DNA from: a virus
Strand: one strand, 5' to 3'
Virus record (IMG/VR): IMGVR_UViG_3300047317_000191
Coordinates: 1 to 39,622 of that record
Length of the DNA stretch: 39,622 bases
Part shown: positions 1 through 39,622 of the stretch, piece after piece
Position numbering within the stretch: position 1 is the first letter of the stretch
Layout: every line of letters begins with the position of its first letter
Position numbers and translations under genes: made by a program
Notes under the pieces: model-generated
Told to the model about the DNA's origin: nothing
The model's input: only the letters and a program-made list of their open reading frames with translations
Database searches by the model: none

Positions 1-92
1 ATGGCCCCGGTGCGGGTCTTTGGGTGCCCCGGGGCGGGTCAGTTTTGGGTCTATGCGGCGACCTTGGCCCCGGGGCTACCTGATGATACGGA
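1..92. other. Left-edge intergenic sequence with CCCCGGGG repeats
   Basis: This stretch follows the helicase stop codon and runs to the window edge. I see no convincing gene in it. It carries two near-identical blocks (minus strand ACCCGCCCCGGGGCA and ACCCGCACCGGGGCC) and a third partial copy built around GCCCCGGGGC. The repeated unit could be an operator or protein-binding site ahead of the next gene, or a degenerate transcription stop. There is no T-run and no long stem-loop, so I do not call a terminator. Confidence 0.35.
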
Positions 93-1742
93 CTACCCCG
101 TTATCATCGTCAGCAATGCGAGCGGGGTCAACGAGTTGAATAGCTCGGACTGCTCGTCCCAGACGGAATCAATCAGCGCCTGCTCTCTTTCGAGCAGCGG
201 AACATATCTTTCTTCTTGAGTGTCTCGGGTCAGAATGTTGTGCACAAAGACGTTGGAGAACGCCGAACCGTCGCGTCGGATGCGGCCTGCAAGCTGTTCC
301 ATCCTTGCGGGATTCAGAATCATGTCGATATTTATCAGATGCCGGGCTATTTGCAGGTCGATGCTCTGTTCGATCGTCTGAGTCCCGATGAGGACCCGGC
401 AGTTGGGGTCGGTCCAGAGTGCTTGCATTGCAGCATCTCTCGACTTGGGATCTCGGTCCCTGCCCCACAACTTCACGTGCCCGATGCCAGCAGCGGTGAG
501 CCGAGCCTCGAGTGCGGCGACGGTGTCGGTATACGCGGTGAAGATGACAACCTTCTCGTCAGCGAGGTCGCCCTGCAGTTTGTCGGTGACCCAGTCCAAC
601 TTGCAGCTTTGACCGGGGCCGTCGGCCTCACCGAGAGCGGGAAGGCCGGTGCAGATCCTCTGGCCGTAGCCAATCATGGTGAGTGCGGTGACCTGCTTCA
701 GCCGCGTTCCCTCTTCCTGGATGCGGCGGAGCACGCCCTGCCGTAGCTCGGTGTACCGGGCACGCTGTGCTGGGTACAGATCGAGATACACGTCGGACGG
801 AATGATCGCGGGCAGCTTGACGTCGTCCAGGTCGGCGGCGGTGCGGCGCAGTGCCAGCGGGCCGAGCTTTGTCTTGAGTTCGTCCAGGAACCGGGTGCCG
901 ACCTCAACCTCCTTGACGATCGCGCGACCAGTTTTCTGGTTGTAAATCCTCACCTTCTCGGTCCGGACGTAGCGGTGACGAAACGTCGTGACGGAACCGA
1001 AGGCGGCGGGCCCGCCGATCGGTTCGAGGACGGAGTACAACTCCATCAGCCTCTTCTGCAGCGGCGTCCCGGACATGACGTAGGTCCGGAACGTGTTGCG
1101 TGCCAACGCCTTCACGGCACGTGCGGTGGCGGTCTCGTCGTGCCGGAGCGGGTCGACGTCGTCAACGATGACGGTCGTGATTCCCATCCGCGTGAGCGCA
1201 CGCCGGTCATTCAAGAGCGTCTGGTAGCTGGTGACCAGCACATGCCAGCCGCCCGAGACATACTTCTCGACCCGCTGGTTGGCGGTGCCGTCGGCGGAGA
1301 TGACCTCGAGGCCCGGGATCATTCGGCGCAGTTGCCGACACCATTGCGGGACAGCGGCAGCCCGGCAGATCACCACGGCACGGCCCTCGTCCTCGCGCCC
1401 CACGGGGTCCGCTACGAGTTCCCCGGTCTCGGCCATGATGGCCAGCACCCCGGCGGCGACTGCGGTCTTCCCGGAGCCCACGGTGTCAGCCAACAACCCG
1501 TACCGCGCGTAATAAAGCCAACCGATTGCGATCCTTTGGTGCCGTCGCGGGATGATCCCGCACTCCCTGCACCCCTGGGTGATGCCGTGGGGTCTGTGCT
1601 TCCTACAGGGCTCGTAGTTCCAGAACCGGAGCCTGGGCAGGGCGAAGTCGACGGAGCCGTGCACCATCTCCGCGAACCGGAGGCGCGTGTCATCGGGCAG
1701 CGCCCGGACGTCGATCACCTGGGACGCGGCGGTTGCTGTCAC
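93..1742 (-). CDS. SNF2-family DEAD/DEAH-like helicase
   Basis: A 549-residue superfamily 2 ATPase of the SNF2/Rad54 type, expected to translocate on duplex DNA. Seen in the sequence: Walker A TVGSGKT (residues 87-93), a Walker B-like VDDVD (193-197) in which the usual catalytic Glu of DExx is Asp, motif III SGTP (224-227), and a C-terminal helicase lobe ending in the motif VI arginine run QLAGRIRR (483-490). Ahead of Walker A is C46-x2-H49-x8-C58-x2-C61, which looks like a metal-binding knuckle. The start is GTG, overlapping the stop of the preceding small gene by four bases. An upstream in-frame extension is possible but reads as shadow sequence (Arg/Pro/Ser-rich) across two neighbouring genes. 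Its place after the tail genes suggests the start of the replication or DNA-handling genes. The exact role is not known. Confidence 0.88.
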   Translation of the reverse strand: MTATAASQVIDVRALPDDTRLRFAEMVHGSVDFALPRLRFWNYEPCRKHRPHGITQGCRECGIIPRRHQRIAIGWLYYARYGLLADTVGSGKTAVAAGVLAIMAETGELVADPVGREDEGRAVVICRAAAVPQWCRQLRRMIPGLEVISADGTANQRVEKYVSGGWHVLVTSYQTLLNDRRALTRMGITTVIVDDVDPLRHDETATARAVKALARNTFRTYVMSGTPLQKRLMELYSVLEPIGGPAAFGSVTTFRHRYVRTEKVRIYNQKTGRAIVKEVEVGTRFLDELKTKLGPLALRRTAADLDDVKLPAIIPSDVYLDLYPAQRARYTELRQGVLRRIQEEGTRLKQVTALTMIGYGQRICTGLPALGEADGPGQSCKLDWVTDKLQGDLADEKVVIFTAYTDTVAALEARLTAAGIGHVKLWGRDRDPKSRDAAMQALWTDPNCRVLIGTQTIEQSIDLQIARHLINIDMILNPARMEQLAGRIRRDGSAFSNVFVHNILTRDTQEERYVPLLEREQALIDSVWDEQSELFNSLTPLALLTMITG

Positions 1743-1918
1743 GCTTCCTGATACGGCTCGGCGGGCTGCGGGGCTTCGGCAGCCCGGGAGTTGATGGCCA
1801 CGGCCGATTCGGCCATCGCCACGAGGTAGCTCGAGTCCTGGGAGAACGCGGTCAAGGCTACGGTCACCACGGAGTCCAGGTCGGGCACATCCTCGACGGT
1901 ACCTGGGTCCTCCGACAC
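1739..1918 (-). CDS. Small hypothetical protein (59 aa)
   Basis: A short GTG-started frame that fills the gap between the 76-aa gene and the helicase. It reads MSEDPGTVEDVPDLD at the N-terminus, has an alanine-rich middle that could form one amphipathic helix (about residues 16-48), and ends EPYQEA. The composition is acidic and protein-like, unlike the Arg/Pro/Ser-rich shadow frames around it. Its TGA overlaps the helicase GTG by four bases, which is the coupling pattern used throughout this operon. The Shine-Dalgarno sequence is weak. I do not recognise a family. Confidence 0.62.
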   Translation of the reverse strand: MSEDPGTVEDVPDLDSVVTVALTAFSQDSSYLVAMAESAVAINSRAAEAPQPAEPYQEA

Positions 1919-1923
1919 GGCAC

Positions 1924-2154
1924 TCAGAGCCTGATGTTCCCGAGCGGTGTCTGATCGGAGCCGACCCGGAGCACCACCGGGAGGACGCCGGTTGCCGTAC
2001 CCGGGCGGATCTTCGCCACCCGGTTGCCGGACTCGTCGTAGTCCCGGAAGGCGGGGGTCCAGTCGGCGTCCTTCCCGAGTTGCATGTAGACCTCAGCGAA
2101 GTCGGACGCGACACAATCGGCCACGAGCCAACCGTCCACCATTCGCACGCTCAT
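1924..2154 (-). CDS. Small hypothetical protein (about 76 aa)
   Basis: A small protein of no recognised family. It has a hydrophobic early segment (MVDGWLVADCVASDF) followed by a hydrophilic region with LGKDADWTPAFRDYDE and a C-terminus rich in Gly, Val and Pro, probably a compact beta fold. I chose the ATG that lies nine bases after a GAGGAAG ribosome site. An ATG three codons upstream and a GTG six codons upstream are alternatives. It sits between two minor tail-region genes and the helicase, so it may belong to either group. Confidence 0.68.
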   Translation of the reverse strand: MSVRMVDGWLVADCVASDFAEVYMQLGKDADWTPAFRDYDESGNRVAKIRPGTATGVLPVVLRVGSDQTPLGNIRL

Positions 2155-2175
2155 AACCCACATCTTCCTCACTCG

Positions 2176-2505
2176 CTAGGTGATCGTGATCGTGTCCACC
2201 TTACGGAGAATGTCTTCATTCGCCGTCTTCACGTAGCACCACCGCTGCCAATCCCCGGCAGCCAGTATGACGTCGCCACTACGCGGGCCGATCTTGGACA
2301 GGATGTCCAGGTTGCTGCCGTCCGCGAGTGCGTCGCCGGGCTTGACCAGCAGCACGGTGATGAAGTCGGTGACGACGGGCACGGTGTTCGGGTTATTCGT
2401 GTGGTAGACGCCGACCGTGATGATGTCGGTGACCAGGCCCCTCTTGAGGGTGATCGCGTTGGCGGTGTACTCGGTACCGCTGTGCGGGATGGTGACGTTT
2501 GCCAT
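2176..2505 (-). CDS. Small hypothetical protein in the tail gene cluster (109 aa)
   Basis: A 109-residue protein beginning MANVTIPHSGTEYTANAITL. It alternates hydrophobic and polar residues, with segments such as VPVVTDFITVLLV and GDVILAAGDWQRWCYVKT, and looks like an all-beta domain. It starts three bases after the stop of the large adhesin and has an AGGGG ribosome site within the end of that gene, so the two are probably translated together. It is likely a minor tail component or an accessory to the adhesin, inferred from position only. Confidence 0.72.
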   Translation of the reverse strand: MANVTIPHSGTEYTANAITLKRGLVTDIITVGVYHTNNPNTVPVVTDFITVLLVKPGDALADGSNLDILSKIGPRSGDVILAAGDWQRWCYVKTANEDILRKVDTITIT

Positions 2506-2508
2506 TGC

Positions 2509-5500
2509 TCAGCCCCTAGTCGGTCCGATGTCCGTGCTACTGCGTGTATTCGCCACATCGGCCTGCACCCGAGAGCGGGTGCCGCCCACGGACGATTCGC
2601 CACCCCGGGTGTTGCCCACCGAAGCCTGCGCCCTCGAGCGCGTCGGGTCGGCCGTCCAGCCCAAGCGGGTCGCACCGACGGCAGAGTCGGCACCCCGGGT
2701 CAGGGCGATGTCCGCCTGCGTCCGGGAGCGGGTCGGCCCGATGTCGATCGTGATGTTCACGGCGACGATATTCGCGTCGATGATGCTGCCGACCAGCAGC
2801 GGTACGGCACCGTTGAGGACTACAGGGTTCGACAGCGTCCCGACGAACCCGCCGACCAGCGGGGGTGTGCTCCCGTTCAGGATGCCCACGTTGACGGTCT
2901 GGTCGAGCATCAGCCCCGTCAGCGAGGGGAGCTTCCCGGACAGGGTTCCGGGGTTCGTCACGGTGCCGGAGGCGGAGCCGGTCAGCACCGGCGTCGTGCC
3001 GGAGAGGGACGCGGGATCGGTCAGGGTGCCGGTGGCGGAACCGGTCAGGACCGGGACGGCACCGGACAGCGTTGCCGGGACTACGAAGGCCCCTACCGTC
3101 ACCCCGGTCAGGAGTGGGGTGGACGCCCCCACGGTGCCGGTATTGACGGCAGAGCCCACTACGGAGCCGCTGAGAGCCACTACGGAGCCCGACAGGGAAG
3201 CGACGTTGGTCTGGGTACCTGCGATCGAGCCGGTCAGCACGGGCACCGACCCGGTGACGGTGCCGCCCGAGATGTTGCCCGCCGTGAACGATCCTGTCAG
3301 CACCGGTACTGCACCGTTGAGCGTGGCGGCGTTGACCGCCGTGCCGGTGGCGGACCCGGTCAGTGTCGGTACCTGGCCGTTCAAGGTCGCCGCATTCGTC
3401 GCGGTGCCTGTGTCGGTGCCGGTGAGGACGGGCACCTTGCCGCTGAGTGTCGCCGGGTTGGTGGCCGCGCCCGTATCCGAGCCGGTGAGGACGGGCACCG
3501 ATCCGTTCAGGGTGGCGTTGTTGCTCCCACCTGACCCGGCGACGACGGGCGCGACGATGAGATCGACACCGGTCCAGTAAGTTCCGTTCCCCGCACTGAG
3601 GATGTCCATGTACTCGTAGTAGGAACGGACCCACGAATAGCTGCCGTTGGTATCTGTACTCCCGGACAGGGCGACCGGCGCATTGGTGATTGCTGCGCCT
3701 GTCATTGTTGCTGCTAGGTACGCCTGACTACCTATCTGATAGGCCACCACCACGGGAATCACATTGGTCAACGCGACAGGTGTCGGCCAGATCGCCGTGT
3801 ACCAGCCTTGAACTGTGATGGATGCGAATGGAATGGTGGCGGTGGACAACGGCGAACCGTTATAAGGATTGCTGCCGTCCGAGGGCACGGTATACAGATA
3901 GACCGGAATGTCGCTACCGATCTGGTTCCCGGCAATCAACTCGTTCGTGATGTAGAACCGCATCCCAATGGTGCTCCACCCGGTGACTCCGCCGTACAGG
4001 TAGAACGTCGAACCGATTCGGGTGGGATGCGCATCGTTATAGGCAGTCAGTCCAGTCGGTGGTGTTCCACCCGACCAGACACTGACACTGCTGTCGGGCA
4101 GGCTGCCCGTGAGGACAGGCACTTTGCCGTTCAGGGTGGCGACGTTGACCGGCTGCACATACGGCCCGATCAACCCTGTGGCATTGCCACCGATCCTGGC
4201 TTCGACGTGGTCGATCAAGATACTGCTGAGGTTCCCGGCAGCCGAGACCTTGCCCACTGCGAATGACGTTGAGAGCGTCGTTCCGGTGTTCACCGAGGAA
4301 CTGCTGTAGGACTCGATCAGGGAATCGTCGGAGGCGAGGTGCCACTCCCATTGGAGTGTGCCGTTGGTGCCGTTGATCGAATAGACCGAGACCCAGTACC
4401 ACGTGTCCGCGACGATGGACGCGGCTGAGGTCTTGAGAGTGACCGAGGCCGCAACGAGGTACATCTTCCCGGTAGCGGTGAGCCCGACGAAGTTCGCGCC
4501 GTTACTGATCCACTGCATGAGTTGCGTGGCCGTGGTCGGCAGCACGTAGGCCGGGAAGCAGACGTAGAACCGGACCGCCGCTATCGGGGAGCCCGACCAC
4601 GTTGTGCCGATGGTGGCCTTGGTGCCGGTAGTAGCCGGAGCCTTGGCCGACAGGGTGTCCTTGAACGGGTTGTCGTTGGCGAACGTGGGCGAGCCTTGGA
4701 TCTGCGAGGCAATCAGTACAGAGTTGGTGCCACCAACGGAGTTCGCCTGCGTGATGACGGTGCCGTTCGGCTGCCCCGACTGGTCGGCGTCCCAGTGGAA
4801 CACGGGCACAACTGTCCCGTTGAGGACGGGCACCTTGCCGGACAGGGTCGCCGGGTTCGACGCGGCCGCGTTGACGATCTGGCCGTAGACCAGGCCGAGC
4901 CAGTCGGTGGAGCCGGTGGAGGTGAGGGTCGCGGCCACTGCGGCGGGGGTGGCGAGTGCGGTGCCGAAGGTCTTGTGCTGCCGACTGCTGGAGTTGAAAG
5001 CGTTGTTCAGCACGCTCCACGTCAGGCTGCCCCCGGACACGTCCAGGGTCGAGCCGCCGCCGGTGGACCAGCCGAACGCCAGCAGCAGCGCATCGTTGGC
5101 GGTCGGGGTCAGCGAGCCCGTGGAGATCGAACTCGTGGAGATCTGGGCCGTGGCCAGAGCGCCGTGGGGGCCGAAGGGCGAGCCTGACGGGGTGGCGACG
5201 GGGAAGGACAGCAGGAACGCCTGGGCGTCCAACGCGCCTGCGGTGGCCGCTGTGACGGAGTAGGTGCCGGTGTCCGACCCGGTGGCGTCCTTCCACCACA
5301 CGCCGATCCCGAGACCGCTGCTGTAGGCCCATCCGTCGTTGACGAATCCGGACGGGACGGTGACATCGGAGGGGTGTTGCGTGCCACTGACGCTGTCGTA
5401 CGTCACGACGACGAGCAACACCTTCGATCCGGCGACGACCCCCGCAGGCACCCCAGGGGTGGCCGGGATCGAGCCCGGACTGCCGCTGCTGCCGGTCGTG

Positions 5501-6873
5501 CCGACAGCGGCAACCACCGGGTTCATCGTGGTGATTGAGCCTGTCAGTATCGGCACGTTGCCGTTGAGGGTGGCGACGACAGGCGGGATGACGTTGAGGT
5601 TGTCCAGCACCATCGCGGTGGTGGTGCCCGCCTCCACCGAGTACGTGCCCGCTGATATCTCGATGAACGAGTTGTCGATGTCGAAGTAGGTGGGCAGTGC
5701 GGTAACCAACCGGGTGAACCGGCTGACCCATGTTCCCGGCCACGCGGTGGGTGAGGTCTCGAAGTAGACCGTGCCGCCCGACTCCCGGATGGACAGGAAC
5801 CGGTGGGCCACCGGGTCATAGGTCATGGTGAACACGAGCGAGCCCGCGATCAGAACCCCGAGAGTGGTCTGATTCACGTACCACTCGACCACCGAGTTGG
5901 GCGTGCCCGTCGAGACTTGCAGGCCGAGCGGGTACGCCTCCCACGAGACGAGGCTCCGGTTCCCGGCGTCCACCAGTTCCACGAACACCTGCGAGCCACG
6001 CAACGCGGTCTGCCCGCTGACGTAGTCCATGCCCCGGTAGGTGGTGTTCCCCGTGGTGGGAAGGACGTTCAAGCGTCCACCGCTGGCCGTGACCCCGGTG
6101 CCGCCCCAGACACTCCACTGGGCACCCAAGGTGCTGAACGTGTCGGTGACGGTGGAGACGGATGGACCTGCCGCGACCGGGATCAGTGCGAACACACAGG
6201 CGACAGAGTCCGCGACACCACCGGTCGGGTTGAAGGTCTGCACCCCGGTCGCCGTGACCGTCTTGTCCTGCGAGGCAGTGCCGGTGTTGGTGTTCGCGGT
6301 CGAGCCCGTGGTGAACGTCCCGAGGATCGAGTCCCAGGTGCCGTTCAGCGTGTCGGCGTCCGCCGTCATCTGTGCGGAGTTCTCGTAGCTGGCGGTGCCG
6401 ATCACGAGGTCGCCCGCCACCAGCGCGGTGCCCGTCGTGGCCACCGAGGGCGAGCCCGAGGTGGAGGTGCCGGTGGCAACGGTGCCCCGTAGGGTGCCGG
6501 TGACTCCGAACCAGCCTTCGGCGTGCGCGGCCCGCGCCACCGCCGACTGGTTGCTGGTGAGGGTGGCGATCGTGGCACCGCTGGCGATCGCGGCGGTGGT
6601 GTACGCCCGGAAGCACTGGTGGAAGATCCCGGCCCCAGCCGTCGCGGTCGCGCCGGAGCCGATCGGGGTGGCGTGATTGGCGACCGCCGTCGCGCCGCCA
6701 ATGGTGGAGCACGTGATCGTCGGTGCGGTGGCCGAGACGTTGTCCCAGCACCCGACGATGACGATGAGCGCCCCGGCCGGGATCACCGCGCCCGTTGTGT
6801 TGACGACGGCGAGCGTGGTGGCGGCGGTCTTGGACGAGCCCGAGCCGAGAAGATTCAGGTCGGTGATGGCCAT
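2509..6873 (-). CDS. Modular minor tail protein / adhesin with tandem repeats (1,454 aa)
   Basis: A large extracellular-type tail protein, probably a receptor-binding fibre. Residues about 1-230 form a Gly/Ala/Thr-rich beta domain. About 235-430 looks like a concanavalin/LamG-like domain (DTFSTLGAQWSVWGG onward). Three single copies of a motif like ATLNGKVPVLTGS then separate further beta domains: one like the N-terminal domain (about 440-670), a second LamG-like one (about 695-910) and one resembling DUF4082-type sheets (about 930-1110). Twelve tandem copies of the motif follow, then an Arg-rich second repeat at the C-terminus. The start has a GGGAGG ribosome site. No signal peptide or transmembrane segment is seen, as expected for a tail protein assembled in the cytoplasm. 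Sugar binding is inferred from the fold impressions and is not shown by catalytic residues. Confidence 0.82.
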   Translation of the reverse strand: MAITDLNLLGSGSSKTAATTLAVVNTTGAVIPAGALIVIVGCWDNVSATAPTITCSTIGGATAVANHATPIGSGATATAGAGIFHQCFRAYTTAAIASGATIATLTSNQSAVARAAHAEGWFGVTGTLRGTVATGTSTSGSPSVATTGTALVAGDLVIGTASYENSAQMTADADTLNGTWDSILGTFTTGSTANTNTGTASQDKTVTATGVQTFNPTGGVADSVACVFALIPVAAGPSVSTVTDTFSTLGAQWSVWGGTGVTASGGRLNVLPTTGNTTYRGMDYVSGQTALRGSQVFVELVDAGNRSLVSWEAYPLGLQVSTGTPNSVVEWYVNQTTLGVLIAGSLVFTMTYDPVAHRFLSIRESGGTVYFETSPTAWPGTWVSRFTRLVTALPTYFDIDNSFIEISAGTYSVEAGTTTAMVLDNLNVIPPVVATLNGNVPILTGSITTMNPVVAAVGTTGSSGSPGSIPATPGVPAGVVAGSKVLLVVVTYDSVSGTQHPSDVTVPSGFVNDGWAYSSGLGIGVWWKDATGSDTGTYSVTAATAGALDAQAFLLSFPVATPSGSPFGPHGALATAQISTSSISTGSLTPTANDALLLAFGWSTGGGSTLDVSGGSLTWSVLNNAFNSSSRQHKTFGTALATPAAVAATLTSTGSTDWLGLVYGQIVNAAASNPATLSGKVPVLNGTVVPVFHWDADQSGQPNGTVITQANSVGGTNSVLIASQIQGSPTFANDNPFKDTLSAKAPATTGTKATIGTTWSGSPIAAVRFYVCFPAYVLPTTATQLMQWISNGANFVGLTATGKMYLVAASVTLKTSAASIVADTWYWVSVYSINGTNGTLQWEWHLASDDSLIESYSSSSVNTGTTLSTSFAVGKVSAAGNLSSILIDHVEARIGGNATGLIGPYVQPVNVATLNGKVPVLTGSLPDSSVSVWSGGTPPTGLTAYNDAHPTRIGSTFYLYGGVTGWSTIGMRFYITNELIAGNQIGSDIPVYLYTVPSDGSNPYNGSPLSTATIPFASITVQGWYTAIWPTPVALTNVIPVVVAYQIGSQAYLAATMTGAAITNAPVALSGSTDTNGSYSWVRSYYEYMDILSAGNGTYWTGVDLIVAPVVAGSGGSNNATLNGSVPVLTGSDTGAATNPATLSGKVPVLTGTDTGTATNAATLNGQVPTLTGSATGTAVNAATLNGAVPVLTGSFTAGNISGGTVTGSVPVLTGSIAGTQTNVASLSGSVVALSGSVVGSAVNTGTVGASTPLLTGVTVGAFVVPATLSGAVPVLTGSATGTLTDPASLSGTTPVLTGSASGTVTNPGTLSGKLPSLTGLMLDQTVNVGILNGSTPPLVGGFVGTLSNPVVLNGAVPLLVGSIIDANIVAVNITIDIGPTRSRTQADIALTRGADSAVGATRLGWTADPTRSRAQASVGNTRGGESSVGGTRSRVQADVANTRSSTDIGPTRG
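2512..2748 (-). repeat. C-terminal Arg-rich repeats of the tail adhesin
   Basis: The last 79 residues of the 1,454-aa protein are built from degenerate units such as DIGPTRSRTQADIALTRG and GGTRSRVQADVANTRS, repeated roughly five times. The TRSRxQAD core and TRG endings recur. The basic charge contrasts with the Thr/Gly/Val composition of the preceding array, so this tail may bind a charged host polymer or cap the repeat stack. The function is inferred only. Confidence 0.72.
2767..3522 (-). repeat. Twelve tandem repeats of about 21 residues
   Basis: Coding repeat within the 1,454-aa tail protein (about residues 1118-1369). The unit is 20-22 residues with consensus NxATLSGxVPVLTGSxTGTxT. The first four units and the eighth are best conserved, while the sixth, seventh, eleventh and twelfth have diverged. 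At DNA level the units are about 63 bp and are not identical, so the array is old rather than newly amplified. The same motif occurs three times singly earlier in the protein as a linker between domains. Confidence 0.9.
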
Positions 6874-6913
6874 GCGTCACCGCCTCCCGGGCAGGTCTGG
6901 CGAGGCAGCCCTA

Positions 6914-7309
6914 CTACGCGACAGGCACGTTGATGGTCGGCACCCCGAGGTCAACGTTCACGCCCGTGTTGATCGAGGTCGAGCCCAACTGCATGTCCCC
7001 GCCACCACCAGACGCGGTCACGGTGCCGTCCAGGACAGCGGTGCCGCCCGACTGCTTGAGCCGGAAGTACCCGGCCGTCCCGGAGGCTGCCGGGGCAGCC
7101 GCTGCAGGGTCCGCTGCGGTGAGCACACCGGCGGTCGAGGTGAAGCTACCGACGATGCTGATCGAGACCAGCAGCGTGCCGCTCGCGGCCGTCTCGGGGG
7201 TGGCTGGCTTCGAGCCGGAACGGATCTCGATGATCGAGCCGGAGCCGATGTAGGTGGCCAGGGCAGCCCCCATCGCCTGGCACGATGCCGCCGTAACGGT
7301 GAAAGCCAT
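6914..7309 (-). CDS. Small minor tail-region protein (131 aa)
   Basis: A 131-residue Gly/Ala/Ser/Thr-rich protein beginning MAFTVTAASCQAMGAALATY. The N-terminal third is helical in character; the rest is beta-like (LLVSISIVGSFTSTAGV, GYFRLKQSGGTAVLDGTV) with a GGGG turn. GGAGG sits six bases before the ATG. Small proteins of this kind sit beside fibre genes in many actinophages. A structural role at the tail tip is inferred from context and composition. Confidence 0.75.
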   Translation of the reverse strand: MAFTVTAASCQAMGAALATYIGSGSIIEIRSGSKPATPETAASGTLLVSISIVGSFTSTAGVLTAADPAAAAPAASGTAGYFRLKQSGGTAVLDGTVTASGGGGDMQLGSTSINTGVNVDLGVPTINVPVA

Positions 7310-7360
7310 CAGTTGCCTCCGGGGGTCAGCAGATCCTCAGTCTTGTATTCGGCACCCGGG

Positions 7361-8548
7361 TCACGCCACCGCGTAGCGACGGCCTATCCAGTTCAGGATT
7401 CGCTGTACCTGGGTGTCGCTCACCGGCTTCGCCCATGCCCACACCAGACCGCCCGGGATGACGTCCGCCTGGTTGACCACGAACGTCGCGGCGGGGGACA
7501 CCGCACTGGTGAGGTACTGGAACGAAGGCAGCCGGGTTATCAGGTCGGCGCTGGTGCCGCCACGCAGTCTGGTTGCAGTTACGAACGAGCGGTCGATCGG
7601 TGCACTCGTGTTGAAGGTCTGCGACGGGGTCAACGTCGTGCCGTTGACCCCGACGATCTGTACGCCGTTCCCTGTGCCGATGACGGTTCTCACCCCGTTG
7701 TACCCGGCGTAGCACCACCGGGCAGCGGCATGCGTTCCGGGGTGGTACCACACGGCCAACCCGTCGGGGGAGGACGTGGACAGCACGGTTGTCTGGGACC
7801 AGGCGACGCCATTCACGTCAGGTACCCCGGCGATGGATTCCAGGCTCTCCTGATTCGCCCACCCATTCGATGCCGAGATCGAGGCGTTGGCCGTGCCCTC
7901 CCACTTGCAGTGCGGCAAGGTGCCGTCGAAGTACGGCGGGACACCGCCTGCCACACGAGTGTCTGTCGGACCATTGATGTCGATCGTCGGAGAACAGTAG
8001 TCCAGATAGTCCCCGACCACGTTGGGGCCGACGGCGTAATAGTCGTGGATCAGTTGCAGAGACGCCATTGTCGGAAGGTCGGCAGGCACTATGAACGTTT
8101 CGCTGAGACGTTGCCATTCCATCGGGTTCTGGACCGGGGCATTGGTCCCCGAAACTGTCCTCAAAGCAGCCTGAGAAGCATCGAAGTAGGTTACTGCGAA
8201 CCTGTTTCGTGTCCCCGTATCTGTCCATGACCGACGCCACCACAACGAGGATGTGATCTTCCACCCTGCCTGTGCCGGTGTTATCGGGTAATACTGCATG
8301 AACCCCCAACCGATGTCCTGAATCCCGGCTCCGATGGCCGTCCACTGCTTGTGCATGTAGGGGGTCACACCGGTGGGAGTCGGCCCGGTGACCACCGTGT
8401 AGGTTCCGGCATTCGGTGCACTGCCGAACCAGCGCGACCTCCACCCCGCATCGGCAGCGACATGGGCGGGGTTTCCCGATTGTGGAATCGGGTCCACCAC
8501 TCGATTGCGCCGGGGACGGAACCGGGTGTCCGTCGTCAGAGTTCTCAT
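7361..8548 (-). CDS. Minor tail protein with carbohydrate-binding and LamG-like domains (395 aa)
   Basis: The N-terminal half (about residues 20-190) resembles a CBM4/9-like jelly roll: DAGWRSRWFG, GFMQYYPITPAQAGWKITSSLWWRRSW and a closing segment on Pro-Thr-Ile-Asp-Ile. The C-terminal half (about 200-395) resembles a concanavalin/LamG-like domain and ends with LNWIGRRYAVA, a common ending for such phage domains. The ATG overlaps the stop of the upstream gene by four bases (ATGA). A longer frame reading upstream is Arg/His-rich shadow sequence and was not used. It probably binds host surface sugars as part of the tail tip. Confidence 0.82.
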   Translation of the reverse strand: MRTLTTDTRFRPRRNRVVDPIPQSGNPAHVAADAGWRSRWFGSAPNAGTYTVVTGPTPTGVTPYMHKQWTAIGAGIQDIGWGFMQYYPITPAQAGWKITSSLWWRRSWTDTGTRNRFAVTYFDASQAALRTVSGTNAPVQNPMEWQRLSETFIVPADLPTMASLQLIHDYYAVGPNVVGDYLDYCSPTIDINGPTDTRVAGGVPPYFDGTLPHCKWEGTANASISASNGWANQESLESIAGVPDVNGVAWSQTTVLSTSSPDGLAVWYHPGTHAAARWCYAGYNGVRTVIGTGNGVQIVGVNGTTLTPSQTFNTSAPIDRSFVTATRLRGGTSADLITRLPSFQYLTSAVSPAATFVVNQADVIPGGLVWAWAKPVSDTQVQRILNWIGRRYAVA

Positions 8549-9339
8549 GCCACCGCCAACCCGGAGACGAACCCCACCCATCCCGTGTCGGTGGTCCACA
8601 TGAACGTGTAGATGTCGGTGGTGTTCGCCCCGGTGGACGGGACCGGTGGCACTCCCTGCGTCCACTTCACCCCCGTCGGCAGGGTCACCGTCCTGTTCCC
8701 GGTGGCGTCCTGCTTGACGGTCAGCGTCAGGGTCACGGCCTTCGTGGCATCGGACGGCGTGTACAGGGTGAACGTCGTCGTCCCGACCACCTGATACCGC
8801 TGTACCGAACCGCTCGACAGGTTGAGGGTGATCGCCCCGGAGGCAGCGTTGTTGTTGACGTAGGGCAGCACCTGATCCCCGGGCAGGCCCGGCACGCCCT
8901 GGGTGACGGTGCCGCCGGTCGCCGCAGACACGGGCGAGTTCAGGGTGATGTCGTAGGAGCCGTCACCATTCGGCGTCACCAGCCCGAGGTTGAACGTCTC
9001 GGCGTTCCGGCCCGGGATGTTGATGTCCACGAGCAGCGTGTAGCCGTTCGGATTCATCGCCGGGTTGTTCGGGTTGAGGACCCACACACCGACCTGACCC
9101 TGCGGGTCGAGGATGTCCCCGGTCGCATTCAGGAGACAGGTGATCGGCTGCGGGTAGAAGCTGACGGGCGGGGTGGAGGACGAGTCGATGACCTTGGTCA
9201 CCGGGTGCCGGATCGTGACGGTGGTCCCCGCTGGCAACGGCACCCAGTCCGGGTTCACGTCCCCGTCGGCCTGGTCTCCGATGACATCGAGCAGCCGATA
9301 CACGAGCTTGATGTAGGTGGCGTTCCCGGGCGCGGTCAC
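8545..9339 (-). CDS. Minor tail protein (264 aa)
   Basis: A 264-residue beta-rich protein. Residues about 1-125 look like an immunoglobulin-like or wall-facing domain (YIKLVYRLLDVIGD, GTTVTIRHP, YTLLVDINIPG). A short linker TVTQGVPGLPGDQVLP is followed by a C-terminal beta domain with alternating Thr/Val strands (TTTFTLYTPSDATKAVTLTL). The only usable start is a GTG six codons after an in-frame stop, with a poor ribosome site. The stop overlaps the next gene by four bases. It is likely a tail-tip or fibre subunit. Confidence 0.78.
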   Translation of the reverse strand: MTAPGNATYIKLVYRLLDVIGDQADGDVNPDWVPLPAGTTVTIRHPVTKVIDSSSTPPVSFYPQPITCLLNATGDILDPQGQVGVWVLNPNNPAMNPNGYTLLVDINIPGRNAETFNLGLVTPNGDGSYDITLNSPVSAATGGTVTQGVPGLPGDQVLPYVNNNAASGAITLNLSSGSVQRYQVVGTTTFTLYTPSDATKAVTLTLTVKQDATGNRTVTLPTGVKWTQGVPPVPSTGANTTDIYTFMWTTDTGWVGFVSGLAVA

Positions 9340-9374
9340 GGTATAGATCTTCGGTCAAGCGCCCCCGGGGGTCT

Positions 9375-10163
9375 TCAGGTCTGAGGCTTGTTGGCCAGCC
9401 CGTTCACGTTGTAGTTCGTCACCGCTGCCCAGTTGCCGAGCTTCGGCAGCAGGTTCCAGAAGCTGACGTTCACCGGCTTGCCGGGCGTGGCCGGATCGTT
9501 GAAGGCGGGCACCGCAGTGCCCTGCAGCTTCTTCACCACAGCGTTGGCGATTGCGTCGATGTCGGCTGGTGTCACGTCGTCCTCCGATGCTGGCGGTGCT
9601 GGGGTCTGGCTCTGACCAAGGATGGACTTGGCCCTACTGATGGCCGTAGCCACGTCGCCCGGCCCACGGCAGAACCCGTAGTGCATCGGGTCGTACTTCT
9701 GGCCCTGGTACCGGCCACCCCAGTAGAAGAACAGGGACTCGAGGTCCTTCACCATGTTGGGCGGCATGTCGGACTGGAATGTCAGCGAGTACGGGTTGTA
9801 GGGGGCGTTGCAGTCGACGCTCAGCGCACCCGAGTGGCCGCTGGCCCGCTGGGTGTTGGCGATCGGCCGGTTGCTGTAGCCCCACGGGCCCCACGCCTCG
9901 CCACCACGACTCGAGAAGACGGGGTACCCGTACTTCCGGTCCATGATCTCGAAGGCGAGGTTCCAGAGCGGAACGATCTCCTTCCGCATGATGACCGTGA
10001 GCAGTTGCCCCGACGACTTGCTGGTGTAGTTCGTCTTGCCCAGCAAGGTCGCCGGAACACCCTGTGGCCAGCGGTGCGACCCCCAGGCCGCGAAGTCGCC
10101 GTTCGCGGGGTAGCCCGCGTTGACGTTGACCGTGCCGTAGGCGGACCTGGGGTAGTTGGTCAC
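9375..10163 (-). CDS. Endolysin, M15-family D-Ala-D-Ala carboxypeptidase/endopeptidase (262 aa)
   Basis: A zinc peptidase expected to cut peptide crosslinks of peptidoglycan. The M15 signature SxHxxGxAxD is seen as SGHSGALSVD with H110 and D117, and the third zinc ligand as DPMHYGF with H161. The catalytic domain occupies about residues 50-175. A Pro/Ala linker (QTPAPPASEDD) leads to a C-terminal segment (ADIDAIANAVVKKLQG onward) likely to help wall binding or oligomerisation. The start is GTG, and AAGG lies unusually close to it. It lies within the tail fibre genes, with no holin beside it. It could be the lysis enzyme or a virion-associated wall hydrolase; the lysis role is more likely because it lacks structural repeats. 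Confidence 0.86.
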   Translation of the reverse strand: MTNYPRSAYGTVNVNAGYPANGDFAAWGSHRWPQGVPATLLGKTNYTSKSSGQLLTVIMRKEIVPLWNLAFEIMDRKYGYPVFSSRGGEAWGPWGYSNRPIANTQRASGHSGALSVDCNAPYNPYSLTFQSDMPPNMVKDLESLFFYWGGRYQGQKYDPMHYGFCRGPGDVATAISRAKSILGQSQTPAPPASEDDVTPADIDAIANAVVKKLQGTAVPAFNDPATPGKPVNVSFWNLLPKLGNWAAVTNYNVNGLANKPQT

Positions 10164-10169
10164 GATCCT

Positions 10170-10430
10170 TTACTTGTCCTTCACCGAAGACACGGTGCGG
10201 TGGGTCTCGTGGGCGGCAGCCTTGTCGTCGGCCTTGTCTTCCTTGGCGTCGGCCTTGGCTGCTGCCTTCTCATCCTTGGCCTCAGCCTTTTCGGCCTTCT
10301 CCCGTTCCTTCCGCTGCTCGTCGGTCTCCGCTACCGGGTAGGCCGGAGGCAGGGGCGGGTCAGGGGTCGGGGAGCCGGGCTCGTAGATCGGCTGGACGGG
10401 CTGGACTTCGTCGGACTGCGGGTCGGACAT
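10170..10430 (-). CDS. Small charged protein, Pro-rich then Lys/Glu/Ala-rich (86 aa)
   Basis: Residues 1-34 are Pro-rich (PIYEPGSPTPDPPLPPAYP). Residues about 38-76 are a run of Lys, Glu, Asp and Ala that should form a single charged helix or coiled coil. No membrane segment is present, so it is not a typical holin. The ATG has AAGGAG six bases upstream; an in-frame ATG 15 codons earlier lies within the preceding gene. It ends six bases before the endolysin GTG. No family is recognised. Confidence 0.72.
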   Translation of the reverse strand: MSDPQSDEVQPVQPIYEPGSPTPDPPLPPAYPVAETDEQRKEREKAEKAEAKDEKAAAKADAKEDKADDKAAAHETHRTVSSVKDK

Positions 10431-10458
10431 CGTCGTCTCCTTGGAGGTGAGTAGTTCT

Positions 10459-10686
10459 CTACTCTGCTTCGGCATCCTCGCCGGGCGTATCAGCCGTACC
10501 CTCAGTGTCCTCGTCGGAATCCCCGGCCCGCCCGGCCAGCTTCTCAGCGGCCTCCTGCACGTCCGGGTCCCACTCGTCCTCCGGGTCGTTGGGATGGATC
10601 TCCGCCGCCTCCGCCTCGGTCACCGGGGGCGCGGTGTCCTCGAGGTCGTCCTCGTCATCCGGGTTGAAGTTGTCGGGATCGGTCAT
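10459..10686 (-). CDS. Small acidic protein (75 aa)
   Basis: Strongly acidic, starting MTDPDNFNPDDEDDLEDTAP and ending PGEDAEAE. Nearly every second residue is Asp, Glu, Ala or Pro, so it is probably disordered. It overlaps the stop of the preceding gene by four bases (ATGA). With its two small neighbours it forms a block between the tail-tip gene and the endolysin. No family is recognised. A chaperone-like or charge-mimic role would be speculation. Confidence 0.7.
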   Translation of the reverse strand: MTDPDNFNPDDEDDLEDTAPPVTEAEAAEIHPNDPEDEWDPDVQEAAEKLAGRAGDSDEDTEGTADTPGEDAEAE

Positions 10687-10895
10687 GCTTGCTCTCCTTC
10701 TGAGGGCACCAATGCAAGGGCGGTGGGCTTGCCGGTGTTGATGTCCAGTCCGTTCTCGATGAGGAAGCGCTCGGCGCGCTGTGCCCGGATGGTCATCACG
10801 GTCAGATCGAAGTCCTTCTGGGCACTGGTCTGGCGGAGGGCTTCGATCACCTCGTCGCCGGTGATGCTGACATTCTGGCCTGTCGGGGAAGACAT
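10683..10895 (-). CDS. Small hypothetical protein (70 aa)
   Basis: A 70-residue mostly helical protein (DEVIEALRQ, FDLTVMTIRAQRAERFLIEN). The chosen ATG has a strong AAGGAG just upstream. An in-frame ATG-ATG pair about 20 codons earlier would add a basic leader (KRTGRRKSTHTARRR) but has no ribosome site. This gene follows directly after the long tail-tip gene. It may be a small accessory of tail assembly; no family is recognised. Confidence 0.7.
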   Translation of the reverse strand: MSSPTGQNVSITGDEVIEALRQTSAQKDFDLTVMTIRAQRAERFLIENGLDINTGKPTALALVPSEGEQA

Positions 10896-10966
10896 GGATC
10901 TCCTTCTAGCTGTGTGGGTCGACTTACGTCGGCCCGTGCGCTTCGTGCTCATCATGCAACGTCCGA

Positions 10967-10981
10967 GGTGGCTTGGCCACC
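10967..10981 (-). terminator. Weak hairpin after the tail-tip gene
   Basis: A six-base inverted repeat (GGTGGC / GCCACC) with a three-base loop lies a few bases after the stop of the tail-tip protein gene. There is no T-run. It may be a weak attenuator or chance in GC-rich DNA. Confidence 0.25.
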
Positions 10982-10986
10982 GGAGG

Positions 10987-13900
10987 TCACCCCTTCGGTG
11001 GCTTGTCCTTGAACACGGCGAGTTCAAGTACATCCAGTCGCCCCGCCATGTCCCGCATCACGGGCAGCAGATAGGCGTAGAAGCGCTCGTGTTCCAGATT
11101 CTCGATGTCACCCTGCTCGTTCCGATCGACCAGCGCGTCGAAGGCACCGTCATTCGCCATCGAGAGCGCATGCACATCTTCGGCCACCGAACCGGCGATC
11201 CGCTGCGTGTACGAATGGTCTGCGTCCCACATCCCCTTGTCGATCCACGTCTTCGTGTCGAGGTCGAGGATCGCGTAGTTGGCCGGGATGACCTGCTGGT
11301 CCAGCTTGTGAGCACTGAGCGACGTGGATCGCTGCAGGGTGCCGGAGGACACGACCACCACGTTGGCCGTACCCGTCGTGGTGGTGTTGTACACGGCCGC
11401 GCACTGGATCGCCGTCGTCGTGATCGTCAGGGTGCCGACCGCGCTCACCGAGAACTGCGCCTGGTCCGTGCTGCTGCCCACCGCTTCACGCAGGAACAGC
11501 GGCTTGAACAGGTAGGTCCCGCCGGTGTTGATGATGGCGTAGGTGTTCGACGTGCTCAGCCGGAAGGTGATCCCGGAGCCGGTGGTCTGGACGAACAGGG
11601 ACGGGCCGTCGCCCTGCAGCGTGGTGTTGGTCGAGTTCTGGGCGAGGATCGTCGTCAGGCCGCTGCCCATGAGTTGGATGCCGCCGGTCGACAGGATGTT
11701 GATGTTGTTGCTGGTGAGCGTCGTCGCCGTGGTGCTCTGGATCACGATGTTGCCCTGGCTGGTGATGGCAATCGCGTTCGTGGCGAGGATCTCGGCCTGT
11801 CCGAGAGAGCCGGTGACGTCGAACTGCGCGTACTTCGTGGAGTTCCATGCGCCAGCGAGCAGCACCGTGCCGCCGAACGTGACGTCGGAACTCAGGGCGA
11901 GAATCGCGCTCTTGATCCCTGCGCCCCACCCTCCGGGCGGAGTCTCCAGGTTCATAAACGTGGTGTCGGCGTCGTTGATGCCGGACCCGGTGACCTGGAT
12001 GTAAGCCTTCCTACCCGCCTGGGTGTAGAAGTTGGCGGTCCCCCAACCGAGACCTCCACTGTCCGTGGTGATCTCGACCCGACGCCCGGACGTAGCCGTC
12101 TGAACAAGGGCACCCGTCACGGTGCCGCCGACGATGCTGCCGTTGACGATGTTGAACGAGCCGGGGGTCCACGACGACACAAGGACATTCCCCGGGCCGT
12201 AATCGAAGATCCCCTGCGTCCCGTAGGACGTGCCGACGATCTCGATCCGGGGGTTCGGGGACGCTGCCGTCCGGATCAACGGTCCGGTGATGGACTTGGC
12301 GTCCATCGCCCCGTCAACGACCAGCGTCCCGTCGTTGGCCAGGTTGACGATCACCTGATCGACGGTGATCGTCCCGTTCGCCACAGCGGATGCGATCCAG
12401 ATACTCGCGCTGATGTTGAGGGTGTTAGCGGGCGTCACGAACAGCGAGGTCGTGGTGGTCGTCACCTGGGTCCAGGTGTTCGCCGGGATAGCGGGTGACG
12501 AGTAGACGTTGGAGGTGGAGGTCGATCCCGTGTTCAGGTAGACGTTCTGCTGCAGCACGAACTGCCCGGACGCCAGGGCTACGGAGGAATACACCCACCA
12601 CGTGTGCCTGTAGTACTGCCCGACCTGGGCACCCCACCGGGCGGACGTCAGCGTCGTGACCGTGCCCGCCGTGTGGGCCACCACGGCAGCCGGACCGCCA
12701 CCACGGGAGCCTGTGGGGGCCCCTGTCAACGTGCCGCCTGCGACGGTCCAGGCCAGGGGCTTGCCGGTCGCATCGACGGAGGTGAACTGCGCGTTGTCGA
12801 TGAGGTTGGCGACCGAGGTGATCGTCAGATTCGACATGGTCACGGAGTTCTGGGCCAGTGCCGACCCGGCCACCAACTCAGAGACCCACTGCGGGCTGGG
12901 CGTGATCGACCAGACCCACTGCGCGATCGTCTTCCCCGGAGGATTCTGCTGAATCCAGCGGTCCCCAGCGACTTCGGTGCCCACGACGGAGGGGGTGGCA
13001 GTCGAGTAGGTGTTCGTGTTCTTGGCGTCGATGGTCGGGGCCAGACCGCCTACCCCGGTGGTGAGGTCCCCGTGTCCGACACCCAGAGGTGTGCCGGACA
13101 CCTCGGTCGACGGGGCCGACTCGTTACCTGCTGCGTCCGTCGATGTGAACTTGAAGTATCGGACACCGCTGGTGGTGAGGCTGAGGGTCACCGCACCGGA
13201 CTTGGACATCGTCGTGACCCGGAGACCGGCGCTCAACGCGAACCCGGGGGACGTCCCCATGTACACGGTGATGTGGTCGAAGTCCTTGGGGATCGCTGAC
13301 AGCAGGTTCCCGTCCCACGCCACACCGAGCGCCAGCGGTATCGGGGTGACGGTGGGGGCCGTCGGTACCGGTGGCGGCGTTGTGTCGCCTGCGGCCACTA
13401 CAGACACCGTGGAGGACCAGTTCGACGGGACGAGGTCGGGGCTGATGGCCCGGGCGGCGAACTTGTAGGTGTTGCCGGGCACGAGGTTGAAGAACGTGAC
13501 GGTATTCAGGGTCCCGGCGATGGACTTCCGGTCCGTGTAGGCGAACGGGGACTCAGACGTCACGATCACGGCGTCATACGAGCCCGGGGTCATCGGGTCG
13601 GCGTCGATGCCGACGGTCACGGGGGTCCAGGCGATGCCGATGTTCGCCACCATGACGGGCGACTGAGACACCGTCGTGGTGGTGAAGGTGTTCGACAGGA
13701 TCGTCGGGGCGATCGGCTGCGCCGGGACACGTATCGGTGCCCCGGTGGGGGTCGCCGGGACACGGTAGTCGTTGGACGGTGCGGCGGCACCGTAGGTGTT
13801 GTAGACGACCTCCCCGGCCTTGCCGCCCGCCGCGATGCCCTTGAGGGCCCGGTTCACCCTGTCGAACTTGGTCTTGGAGATCGTGTCCAACTCGAGTGAG

Positions 13901-15540
13901 TACTTGACCCGGCCGGTCGCGTCGTCCATCGAGACCGCGATCGACATCACCCGACGGGCCTGCATGTCACCGTTGCCGTAACTGCTGACCATGATCGAGT
14001 CGCCAAGCTGGAAGTACTCCCACGGGATCGGAGCCCCAGGTGCCAGGGGCTCGTACTCCGCCGGGGCGGACTCGGTGTTCCACATCTTGGTGCCCAGATA
14101 CATGTTGCCGACTTCGATGCCCAGCGCCGGGTCGTAGGACGTTGCCGCCAAGTAGGTCTCGAGACGCCCGTAGTCGGTCGTGTAGCTGTTGGTCATCTCC
14201 CGCCAGTCGGCCTTCGTCTGCACCAGCACGGCGGTCTTGTAGTCGGCGGTCATCTGGAACGACCCGGACGTCATCGACTGTCCGGCCTCGATCTGTACCG
14301 CGGCCGTCTGGGTACGATCCTCGCCCTTGTACGAGTAGGCGTTGAAGGTGAAGGTGTTGGGGTCGATCCAGACGTCCATCTCGATCTCGGACAACTTGTC
14401 CACGACACTCGAGTAGTCGTCCTGCCCGATGCTGAACGTCCACGGCAGGGCCGTCGACCAGAGGACACCATTCGAGTCGTAGAGCCTGGTGAACCCGAGC
14501 GCCAGGCTTCCGCTCTGGAACGCCCATACGCCTCTTGTCCCGGCCTCCTTGAACAACGTTGCCAGGATCTCCCCCGGAGTCCACCCAGGAGGCGATGAGG
14601 GATATGCGTTGCACACCCACGTCGGGTCGCTTTCGACCACCCGCTCCGCCAGCACCGGAGAGCCCGCCGTCGAGTCGTCGCCAGGCTTCTGGCGATACAT
14701 CACCAGGATGAACGCGCCTGCCTGCGGCGACAGACACGTCGCCTTGACCGCGAGCGTGTGGAACCCGGCCTTGAGGGTCACCGACGCCTGACCCATGGCC
14801 GTCCAGTTACCGCCGTCCGGGGTGGTCACCAGGGGCTGTGAGTCTATGTACGCCTCGTAGCGCTGGTCCGCCCCGATGTAGACCGCATAGGTACCGTCCA
14901 CGAGAAGGGTGAACTCCTTGCGGAAATACACGTCCCCCTGGCGGTGTGCCGGTGGGTACGTCCGGGAGTTCTCATTCCAGATCCAGTTGACGTCACCGGC
15001 GGCAGGAGGCCAGGACTGCGGGTAGTACCGCCACGGATTCCCGGTGCCCGCCGTCTTGTTCCAAAGCTGGACGCTGCTCTGGAACGCCACATTCACCGGC
15101 GGGACCCAGTTGCCCGAGACGTACCACGTCGACCCGGTCCGGTCGGAGGCGAAGCTGAACACCCGGGACGTCACGTCGTGCTTCGCGTCCGTGCCGAACT
15201 CGGAGTGGACGACGGCGTCCTTGAGCCAGGTCCGAAGGCCCTCGCCCGAGACGCTGACGATGACCCCGGCGTTCTCGGCGTCGGAGGCGATGCCGACATT
15301 GCGCTGCTGGACGATGAACGCACCACGGTAGACGCCGTTGACCTTGACCCGGATCACTCGCCGGAAGTTGATCGCCGCCGGGTTGGCGAAGAGTTCGGGA
15401 GCGTCACCCTTGATGTCGAACGACCCACCGCCGGGCCCGAACTCTTCGAGGTACTTGATGTTGAACGCATTGGGGAGCAGACAGACGAACGCCAGGGGCC
15501 ACGCGGACCACGCCTCTAGTTCAATGCCTTCGTTCGCCAT
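10987..15540 (-). CDS. Tail-tip / minor tail protein with FN3, CBM and S74-like C-terminal domain (1,517 aa)
   Basis: A large central tail-tip protein. The N-terminus (about 1-160, WSAWPLAFVCLLPNAF) fits a hub or Tal-like domain that docks on the distal tail protein. Residues about 160-290 form an inserted lectin/PA14-like domain (FRKEFTLLVDGTYAVYIGAD). Two FN3-like domains follow at about 615-815, each with typical Trp/Pro strands, then a CBM4/9-like jelly roll at about 900-1080. After a beta-rich shaft, residues 1398-1517 resemble the S74 intramolecular chaperone of phage fibres: STSLSAHK with a possible Ser-Lys pair (S1407 or S1409 and K1412), GSVAEDV, and a final helix LLPVMRDMAGRLDVLE. 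It lies immediately downstream of the distal tail gene. Confidence 0.85.
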   Translation of the reverse strand: MANEGIELEAWSAWPLAFVCLLPNAFNIKYLEEFGPGGGSFDIKGDAPELFANPAAINFRRVIRVKVNGVYRGAFIVQQRNVGIASDAENAGVIVSVSGEGLRTWLKDAVVHSEFGTDAKHDVTSRVFSFASDRTGSTWYVSGNWVPPVNVAFQSSVQLWNKTAGTGNPWRYYPQSWPPAAGDVNWIWNENSRTYPPAHRQGDVYFRKEFTLLVDGTYAVYIGADQRYEAYIDSQPLVTTPDGGNWTAMGQASVTLKAGFHTLAVKATCLSPQAGAFILVMYRQKPGDDSTAGSPVLAERVVESDPTWVCNAYPSSPPGWTPGEILATLFKEAGTRGVWAFQSGSLALGFTRLYDSNGVLWSTALPWTFSIGQDDYSSVVDKLSEIEMDVWIDPNTFTFNAYSYKGEDRTQTAAVQIEAGQSMTSGSFQMTADYKTAVLVQTKADWREMTNSYTTDYGRLETYLAATSYDPALGIEVGNMYLGTKMWNTESAPAEYEPLAPGAPIPWEYFQLGDSIMVSSYGNGDMQARRVMSIAVSMDDATGRVKYSLELDTISKTKFDRVNRALKGIAAGGKAGEVVYNTYGAAAPSNDYRVPATPTGAPIRVPAQPIAPTILSNTFTTTTVSQSPVMVANIGIAWTPVTVGIDADPMTPGSYDAVIVTSESPFAYTDRKSIAGTLNTVTFFNLVPGNTYKFAARAISPDLVPSNWSSTVSVVAAGDTTPPPVPTAPTVTPIPLALGVAWDGNLLSAIPKDFDHITVYMGTSPGFALSAGLRVTTMSKSGAVTLSLTTSGVRYFKFTSTDAAGNESAPSTEVSGTPLGVGHGDLTTGVGGLAPTIDAKNTNTYSTATPSVVGTEVAGDRWIQQNPPGKTIAQWVWSITPSPQWVSELVAGSALAQNSVTMSNLTITSVANLIDNAQFTSVDATGKPLAWTVAGGTLTGAPTGSRGGGPAAVVAHTAGTVTTLTSARWGAQVGQYYRHTWWVYSSVALASGQFVLQQNVYLNTGSTSTSNVYSSPAIPANTWTQVTTTTTSLFVTPANTLNISASIWIASAVANGTITVDQVIVNLANDGTLVVDGAMDAKSITGPLIRTAASPNPRIEIVGTSYGTQGIFDYGPGNVLVSSWTPGSFNIVNGSIVGGTVTGALVQTATSGRRVEITTDSGGLGWGTANFYTQAGRKAYIQVTGSGINDADTTFMNLETPPGGWGAGIKSAILALSSDVTFGGTVLLAGAWNSTKYAQFDVTGSLGQAEILATNAIAITSQGNIVIQSTTATTLTSNNINILSTGGIQLMGSGLTTILAQNSTNTTLQGDGPSLFVQTTGSGITFRLSTSNTYAIINTGGTYLFKPLFLREAVGSSTDQAQFSVSAVGTLTITTTAIQCAAVYNTTTTGTANVVVVSSGTLQRSTSLSAHKLDQQVIPANYAILDLDTKTWIDKGMWDADHSYTQRIAGSVAEDVHALSMANDGAFDALVDRNEQGDIENLEHERFYAYLLPVMRDMAGRLDVLELAVFKDKPPKG

Positions 15541-15558
15541 ATTCGCCCTCTAAACGGG

Positions 15559-16389
15559 TCAGTGGTACGCGGGGTAGTAGATCAGGTTGGTGTCCACGGC
15601 CCCGCCACCCGACTCCGCCAGGAACTGGGTCGCGCCGGGCACCAGCGGGAACCAGAGCCGGGAACCCGTGTGGGTCAGGTACTGAAGGAAGCTGGTCTTC
15701 GAGTCGTTCCGGTACATCAGATTCAGGTTGGAGTCGACAACGATGTAGGTCCCCGACGGGACGGACGCCCCGGACCGGACGACGATGTTCTTGCTGACGT
15801 TGGTCATCTGCGGTGCGGTGCCCTTGTTGAAGAGAAGCTGCACCCGGTTCGTCATGGCGTCGCCCATGACCGTGAACGTGAACACCGAACTGCCGACGAA
15901 GTGGATGTTCTGGGGCGTCCGGTCGTAGAAGAACGGGTCCGCGAGCCGGAGGTCCACGGTGAACGCCCCGTGGTAGGGCCCGACCATCTCCGACGTCAGC
16001 CCGTCAGCAAACTCGGCCTTGGCGTCCGCGATGACGACGTTGCCGTCGTCGTCGTAGAACCGCTTGGTCAAGGTGATCTGCCGCCCGGTCTGCCACAGCA
16101 GGTGCCGGAGCTTCCGCCAGTTCTTCTCGTACTGCTGCCGCATCGCGGTGCCGGTGGGTGGCTTCACGCCACCCTCGGTCGTGCCCTGCACCCACATCGC
16201 CAGCGTGATGGTCTTCGAGTCCGGCACCTTCGGCACCCAAACCTTGCCGGGCCGGAACGGGACCAGGACGTCGTCGCCACGGAGCGGGGCCACCTTGTCA
16301 CGGTCCCCGCCCAGCGATGCGATGTTGAAGGCGTAGGTGTTCAGGGGGGTGCCGTCGACCTCCCAGTACATCGTGGTGGTGTTCGCCAT
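15559..16389 (-). CDS. Distal tail protein (Dit-like, 276 aa)
   Basis: The length, the position between tape measure and tail-tip gene, and an N-terminus of short strands (MYWEVDGTPLNTYAFNI, then GDDVLVPFRPGKVWVPK) fit the siphovirus distal tail protein, which forms a ring at the tail end and carries the tip proteins. The motif ITLAMWVQG and a helix YEKNWRKLRHLLW at about 85-100 are typical of the N-terminal Dit domain, and a C-terminal beta domain starts near residue 180. The ATG begins one base before the TMP stop codon region. Confidence is high on position, moderate on family from sequence alone. Confidence 0.83.
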   Translation of the reverse strand: MANTTTMYWEVDGTPLNTYAFNIASLGGDRDKVAPLRGDDVLVPFRPGKVWVPKVPDSKTITLAMWVQGTTEGGVKPPTGTAMRQQYEKNWRKLRHLLWQTGRQITLTKRFYDDDGNVVIADAKAEFADGLTSEMVGPYHGAFTVDLRLADPFFYDRTPQNIHFVGSSVFTFTVMGDAMTNRVQLLFNKGTAPQMTNVSKNIVVRSGASVPSGTYIVVDSNLNLMYRNDSKTSFLQYLTHTGSRLWFPLVPGATQFLAESGGGAVDTNLIYYPAYH

Positions 16390-16390
16390 C

Positions 16391-19300
16391 TCAGTTCGTA
16401 CTCCCCGACAGGTAGGCCAACGACCGCACCCGACTCGAGAGCGAGTCCGACGCAGGCTCGGGGCGAGGGTTGTGGACGTGCAGTTCCTTGATCGTGATGC
16501 CCCGATTCACCGTGGAACTGCTACTCACCGACGCACCAGAGTAGGTGCCCAAGTAGTTGGACCCTCCGCCGACGGACCCGCCGTCCGCCAGTAGTCCGGT
16601 GCCGCCCACCAGAGCCTCTACGAGCCCGCCTGCGGCGTACGGCAGGTAAGGGCCCCCGTGGGCCACGGACCTGGGTCCTGGGGTGTTCTGCAGGCTTCCG
16701 TACCTGTGCACGGCGTAGTTGATGCCCGCATAGATGTTGGCCAGCGGGTCCATGATCCCCCGGCCCACGTAGGGGCCCGCGTACTTCTGGAACACCGACG
16801 GGATCGTCTGCATCAGGCCCTGGCTGGGGTGCCCGGCCCGGGCGTTGGAGTCGGTCAGGTTGATCGCGGTCGGGTTGCCGGAGGACTCGTTCTGCATGAT
16901 GAGTTCGACGGCTGCCAGGTTCGATGCATTGTCGCCTCCCACCCCTAGGATCTCGGTCAGTGCCTGGTGAATCAGGGCCTCCCACTGCTTCACCCCGGCG
17001 GACGGGTTGTACGCGCCCACTCCGGTACCCGGCCCGGTGATCGACTTCCCGGCCTTGGTCGACAGGAACCACGGGGACTTGGCATCGGCCTGCGCCAAGA
17101 AGCGCCCGATCTCGTCGGAGGTCCGCTGGACGGTCGGGATGAGGAACTTGGCCATCGGGGTGTTGCCGATGGCGTCGACCATCAACGGCAGGGCCGTCTG
17201 CGCGGCCTTCCAGACCCCGGCATAGCCCGCCCGGCCGACCGACGTGGTGTCCTTGCCGACCGTGACGTTGCCCTGCCCGAACGTCGGCATCTTGAGCCAC
17301 GGCGGGATCACTACCGGCTTGGGCTGGACGGGCCCTCCGGCGGCGTACTTGTCCGCGTGGTTGAGGAAGTTCAGGTACTCGGTCCCCAGGCTCTTGACCG
17401 CGTTCTTCCGGATCACGTACTCGCCGGGGGTCAGCAGCGCATGGACGGTGTCCCCGGTACCGGAGCCGGGGATCACCCCGCCGGTCGCGGCCCTGGTGGC
17501 CTGTGTGCCAGTGCCAGTACGTGAAGCAGAGCCGCTACTCGTGGTGCCAGTACGGGGGGAACTGCCGGACGACGGCGTGGACGCTGTCGGAATGGTCGAC
17601 ACGGGCGGGATCTTCGTCGCCCCGATCCAGGTCAGGATCGTGTTCAGCGCCGGGATCAGCCACTTGTTCAGGACCGTGTTGACGATGTATGCGACCGGGG
17701 CGGCAACTGCCGCACCGACTGGGGCCCAAGCGTTGGTGATCGCGGTGACGGTGCTGCCGAAGATCCCTCCGAAGTAACCGGCCCAATCGGAGAACGGGTC
17801 CTTGGCGTCCGACGAGTACCCGGTGAAGTCCCCGGAGGCGGAGTCGAACGGCTTGGTCAGTGCGTTGTAGCCGTTGTTGCCGCTGGTCCCCATGCCGGTC
17901 TTGAACGGGGAGCCGAACGGCGTCCTGGCGTCCGTCGCGGTGCTGGTGAAGTCCCTGTCCGTGTTGTCGAACGACCCGTGGAACGCACCGTAGGCGTTGG
18001 CCCCGGAGGTCCCCATAGTGCGCTCGGTCGAGGAACCGAACGGCTTGGTGGCAGCGGTCGCGTCGCCCTTGAAGTCGCCCTCGGCGTGATCCCAGGGCTT
18101 CCGGTAGGCGTCATACGTCTGCTGCCCGGCCTTGGAGGCGGACGACTTGGTCGACGGGTCAACCTTGTACTTCGTGTTGATCGTCATTACGGACGGGCGA
18201 CCACCTATGCCGCCACCGCCGGATGCGCCGGTCGCCTTGGCACCCGTGGTGGCCGGTCCGGTAGGACCGCCAGCACCCCGACCAGTGCCGGTTGCACCGC
18301 CGGTGCCTGTCTGGGGAGTACGCGAGGTAGTAGGACCGCCAGCGCCACGGCCAGTGCCCGTACCACTAGCCCTCCCCGTACTGTTCTGGGCTGGCCTGGC
18401 AGCAGCGTGCGGGACCTGCTCGTCATACGTCGAACCGGTGCCGATGGGCGGGTTGACGTACTTGACGTGGACCGACACCGTGCCGTCGGCGTTCTGAGTG
18501 AACTCGAGCCCGTACTTGGCCGCAATCTCAGGGATCGACAGCAGACCCTTGTCGAGATCCGCCTGGATCTTGGCAGCCATATCGGGCAGGAACGCCCCGT
18601 TGAACGTGCCATTCACGTCGGGCATCTGGGCTTCGAGGGTCGCCTTGGCCAGCGCCAGCCCATCGGCGGTGGACTGCCCGAACTGGGCGATGAAGGTCTT
18701 CAACTGCGCCGGGGTGTAGGACAGCAGTTCCTGCAGCAGCGGATCGGCCTCGGGGCCTAGTTGCGCCAGTGCGGTCGCAACGTCCGGTGGCACCTTCTTG
18801 GCCACTGCGACGAGGTCATCGGCCCACTTGTGGTTGGTCTTGAAGTCCGCATCGAGCGTGTCGAGGATGTCCTGGGCGGTGATCTTGATGTCGTCGCCCA
18901 TACCGGTCACGGCACCGGAGGCGTCGGCAGCACTCCCGGCGATGGAGGTGGCCGCACCCGACGCGGCCGAAGACATGGTGCCGTAAGAGGTCGAGATGCC
19001 CTCCGCGACCTGCTCGTAGGTCTTCTCCGCCGCCGTCTGGGTGGCAACCTCGGCAGCCGCATCCTTCTGGACGGTGGCGTTGTAGTCGTCCTCGGCCTGC
19101 TGCTTCGTCTTCGCCGCGTTGGTCTGGGTGGTGGCGAGGTTGGCGTTGGCCTTGTCCAGATCGGTCTGGGCCTTGGTCAACGACGCCTGAACGGTGTCGT
19201 CCTTCTTCTTGGCTCCCGCCAGAGTGGTGTCGGACGTCGACTTCGTCGCCTTCGCAGCGGCCAGCCGCTTCTTTGCGGCGTCGACATCCTTGTTGGCGTT

Positions 19301-22300
19301 GTCGAGAGTCGACTTCCAGTAAGCCTTATCAGATCCCTTGGAGTCCTGGTAGTTCTTGGCGGCGTCGTTCCGGATCTTCTCGGCGGCGTAGACGTCGCCC
19401 TGGGCCATCAGGACCGCGTCCCCGGCCTTGGCGTTGTCCGTCTGTGCGACAGTCAGGGCTGCAGAGGACTTGTCGGCCTCCTTCTGCAGAGCGTCGACCT
19501 TCATCTGGGTCGCGGTGACGACCTTCTCCGCCGCCGTTACGGTGGCGTCGGCCTCGTCCTCTTCCGCCTTCTTGATCTTGAGGGCGGCAGCGTCCGCCGC
19601 CGTCTGGACCTCTTGGGCCTTCTTGATCTCGGCGTCCCGGGCGTCGGACGCCTTCTGCGTAGCCTGCTGCTGGCCCTGGTAGTCGGGACTCGAGCCCCCT
19701 CCACCGCCACCTCCGCCACCACCGCCGCCACCGGTCGCGGTGGTCCCGGTCTGCTTGGCCTGCAACCGTTCCCGGGTCCGCTCCACAAGAGTGGTCGGGT
19801 CGGCAGCGGACTGGTTGGCCGCGTTGATCGCGGTCTGGATGGCGGCGGTGGCGGCGTCGGCTGCCGAGATCGTCTTGTTGAGGGAGTTGGTGACGTTGTC
19901 GATGCCAGCCGGGTTGACAGGTGTTGCTGCAAGGTCGATGAACGACTGGATCTCGGCGTTACTTGCATTGGTGGTGTCCCCGAGACTGGCCATCCGCACA
20001 ATGAACTGATCCAGGGTCTCGCCACTCGTTGCTGCCTTCGCGTACAACTCAGCGAAGCCCTTAGCAGTGAAGAGCAGACCGCCGGTGGTGCTGGTAGTGG
20101 CCTCTCCGGCGGCTTCGATGACCTGCCGGGCGTTTGTGAGTGCCCCGTAGGCATCGGTGGAGGCACCGCCAACAGCATTCCAGGCACCTGCGTAAGTCAG
20201 AACGGCAGTCCCGGCGTCAGTGACCGCACCGATAACACCGTTCTTCATCTGTAGCCCGGAGATGATCTGTGCTATCGCAGAGGCCCCGGCCTGATTGCCG
20301 ACAAGCTTGTACTGATCCTCAAGACCGCCCAAGGTATTGGACAGCGTGGTGAAATCGCCATTCGATGCAACGATCGCGTCGATGACCTTGGACATATCGA
20401 CGCCTGCAGAGGTGAGAGCCCCAACGGCAGCAGGCAACTGGGTCTGCAGGGTCTTGAGAATCCCGTCCCTGACGGCTGTGTTCATCTGACCGAACGCAGC
20501 GACGTTACCGAGAATCCCGTCGGTCAGGGTCTTGGTCGACACACCGATGTCGTTGAACACCGTGACGTAGTTCTTGCCGGTGTCGTTGACCTGCAAGCCG
20601 TGGAGGATCTGGGCCTTGGTGTTCTCGGTGAACGCCGCCGTGTTGGTGTCGATGGTCCCCGACAGGTCACCGATGGCCTTGCCCGTAATCTCGGCGGCGG
20701 TCGCCGCTCGCTTGTTCGCGTCAACGAACAGCCCGATGGCCGTAACGACCAGGCCGACGGCGATGCCGATGATGCCGAAGGACGACGTCATCGCGGTCCC
20801 GATGGACCGTGCCATCGCTATGAGCTTCGGGCCGAACCCAGCCAGCAGGCCGAACGCGATCATCAAGACCTGCACGCCGCCAGGCAGCTTAGAGAACCAC
20901 CCGAACAAGGCTTCGAGCCCGTCCAGCAGCGGCTTGATGCCGTCGAGCACCACGGACAAGACCGTGGCCAACGCCTGGGCTGCAGGGACCAGTGAGGCCG
21001 CGAGGGCAGTAGCCACATTCTGGACGACGGGGATGAGAGGTTCGAGGGCCTTGAGGAACGAGTTCCCGGCCGCTTCGAGCGAGGTCTTGAACTTTGGGGA
21101 GATGAGGGTCAGACCGTAGACAGCCGCGCCGACGAGCCCGACCTTGAGTGCGAGACCGCCGAACTTATCAGCGAGTCCGGAGATGGCCTTGCCGCCCGCA
21201 GCACTGGTGGCCAGCGAACCGATCCCCGAGATGACCTTGTCGAGCCCTATCCACTTGCCGACGGCGAGTGCGGCACCTACGGCACCCAGACTCGTTGCGA
21301 CCTTGCTGAGAATCGGGGCGATGTTCGGGTTGGCGGTGATGTCCTTGAACCGGGCGGCAAGCTTCTCGAGGGTCCCCAGGAACCCTTGGAAGGCACCCTT
21401 GCCGCCCGCGTTGAGCAGGTTGGTGACGGCATCGACAATGTTCGCAATCCCCTGGATCAGCCCGTGCCCGAGGGACTGGACGTTCAGGGAGGCGAACAGC
21501 CGCCCGAGCGCCGGGCCGAGCACGGTCCGAAGCTGCTCGAGGATCTTGATTGCACCCTGGATGTTGGTGGTGTTCGAGCCGACGGAGGCAAGCCCCTTCG
21601 CCATCGAACTGAACAGCTTGCCGATCTCCTGCAGCAGCGGATAGATGTCGGTGAAGAACTTGTGGAGCTTGTCCCCACCCTCAGTGCCGACGGCCGTCAT
21701 CGCCCGCCACTTGGCGGTGATGTTGACCAGCCCGGTGGTCATCGAGTTGGTGAACCCGAATGCCGCTCGGCCCACGTTGGCGAACGTGATGCCGATGTTC
21801 TTGATGATCTGCCACCACTCGGACAGCCGCTCCCTGACCACTCCCAGGTAGGCGGCGAGCTTGCCGGAGTCGCGTGCGGCAGTGACGAACGAGTTGAAGT
21901 TACGGGCCCCGGCCGCAAGCCCGTTGGCAATGGACTGGGTGAACGGCCCTGCCGCCAAGGTGATGTTTCGCAGGGCATCCACGACGGACAGGAACGCCTG
22001 ACCCATCGTGTGGATCAGGGTGACGTTCCGCTGGGCGATGGTGGCGAAGTCCCGCTTGAACGGGCCGCTGGACATCATCCCGATGCCCTGCGCGGTGACG
22101 TCCCCGATCGCGCCAGCGGCCTTGGAGAACAGGTTCGAGATGACAGGCAGCAGACCCCGGATGTTTCCTAGCTGCCCCACCAACGGACCGAAGAACGCCT
22201 GCTGGGACGCCGACGTGAGGTTCTTCCACGCCCCCGCCATCCCGTGGACGCCCTCCACGAACTGCCGGGCAAGCGGGGACAGCTTGGCCAGCGCCGCAGC

Positions 22301-23842
22301 CAACTGTTCCTGCGCCGCACTCCCGGACGTGGCGGCATCAGTGGCGTTCTGCTGGGCGTCCGCCAGCGACTGCAGGGCGGAGGCGACCTGCCGTGCCGCC
22401 GTGCGCTGGGCCTCGGCGGCATCCGCCTCGGTCTTCATCAGGGCCCGGACGGTGTCCTGCTGCTGCTTGTTGGCGTCGATCACCGCCTGCTTGGCGGCAA
22501 CGACCGCGTCGTCGCCCTCGATGCCCTTGGTGGTCGCGGAGGTGAGCGCGGCCTGATTCTTGGCGTTGGTCGACCGGGCGTCGGAGAGGTCGAGTTCGGC
22601 GTTCTTGAGGTCGAGAAGGGCCTGCTGCCGCTCCAACTCGGTGGACGTGGCGTCGTGGGTGATCTTGGTGTAGTTCTGCTGGGCCTTGGTCAGATTGATC
22701 TGCGCCTGCTCGAGATCCAACGTCCCGTGCCGGGTGGCGTCCGCCAGATTCTCGAGGGTGACGACCGCGTTCTTCCGAGCGTCATCGAGTTGCTTCTCGG
22801 CATCCAGAACACCACGACTGGCACCGGCGAGGGCTTCCTCGGCCTGGATGATCGAGTCGTTCGATTCCTTCCAGGTCCGGGCCTGGTTCCGCTTCGCCTC
22901 CGCCACCGCATCGGTCGCGTCCGCGATGGCCTTGTTGGTCGCGGCCACCTGCTTGGCGGTGGAGGCCGACGACCCGGTCGCGCTCCTGGTGGCTGCTGTG
23001 TACGCCTTGAATGCGGCCGACACCCCATGCAGGGCGGCGAACATGCCACCGAGTCCCGCGCCGATCGCAGCGAGGGACGGCAGGACGGCGACAGCGGCTG
23101 CCGCGAGGGACCCCAGGGACGCTACGAGCCCCACCAGCCCGGCACCCAACGCCGACAGCATCGAGATCAGCGGGCCGATGTTGGTGATGAGCTTGACGAT
23201 CAGACCGACTAGCAGGAGCCCCGTCGAGGGAACACTCCCTAACGCATCCCCGACGGACTTGAGCGCCTTCCCCAACGTGCCGAACACGGAGGACGAGCCC
23301 CGTGCGGACGCCTTGTTCCGGTCCAGACTCTGGGTGGCCTTATCGACGTCCCTGCCGAGATTCTCGGCCTCCCGGGCAGCGTCCCCCTCCGCCTTTTCGA
23401 GATTCTCGGCCTCCCGGGCAGCGTCCCTGGCCGATGACGAGTGCCGGGACTGGGCCCGTCCCAGCGCCTCAGCGGCTGCTGCAGCAGCCGCTGCAGACGC
23501 GGCCTCTTCATCCATTGCGGCGGCGTTGAGTTGGGCGTCGCGGGCAGCCTGGCGGGTGTTCTTGGCCAGGGTGTTCATCTCGACGGAGGCAACCTTGAGG
23601 GCAGCCGCCAGGACGCCCATCAACGCGGCGTCGCGCGCCGCCGCGTCGGACTCCTTCTTGAGTTCCGACGTCTTCTTGGAGATGGCGGCAGCGGCCTCGG
23701 CGGAGCCCCGCACGGACGAGGCGTTGGCGGCAGCCTCGGACGCTTGGAGTTCGTTGATCTCCTGCCGGGCCTTCTTGACCTCCCGGTGGAACACGGCGAA
23801 GTCAGCGACCGCCTGGTACGAGACCCTCACGTTGTCGGCCAC
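16391..23842 (-). CDS. Tail tape measure protein with lytic transglycosylase domain (2,483 aa)
   Basis: The tape measure fills the tail tube and sets its length. At about 0.15 nm per residue this length predicts a tail near 370 nm (inference). Seen: an Ala/Glu/Arg coiled-coil N-terminus with a 14-residue repeat, hydrophobic stretches about residues 205-285 and around 950-1050, a Lys/Ala/Asp coiled coil after a 13-Gly run, Gly/Thr linkers with TGTGRGAGGPT twice, and three related 40-residue units. Near the C-terminus (about 2285-2390) is an SLT-type transglycosylase domain: catalytic Glu in QNESSGNP (E2319), then GLMQT (from 2342) and AGINYAVHRYG. Such domains open the wall during DNA entry. 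The start is GTG with GGAGGGAG upstream. It follows the chaperone genes as expected. Confidence 0.95.
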   Translation of the reverse strand: MADNVRVSYQAVADFAVFHREVKKARQEINELQASEAAANASSVRGSAEAAAAISKKTSELKKESDAAARDAALMGVLAAALKVASVEMNTLAKNTRQAARDAQLNAAAMDEEAASAAAAAAAAEALGRAQSRHSSSARDAAREAENLEKAEGDAAREAENLGRDVDKATQSLDRNKASARGSSSVFGTLGKALKSVGDALGSVPSTGLLLVGLIVKLITNIGPLISMLSALGAGLVGLVASLGSLAAAAVAVLPSLAAIGAGLGGMFAALHGVSAAFKAYTAATRSATGSSASTAKQVAATNKAIADATDAVAEAKRNQARTWKESNDSIIQAEEALAGASRGVLDAEKQLDDARKNAVVTLENLADATRHGTLDLEQAQINLTKAQQNYTKITHDATSTELERQQALLDLKNAELDLSDARSTNAKNQAALTSATTKGIEGDDAVVAAKQAVIDANKQQQDTVRALMKTEADAAEAQRTAARQVASALQSLADAQQNATDAATSGSAAQEQLAAALAKLSPLARQFVEGVHGMAGAWKNLTSASQQAFFGPLVGQLGNIRGLLPVISNLFSKAAGAIGDVTAQGIGMMSSGPFKRDFATIAQRNVTLIHTMGQAFLSVVDALRNITLAAGPFTQSIANGLAAGARNFNSFVTAARDSGKLAAYLGVVRERLSEWWQIIKNIGITFANVGRAAFGFTNSMTTGLVNITAKWRAMTAVGTEGGDKLHKFFTDIYPLLQEIGKLFSSMAKGLASVGSNTTNIQGAIKILEQLRTVLGPALGRLFASLNVQSLGHGLIQGIANIVDAVTNLLNAGGKGAFQGFLGTLEKLAARFKDITANPNIAPILSKVATSLGAVGAALAVGKWIGLDKVISGIGSLATSAAGGKAISGLADKFGGLALKVGLVGAAVYGLTLISPKFKTSLEAAGNSFLKALEPLIPVVQNVATALAASLVPAAQALATVLSVVLDGIKPLLDGLEALFGWFSKLPGGVQVLMIAFGLLAGFGPKLIAMARSIGTAMTSSFGIIGIAVGLVVTAIGLFVDANKRAATAAEITGKAIGDLSGTIDTNTAAFTENTKAQILHGLQVNDTGKNYVTVFNDIGVSTKTLTDGILGNVAAFGQMNTAVRDGILKTLQTQLPAAVGALTSAGVDMSKVIDAIVASNGDFTTLSNTLGGLEDQYKLVGNQAGASAIAQIISGLQMKNGVIGAVTDAGTAVLTYAGAWNAVGGASTDAYGALTNARQVIEAAGEATTSTTGGLLFTAKGFAELYAKAATSGETLDQFIVRMASLGDTTNASNAEIQSFIDLAATPVNPAGIDNVTNSLNKTISAADAATAAIQTAINAANQSAADPTTLVERTRERLQAKQTGTTATGGGGGGGGGGGGGSSPDYQGQQQATQKASDARDAEIKKAQEVQTAADAAALKIKKAEEDEADATVTAAEKVVTATQMKVDALQKEADKSSAALTVAQTDNAKAGDAVLMAQGDVYAAEKIRNDAAKNYQDSKGSDKAYWKSTLDNANKDVDAAKKRLAAAKATKSTSDTTLAGAKKKDDTVQASLTKAQTDLDKANANLATTQTNAAKTKQQAEDDYNATVQKDAAAEVATQTAAEKTYEQVAEGISTSYGTMSSAASGAATSIAGSAADASGAVTGMGDDIKITAQDILDTLDADFKTNHKWADDLVAVAKKVPPDVATALAQLGPEADPLLQELLSYTPAQLKTFIAQFGQSTADGLALAKATLEAQMPDVNGTFNGAFLPDMAAKIQADLDKGLLSIPEIAAKYGLEFTQNADGTVSVHVKYVNPPIGTGSTYDEQVPHAAARPAQNSTGRASGTGTGRGAGGPTTSRTPQTGTGGATGTGRGAGGPTGPATTGAKATGASGGGGIGGRPSVMTINTKYKVDPSTKSSASKAGQQTYDAYRKPWDHAEGDFKGDATAATKPFGSSTERTMGTSGANAYGAFHGSFDNTDRDFTSTATDARTPFGSPFKTGMGTSGNNGYNALTKPFDSASGDFTGYSSDAKDPFSDWAGYFGGIFGSTVTAITNAWAPVGAAVAAPVAYIVNTVLNKWLIPALNTILTWIGATKIPPVSTIPTASTPSSGSSPRTGTTSSGSASRTGTGTQATRAATGGVIPGSGTGDTVHALLTPGEYVIRKNAVKSLGTEYLNFLNHADKYAAGGPVQPKPVVIPPWLKMPTFGQGNVTVGKDTTSVGRAGYAGVWKAAQTALPLMVDAIGNTPMAKFLIPTVQRTSDEIGRFLAQADAKSPWFLSTKAGKSITGPGTGVGAYNPSAGVKQWEALIHQALTEILGVGGDNASNLAAVELIMQNESSGNPTAINLTDSNARAGHPSQGLMQTIPSVFQKYAGPYVGRGIMDPLANIYAGINYAVHRYGSLQNTPGPRSVAHGGPYLPYAAGGLVEALVGGTGLLADGGSVGGGSNYLGTYSGASVSSSSTVNRGITIKELHVHNPRPEPASDSLSSRVRSLAYLSGSTN
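17790..18131 (-). repeat. Three 40-residue repeats in the tape measure protein
   Basis: Three consecutive units of about 38-40 residues, each with an aromatic Asn/Asp-Ala-Tyr start (TYDAYRKPWD, AYGAFHGSFD, GYNALTKPFD), a GDF or RDF core, and an ending like ATKPFGS, ARTPFGS or AKDPFSD. They lie between the Gly-rich linkers and the hydrophobic segment before the transglycosylase domain. Tape measure repeats usually reflect the tube's helical repeat; that reading here is inference. Confidence 0.78.
23356..23427 (-). repeat. 42-bp direct repeat in the tape measure N-terminus
   Basis: An identical 30-bp stretch occurs twice (23356-23385 and 23398-23427), a 42-bp period. It encodes two copies of DAAREAENL in the coiled-coil part of the tape measure. 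The identity at DNA level points to a recent duplication, unlike the diverged repeats elsewhere in this protein. Confidence 0.88.
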
Positions 23843-23864
23843 GGTCTCGCACTCCCTCCAAGGG

Positions 23865-24841
23865 TCAGTGGCTCATCCGCGACCCGAACACCGCCATGAT
23901 CGCTTCGTAGGACCCGGCCTCCGGCTCAGCCTGGACCTTCTCCCGGGAGTCGGTCTTGCCGTAGACCCACTCCCATTCCTCTCTGTCTTCGGTGTCGAAG
24001 AAGGTGCTCTCCTGTGCGATCTCGGCCGGGTACTTCTTGGTCTTCTTCGGATCGACCTGGATGGACGCTGCCTCCCAGTACGCGAGCGTCCGTGCGTGCC
24101 AGGACGTCAGCCTCACCGTCTGCCGGAACGTGTCGTGACGGCGCAACTGGATGGCCGCGAGGACCTGATTGAACCGACAGAACGGCAGGTCCAGGATCGT
24201 GTCGTCGGTCCACCCGTACTCCGCAGAGATCAGATCGAAGCCAGTAGCGAAGCTGCCGACGATTCCTCGAGGGTCGTATCGTCCTCGTCGGTCTGGTCGT
24301 TCTCCCCGGACTCGTCCGTCTCCGGAATCGGCGCGGGCTTGGGAAGCTGTCCACTCGCTTGTGCCAGCCTCACCATCCCGCCCAGTCGTTTCCCCAGGCT
24401 CATCAGGTCGGAGGACTCGTTCCTCACGATGACCTCGATGATCGACAGGGCGTCATCCATCTCGGGGTTGTGCAGGTAGGTGTAAAGCTCCCCGATCAAC
24501 CGGTCGTTGGTGGCCTTGGTGGTCTTGTCCTTGGCCCCCTCCACCCAGCCCTCGGGGCGACACATGATCCGGAGGAAGTCGATGGTCTCGTCCTCGGACT
24601 CCGGCAGCGACAGGGCGATGATCGTAATCATCTTCTGGATGAACGCCTCGGTGCCCTCGTCCGGGTCCATCCGGATGGTCGCCAGGAAGTTCCCTGCACC
24701 GTGCGTGATGATCTTCAGCAGCCGGAACAACTGCCGGGTACGCAAACGCTGGACCCTGATCTCGAATCCACTCGCCGGGAGGGTGAGCGGGGTTCCGGCA
24801 TCGAGGTCCAGCGCGCTGAAATCTGACTCTGCGGTCGTCAT
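23865..24841 (-). CDS. Tail assembly chaperone, long form made by -1 frameshift (gpGT-like)
   Basis: Siphoviruses make a short chaperone (G) and a longer G-T fusion by ribosomal slippage between MTP and TMP genes. Here the downstream frame lies at -1 relative to G and stays open well upstream of the G stop. It carries a convincing T domain with no good start of its own: SAEYGWTDDTILDLPF, then RFNQVLAAIQLRRHDTF, ending FGSRMSH. The -1 frame is open from at least the GGGGAAA at 24389-24395, but sequence from there to about 24245 is Arg/Gly-rich in that frame and looks unselected. The slip is therefore more likely close to the G stop. I found no clean X XXY YYZ heptamer there. The exact junction is not assigned. 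Confidence 0.78.
24230..24841 (-). CDS. Tail assembly chaperone, short form (gpG-like, 203 aa)
   Basis: A 203-residue mainly helical protein that should bind the tape measure protein and recruit major tail subunits during tail assembly. It has a conserved-looking core (FEIRVQRLRTRQLFRLLKIIT, then IIALSLPESEDETIDFLRIM) and an acidic disordered C-terminus (ETDESGENDQTDEDD) typical of these chaperones. The ATG follows the ribosome site ACTAGGAGAG. It lies between the major tail protein and the tape measure, the standard position, and its end overlaps the T-frame. Confidence 0.88.
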   Translation of the reverse strand: MTTAESDFSALDLDAGTPLTLPASGFEIRVQRLRTRQLFRLLKIITHGAGNFLATIRMDPDEGTEAFIQKMITIIALSLPESEDETIDFLRIMCRPEGWVEGAKDKTTKATNDRLIGELYTYLHNPEMDDALSIIEVIVRNESSDLMSLGKRLGGMVRLAQASGQLPKPAPIPETDESGENDQTDEDDTTLEESSAASLLASI

Positions 24842-24858
24842 GCGACTCTCCTAGTTCG

Positions 24859-24878
24859 GGCAGGCCAACCGGCCTACC
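24859..24878 (-). terminator. Hairpin directly after the major tail protein gene
   Basis: Minus strand GGTAGGCC and GGCCTGCC form an eight-base stem (one U-G pair) with a GGTT loop, three bases after the major tail protein stop and just before the chaperone ribosome site. There is no T-run, so this may be an attenuator or a 3' end stabiliser rather than a full terminator. It would lower chaperone expression relative to the abundant tail protein. Confidence 0.45.
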
Positions 24879-24881
24879 GGA

Positions 24882-25436
24882 TCACCAGCGGTTCACCAAC
24901 CGGCCGATAGCCGGGTCGACCAGGGCGGTGCCCTTCTCGTCCACGGACGACACTACGGCACGGCCGTGGTAGTTGAGCTTGAGCCCGTCCTTGAAGGTGG
25001 GGCCGTCGAAGCTCATCGGGCCGAACTGCACACGGAACAGGACGAACTCCATGGTCCGCACGACACCGGCGGAGTCACGGGAAGGCACCCGGATCAGCAT
25101 GGGCTTCGGGGTCGTGTTGAGGGACCCAATGGACCACAGCGGCAGGCTGTAGTAGTCGTTGGGGGCAGTGCCGGACGACGTCACCACCGTGTTGGTCAGC
25201 GTGGCGATCAGGGAGAACGGGACGTACCCGCCCTGCACCGTGATCGTGGCGAAGTTGAACCAGTCCCAGACCGACAGGACGACGTCGTCGCCGTTGTTCT
25301 GGTAGTCGGCGGTGTCGAGTTCCACCGTCCCCTGGTTCACGCCATAGATGTCACCGTTGACCAACTGCGCGCCGGTCGTGCCATCGAGGATCGCCGCGTG
25401 CGAGATCGAAAAGCCCTCGAAGATACCCGTGGCCAT
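24882..25436 (-). CDS. Major tail protein (184 aa)
   Basis: The tube subunit. The 184-residue length, the position just before the chaperone frames, and an all-beta pattern (VELDTADYQNNGDDVVLSVW, ATITVQGGYVPFSLIATL, MEFVLFRVQFGPMSFDGP) ending in a strand with LKLNYHGRAVVSSVDE fit siphovirus tube proteins. The ATG has TAGGAG upstream. It is preceded by the recurrent CTGCCGATAAGAGTGGTG motif and followed by a hairpin, in keeping with high, separately set expression. Confidence 0.88.
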   Translation of the reverse strand: MATGIFEGFSISHAAILDGTTGAQLVNGDIYGVNQGTVELDTADYQNNGDDVVLSVWDWFNFATITVQGGYVPFSLIATLTNTVVTSSGTAPNDYYSLPLWSIGSLNTTPKPMLIRVPSRDSAGVVRTMEFVLFRVQFGPMSFDGPTFKDGLKLNYHGRAVVSSVDEKGTALVDPAIGRLVNRW

Positions 25437-25477
25437 AACCTGCTCCTAGTCCGAGGTACGGCGTCAAGCGCGCGAAG

Positions 25478-25500
25478 GTCTCACCACTCTTATCGGCAGC
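25478..25500 (-). promoter_or_regulatory. Recurrent motif, copy A, upstream of the major tail gene
   Basis: Minus strand CTGCCGATAAGAGTGGTG followed by AGAC, about 40-60 bases upstream of the major tail start in a 66-base gap. It differs by one substitution and one inserted base over about 22 bases from copy B inside the protease-scaffold gene, and a shorter version lies upstream of the capsid gene. Promoter, repressor site and RNA element are all possible. Confidence 0.5.
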
Positions 25501-25502
25501 AC

Positions 25503-25730
25503 CTACCGGGGCACAACGACCGTCTCGACCTCTTCACCCAGGATGTTGAACCGGTGGAGCACCCGGGCCACGTCCTGCCCCTCCCGGCGGAGGGAACGGC
25601 AGCAGTCGGAACAGGCGAACTCGATGAGGTTGCCGTCAGTAATCTTCGGCTTCTCACCCTCGGACACCACGATGGCCAGCAGGCGACGGGGCCCGACGGG
25701 GCAGCGGATCTGGGTCTGGGTCTCGGTCAC
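25503..25730 (-). CDS. Small cysteine-containing protein, zinc-ribbon/Com-like (75 aa)
   Basis: The layout (IRCPVGPRRLLA early, NLIEFACSDCCRSL in the middle) recalls the phage Mu Com-like zinc finger, which has two Cys pairs. Here the first pair has only C10; the second is C40, C43 and C44. So it may bind zinc with a changed ligand set or not at all. The GTG overlaps the glycosyltransferase stop by four bases (GTGA). Com in Mu regulates translation of the neighbouring Mom gene; a similar role here is only an analogy. It lies directly before the major tail gene and its motif copy. Confidence 0.75.
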   Translation of the reverse strand: MTETQTQIRCPVGPRRLLAIVVSEGEKPKITDGNLIEFACSDCCRSLRREGQDVARVLHRFNILGEEVETVVVPR

Positions 25731-26836
25731 GGCATTCCCCGGATCAGGGTGACCTCACGACGTTCGAGGTTGTTGGCGATGGTGAACAGCCGCTCGACCA
25801 CCGTCGACCAGTTGCACATCGCGGGGATCGTCCGGGCCGCGATGTCGCCCTTCTTCTTGGCCTCGTCACGGTTCCGGTAGGCCGACAGCATCGCGGCCTT
25901 GAGACCTTCCATGTCGATGTTCGCCCAGTGCACGTCCGGGTGGAACGGCATCTGCCCCAACGTGACCGGCACCGGGTAGGCGTACTCATCGGAGAGCCAC
26001 TGCGCATGCCCGCCCCAGTTGCTGGCGATCACGGTCCCGCCGGTGGACAGGAACTCGAGGGCCGGGAGGTTCTTGCCCTCCCCATGCGACGGTGCCAGGA
26101 GGACGTGCTGGTTCCGGTAGAACTCCTTGAGCACGTCCATGGGCCAGGTCTCGTAGTGGATACGGAGCTTCGGGATCGTCTCCATGATCGCCGGGTGCAG
26201 CGAACCGGACGTGTCCTTGAGATGTAGCTCGGCACCCTCGAACTCGACCGGGTACTCCGTCTTCAGTTCCTTGAAGGCGGCGATCGCGGCGAACGGATTC
26301 TTCCGCTCGCTGAGCACCCCGCACATGGCGAAGCCGAACCGGTCGGAGAACCAGTCCCGCTCCACCGCGCCCCAGGGCTCGGGGTCGTAGCCGCCCTGCA
26401 GCACCAACAGCGGCAGGTCATCGGGACAGTGCGGACGCATCGCCTCGGCGGTCACCTCGTCGTAGCAGAGGATCGCGTCGAAGGTCTGGAAGTGGTAGTC
26501 GATCTCGCTCAGATTCTTGGCGTCCATATTCGCCAGCGAGTCGAACTCCCACATCGTCCAACCGATCAGCCGGTCGCACGCCTCCCGCATCTCGGGCGAC
26601 GTCCGCAACTGCGCAGGGTCGAGATGGATCAACCCCAGATCGAACGGGCCGACTAGCGGCTTGGTCAACAGCATCGCCACCTCGGTGGGCAGCGGGGAAC
26701 TGACGAACGTCGGCTGCAGATACACCTCCCAGCCGAACTCGAGGAACGTCTGGGCGAGCCCGATACCGTCCCGTCCGTAGCCGCTGAATATCGACAGCGG
26801 CACCTTGAGTAGCACGGACGGACGGTGCGACTTCAT
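25727..26836 (-). CDS. GT-B fold glycosyltransferase (GT4-like, 369 aa)
   Basis: A retaining glycosyltransferase-like protein. The N-lobe opens with VLLKVPLSIFSGYGRDG, the donor-lobe start is seen in FAMCGVLSERKNPFAAIAAF (from 169), and the EX7E motif that contacts the sugar nucleotide is E253 to E261 (EGKNLPALE), followed by GGTVIASNWGG. I chose the ATG preceded by TAGGAG; an earlier in-frame start lies inside the tail terminator gene. It sits in the middle of the tail operon, overlapping the next gene, so it is probably expressed with virion proteins and may glycosylate a capsid or tail protein. Glycosylation of actinophage virions by phage-coded transferases is reported; this target is inferred. 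Donor sugar unknown. Confidence 0.85.
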   Translation of the reverse strand: MKSHRPSVLLKVPLSIFSGYGRDGIGLAQTFLEFGWEVYLQPTFVSSPLPTEVAMLLTKPLVGPFDLGLIHLDPAQLRTSPEMREACDRLIGWTMWEFDSLANMDAKNLSEIDYHFQTFDAILCYDEVTAEAMRPHCPDDLPLLVLQGGYDPEPWGAVERDWFSDRFGFAMCGVLSERKNPFAAIAAFKELKTEYPVEFEGAELHLKDTSGSLHPAIMETIPKLRIHYETWPMDVLKEFYRNQHVLLAPSHGEGKNLPALEFLSTGGTVIASNWGGHAQWLSDEYAYPVPVTLGQMPFHPDVHWANIDMEGLKAAMLSAYRNRDEAKKKGDIAARTIPAMCNWSTVVERLFTIANNLERREVTLIRGMP

Positions 26837-26852
26837 TCGTGGGCTCCTAGCC

Positions 26853-27320
26853 TCAACCGAGCACGATGTTGAAGGTGGCCATCGCTTGTCGCATGTGGTC
26901 ACCGTCGATCACCGGGTAGAAGATCGGCTCCGACGAGCCGAGCGACGACAGCACCCGGAGATCTCCCCACAGGTATTCGTCAGCGGCGGGCAGGTGCAGT
27001 AGCCGGTAGAGCGCGACGAACGTGGTCTCGATCTTGTCGGTGGTGTCGTCCTGCACCACGTTGTTCCCGCCGTCCCGCTGAGGGTCGGCCCAGATGTCGC
27101 AGGCCAGCACCGGGAACCGGGCCGTGTTGTGTTGGTTCGGGGTGGCCCACGACCCGTTGGTCCGCACCACCACCGCGACGGCCCCAGAGCCCTCTACGGT
27201 CGCCTGCAGGTGGTCCCGGAACAACCATGTGGCCGAGACGACATCGAAGCCCAGTGTGGCCGTCAGGGCCGTCTGCGCCGACAAGTACTTCCATGTCGCC
27301 AGGGTCAGGGAGTCGGTCAC
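26853..27320 (-). CDS. Tail terminator protein (155 aa)
   Basis: A 155-residue protein that fits the tail terminator, the ring that caps the tail tube and joins it to the head. The pattern LATWKYLSAQTALTATLG, VVVRTNGSW and FPVLACDIWAD, then a helix VQDDTTDKIETTFVALYRLLH and a final strand pair near MRQAMATFNIVLG, is typical of this family. GTG start, overlapping the upstream gene by four bases. Its place last among the connector genes supports the call. Confidence 0.8.
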   Translation of the reverse strand: MTDSLTLATWKYLSAQTALTATLGFDVVSATWLFRDHLQATVEGSGAVAVVVRTNGSWATPNQHNTARFPVLACDIWADPQRDGGNNVVQDDTTDKIETTFVALYRLLHLPAADEYLWGDLRVLSSLGSSEPIFYPVIDGDHMRQAMATFNIVLG

Positions 27321-27688
27321 AGACCACCGCCCTTGAGGGTGTCGGCCAGAGCCCGGGTGTACTGCTCCCCCATCTGCGACGCCTGCTCGATGAAGTCGTG
27401 CGTCCCGCCCCGCTGGACCTCATACCTGGCGTACCGGACCGGGTCGTGCGGACTGCCTGGCGACGGCCCCCCGAAGGCGACGGTCCCCGTCCAGGAGGAC
27501 TCCTTGATCTCGGAGGACGCCTCCCCGGAGTTCTTGAGGGACCCGGTGATGACGTGCACGAGCGACGCGGTCGCGGCGAACACCCGGCCGAGTGCCGCCT
27601 CGAGATGGGTGGGATCGCTCCCCGGCAGCGTCACGAGCCTGTCGAACTCCCTGGTGGCCTGAGACATGTCCGACTTGATGATGAGCAT
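27317..27688 (-). CDS. HK97 gp10-like head-tail/tail completion protein (123 aa)
   Basis: A small connector protein with the gp10-like pattern: helix FDRLVTLPG, then HVITGSLKNSG, a strand WTGTVAFGG, YARYEVQRGGTHDFIEQA and a C-terminal helix. Members of this family join the stopper to the tail. I placed the start at the ATG two bases after the upstream stop; a long upstream reading is the shadow of two other genes. The stop overlaps the tail terminator start by four bases. Confidence 0.82.
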   Translation of the reverse strand: MLIIKSDMSQATREFDRLVTLPGSDPTHLEAALGRVFAATASLVHVITGSLKNSGEASSEIKESSWTGTVAFGGPSPGSPHDPVRYARYEVQRGGTHDFIEQASQMGEQYTRALADTLKGGGL

Positions 27689-27690
27689 GA

Positions 27691-28110
27691 CTACGGGCCC
27701 ACGGGAGGATTCGGGAACTGCCCGGTCAACTGCTGGGACGTCTCCACGATCTGCACCTCGATGTGGTGCTGGGCCGAGTAGGCCACCGCCTGGTCCGGGA
27801 TCTGCCGGATCTCGAAGACCCCGGGCACCGGAATGACTCCCTTGGAGTTCGGGATCGCCTGGACCCGGTCCCCGGCCTTGATGGCGACGGTGGACGCACA
27901 GAACATCACCCCGACGTGGTCGGGAGCCTTGCCCGCCTCCGTCGGCATGGGTGCGTCCTTGCCTGGCCGGAGGAACGTCAGGTCCAACCGGCACGGCACC
28001 GCGTTGAGCGGGGCACCCACCGGCACCCAGTCGATCCGCATCATGCCGTCGACATTCGTGGTGCTGGGCCGGAGCACCTTGACCAAGGAGTTGTAGAGGT
28101 GAGAGATCAC
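27691..28110 (-). CDS. Head-tail stopper / head closure protein (139 aa)
   Basis: A 139-residue beta-barrel-like protein in the position of the head closure protein that holds DNA in the filled head. It has MFCASTVAIKAGDRVQAIPNS style strands and FEIRQIPDQ, typical of SPP1 gp16-like stoppers. GTG start, overlapping the upstream adaptor stop by four bases. The family call rests mainly on gene order and size. Confidence 0.72.
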   Translation of the reverse strand: MISHLYNSLVKVLRPSTTNVDGMMRIDWVPVGAPLNAVPCRLDLTFLRPGKDAPMPTEAGKAPDHVGVMFCASTVAIKAGDRVQAIPNSKGVIPVPGVFEIRQIPDQAVAYSAQHHIEVQIVETSQQLTGQFPNPPVGP

Positions 28111-28658
28111 TTGGGGTCTTCCCCACGGTAGAAGGCGGGGATCGGGTACCAGTTGAGGTCATGCGGGGCCAGCACGACACGCTCCCCGTCGATCTCCACC
28201 ATCGGCCAGTCTTCCTCGAACACCCTGGTCGACGTGTGCGTGACGTTGAGGACCGCACACACCCCAAGCTGACCGACCGCGAGGTCGAACCAACTGATCC
28301 CCGTCGGCAGCCCGGCCCGCACCGCCTCGGTGACCCGCACCGTCGTCCGGGACGTCTGCCGGGGCATGGAGTAGCTGTACGAACCGATCGTCTCCGACTG
28401 GAACGGGGCAGCCGCAAGCTCGGCGTACTGCTGCCCCAAGTAGATCTCGTCGGCAATCGAGAGGACAGCAAACTCGGCCAACTGGGCCTTGTCGGGTTCG
28501 GTCGGCCACGAGTTCTCATCGAGACAGGTGGCGAACTTGAACAGGATCTCGGCCTGCAGCAACGACATGTCGACGTAGGCCGTGTTCGTGTAGGACTCGA
28601 CGGGACGCCCGGTGAAGTCCGACAGGTCGAAAACCGTGTAGTCCGGGTAGGTCGCCAC
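28107..28658 (-). CDS. Head-tail adaptor (183 aa)
   Basis: A mainly helical protein with LLQAEILFKFATCLDE and LAEFAVLSIADEIYLGQQ near the start and an amphipathic middle, then a beta C-terminus (RVFEEDWPMVEIDG). This fits the gp6/gp15-like adaptor that binds the portal and is followed by the stopper. The GTG has AGGAGG five bases upstream, the best ribosome site in the connector block. Confidence 0.75.
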   Translation of the reverse strand: MATYPDYTVFDLSDFTGRPVESYTNTAYVDMSLLQAEILFKFATCLDENSWPTEPDKAQLAEFAVLSIADEIYLGQQYAELAAAPFQSETIGSYSYSMPRQTSRTTVRVTEAVRAGLPTGISWFDLAVGQLGVCAVLNVTHTSTRVFEEDWPMVEIDGERVVLAPHDLNWYPIPAFYRGEDPK

Positions 28659-28676
28659 GGTTCCTCCTGGTGTCGG

Positions 28677-29180
28677 CTACCGGGTGGCAGGCATCATCGG
28701 CGGGCGAGGTCGCCTGTCCTCTGTTGACTTCGGATTCCCGGTGGCGTCGAGCCTGGCATGCGGCCACGGGCCCTCCCGCCACATCACCTTGCCCCACGAG
28801 TCGATCTGGTCGGACTCGGTCTGGGACATCCAGGTCTTGCCCTTCCGGTCCAGGGTATCGGCGTACTTCTCCGGGGTGACCTCGACCTCCTGGCCCTGGT
28901 ACCAGACCCGGCCCCACGCGGTGAACCCGTCGCTCACGAAGTGGATGACCGGGTTGGGGGTGTCGTCGGGGACGACGGGGACGGTGGGGTCCAGGTGCTC
29001 GTCCTGGTCGGTGACGACGGGGATGTCCAGGGCCTTGGTGTTGGCCCGGACGGCCGCGTCTTCGGCGTCCTTCCGGGCCTTGGTCTCCGCAGTCTCGGGG
29101 ACGACGGCGGGATCGCCGGTGGGTGGGCGCTTCTCGGGGGGAAGACGCTTGGCAAGATCCTCGAGCCTGAGTTCAGCCAC
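28677..29180 (-). CDS. Hypothetical head-region protein (167 aa)
   Basis: The N-terminal half is Pro/Glu/Lys/Asp-rich and probably disordered (LAKRLPPEKRPPTGDP). The C-terminal part has VIHFVSDGFTAWGRVWYQGQ, a short beta domain seen beside connector genes in many actinophages, then a basic tail ending RPRPPMMPATR. GTG start with AAGGG upstream. Structural role inferred from position only. Confidence 0.75.
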   Translation of the reverse strand: MAELRLEDLAKRLPPEKRPPTGDPAVVPETAETKARKDAEDAAVRANTKALDIPVVTDQDEHLDPTVPVVPDDTPNPVIHFVSDGFTAWGRVWYQGQEVEVTPEKYADTLDRKGKTWMSQTESDQIDSWGKVMWREGPWPHARLDATGNPKSTEDRRPRPPMMPATR

Positions 29181-29219
29181 GGGTCAGAGCCCTTCTGTGG
29201 GACGGCAGTTGACGGCAGT

Positions 29220-29501
29220 CTATTCGGTGGGCCCGGGCTGCAGCTTCTCCACGGCGGTGAGCACCTCGGCCACGTCGGCGTCCTCCTGTTGCTTGACCTC
29301 AACCCTCGCGGCCTGCCACGCGGACCAGTGGCCGGACACCAGCGCCCACAGGGACAGTGCAGCCACGTAGGTCACCGAGGTGATCCAGCCCGTCCAGATC
29401 GACACCGGGATCATCACGACCCAGAACAGCGCCAGCCACCCGTTGATGCGGCGCATGAAGACGGGATCACCCTGCACCATGGCCCACAGGCTCTTTATCA
29501 C
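29220..29501 (-). CDS. Two-helix membrane protein (93 aa)
   Basis: Two membrane segments are seen: about residues 21-40 (LALFWVVMIPVSIWTGWI) and 43-58 (TYVAALSLWALVSG), followed by a charged tail. The RINGW start and ALSLWALVSGHW stretch resemble a family seen beside head genes in actinophages. Small size and two helices would allow a holin or pinholin role, but it is in the head cluster, far from the endolysin, so a role in assembly at the membrane or an accessory lysis role is equally open. It is the first gene after the terminator. GTG start with a weak ribosome site; an ATG seven codons later is possible. Confidence 0.78.
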   Translation of the reverse strand: MIKSLWAMVQGDPVFMRRINGWLALFWVVMIPVSIWTGWITSVTYVAALSLWALVSGHWSAWQAARVEVKQQEDADVAEVLTAVEKLQPGPTE

Positions 29502-29528
29502 GGGACGTGAGTACCCAGGAAAGACAAC

Positions 29529-29557
29529 GGGCCCGGAGCACGAAGCTCCGAGCCCGC
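29529..29557 (-). terminator. Intrinsic terminator after the major capsid gene
   Basis: A 12-base stem (one U-G pair) with a five-base loop, followed on the minus strand by TTGTCTTT, begins 18 bases after the capsid stop. This is the clearest terminator in the window. It should end most capsid transcripts and reduce read-through into the membrane protein and connector genes. Confidence 0.72.
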
Positions 29558-29574
29558 TGGCCGAGTCCCCAGGA

Positions 29575-30582
29575 TCAGGGCGCGTCCACGTTCGTGACCA
29601 CGACCATCTGCTCCGGCCGGGTGATGACCGGCATGATGCTCCACTCGAGAAGGTACTGCCGGGCGGACGGGTCCGGCTCCTTCCACGTCTTGGAGAACTT
29701 GCCGGTGAAACCGTCGGGGGCTTCGTCGTCCGCCGACGGACCGATGAACAGTTCCATCGGGCGCTGCGACGTGTAGTTGCCGATGTAGAGCGCGCCGTCC
29801 GGCACGAACATCTGGGTGTTGCCGTTGTCGTCCTGGTACTGCGAGTCGATCAGTGTCCAGTTGAGGCCGAGGAAGCCAGGCAGGGTGCCGGTCTGGTAGT
29901 ACTGGTCCTTCATGCGGTCCGACAGCAGGTACGGCGCGTTGGTACCGGAGTTGGCGAACGACTGGAAGATGTACTGCGCCGTGACGTCGGTCAGGTAGGC
30001 GGTATCGGCGGCGACCCGCGCGTCCCGCACGATGAGCCGCTTCCACGCCTGCACGTCGGAGACGATCTGGTTCGGGGTGGCCGTGCTCCACCGGACGGCG
30101 GGCTTGGCGATCTTGTGGGTGGCCGGGAAGAGATAGTCCACCGCGATGGCCGCACCATCGGGGTAGGTCACGGTCAGCACGCCGGACAACGACTGCCAGA
30201 GCGTGAACTCCGCGAAGTTGTCGAACCGCATGTTGAGGTCCGTGATCTCCCGCATCACCGCCTGCTCGGCGTTGGTCGCGGCGATCTGCCCGGCGGTCCG
30301 GAGCCAGTGGATCGTGGTGGGCTCGAAGACCTTCTTCTCCCGGAGGTAGATGAAGGACGCGCTCTGCGCCGACCGGACCAGCCGGGGCACGATCTGTGCC
30401 TCGGAGTTCGGCACGTTGGGCTTGGCCACCGACCGGGAACCCCGGATGACGTCCCAGTTGACCGACGGGAACGGCCAAGGGGTCTTCGGGGTCGTGTTGA
30501 GCAGCGTCAGGGTCTCCGGCGTCACCAGCTTTTCAACGACGCCACGCAGGACCATGGGCTCGAGAAGAGAGATGGCTGGCAT
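29575..30582 (-). CDS. Major capsid protein, lambda gpE family (335 aa)
   Basis: The HK97-fold shell subunit of the lambda gpE type. Seen: MPAISLLEPMVLRGVVEKL near the start, SASFIYLREKKVFEP, AEQAVMREITDLNMRFDN (spine-helix region), QIVSDVQAWKRLIVR, FVPDGALYIGN and the end LLEWSIMPVITRPEQMVVV. The family places the decoration protein directly upstream, as found here. The ATG has AAAGGA upstream. It has a motif copy 30-45 bases upstream and a terminator downstream, which fits high, separate expression. Confidence 0.92.
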   Translation of the reverse strand: MPAISLLEPMVLRGVVEKLVTPETLTLLNTTPKTPWPFPSVNWDVIRGSRSVAKPNVPNSEAQIVPRLVRSAQSASFIYLREKKVFEPTTIHWLRTAGQIAATNAEQAVMREITDLNMRFDNFAEFTLWQSLSGVLTVTYPDGAAIAVDYLFPATHKIAKPAVRWSTATPNQIVSDVQAWKRLIVRDARVAADTAYLTDVTAQYIFQSFANSGTNAPYLLSDRMKDQYYQTGTLPGFLGLNWTLIDSQYQDDNGNTQMFVPDGALYIGNYTSQRPMELFIGPSADDEAPDGFTGKFSKTWKEPDPSARQYLLEWSIMPVITRPEQMVVVTNVDAP

Positions 30583-30614
30583 AGCCGTAGTCCTTTCAGA
30601 CCGAGTTCGTTGCT

Positions 30615-30629
30615 AACTCTTTCGGCAGC
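30615..30629 (-). promoter_or_regulatory. Recurrent motif, copy C, upstream of the capsid gene
   Basis: Minus strand GCTGCCGAAAGAGTT, matching GCTGCCGATAAGAGT of copy A apart from one missing base. It lies about 35-45 bases upstream of the capsid ATG and matches less well beyond the core than copies A and B do. Confidence 0.42.
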
Positions 30630-30707
30630 GCCGCATCTTTCGATGGGCCGGTCTGCGCCTCCCCGGAGGGAACACTCGGCTGACCTTGGAGTCTGGACTC
30701 CACGGAA

Positions 30708-30732
30708 CCGGACCGGCTCATACCCGGTCCGG
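30708..30732 (-). terminator. Hairpin after the decoration gene
   Basis: A perfect nine-base inverted repeat (CCGGACCGG / CCGGTCCGG) with a seven-base loop, 11 bases after the decoration gene stop. No T-run follows, so it may be a weak terminator, an RNA stabiliser or a protein-binding site. Confidence 0.5.
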
Positions 30733-30743
30733 AACCGAAGGGC

Positions 30744-31148
30744 TCAGAACGTGAAGACGTTCGTCGCGGTGTCGGCCCGCGCGTTCAGCTTGGTGATGGC
30801 GTTGGCGTCCGCACCGGAGACCAAGCTGTTCTTGAGGATTCCGGCGATCAGCATGTTCGCCTGGAACGGGCCCACCGTCGTGACGGTGCCGGTGTCCACG
30901 CTCTTCCGGAGGACGCCGGACGGGTTCTGGGACCCGTCACCGCTGCCGGAGGCATACACCTTGTAGAGCTTGGTCGCCGTGACCTGCCCCAGCACGGTGC
31001 CGGTCAGGATGACGCCCTGACCGGGAGCCAGGTGCACCCCGACCTGGGTGTAACCCCGCATCGAGGACAGGATCTCGACGTCGGACTGGGTGTCGCCGGT
31101 CACGAAACTCGGGTCGTGGAGAACGTTGCCGACGTACTGAGTCGCCAT
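30744..31148 (-). CDS. Head decoration protein, lambda gpD-like (134 aa)
   Basis: Size and place (between scaffold and capsid genes) match the lambda gpD role, a trimer that stabilises the expanded capsid. The sequence is beta-rich with VHLAPGQGVILTGTVLG, SGVLRKSVDTGTVTT and FQANMLIAGIL, the last being typical of decoration proteins. ATG start with AAAGG upstream. A perfect hairpin follows it. Confidence 0.85.
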   Translation of the reverse strand: MATQYVGNVLHDPSFVTGDTQSDVEILSSMRGYTQVGVHLAPGQGVILTGTVLGQVTATKLYKVYASGSGDGSQNPSGVLRKSVDTGTVTTVGPFQANMLIAGILKNSLVSGADANAITKLNARADTATNVFTF

Positions 31149-31196
31149 GGTCGGAGCCTTTCGGGATTACGTGGGCAGGATGGGCGAGGCCGGGGG

Positions 31197-31682
31197 TTAC
31201 TTCTTGCCCTGTAGAACGGGGTCAAGCGTTGAAGTCAGGCGGGCGATCTCGGCGTCCACGTCAAGTTCGTGGGCATCCGATGGCGGTTCGGTACCACGCT
31301 CCTTGGAGAGCGCGATGATTGCCTTCTCCGGGACCAGCGCGTCGAACATCTCCCGGTTGGTGTTGGCCAGGGAGATCATCGGGTCGCGCTGCACCGGAAG
31401 GATGCGACCCTGGGAGATCAGGTCGTCCACCTCCCGGGAGGTGGCCTCATTCTTGTAGGTGTCCACGGCGGCGGACAGGGCGACGTTCTCCGTCGCCACG
31501 TCCACCACGGCCTTGACCAGAGCCTCGGCGGAAGCGGAGGACTGCCCGGCCGACAGGGAGATCAGGCCCGAGTCCACCATCGCGGCGGACAGCTTGGTGA
31601 TCGTTCCGACCTGCGCCTCGAGCGCCACGACATCGACGCCGTGGGTCAGTAGGGCCTCGATGAGTTCCTGCTTCGTGGGCAT
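31197..31682 (-). CDS. Nested scaffold protein (161 aa) from internal start
   Basis: In-frame product of the protease-scaffold gene beginning at M208 (MPTKQELIEALLTHG), with GGGAG eight bases upstream. A second internal ATG at M189 (31739; 180 aa) also has GGAG eight bases upstream. The product would be the whole helical scaffold without the protease. Assembly needs far more scaffold than protease, and lambda Nu3 gives the precedent. Which ATG is used cannot be told from sequence alone. Confidence 0.58.
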   Translation of the reverse strand: MPTKQELIEALLTHGVDVVALEAQVGTITKLSAAMVDSGLISLSAGQSSASAEALVKAVVDVATENVALSAAVDTYKNEATSREVDDLISQGRILPVQRDPMISLANTNREMFDALVPEKAIIALSKERGTEPPSDAHELDVDAEIARLTSTLDPVLQGKK

Positions 31683-32303
31683 GGCGTCGTCTCCCGGAAT
31701 GTTGGGGTCAGGCTGTGCAGTGAGCGGGACCAGAACCATCGGTTCGTCTCCACCACTGTTATCGGCAGAACCAAACGCGAAGAGCGGCGACGATCCTTCA
31801 GTGGCTGTGGCCGCTATGGTCTCGAACGGATCGAGATCAACGATGTAGGGCCGGTTGGTGACTGCGACATGAAGGAGGGTCGGCCCGACCTTCTTCCCGG
31901 TCCGGGTGTCGGTGTAGTCCTGGTGGAGCATTGCGGACGCCCCGAGAAGGGTCGTGCCGATCTTCTCCGACCTGTCCTGGTCCCGGACGTCAAGGGTCGC
32001 GTAGAGCTTGTCACCGTCTCGCTCCAACCCGATGATCTCCCCGATGTTCCGGTCGGGATCTTCGGTGTGTTCGTTCTTCGGCCCGGCCAGAGGGATCTGG
32101 ACGGTGGACACGACGTTGGTCGAGAAGTTGTTGACCAGCCGGTCCAGGAACGCATCGTCAATGTCGATGGTCTGCCCCGTGATGGGGTGGATCAGCGGAC
32201 CCTTGGACAGAATGTGCTTCCGGAAGAGCTTGCCCGAAGCCGTCTTGGAGAGCACGACGAAGGCATCACCCGGGGAAGGCGTGAAGAACGTCTTGGTGGG
32301 CAC
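31197..32303 (-). CDS. Prohead protease-scaffold fusion (Mu gpI-like, 368 aa)
   Basis: The N-terminal half (1-165) resembles the Mu gpI-type prohead protease: VQIPLAGPKNEHTEDP with H79, IGEIIGLERDGDKLYATLDV, then LLGASAMLHQDY with S123 as the likely nucleophile and LLHVAVTNRPYIVDL. Residues about 166-208 form an acidic, disordered linker. The remainder (209-368) is a helical scaffold: TKQELIEALLTHGVDVV, ENVALSAAVDTYKNEATSREVDDLI. Such proteases remove scaffold and head-protein N-termini after shell assembly. GTG start with AGGAGG six bases upstream. Two internal ATGs with good ribosome sites suggest that the scaffold is also made alone, as for lambda C/Nu3. Confidence 0.88.
   Translation of the reverse strand: MPTKTFFTPSPGDAFVVLSKTASGKLFRKHILSKGPLIHPITGQTIDIDDAFLDRLVNNFSTNVVSTVQIPLAGPKNEHTEDPDRNIGEIIGLERDGDKLYATLDVRDQDRSEKIGTTLLGASAMLHQDYTDTRTGKKVGPTLLHVAVTNRPYIVDLDPFETIAATATEGSSPLFAFGSADNSGGDEPMVLVPLTAQPDPNIPGDDAMPTKQELIEALLTHGVDVVALEAQVGTITKLSAAMVDSGLISLSAGQSSASAEALVKAVVDVATENVALSAAVDTYKNEATSREVDDLISQGRILPVQRDPMISLANTNREMFDALVPEKAIIALSKERGTEPPSDAHELDVDAEIARLTSTLDPVLQGKK
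31746..31768 (-). promoter_or_regulatory. Recurrent motif, copy B, inside the protease-scaffold gene
   Basis: Minus strand CTGCCGATAACAGTGGTG, then GAGAC, in the linker-coding part. It ends seven bases before the first internal ATG (31739) and about 63 before the second. It is nearly identical to copy A in a non-coding gap, so the match is not explained by shared protein coding. Confidence 0.5.
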
Positions 32304-32312
32304 TACAGCCTC

Positions 32313-32678
32313 CTACACGGGGGCCGTTGCACCCTCTTCAGTAGGTGCTGTGCCGTCCGCGCTCGCTACGTCACTGTTGTCTTCGGCAGGAGGCGGGGAG
32401 GCGAACAGGGCCTGAACCCGACGGTAGGCGGACTCGGGTGTCTCACCGGCCTCGGCGGGCACCGCCGTCCACATGACCACCGTCGGCCGCTGCCCGGACA
32501 GGTACTCACACCACTGGTCCCAGGACAGGTCGGGGAACTGGGTGGCCATCCGGAAGGCGGCGTAGTCGACGTCCGGCTTGGACGCCATCGAGTTGTAGTA
32601 GTTCGAGGTGGGGGACAGCCATACCCCGAGCGGTTCCCCGGACTCGGGGTCCTGGTGCACGGCCAGGAGCTTGCTCAT
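32313..32678 (-). CDS. Hypothetical head-region protein (121 aa)
   Basis: A 121-residue protein with LAVHQDPESGEPLGVWLSP, FPDLSWDQWCEYLSGQ and an Ala/Pro/Glu-rich C-terminus (PPPAEDNSDVASADG). The chosen ATG overlaps the upstream stop by four bases; a longer in-frame reading adds 27 residues that overlap the upstream gene and look unselected. It is placed before the protease. No family is recognised. A weaker CTGCCGAAGACAACAGTGAC motif-like string lies near its 3' end. Confidence 0.72.
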   Translation of the reverse strand: MSKLLAVHQDPESGEPLGVWLSPTSNYYNSMASKPDVDYAAFRMATQFPDLSWDQWCEYLSGQRPTVVMWTAVPAEAGETPESAYRRVQALFASPPPAEDNSDVASADGTAPTEEGATAPV

Positions 32679-33076
32679 CCCATCATCCCGGCTGCGTATT
32701 GCTCGGGCGTGTAGTAGCTGCCGTACTTCTGCAGGTTCTCCCGGGACTGCACCCACCAAGGATCGGTCACCAGACCCGGCGGGATGTTCCCTCCGAGCAA
32801 CAGCGGGAACGGGGAGTCAGCGAAATGGACGAGCACCACGAGTACTGGTTTCGTCCGGATCTGCTCGACCTCTTTGATCTGGAAGACGTAGGCGATGCCC
32901 TGCCGGTCGTTGAAGAACTGGACCACATACGGGTCCTGTGACTCCACCTTGATCCAAGGGATCTGCATCGTGACGAAGTCGCCCTCAATGGACTCGGGGT
33001 CCCCGTAGCTGGCCCACCGCCCTATCGCGCCGTGGGGGAACGCCGTATCCCAATCGGCCTGCGTCTCGAACTTCAC
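32675..33076 (-). CDS. Hypothetical head-region protein (133 aa)
   Basis: A 133-residue mixed alpha/beta protein with many aromatic residues: MKFETQADWDTAFPHG, IPWIKVESQDPYVVQFFND, VLVVLVHFADSPFPLLLGG, QKYGSYYTPEQYAAGMMG. GTG start overlapping the upstream giant gene by four bases. Its coupling suggests it is made in step with the giant protein and could be a partner or chaperone, but no family is recognised. Confidence 0.75.
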   Translation of the reverse strand: MKFETQADWDTAFPHGAIGRWASYGDPESIEGDFVTMQIPWIKVESQDPYVVQFFNDRQGIAYVFQIKEVEQIRTKPVLVVLVHFADSPFPLLLGGNIPPGLVTDPWWVQSRENLQKYGSYYTPEQYAAGMMG

Positions 33077-36000
33077 GGCGTCAGTCCCTTGTTCTTCTGG
33101 ACCTGCTTTGAGTGTGCTGCCTGGGCCTGCGCCTCGGTCACGTAGACATCCTCGATGGGAACGCCGCCGATGGTGTCGATCCCCGCATCCTTGAGGCGCT
33201 TCAACTCGACCTGACGAGCAGCCTCGGTCTGGAAGATGACCGTCTGAGAGTAGTCGAGCAACGACACCTGCCCCTTGAGCATCGCCTCGTTGCTGGAATG
33301 CCCCAACGCAATGATGTCGTCCATCTCCCAGGGAGCCCCGGACTTCTTGTAGTTGATGTTGCCGTACTGGTCGTTCTGGAACACGTAGGACGTCGTCCAG
33401 GCCAGGACTCGAGGGTCCAGCCAGACCTTGCTGTACGAACTGAAACTGGTCGAGAGCCGGGTGTAGACCTGATCGCTCGAACCCTTCTGCTGATCGTCAT
33501 CGGGGGACTGGCCCATGATGTGCGCGGCCAACGTGTTGTGCCGTTCCTCGGTGGACATCAGCGCGTTGGTCTGGGCGACCGGCGCGATGCTCCCGGACAG
33601 GCTGTGCTGCAGCCCGTGTGGCAACTTCTTCCGGAGTGCCTCGAGGTCGATGTCGAACCGGTCCCAGTGCGGTATGCCGTGCCCGTACTCGTCTCCGGCG
33701 TTGGTGCCGAAGTTCTGGAACGTCGGCATGTAGCCCTTCTTGGCGACCCAGTTGTCCACCAACTGCTTGCCCTCAAGCTCCGACCAGACCTCCCGCCACC
33801 GGGACAGTTCCTCGGCCTCAGAGGTCGCCTGGTCGGGGTGCAGCGAGGCGAACTTGGCCTTGACCTTGGCGGTCTTGGTGCTGCCCTTACGGTCCAGCAG
33901 GACGCCATACAGGTGCCGCCAGTAGTACAACTCCATCCGCTCTTCCGAGTCCATCGGCGTCATGTCGACACCGGACTGCTCGAACATGTCGAGTGCCTGC
34001 TGCAACTGGGTCGCGTCGTTCCCGACGGTCTCGACCCGGAACCATCCCTTGTGGGCCAGGCGGGCACCGAAGTTCGAGTTCCACGGCCGGTACTCGATCT
34101 TGGTGCCGTCGTTGAACTCGATGTGGTAGGCGTCACCCTCTACCTGGGCCCGGCCTTGCCCGGAGAAGGACAGGGACGCCCCGTAGTCCAGCGTGTTGCT
34201 GCCCAGCACGGTGAACCCGGTCGCCGGGTCGGTCTTGGTCATGTTGTGCTGTGGCACCGCCGCCAGATGGAACAGCGCCTTCCCCCGGGTGACCGTGAAC
34301 GGAGCCGTGGGCTTGACCACCGGGCCGGGCAGAGCGTCTTCCGCCTCCGGCTTCGGGGTGTAGTCATACCGGACGAAGTGGGGAACGACCTTGTTCCCCT
34401 TCTCCTTAGCATCCAGGGCGTTGGAAGCGGCACTCAGATACAGGTCCAACATCTCCCGGTACTGCCCGGCCAGGACGGGCTTCCCGCCGAACCACTGCTC
34501 CGCCATCGTCTCGGTGTTGGTCTTGAGGGCGTTCTCGATGTCCGCCTTGGCGGTCTCGAGTGCAGCCACCTTCTGGGCGTTGTACTGCCCGTCCAAAGAG
34601 TGGTGGTTGATCGTCTTCGAGCCCTCGAAGATCGCCGTGAATAGCTGTGACTCCTTGGGCCCCTGCGACGGGTTGAGCACCGCGATGGTGGGCACCGTGG
34701 GGGTCGTCTGGGAGTGGTAGCTCTGGGACAGGTAGTTGGGGTCGATCAGCGAGTCCAGCAGTGCCGTCAGCTTGGTGTCCCCGTCCTTCCGGAGATGCCC
34801 ATTGGCGACAAGCACCACGTCACCCTTCGCACTGATGACGTTCCGGACGTCGATACTCGCATCCTCGAAGTCCTTTCCCGAGAAGAACGTGGAGTGCCCG
34901 AACCGCTGTGCATTCTTGACGTCGTCCAGCAGATCCTGGGTGACCCCGGTGTGCACTCCCGGGGCGATGACACTGGGGGCCTCGGGCTTGGTGAGCCCGG
35001 CGTCGGAGTAGATCGAGTCCCAGAACTTCTCGAAGTCGGCCTCCATCGAGTTCTTCCGCGCGAGCGCGGCTTCGATGAGGGCTGCCTTGGACTTGAACTG
35101 GGTCTTCGAGAAGTCGGTCCGGTACTTGAACCCTTCCTCAAGGATCGCCCGGTAGGCGTCGTCCGACCCCTTGGTGACCGCCCGAGCCCGGGAGATGGCA
35201 GCCCGGTAGGCAGCGTCGACATTGGCCTGGTCGATCTTGCCGGAGACCATCGCGTTGTAGATCGGGTCGTAGACCTTCATGTGGTCGCCCATGACGTTCT
35301 GGGACAACATCCCACGCTTGAGCTTGTACTGCCCGAAGCGCACCCACGCCCGGCCCTTGTCGATCGGCACGACACCGCCGTCGGGGGTCCGGAAGAAGTT
35401 CTCCCAGTGTGCGTCGTCGTCGTCCAGCAGCCAGTCCAGGACATGAATGCGGGCGATGTCCTCGAGTTCCTTCTTGGTCAACGTCTTGGGGTCGAACCCC
35501 TTGAGGTCACCGGTCGACGGGATCTTGGTCTGGACCTGACCGAGATCGTTGCCGATGGTCCGGACCTCGGACGCCGCCATCTTGAACCCGAAGAGTTGCC
35601 CGGCCTTGTGGGCTGCATCCTCGGTGTACGGCCGGAACTTCTCCTTGGCCACCTTGAAGAGATACACGTTGCCGAACTGGTCCGCGACATCGTACTTCTC
35701 CCCGAACCCGCCGTACTTCGGCTGCTCGGACGCAGGCAGCTTGGTGAAGACCTTGGTCGGCGTCCCGCCCAGATCATGGACGACGCCCCACCCGTCGGCC
35801 GCAACGGTGAGTTCGCCGTATGAGTTGACCGAACTGCCGATGGTCGAGTAGAGGGCGTCGAACTTCTGCTTGGCGACGGCGGGCTGCAGGTAGGACTTCG
35901 AGTTCGGCTGGATGCCGGACAGGTAGTGCAACTGGACCAAGCCCTGCAGGACGTTGTCCTGGTTGGCCTGCAGCAGCCCCTTGGCGATCGACTTGGGGAA

Positions 36001-39000
36001 GATCGAGGTCAGATACTCCTGGATCTCCGGCTTGGTGAGGTGGTCAGCGAAGTTCGCCTCCGGGGCGAACTTGGCGAACCCGGCAGGGAGCGGCACGGTC
36101 TGACCGGCCGGGATCAGCGTCTTCGCCGGAAGGATCGGCTCGGTGTAGGACAGCCCCTGGGTGACCCTCTGCTTGCCGAGCGCGGTGAGCTTGTCGACGT
36201 TCTGCTGGTCACCGTGGGCGTGGTAGGACGCCAGGTTCTTGAGTTGCGGGAGGCTGAGCCCCGTCGAGTACTGGGTCAGCTTCGCCGTCAGCAAGTAGTC
36301 CTCAAGGGCCTCCTGGTTCTGTATCCAACCGATGGCCGTGGCGTAGCTGTCGGGGAACTGCCCCGAACCCTTGAGCCCTGCCGTCCCCGCCGGGATCTGG
36401 GTCGGGTCGAACGGCAGGTAGTTGACCTTGCCCGGGTTGTTCGTGGCCCCGCCGTACCCGGGGGAGCCCGGGTGGTTGACGTGGAAGGTCGCCGGGACGG
36501 TGGTGCCCTGGGAGTGCGCGGCATCGACCTCGAGTTGGTACGCCTGGTCCCAGTTGCCGGAGTACCAGGCGTCGATCCACGCCTTCCGGTAGGCCATGGA
36601 CATGTGGCCCATGTACTTCCCGGCCTTACCCGAGAACCCGGCCTTGTCGACTATCTCCTTGATCGCCTTGTTGGTCGCGGTCGAGTTGTTCAGAGTGAGG
36701 TCTTCATACGCATTGGTCGTCTGGGTGATCGGGGTCCCGGTCAGCACCTTGCCGGGCTTCTCGGCACTGGCGGCAGCCGCCTCGATAGTCGTGGCGAACT
36801 TGGCGTTGGCCCGGTCGGCGGCAGAGGGCCCGCCGATGTAGTGCGCCAGCATGTTGTAGGCCGAGCCGTACTTGGCTACTGCAGCGTCCGCTGTCGCCTG
36901 GGAGCCGTAGAACGTGTACCCGCCGTAGGCGGCATGCAGCAGGTCGGTGTCGGACTGGCTGGGGGTCCAGTTGAGCATCGCCTCCTTGGCGGTGGCCACA
37001 TCGAACTCACGGGACTGGAAGTAGAACTTCTTGAACGGCTTTGGCGCGACAATCGTTGTGCCGTCCAAGCTCCGGAGCCCGTACTTGTCGACGTTCCATT
37101 GCGCCGTCGTCAGGTTGTACTCGGTGGAGGTCGGGGCGGACGAGTAGTAGTCCTTGTAGATCCGGGTGAACTTGGTCCCGCCCTCGGACACGACGATCTT
37201 CTTGTCGTCGTTCCCGGTGGCCTGACCGAAGTAGGCGTACTCGCCGTCCGGGACGGGGTCCCCGGCGTGGAGGACAGTGGCCGTAATGGCCTCCCCCTCG
37301 GGCTTCCCGTCATAGAGCGGGCCAGCGTAGGTGATCTTGCCTTTGATCGCCTGCGCCTGCTCGGTGGAGATCTCGGTGGCCTTGCCGTTGGCGTCGATCT
37401 TCTCGATCAGGCCGTTGGTGAAGACGTGCAGGAACTCCTTCTTGGGCAGCGCCCAGATCCCGGCCGCGAACGGCATCGAGGGGGAGATGACGTCAGCCTT
37501 CGGGGCCTCGAGACTCGGGTTCTCACCACCGATCTGGGAGAAGTCGCCGTTGGCGAACGAACTCTTGAGAATGGTCAGATACGTCCCGGTGACGTGATCC
37601 TCCTGGGCGTTACCCGAGAAGATCTGGCCCGTCGGCACCCCATCGGCCCCGACGACAGCGAGGTACGGGTAGCCCCCGGGCGCGTTGTTGTCCTTCCACA
37701 ACGTCTCCCCAGCCTTGATGGAGACCGTGTGCTCACCAAGAATGGAGTGATACGTGACATCCTGCATGGGTGCGGGCGACGGCTCGGGGACACCGTCGGA
37801 CCAAACGACTTCCCCGGACTTGCCGGTCTCCCCGATGTTCGACTTGAAGTCCTTGGACTGCTGGGTGGAGAACCGGAAGTCCCCGGACAGGGCCGAGTAC
37901 CGCCCGAGGTACACGCCGTGCCGATACGCCAGGTAGGACGTGCCCTGCTTCCGGATCGTGGACCCGACGGGGACAGCGGTGGTGATCGTCTGGCCGCTGG
38001 CGTTCGTCCAGGACGCCTCCACCATCGGGGAATGCAGCACCCCGTAGAACGAGTCGTGGGCCACCGTGTTCGCGTCGTCGGGATTACTGCCCGCCTCGAA
38101 CGCCCCGGTCGACGTGTTGATCCGACCGATGGGGGTGAAGTTCCCGTCGGTGACGATGGCGGGCCAGGTGTCGGAGATCGACGTCTGGTGCTTGGACCAG
38201 ATGAGCGAACCCTCGGGCAGCCCGGTGACGTCCTTGTACTGCGGCGGGCCCGATCCCGACGCTCCGGGGACGAACAGTGTCGCATCGTAGGTCGCGCTGG
38301 GCAGGTTGGACGAGGCGACGGCGGCGTCGTTCGACACGATCGGCGTGCCGGGGGCTACGAGGCCCTTGTACGGCTTCCAGGTCTCAGGATCGGACAAGGA
38401 CTTCAACTGAACGTTGACGGACCCCTGGGACTTATCGAAGAAGACCTGCAGGTTCTGCCCGTCCGGGGAGATCGCACCGATGGTGGGACCCTGCCCGGAC
38501 TGATCCTTGACGACGAACTTCCACCCCGGGTTGACGTAGTGGTGGAACCCATTGATCTCATAGAGCCCGCCCTGGGTGACCTCGCCGGAGTGCCCGGGCT
38601 CGGCTACCTTCTCCGCCTCGGCGGACAGCGTCGCACCGTTGGAGAGGTCCCCGGTGTAACCGAGAGAGTGCGCGTCCAGTTCGCTCCACTGGGACGCCTC
38701 CACAGCCTTGGCCGGACCGCCGCCAGGGGGGTACTCGGTCCACTTCGAGGAACTGCCTGCCGGACGCCGGACGAAGATCGAGGACGAACCCGGCAACGTG
38801 GCAATGAACGAGCCTGACGGGACAGCGAAGTTGCCGCCGTTGGCCAGATGGAACGTGCGTGCGCTTTCGATGAACCCCTGCTGCCCGTGGAAGGGCGAGT
38901 CGTTGACCGGAGAAATGTTGACGGCAGGGTCGATCGGCCCCGTGAACGGGTGGAACTTGTTCATTATGTTCGCGTTGTGGACGACGTGCGTGTCCGACGT

Positions 39001-39622
39001 GCTGGTGCCGTCCATGTTGACCGTAGTCAACGTCTTACCGTCGGCGGAGTGGATGAACATCTTCCCCGGCCAGTGACTCGAGCCTCCGGTCAGGATCGAA
39101 TCCCCGGGCTGCAGGGAGAACACCATGCCGTTGATCTTGTAGGCCCCGGCCTTGGACACCGTGCCCGGACCGGTCTGGTAGGAGAACCCGGAAGTCGGCC
39201 AGATCGAATGGTTCTCGGTCAACGGCCCCTGGTAGGGCACGAGCCCGGACGGCAGGTTGTCCTCATGGACCGTCTCGGCGGACGGCATTCCGTTCGCATC
39301 TAGGGTGTGCTTCTGCCACCAACTGTCGTACTGCGAATGCGTGTACACCGAGTGACTGTCCGACGGGTCAAGGGCGAAGACATGCCCTGCCGCGTAAGGC
39401 TTCTCAGGACCGTTTCCGATACCCAAATAGGAGACGTTGCCGTCTTCCGGCTTGGGCACAAGGCCGGGAGCCGTTGCGCCGTGGGCGATCTCGGACCCCG
39501 GGGTCATGTCCCCCAGGTATGGGTGTGAGTCACTGTTGATCTGGTTGAGGGTGGCGTTATTGGTCACCTCGAGTGAACCGAACTGGCTGTGCCCGGTGAT
39601 TACCCCGTCAGCGCTCTGGACG
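33073..39622 (-). CDS. Giant head-region protein with beta repeats and a HipA/PI4K-like kinase domain (partial, over 2,180 aa)
   Basis: A GTG at 39567 would give 2,164 residues, but the frame stays open to the window edge and reads well (SADGVITGHSQFGSLE), so the 5' end is probably missing. Numbered from that GTG: residues about 60-860 hold eight or so degenerate beta repeats of 70-110 residues; about 860-1270 is mostly helical. About 1270-1510 looks like a HipA/phosphatidylinositol-4-kinase-like fold, with FKVAKEKF (K1305, likely ATP-binding), DDDDAHWENFF (D1385, N1390) and PIDKGRAW (D1403, likely metal-binding). The C-terminal third is mixed and unassigned. It holds the place of a MuF-like minor head protein, upstream of protease, decoration and capsid. 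The protein may be packaged and ejected, or act in head assembly; both are inferred. Confidence 0.82.
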   Translation of the reverse strand, partial: VQSADGVITGHSQFGSLEVTNNATLNQINSDSHPYLGDMTPGSEIAHGATAPGLVPKPEDGNVSYLGIGNGPEKPYAAGHVFALDPSDSHSVYTHSQYDSWWQKHTLDANGMPSAETVHEDNLPSGLVPYQGPLTENHSIWPTSGFSYQTGPGTVSKAGAYKINGMVFSLQPGDSILTGGSSHWPGKMFIHSADGKTLTTVNMDGTSTSDTHVVHNANIMNKFHPFTGPIDPAVNISPVNDSPFHGQQGFIESARTFHLANGGNFAVPSGSFIATLPGSSSIFVRRPAGSSSKWTEYPPGGGPAKAVEASQWSELDAHSLGYTGDLSNGATLSAEAEKVAEPGHSGEVTQGGLYEINGFHHYVNPGWKFVVKDQSGQGPTIGAISPDGQNLQVFFDKSQGSVNVQLKSLSDPETWKPYKGLVAPGTPIVSNDAAVASSNLPSATYDATLFVPGASGSGPPQYKDVTGLPEGSLIWSKHQTSISDTWPAIVTDGNFTPIGRINTSTGAFEAGSNPDDANTVAHDSFYGVLHSPMVEASWTNASGQTITTAVPVGSTIRKQGTSYLAYRHGVYLGRYSALSGDFRFSTQQSKDFKSNIGETGKSGEVVWSDGVPEPSPAPMQDVTYHSILGEHTVSIKAGETLWKDNNAPGGYPYLAVVGADGVPTGQIFSGNAQEDHVTGTYLTILKSSFANGDFSQIGGENPSLEAPKADVISPSMPFAAGIWALPKKEFLHVFTNGLIEKIDANGKATEISTEQAQAIKGKITYAGPLYDGKPEGEAITATVLHAGDPVPDGEYAYFGQATGNDDKKIVVSEGGTKFTRIYKDYYSSAPTSTEYNLTTAQWNVDKYGLRSLDGTTIVAPKPFKKFYFQSREFDVATAKEAMLNWTPSQSDTDLLHAAYGGYTFYGSQATADAAVAKYGSAYNMLAHYIGGPSAADRANAKFATTIEAAAASAEKPGKVLTGTPITQTTNAYEDLTLNNSTATNKAIKEIVDKAGFSGKAGKYMGHMSMAYRKAWIDAWYSGNWDQAYQLEVDAAHSQGTTVPATFHVNHPGSPGYGGATNNPGKVNYLPFDPTQIPAGTAGLKGSGQFPDSYATAIGWIQNQEALEDYLLTAKLTQYSTGLSLPQLKNLASYHAHGDQQNVDKLTALGKQRVTQGLSYTEPILPAKTLIPAGQTVPLPAGFAKFAPEANFADHLTKPEIQEYLTSIFPKSIAKGLLQANQDNVLQGLVQLHYLSGIQPNSKSYLQPAVAKQKFDALYSTIGSSVNSYGELTVAADGWGVVHDLGGTPTKVFTKLPASEQPKYGGFGEKYDVADQFGNVYLFKVAKEKFRPYTEDAAHKAGQLFGFKMAASEVRTIGNDLGQVQTKIPSTGDLKGFDPKTLTKKELEDIARIHVLDWLLDDDDAHWENFFRTPDGGVVPIDKGRAWVRFGQYKLKRGMLSQNVMGDHMKVYDPIYNAMVSGKIDQANVDAAYRAAISRARAVTKGSDDAYRAILEEGFKYRTDFSKTQFKSKAALIEAALARKNSMEADFEKFWDSIYSDAGLTKPEAPSVIAPGVHTGVTQDLLDDVKNAQRFGHSTFFSGKDFEDASIDVRNVISAKGDVVLVANGHLRKDGDTKLTALLDSLIDPNYLSQSYHSQTTPTVPTIAVLNPSQGPKESQLFTAIFEGSKTINHHSLDGQYNAQKVAALETAKADIENALKTNTETMAEQWFGGKPVLAGQYREMLDLYLSAASNALDAKEKGNKVVPHFVRYDYTPKPEAEDALPGPVVKPTAPFTVTRGKALFHLAAVPQHNMTKTDPATGFTVLGSNTLDYGASLSFSGQGRAQVEGDAYHIEFNDGTKIEYRPWNSNFGARLAHKGWFRVETVGNDATQLQQALDMFEQSGVDMTPMDSEERMELYYWRHLYGVLLDRKGSTKTAKVKAKFASLHPDQATSEAEELSRWREVWSELEGKQLVDNWVAKKGYMPTFQNFGTNAGDEYGHGIPHWDRFDIDLEALRKKLPHGLQHSLSGSIAPVAQTNALMSTEERHNTLAAHIMGQSPDDDQQKGSSDQVYTRLSTSFSSYSKVWLDPRVLAWTTSYVFQNDQYGNINYKKSGAPWEMDDIIALGHSSNEAMLKGQVSLLDYSQTVIFQTEAARQVELKRLKDAGIDTIGGVPIEDVYVTEAQAQAAHSKQVQKNKGLTP

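Follow-up and report, generated by a model that had tools for sequence, protein, structure and literature searches.

Candidate -10-only late promoters for a phage-encoded FliA/WhiG-like sigma factor at the tail protein and scaffold genes of an actinobacterial phage

The locus and its repeated motif

The stretch of DNA considered here (the window, all 39,622 nt of IMG/VR virus record IMGVR_UViG_3300047317_000191) carries on its minus strand a protease/scaffold gene (31197..32303), whose counterpart in Magritte, the one annotated relative, is gp19, annotated as 'scaffolding protein'. An internal in-frame ATG at 31682, preceded by GGGAG, would give a scaffold protein (31197..31682) that begins MPTKQELIEALL. 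On the same strand lie the major capsid protein gene (29575..30582), with a leader RNA upstream of it (30624..30687), and the major tail protein gene (24882..25436), the product of which has 54% identity to Magritte gp33, 'major tail protein'.

Two near-identical 18-mers are found on this strand, CTGCCGATAAGAGTGGTG at 25482..25499 upstream of the major tail protein gene (P3) and CTGCCGATAACAGTGGTG at 31751..31768 within the protease/scaffold gene (P2), where the codons GCC GAT AAC encode Ala-Asp-Asn. Both contain an exact GCCGATAA, which in P3 runs from 25497 to 25490. No other site in the window comes within three mismatches of these 18-mers on either strand (0.11 expected). Judged simply as a repeat it is unremarkable, since the window contains 59 overlapping same-strand pairs of 18-mers with at most one mismatch, this one included; it is the placement of the two sites and their conservation in relatives that are remarkable. 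Amongst viral contigs the exact 18-mer was matched, besides assemblies of the same phage, by only two unrelated coding sequences.

The original prediction was of four copies of a shared motif in one orientation, placed ahead of the scaffold start, the capsid gene, the major tail protein gene and the protease start. P2 and P3 are real and are both on the minus strand, although the ranges proposed for them (25478-25500 and 31746-31768) overshoot by a few bases, and 69-86 nt, rather than at most about 65, separate the scaffold copy from the internal ATG. The common orientation holds for P2 and P3 and for the sites of relatives, which follow their genes, but neither the capsid copy nor the fourth one is supported. 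The latter (about 32368-32388, upstream of the protease start) matches at 13 of 18 positions, a score equalled by six other places across both strands and thus at chance level, and it was rejected as a member of the motif.

The capsid copy, GCTGCCGAAAGAGTT at 30615-30629, aligns with P2 and P3 only if a gap of one base is allowed, and it is without the T of CGAT, a base that nearly all genomes retain. Part of it coincides with the 3' end of the leader RNA, which accounts for its GCTGC, and its remaining tail is not conserved; amongst relatives the 100 nt upstream of the capsid gene contain a strict match to the motif in only one case of 57. The missing T, the gap, the lack of conservation and the overlap led to its rejection as a promoter, and chance is the best account of it, as it is of the fourth copy. 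The leader RNA itself is a separate element, to which model R1 has its single match in the window (56 bits, E=6.4e-11) and which is present once per genome in the 11 genomes searched whole; this conserved, structured RNA has no entry in Rfam. A pseudoknot between CAGC and GCTG within it was considered and rejected, as position 8 varies between G and A opposite an invariant C.

Conservation of the motif in relatives

The core GCCGAT[A/T][A/G] is kept at the P2 and P3 positions by dozens of relatives. Upstream of orthologues of the major tail protein gene the strict pattern occurs in the forward direction in 37 of 63 cases, against 2 of 63 in reverse, and a score of at least 11 is reached in 39 of the 63, against 1.9% of shuffles (a threshold of 9 is unspecific as evidence of conservation, being reached by 37% of shuffles). 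Nearly all relatives have a P2 site at the equivalent protein junction, written in the genome's own variant, and it is followed, as at the internal scaffold start in the window, by an M-P-T-K/E arrangement. Many relatives have a further site, P1, 15-16 nt before the ATG of the protease/scaffold gene, a leaderless type of spacing that also recurs at other genes, and relatives often keep the core 20-40 nt upstream of the capsid leader RNA; the window has neither P1 nor such a capsid promoter. Some relatives have no recognisable P1 or P3.

The motif is asymmetric and always in the orientation of the gene. At apparently leaderless genes the octamer ends 7-8 nt before the start codon, and in the tail protein set index 16, downstream of the octamer, is a purine in 98% of sites. 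A -35 element of the TAAA type was looked for 15 nt upstream of the octamer and no conserved base was found there in 57 aligned tail protein sites, or in the sites of Magritte and of two further relatives, G021 and G017. There is no hairpin common to the motif sites.

Each genome uses its own variant of the motif at all its sites (own-versus-other permutation, p<=5e-5 for each of the pairings P1-P2, P1-P3 and P2-P3). In Magritte CGATATCCCTG is found 10 times on the plus strand, which is the late strand, and never on the minus strand, with 0.0 expected from 60 Markov shuffles, and these sites precede gp17, gp19, gp23, gp33, gp41 and others. G021 has seven exact copies of GCCAATGGTAG and one more, all on the late strand, and G017 has 10 late-strand copies of CCGATACTCC. 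Enrichment is seen for these genome-specific extended motifs and not, genome-wide, for the general core by itself, GCCGATWR showing in summed counts over 29 records only a slight excess (256 against 218 in the reversed control).

A site embedded in coding sequence

With sites set by protein alignment, the Asp codon of P2 is GAT in 22 of 23 genes (5.8+-1.8 expected) and the Ala codon is GCC in 20 of 25 (8.7+-2.3 expected), whilst at a neighbouring Ala codon, used as a control, GCC is found in 11 of 35 against 14.2 expected. An earlier form of this test, in which sites were chosen by DNA score (30/30 GCC, 34/34 GAT), was circular and was replaced by the one given here. The residues are conserved as A-D-N, and where a genome's promoter variant differs they shift with it, to A-E-Y, A-N-G or V-D-I. 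The earlier view that the coding copy is not accounted for by protein constraint is borne out, though on grounds other than the one offered for it, that two copies are non-coding: synonymous codons are constrained far beyond what A-D-N requires.

A sigma factor in the relatives

In sigma28 (FliA/WhiG) promoters GCCGATAA serves as the -10 octamer. The sigma28 consensus is TAAAGTTT-n11-GCCGATAA with the start 6 bp after the octamer, and mutations in the -35 TAAA severely cut promoter activity (PMC2859248); WhiG shares this consensus (PMC8325347). In the phages, the ATGs of apparently leaderless genes come 7-8 nt after the octamer.

A FliA/WhiG-like sigma gene is present in 34 genomes, amongst them the near relative G042 and nearly all near-complete relatives. 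The FliA_WhiG and WhiG models fit 20 of 20 members (best E about 1e-51), FliA_WhiG best and with full-length coverage of regions 2, 3 and 4, and the best match in the PDB is E. coli FliA (6pmi, E=8.3e-43, profile 10-231); the one member tabulated is below the NCBI curated cut-off for FliA_WhiG, at 102.7 against 189.6 bits. We identify Magritte gp47, annotated just as 'DNA binding protein', as a sigma factor, and gp60, likewise annotated, is probably another. The 39.6-kb window does not contain such a gene, and it is presumed that its phage carries one. No description of this motif or of FliA-like phage sigma factors was found in the literature.

Where the phage sigma has changed the motif differs too, as in the variants CCAAT, CGAAT and TTGCT. 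Motif position 2 covaries with the residue aligned with FliA R91 (Fisher p=1e-4); the CGAAT motif is the only one with which Pro is found at aligned position 88 (p=2e-4), and CCAAT the only one with which Met is found at aligned position 81. This covariation reflects few independent changes: on the sigma tree residue 91 changed at least twice, and the other differences are each confined to one clade or to one genome. The cultured phages Kitkat and DanielleIgnace serve as a negative control, having homologous tail proteins yet neither the sigma nor the motif.

Weighing the explanations

P2 and P3 are very probably late-gene promoters of an actinobacterial phage, and we hold with considerable confidence that they are -10-only promoters read by a phage-encoded FliA/WhiG-like sigma factor. 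The suggestion of a late promoter part is thus strongly supported for the tail protein and scaffold copies, though not for the other two, whereas the stoperator and mRNA processing options put forward beside it are disfavoured by the sigma28-type octamer, the leaderless spacing and the covariation. A site for a phage activator or repressor outside the core promoter, such as a stoperator-like or start-associated sequence, would suit the want of a conserved -35, and Microbacterium phages are known to contain short repeated intergenic motifs with no assigned role (PMC7302621). It would seem unlikely, however, that such a site should equal the sigma28 -10 octamer, stand at -10 distance from the ATGs of apparently leaderless genes and from a nearly invariant purine, always share the gene's orientation and vary together with the -10 region of a sigma. 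Stoperators go with a repressor gene and with sites spread over the genome and oriented by transcription; no repressor or integrase gene is annotated in Magritte. The octamer would equally be that of the host's own FliA/WhiG sigma, but the -35 TAAA required by that factor is absent and the CCAAT, CGAAT and TTGCT variants follow the phage sigma, making recognition by the host factor very improbable.

An element acting in RNA, for processing or as a leader, has in its favour only that the sites lie shortly upstream of genes needed in quantity; at the leaderless-type P1 sites only 7-8 nt separate the end of the motif from the ATG, too few for a leader upstream of it, no common hairpin exists and variation at the core positions goes with that of a sigma, a DNA-binding protein, so that we give this explanation almost no credence. 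No better placed is a chance repeat combined with conservation of A-D-N in the protein at the scaffold copy. Near-repeats of 18 nt are indeed common in the window and the proteins often carry A-D-N at the junction, but the choice amongst synonymous codons is restricted (GAT in 22/23), the residues change with the genome's own promoter variant and the sites match across genes within genomes. Protein conservation alone is ruled out for the scaffold copy by the codon use and by this matching to the genome's own variant.

In the favoured promoter explanation, the bases read by RNA polymerase carrying the phage sigma would be GCCGAT[A/T]R and, from there to the start point, a few that differ between genomes. 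No conserved -35 would be involved, and transcription would begin 7-8 bases after the octamer. The predicted start of P3 is near 25481-25482, giving a 5' UTR of about 45 nt on a transcript that carries the major tail protein gene and those behind it. That of P2 is near 31750-31751, about 68 nt upstream of the internal scaffold start, and would yield a shorter mRNA on which the scaffold is translated from its own start, so that the scaffold and the capsid genes behind it could be made in excess over the protease. Both sites would be bound by the sigma and active late in infection.

P2 would then be a case of a promoter shaping a protein sequence from within a gene. On balance we favour the view that changes in sigma specificity rewrite residues of a virion assembly protein, with each phage's private late-promoter code co-evolving with its own FliA/WhiG-like sigma. 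The promoters would provide a concrete switch for expressing the late genes of a large group of actinophages, make transcription start points predictable to the base, allow gene starts to be corrected at leaderless genes and offer a natural series of sigma-promoter pairs from which -10 specificity may be read.

Comparison with known systems

With FliA/WhiG promoters (TAAA-n15-GCCGATAA) the phage sites share the -10 octamer, a start (here predicted) a few bases downstream and, in relatives, a FliA/WhiG-like sigma; they differ in having no -35 TAAA, in that the recognised bases reach the start point and change from phage to phage, and in serving phage structural genes. T4 late promoters consist of TATAAATA only and are read by gp55, a minimal sigma that needs the clamp and gp33. 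They have in common with the sites described here a -10-only structure, virion genes and a phage-made sigma (here predicted), and the Magritte sites are likewise several, at late genes, in one orientation and without a -35, whereas the octamer differs and a full FliA/WhiG-type sigma takes the place of gp55. The lambda C/Nu3 genes are nested protease-scaffold genes in which, as here, the scaffold is read from an internal start of its own and corresponds to the C-terminal part of the protease gene, but in the present case that start has its own conserved, predicted promoter embedded in the coding sequence. Finally, Microbacterium cluster EC phages have a sigma gene and a repeated 18-bp intergenic motif, TAGaCTATaGGTgTaAgC, located 22-30 bp before start codons, to which its authors assign no function (PMC7302621). 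Whilst this is again a short asymmetric repeat ahead of genes in an actinophage with a sigma gene, its sequence differs from that of the P2/P3 motif.

Candidate late promoter sites before the virion genes

The window (G000, a virus record) is a 39.6-kb phage fragment whose virion genes lie on the minus strand. Matches to its capsid and tail genes occur in dozens of IMG/VR contigs and in the 133-kb Microbacterium phage Magritte. The two full motif copies of the original prediction are indeed exact, one before the major tail protein gene (P3, 25482-25499, minus strand) and one inside the protease/scaffold gene (P2, 31751-31768, minus strand). As bare repeats they are unremarkable, near-repeats of this length being numerous in the window, and the case for the motif comes from its conservation in relatives. 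Amongst 63 distinct regions upstream of major tail protein orthologues, which are 48-69% identical outside the window's phage, the strict pattern [GAT]CCGAT[AT][AGT] lies within 100 nt of the start in 37 when read forward and in 2 when reversed. Sites scoring at least 10 precede 50 of the 63 genes (shuffles 8.5%; 6 reversed) and those scoring at least 11 precede 39 (shuffles 1.9%; 2 reversed), a threshold of 9 being too loose to be specific. An alignment of the tail-protein sites on the octamer shows just two conspicuous features, GCCGAT[AT]R and, at index 16, a position that is 98% purine; no base is conserved at the -35 distance.

In many relatives a further site, P1, places the element 15-16 nt upstream of the protease/scaffold ATG, so that the ATG coincides with the expected transcript start. 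The sites present in the window are P2 and P3; P1 is absent from it and from its near relative L019. P2 is found in frame at the protease/scaffold junction of nearly all relatives. Each genome repeats its own variant at all three places, such as CTGCCAATGGTAG (three times in L125), GCCGATATCACA (L053), CGATATCCCTG (Magritte), CCGATACTCC (L103) and GCGATAGTAGTA (L083). Matching within genomes exceeded that between genomes for every pair of places (20,000 permutations); the places compared are different genes, and the p-value is not fully independent as the genomes share ancestry.

P2 is under constraint at the DNA level. With the junction chosen by protein alignment alone, and the choice of site thus independent of the DNA, 22 of 23 genes encode its Asp as GAT (5.8+-1.8 expected from the same genes) and 20 of 25 the preceding Ala as GCC (8.7+-2.3 expected); an adjacent conserved Ala, used as control, has no such bias (11/35, 14.2 expected). 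The residues also differ where the promoter variant differs, with A-E-Y accompanying GCCGAATAC (L020, L033, L048), A-N-G accompanying GCCAATGGT (L125) and V-D-I accompanying GTCGATATC (Magritte).

Distribution over whole genomes

The late strand of Magritte carries 10 copies of CGATATCCCTG and the opposite strand none, with 0.0 expected. The nine Magritte sites with C or T before CGAT that were tabulated lie 15 nt upstream of gp19 and gp98, 32-72 nt upstream of gp17, gp23, gp33, gp41 and gp88, within gp19, and at 5338 (locus L141, OR553905.1), 15 nt before an in-frame ATG at 5353 just inside annotated gp9. The annotated gp9 start, 5332, is upstream of that site, and the ATG at 5353 is probably the true leaderless start. 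Genome G017 has ten late-strand copies of CCGATACTCC, and G021 has seven exact copies of GCCAATGGTAG and one with one mismatch, on a single strand only. Over whole genomes the short general core GCCGATWR shows no clear enrichment; specificity resides in the extended, genome-specific form of the motif.

Two copies of GCCAATGGTAG stand in tandem, 25 bp apart, at 8720-8755 of G021 (L201:1501-1536), the only tandem late-promoter sites among those looked at. In some subclades (L093, L098, L120, L133, L135, L137 and others) the element is also found ahead of a glycosyltransferase gene (ACCGATAATACC...) or a tail-assembly-chaperone gene (TCCGATAGC...).

A structured leader RNA before the capsid gene

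Ahead of the capsid gene, a structured RNA is conserved among relatives (alignment A4, 40 sequences), with strongly covarying helices P1, P1b, P2 and P3, which are distinct from the promoter sites. In A4 91.4% of cells are paired, 121 are changed on both sides (36.7 in shuffles), and both basal helices are 100% paired with many pair types. Model R1 places the leader RNA at 30624-30687 of the window's minus strand (56 bits, single copy), and 11 genomes have exactly one copy each. Neither the window nor ten loci gave a match in Rfam release 15. The RNA may act on the capsid mRNA as an autoregulatory or translational element. There was no pattern match to the leader in L005, L006, L008/L009, L010, L011, L012, L017, L018/L066, L038/L087, L040, L084 and L121; among these, the ones searched with the RNA model gave no hit either.

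Most relatives have a late promoter site 20-40 nt upstream of the leader RNA, which would place the RNA at the 5' end of the capsid mRNA; in the window the search for such a site found none. The third motif copy originally predicted, before the capsid gene (30615-30629), is not supported, as it begins in the last bases of the leader RNA and runs into unconserved sequence. Far upstream of the capsid genes of L025, a 13.4-kb contig, eleven tRNA genes are clustered in the first 1.6 kb (1-1558).

A phage sigma factor as candidate reader

Whole-genome searches revealed that the relatives encode sigma-70-family proteins. For one family, A2, FliA/WhiG are the best models for 20 of 20 members and E. 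coli FliA is the best solved relative. A profile search found A2 in 34 genomes, one of them G042, which is closely related to the window; the records in which it was missed measure 4.8 to 109 kb and are for the most part partial. Magritte's member, gp47, is annotated only as 'DNA binding protein'. The octamer at P2 and P3, GCCGATAA, is also the -10 octamer of sigma28 promoters (PMC2859248), and actinobacterial WhiG uses the same octamer (PMC8325347).

Where the residue aligned with FliA R91 is Arg or Lys, motif position 2 is C in 29 of 30 genomes; in the four genomes with another residue that motif position is G, G, A and T (Fisher p=1e-4). On the sigma tree residue 91 has changed independently at least twice, in L121, whose sister L066 retains Arg and C, and in the L071/L075/L081 group. 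The three CGAAT genomes alone have Pro at aligned 88, the CCAAT genome alone has Met at 81, and the TTGCT genome has Asn81 with Ser84, covariation at positions other than 91 being confined to single lineages of the tree. Koo et al. in 2009 are said to have reported that D81, R84, R91 and R94 of FliA contact the -10 element.

A second, weaker sigma-like family, A3 (L172 and relatives; Magritte gp60, 53644-54345 of OR553905), has only a weak region-2 match and, where both genes were located, lies ~6-9 kb from the FliA/WhiG-like gene; it may have a role in middle genes. Two cultured phages of Arthrobacter have homologues of the tail protein; neither sigma nor sites were found in them, an empty search result being weak evidence by itself.

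Proposed mechanism and comparison with T4

We infer the steps from sequence to promoter activity as follows. The late sigma would bring host core polymerase to -10-only promoters, of which P3 would drive the tail operon and P2, within the protease gene, would yield a scaffold-first mRNA translated from the ATG at 31682, with GGGAG ahead of it. In the window's phage, with no recognisable capsid promoter, P2 would also supply the capsid gene, which begins 1.1 kb further on; in relatives the same jobs would be split between P1 and the capsid promoter.

Our literature search, with most subscription journals outside it, found no paper describing such a system. A phage sigma with -10-only late promoters is of a kind already known from T4 late transcription, but the system proposed here differs in its sigma28-type octamer lacking a -35 element, its genome-by-genome promoter code, a protease/scaffold gene that is leaderless, and a promoter that lies within coding sequence and shapes the protein.

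What the first reader, a model, noticed from the sequence alone, without database searches (positions are those of the whole stretch)
34990..35760. HipA/PI4K-like kinase fold inside a giant head-region protein
About residues 1270-1510 of the protein at 33073-39622 show a Lys in FKVAKEKF, a DxxxxN-type catalytic pattern in DDDDAHWENFF, and a metal-binding Asp in PIDKGRAW, in the order expected for HipA or PI4-kinase-like enzymes. The protein sits where a MuF-like minor head protein is usually coded, and it is fused to beta repeats and long helical parts. If packaged, it could phosphorylate a host target on infection or mark a virion protein. I know of no characterised virion enzyme of this design.
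Basis: partly seen in the sequence, partly recalled or inferred. Interest (0 to 1): 0.85.

Follow-up and report, generated by a model that had tools for sequence, protein, structure and literature searches.

The report
Protein kinase domain in phage head protein
A very large phage head-region protein carries a real, apparently active kinase domain of the HipA/PI3-kinase type, and relatives in many phages and prophages fuse the same domain to the MuF capsid domain, so these phages probably carry a ready-made kinase in the particle and inject it with their DNA.

Summary
Lys1323, Asp1403 and Asp1421 are invariant in 44 of 44 non-redundant homologues. AlphaFold2 folds the domain well (mean pLDDT 84, pTM 0.81). 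Foldseek's best PDB matches are CtkA, PI3-kinases and HipA. Several relatives match the Pfam families PI3_PI4_kinase and HipA_C by sequence.

The nearest relative on the kinase tree, L058 (support 100/99), has the MuF-like head domain at the N-terminus of the same protein. Prophages in several bacterial phyla encode MuF–kinase–(conserved C-terminal domain), several just downstream of a Mu-type portal. Mycobacterial phages and prophages carry the kinase beside an ADP-ribosyltransferase, several in MuF/VG15-type minor capsid proteins. Packaging and ejection are therefore well supported by inference but not shown. The host target is unknown.

The general idea (MuF-linked and "polyvalent" injected effectors, including a different kinase family) is already published. 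I found no dedicated Pfam, NCBIfam or PHROG family for this two-lobed HipA-like kinase, and no paper in the held library. I rate it a new variant of a known kind.

The parts
33073..39621 (-). Giant head-region protein, 2182 aa within the window, N-terminus cut off by the contig edge
   Evidence: Open frame; identical protein continues at least 1064 aa upstream in L002, still open
35761..39621 (-). N-terminal part present in the window: G/S/T-rich, beta-repeat-like segments followed by a helical stretch
   Evidence: Translation and composition; no Pfam or PHROG match; repeat character judged by eye only
34981..35760 (-). Kinase-fold domain (HipA/PI3-4K-like), residues ~1288-1547
   Evidence: AF2 pLDDT 84, pTM 0.81; Foldseek CtkA, PI3K, HipA; Pfam hits of relatives; conservation
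35653..35655 (-). Lys1323, predicted ATP-binding (beta-3) lysine
   Evidence: Invariant 44/44
35620..35622 (-). Glu1334, predicted alpha-C partner of the lysine
   Evidence: Glu 29, Asp 14, Gln 1 of 44
35413..35415 (-). Asp1403, predicted catalytic aspartate of DxHxxN
   Evidence: Invariant 44/44
35398..35400 (-). Asn1408, predicted metal-ligand asparagine
   Evidence: Asn 27, Gln 14, His 3 of 44
35359..35361 (-). Asp1421, predicted metal-binding aspartate (DFG-like position, here IDKG)
   Evidence: Invariant 44/44
34312..34980 (-). Conserved linker region between kinase and C-terminal domain (alpha/beta part, then helices)
   Evidence: Alignment of 18 relatives; AF2 model; no known family
33076..34239 (-). 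Conserved C-terminal domain of unknown fold; weak ADP-ribosyltransferase (DarT-like) lead
   Evidence: Found in 38 ORFs, about 22-31% identical to the window among the 19 aligned, and in prophage MuF-kinase proteins; best PDB fold match DarT 7omy, E 0.32, prob 0.72, not significant
32675..33076 (-). Small neighbouring gene, 133 aa, overlapping the giant's stop; no known family
31197..32303 (-). Head maturation protease-like protein (position of the scaffold/protease gene)
   Evidence: phrog_328 E 1.3e-10
30744..31148 (-). Head decoration protein
   Evidence: phrog_49 E 3.4e-10
29575..30582 (-). Major capsid protein (Phage_cap_E)
   Evidence: PF03864 E 1.2e-25, phrog_29 E 1.1e-30

Best explanation
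The giant protein is a head-packaged, injected effector that carries an active protein-kinase-like domain of the HipA/PI3-4K type. Shown by computation: the kinase fold, the conserved catalytic set, the head-gene position, and fusion of the same domain to MuF capsid domains in a sister sequence and in distant prophages. Inferred: a few copies ride inside the capsid near the portal, leave with the DNA at infection, and use host ATP to phosphorylate one or more host proteins in the first minutes, much as T4 Alt modifies host proteins by ADP-ribosylation. The conserved C-terminal domain probably supplies a second activity or target binding; in other lineages that end of the protein is an ADP-ribosyltransferase.
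For: Kinase fold: AF2 pLDDT 84, pTM 0.81; Foldseek top CtkA 5.0e-6, PI3K-alpha 8.6e-6, HipA 1.4e-5, all probability 1.00. Sequence: 5 of 7 family members match PI3_PI4_kinase (best 4.8e-6) and 5 of 7 HipA_C (best 8.6e-5) at E up to 1; the free-standing relative in L075 reaches the PI3_PI4_kinase cut-off, 27.1 bits; profile-profile to HipA E 4e-5, prob 70%, with unrelated profiles at E 0.24 and 0.28. Catalytic residues invariant 44/44. Head locus: capsid, decoration and protease genes downstream; terminase, portal and MuF-like gene upstream in relatives. MuF in the same chain: L058, sister of the window at 100/99; prophages with Phage_Mu_F E 1.2e-17 to 9.4e-15, a Mu-type portal ~3 kb upstream in five of nine genomes. 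VG15/MuF-kinase-ART proteins, including McProf gp54 directly after the portal gene. MuF-linked effectors are thought to be injected (PMC5512222).
Against: No proteomics shows this protein in a virion. The window's own N-terminus, where MuF would lie, is missing, and in most capsid relatives MuF is a separate gene. The module is absent from some relatives at the same locus (Magritte gp17, L015-L018), so it is accessory. No target is known. The Asn metal ligand is not invariant in the family. TM-scores to solved kinases, normalised by the query, are moderate (0.28-0.51 in the listed hits). Phrappuccino and Onyinye carry the domain outside the portal-MuF position, Onyinye with a separate MuF gene.
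Confidence: 0.62

Rival explanations
1. The domain is a kinase, but it acts during assembly in the producing cell: it phosphorylates itself or another virion protein, regulating head maturation or DNA packaging, and is not an injected effector.
For: It lies between portal/MuF and protease/capsid genes and is fused to a structural domain.
Against: The domain is dispensable among relatives with the same capsid and is combined with ADP-ribosyltransferase domains typical of effectors in other lineages. A free-standing copy exists in L075.
Confidence: 0.15
2. The kinase-like fold does different chemistry, for example protein AMPylation, or phosphorylation of a lipid or small molecule.
For: The closest families include PI3/4-kinases that act on lipids. 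From general knowledge, the kinase-like fold also includes AMPylators such as SelO and small-molecule kinases.
Against: The G-loop, K, E, DxHxxN layout aligns colinearly with HipA, a protein kinase, and CtkA is the top fold match; neither settles the substrate.
Confidence: 0.14
3. It is a catalytically dead pseudokinase serving as a structural or ATP-binding module.
For: The window has Asp for the otherwise conserved Asn of N-x-D, alone of 44, and the Asn metal ligand is Gln or His in 17 of 44.
Against: The three core residues are 44/44 invariant. E. coli HipA, an active kinase, has Ala at the N-x-D position (from memory, not tested). The window keeps Asn1408.
Confidence: 0.08
4. It is a toxin of prophage-encoded MuF polymorphic toxin systems used against competing bacteria, with an immunity gene.
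For: MuF toxin fusions are widespread in temperate phages (PMC5576092); many homologues lie in bacterial genomes as MuF fusions.
Against: The kinase is internal rather than a variable C-terminal tip in most proteins; no immunity gene was recognised next to the window's gene (one 133-aa neighbour of unknown family). That search was limited.
Confidence: 0.05

Closest known systems
HipA serine/threonine kinase toxin (Pfam HipA_C, PF07804)
   Same: Kinase fold; G-loop, Lys, Glu, DxHxxN align in order; Foldseek E 1.4e-5 to Shewanella HipA; 5 of 7 relatives match the Pfam model at E up to 1, best 8.6e-5
   Different: No HipA N-terminal module or HipB partner was recognised; embedded in a phage head protein; window itself below the Pfam cut-off
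PI3/PI4-kinase family (Pfam PF00454) and SCO1664 family (TIGR03843)
   Same: Catalytic loop and ID-G metal motif; 5 of 7 members match PF00454, the free-standing L075 copy at the cut-off; weak TIGR03843 hits
   Different: Match limited to the catalytic core; no eukaryotic accessory domains; window itself not matched
Helicobacter pylori CtkA
   Same: Best fold match in the PDB, E 5.0e-6
   Different: Not detected by sequence; I know of no report of CtkA as a phage head protein
Kinase-PolyVal (Pfam PF18762), kinases of phage and plasmid polyvalent proteins (PMC5512222)
   Same: Same idea (kinase in an injected multidomain protein); shared D.H..N...G...ID catalytic loop, profile-profile prob 81%, E 1.3e-5
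   Different: PolyVal kinases are described as lacking the whole C-lobe; this family has a helical C-lobe; similarity limited to 48 columns; no Pfam hit
MuF-fused effectors and toxins (PMC3482391, PMC5576092, PMC5512222)
   Same: Effector domain joined to a MuF head domain or encoded at the MuF locus
   Different: No HipA-like kinase was mentioned in the passages found in these papers
Mycobacteriophage McProf gp54 and Onyinye gp16
   Same: Homologous kinase domain, about 39-40% identical to L083, the first row of that subfamily's alignment (hits)
   Different: Annotated only as minor capsid/ADP-ribosyltransferase or ADP-ribosyltransferase; kinase not named; different C-terminal enzyme

Membership tests
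Kinase-like (PKL) superfamily | Two-lobed kinase fold | tested here: met
   AF2 model pLDDT 84; 639 PDB matches at E <= 0.001, the 50 listed being kinases
Kinase-like (PKL) superfamily | Beta-3 Lys, catalytic Asp, metal Asp | tested here: met
   All 44/44
Kinase-like (PKL) superfamily | ATP binding and phosphotransfer | not testable with these tools
   Needs a biochemical assay
HipA | HipA_C domain above the Pfam cut-off | tested here: not met
   Window 14.5 bits against 30.5; relatives up to E 8.6e-5
HipA | Profile-level similarity over G-loop to catalytic loop | tested here: met
   E 4e-5, prob 70%, 115 columns; unrelated profiles 0.24-0.28
HipA | N-terminal HipA module | tested here: not met
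   No Pfam match over the whole 2182-aa protein
HipA | HipB antitoxin partner gene | tested here: inconclusive
   Only the adjacent 133-aa gene was examined; no family
PI3_PI4_kinase | Pfam PF00454 above cut-off | tested here: not met
   Not for the window; met exactly at cut-off by the L075 relative
Kinase-PolyVal | Pfam PF18762 match | tested here: not met
   No hit in Pfam scans; profile-profile match limited to catalytic loop
Kinase-PolyVal | Loss of the C-terminal subdomain | tested here: not met
   Helical C-lobe predicted, blocks from residue 171 to 260 of the model at pLDDT 93-98
MuF head protein | MuF domain in the same chain | tested here: inconclusive
   Window N-terminus missing; present in sister L058 (MuF profile E 4.8e-4; gp15-like match E 7.7e-43) and in prophage homologues
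Virion-packaged injected effector (T4 Alt-like) | Protein present in purified virions and ejected | not testable with these tools
   Needs virion mass spectrometry
ADP-ribosyltransferase (C-terminal domain) | ART fold or profile match | tested here: inconclusive
   DarT 7omy E 0.32, prob 0.72; hhalign to DarT 2-20%; no match to the ADPrib_exo_Tox-type ARTs of relatives

The most novel reading that the evidence does not exclude
A widespread, unnamed family of capsid-packaged HipA-like kinases is injected with phage DNA and phosphorylates host proteins at the start of infection. It often works as one polypeptide with an ADP-ribosyltransferase or another, still unknown, second enzyme, so that one injected protein makes two kinds of covalent modification.
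Probability: 0.45. Interest if true: 0.82.

Novelty: new variant of a known kind. Interest (0 to 1): 0.64.

Why it matters
Phages are known to inject ADP-ribosyltransferases (T4 Alt). An injected kinase joined to the MuF head domain would add phosphorylation to the first-minute takeover toolkit. The family is present in isolated mycobacteriophages grown on Mycobacterium smegmatis and in prophages of cultured bacteria, so virion presence, activity and targets can be tested now. It also gives a name to a domain left unannotated in records such as McProf gp54, Onyinye gp16 and Phrappuccino gp195.

Tried and rejected
Window-only sequence searches were too weak: no PDB hit, sub-threshold Pfam, no PHROG, no match in isolated phages from the window's domain, one near-identical contig in IMG/VR. 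Reaching relatives through the capsid protein solved this. The first genome scan with alignment A3 found nothing confirmed; a second, with an alignment led by L083, found 34 loci. A C-terminal ART was tested by Pfam, PDB profiles, Foldseek and profile-profile comparison with DarT and with relatives' ARTs; it remains only a lead. Kinase-PolyVal membership was rejected. Paper searches for HipA with MuF, for kinase domains in minor head proteins and for phage-encoded kinases with HipA found nothing relevant.

Full report
WHAT IS THERE. The finding lies on the minus strand. Frame 39621-33073 encodes 2182 aa and is open at the window's edge; the window is itself a 39.6-kb virus record. The motifs are as described: K1323, D1403-A-H-W-E-N1408, I1420-D1421-K-G. 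Shuffles of the protein reach the ordered pattern in 74 of 20,000 cases, so the motif alone is suggestive and needs homologues.

HOMOLOGUES. The window's kinase region found only its near-identical contig in IMG/VR and nothing in isolated phages. Going through the capsid protein gave 53 related loci, of which several encode diverged giants with this region. An alignment of seven reached 35 loci. Kinase regions of those loci found isolated mycobacteriophages, and a second alignment found 34 loci in bacterial genomes. In 44 sequences under about 92% alike, K1323, D1403, I1420, D1421 and the Asp of HxxD are invariant; Glu1334 is Glu or Asp in 43; His of DxH is 39/44; the Asn ligand is Asn 27, Gln 14, His 3; the window alone has Asp at the N-x-D Asn position.

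FOLD AND FAMILY. AlphaFold2 with the seven-sequence alignment gave mean pLDDT 83.8 and pTM 0.81, with N-lobe strands, an alpha-C helix and a helical C-lobe. Foldseek against the PDB ranked CtkA (5.0e-6), PI3K-alpha (8.6e-6) and HipA (1.4e-5) near the top, with 639 matches at E <= 0.001. Query-normalised TM-scores of the listed hits are moderate (0.28-0.51), so this is a distant relative. By sequence, 5 of 7 members match PI3_PI4_kinase and 5 of 7 HipA_C in Pfam at E up to 1, best 4.8e-6 and 8.6e-5, and the free-standing relative in L075 reaches the PI3_PI4_kinase cut-off. Profile comparison with a small HipA alignment (4 sequences) gave E 4e-5 and 70% probability, aligning G-loop, Lys, Glu and DxHxxN in order; unrelated profiles gave E 0.24-0.28.

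HEAD CONTEXT. Downstream in the window lie a 133-aa gene, a head maturation protease-like gene, a decoration protein and the major capsid protein. Upstream is missing. In relatives, terminase, portal and a gp15-like gene precede the giant. In L058, sister to the window on the kinase tree with support 100/99, that gp15-like domain is the N-terminal part of the giant, and it matches the MuF profile and keeps a CxxC...HPNCRC motif. In genomes of Desulfosarcina, Ectothiorhodospira, a Pontiellaceae bacterium and others, one ~1530-1590-aa frame contains Phage_Mu_F (E 1.2e-17, 9.4e-15 and 7.2e-15 in the three scanned), the kinase and the same C-terminal domain. In five of nine such genomes a Mu-type portal lies about 3 kb upstream on the same strand. 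In McProf the 3558-base gene 54 directly follows the portal gene and contains VG15, the kinase and an ADP-ribosyltransferase, but the record names only capsid and ADP-ribosyltransferase parts. L086 is MuF-kinase-ART. The module is not universal: relatives with the same capsid family lack it (Magritte gp17, L015-L018). Onyinye gp16 (kinase-ART) has a separate MuF gene and lies before the terminase, and Phrappuccino gp195 lies in another region next to a virion structural protein.

THE REST OF THE PROTEIN. Residues 1548-1770 and 1795-2182 are conserved with the kinase in the window's clade, and the last part also in the prophage clade. The C-terminal domain matches no Pfam family consistently. 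The model of this part is moderate (pLDDT 76, pTM 0.68). Its best meaningful fold match is DarT, a DNA ADP-ribosyltransferase, but at E 0.32 and probability 0.72, and profile comparison is weak. I treat this as a lead only. It is suggestive that other lineages have recognisable ADP-ribosyltransferases in that place.

MECHANISM. Shown by computation: kinase fold, conserved catalytic residues, head-locus position, MuF fusion in a sister and in distant homologues. Inferred: packaging, ejection, phosphotransfer and host target. The published framework is that MuF-linked enzymatic domains and polyvalent proteins are packaged and injected, with T4 Alt as the worked example (PMC5512222; PMC9503650). 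The most likely role is phosphorylation of host proteins at the start of infection.

NOVELTY. Iyer et al. 2017 described a separate kinase group in polyvalent proteins that lacks the whole C-lobe. I built a profile of that family (Pfam PF18762): it shares the catalytic loop (probability 81%, 48 columns) but not the rest. NCBIfam gives only sub-threshold kinase hits, TIGR03843 and RisK1. PHROG matches over the kinase region of relatives are to families of unknown function. Searches of the held open-access papers for HipA with MuF, for kinase domains in minor head proteins, and for phage-encoded kinases with HipA found nothing relevant; subscription literature could not be searched. I therefore rate this a new variant of a known kind.

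Noticed in passing
L075:9959-10777: A free-standing copy of the kinase (273-aa frame) lies in the same 124-kb virus contig as a giant-fused copy (L078), so one phage seems to have both forms.
   Followed up: partly
L126, L127, L128: Short kinase relatives (307-356-aa frames) occur in Patescibacteria-type genomes (Uhrbacteria, Magasanikbacteria); possibly cellular or from their phages.
   Followed up: no
window 10987-15540 (-): A 1517-aa tail protein whose C-terminal 250 residues match PHROG 'minor head protein' families (phrog_1786 E 3.1e-11), an odd mix of tail and head labels.
   Followed up: no
window 25727-26902 (-): A glycosyltransferase gene (phrog_2170 E 7.1e-33) sits among head-tail genes, as in Microbacterium phage Magritte (gp31).
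   Followed up: no
L056:11926-17901: Magritte gp17 (1991 aa) shares its N-terminal region with kinase-carrying giants but has no kinase; its own downstream modules are unidentified.
   Followed up: partly
L095:2-2812: A Mycolicibacterium vaccae contig carries the kinase followed by a Scabin-like ADP-ribosyltransferase domain, another two-enzyme combination.
   Followed up: no
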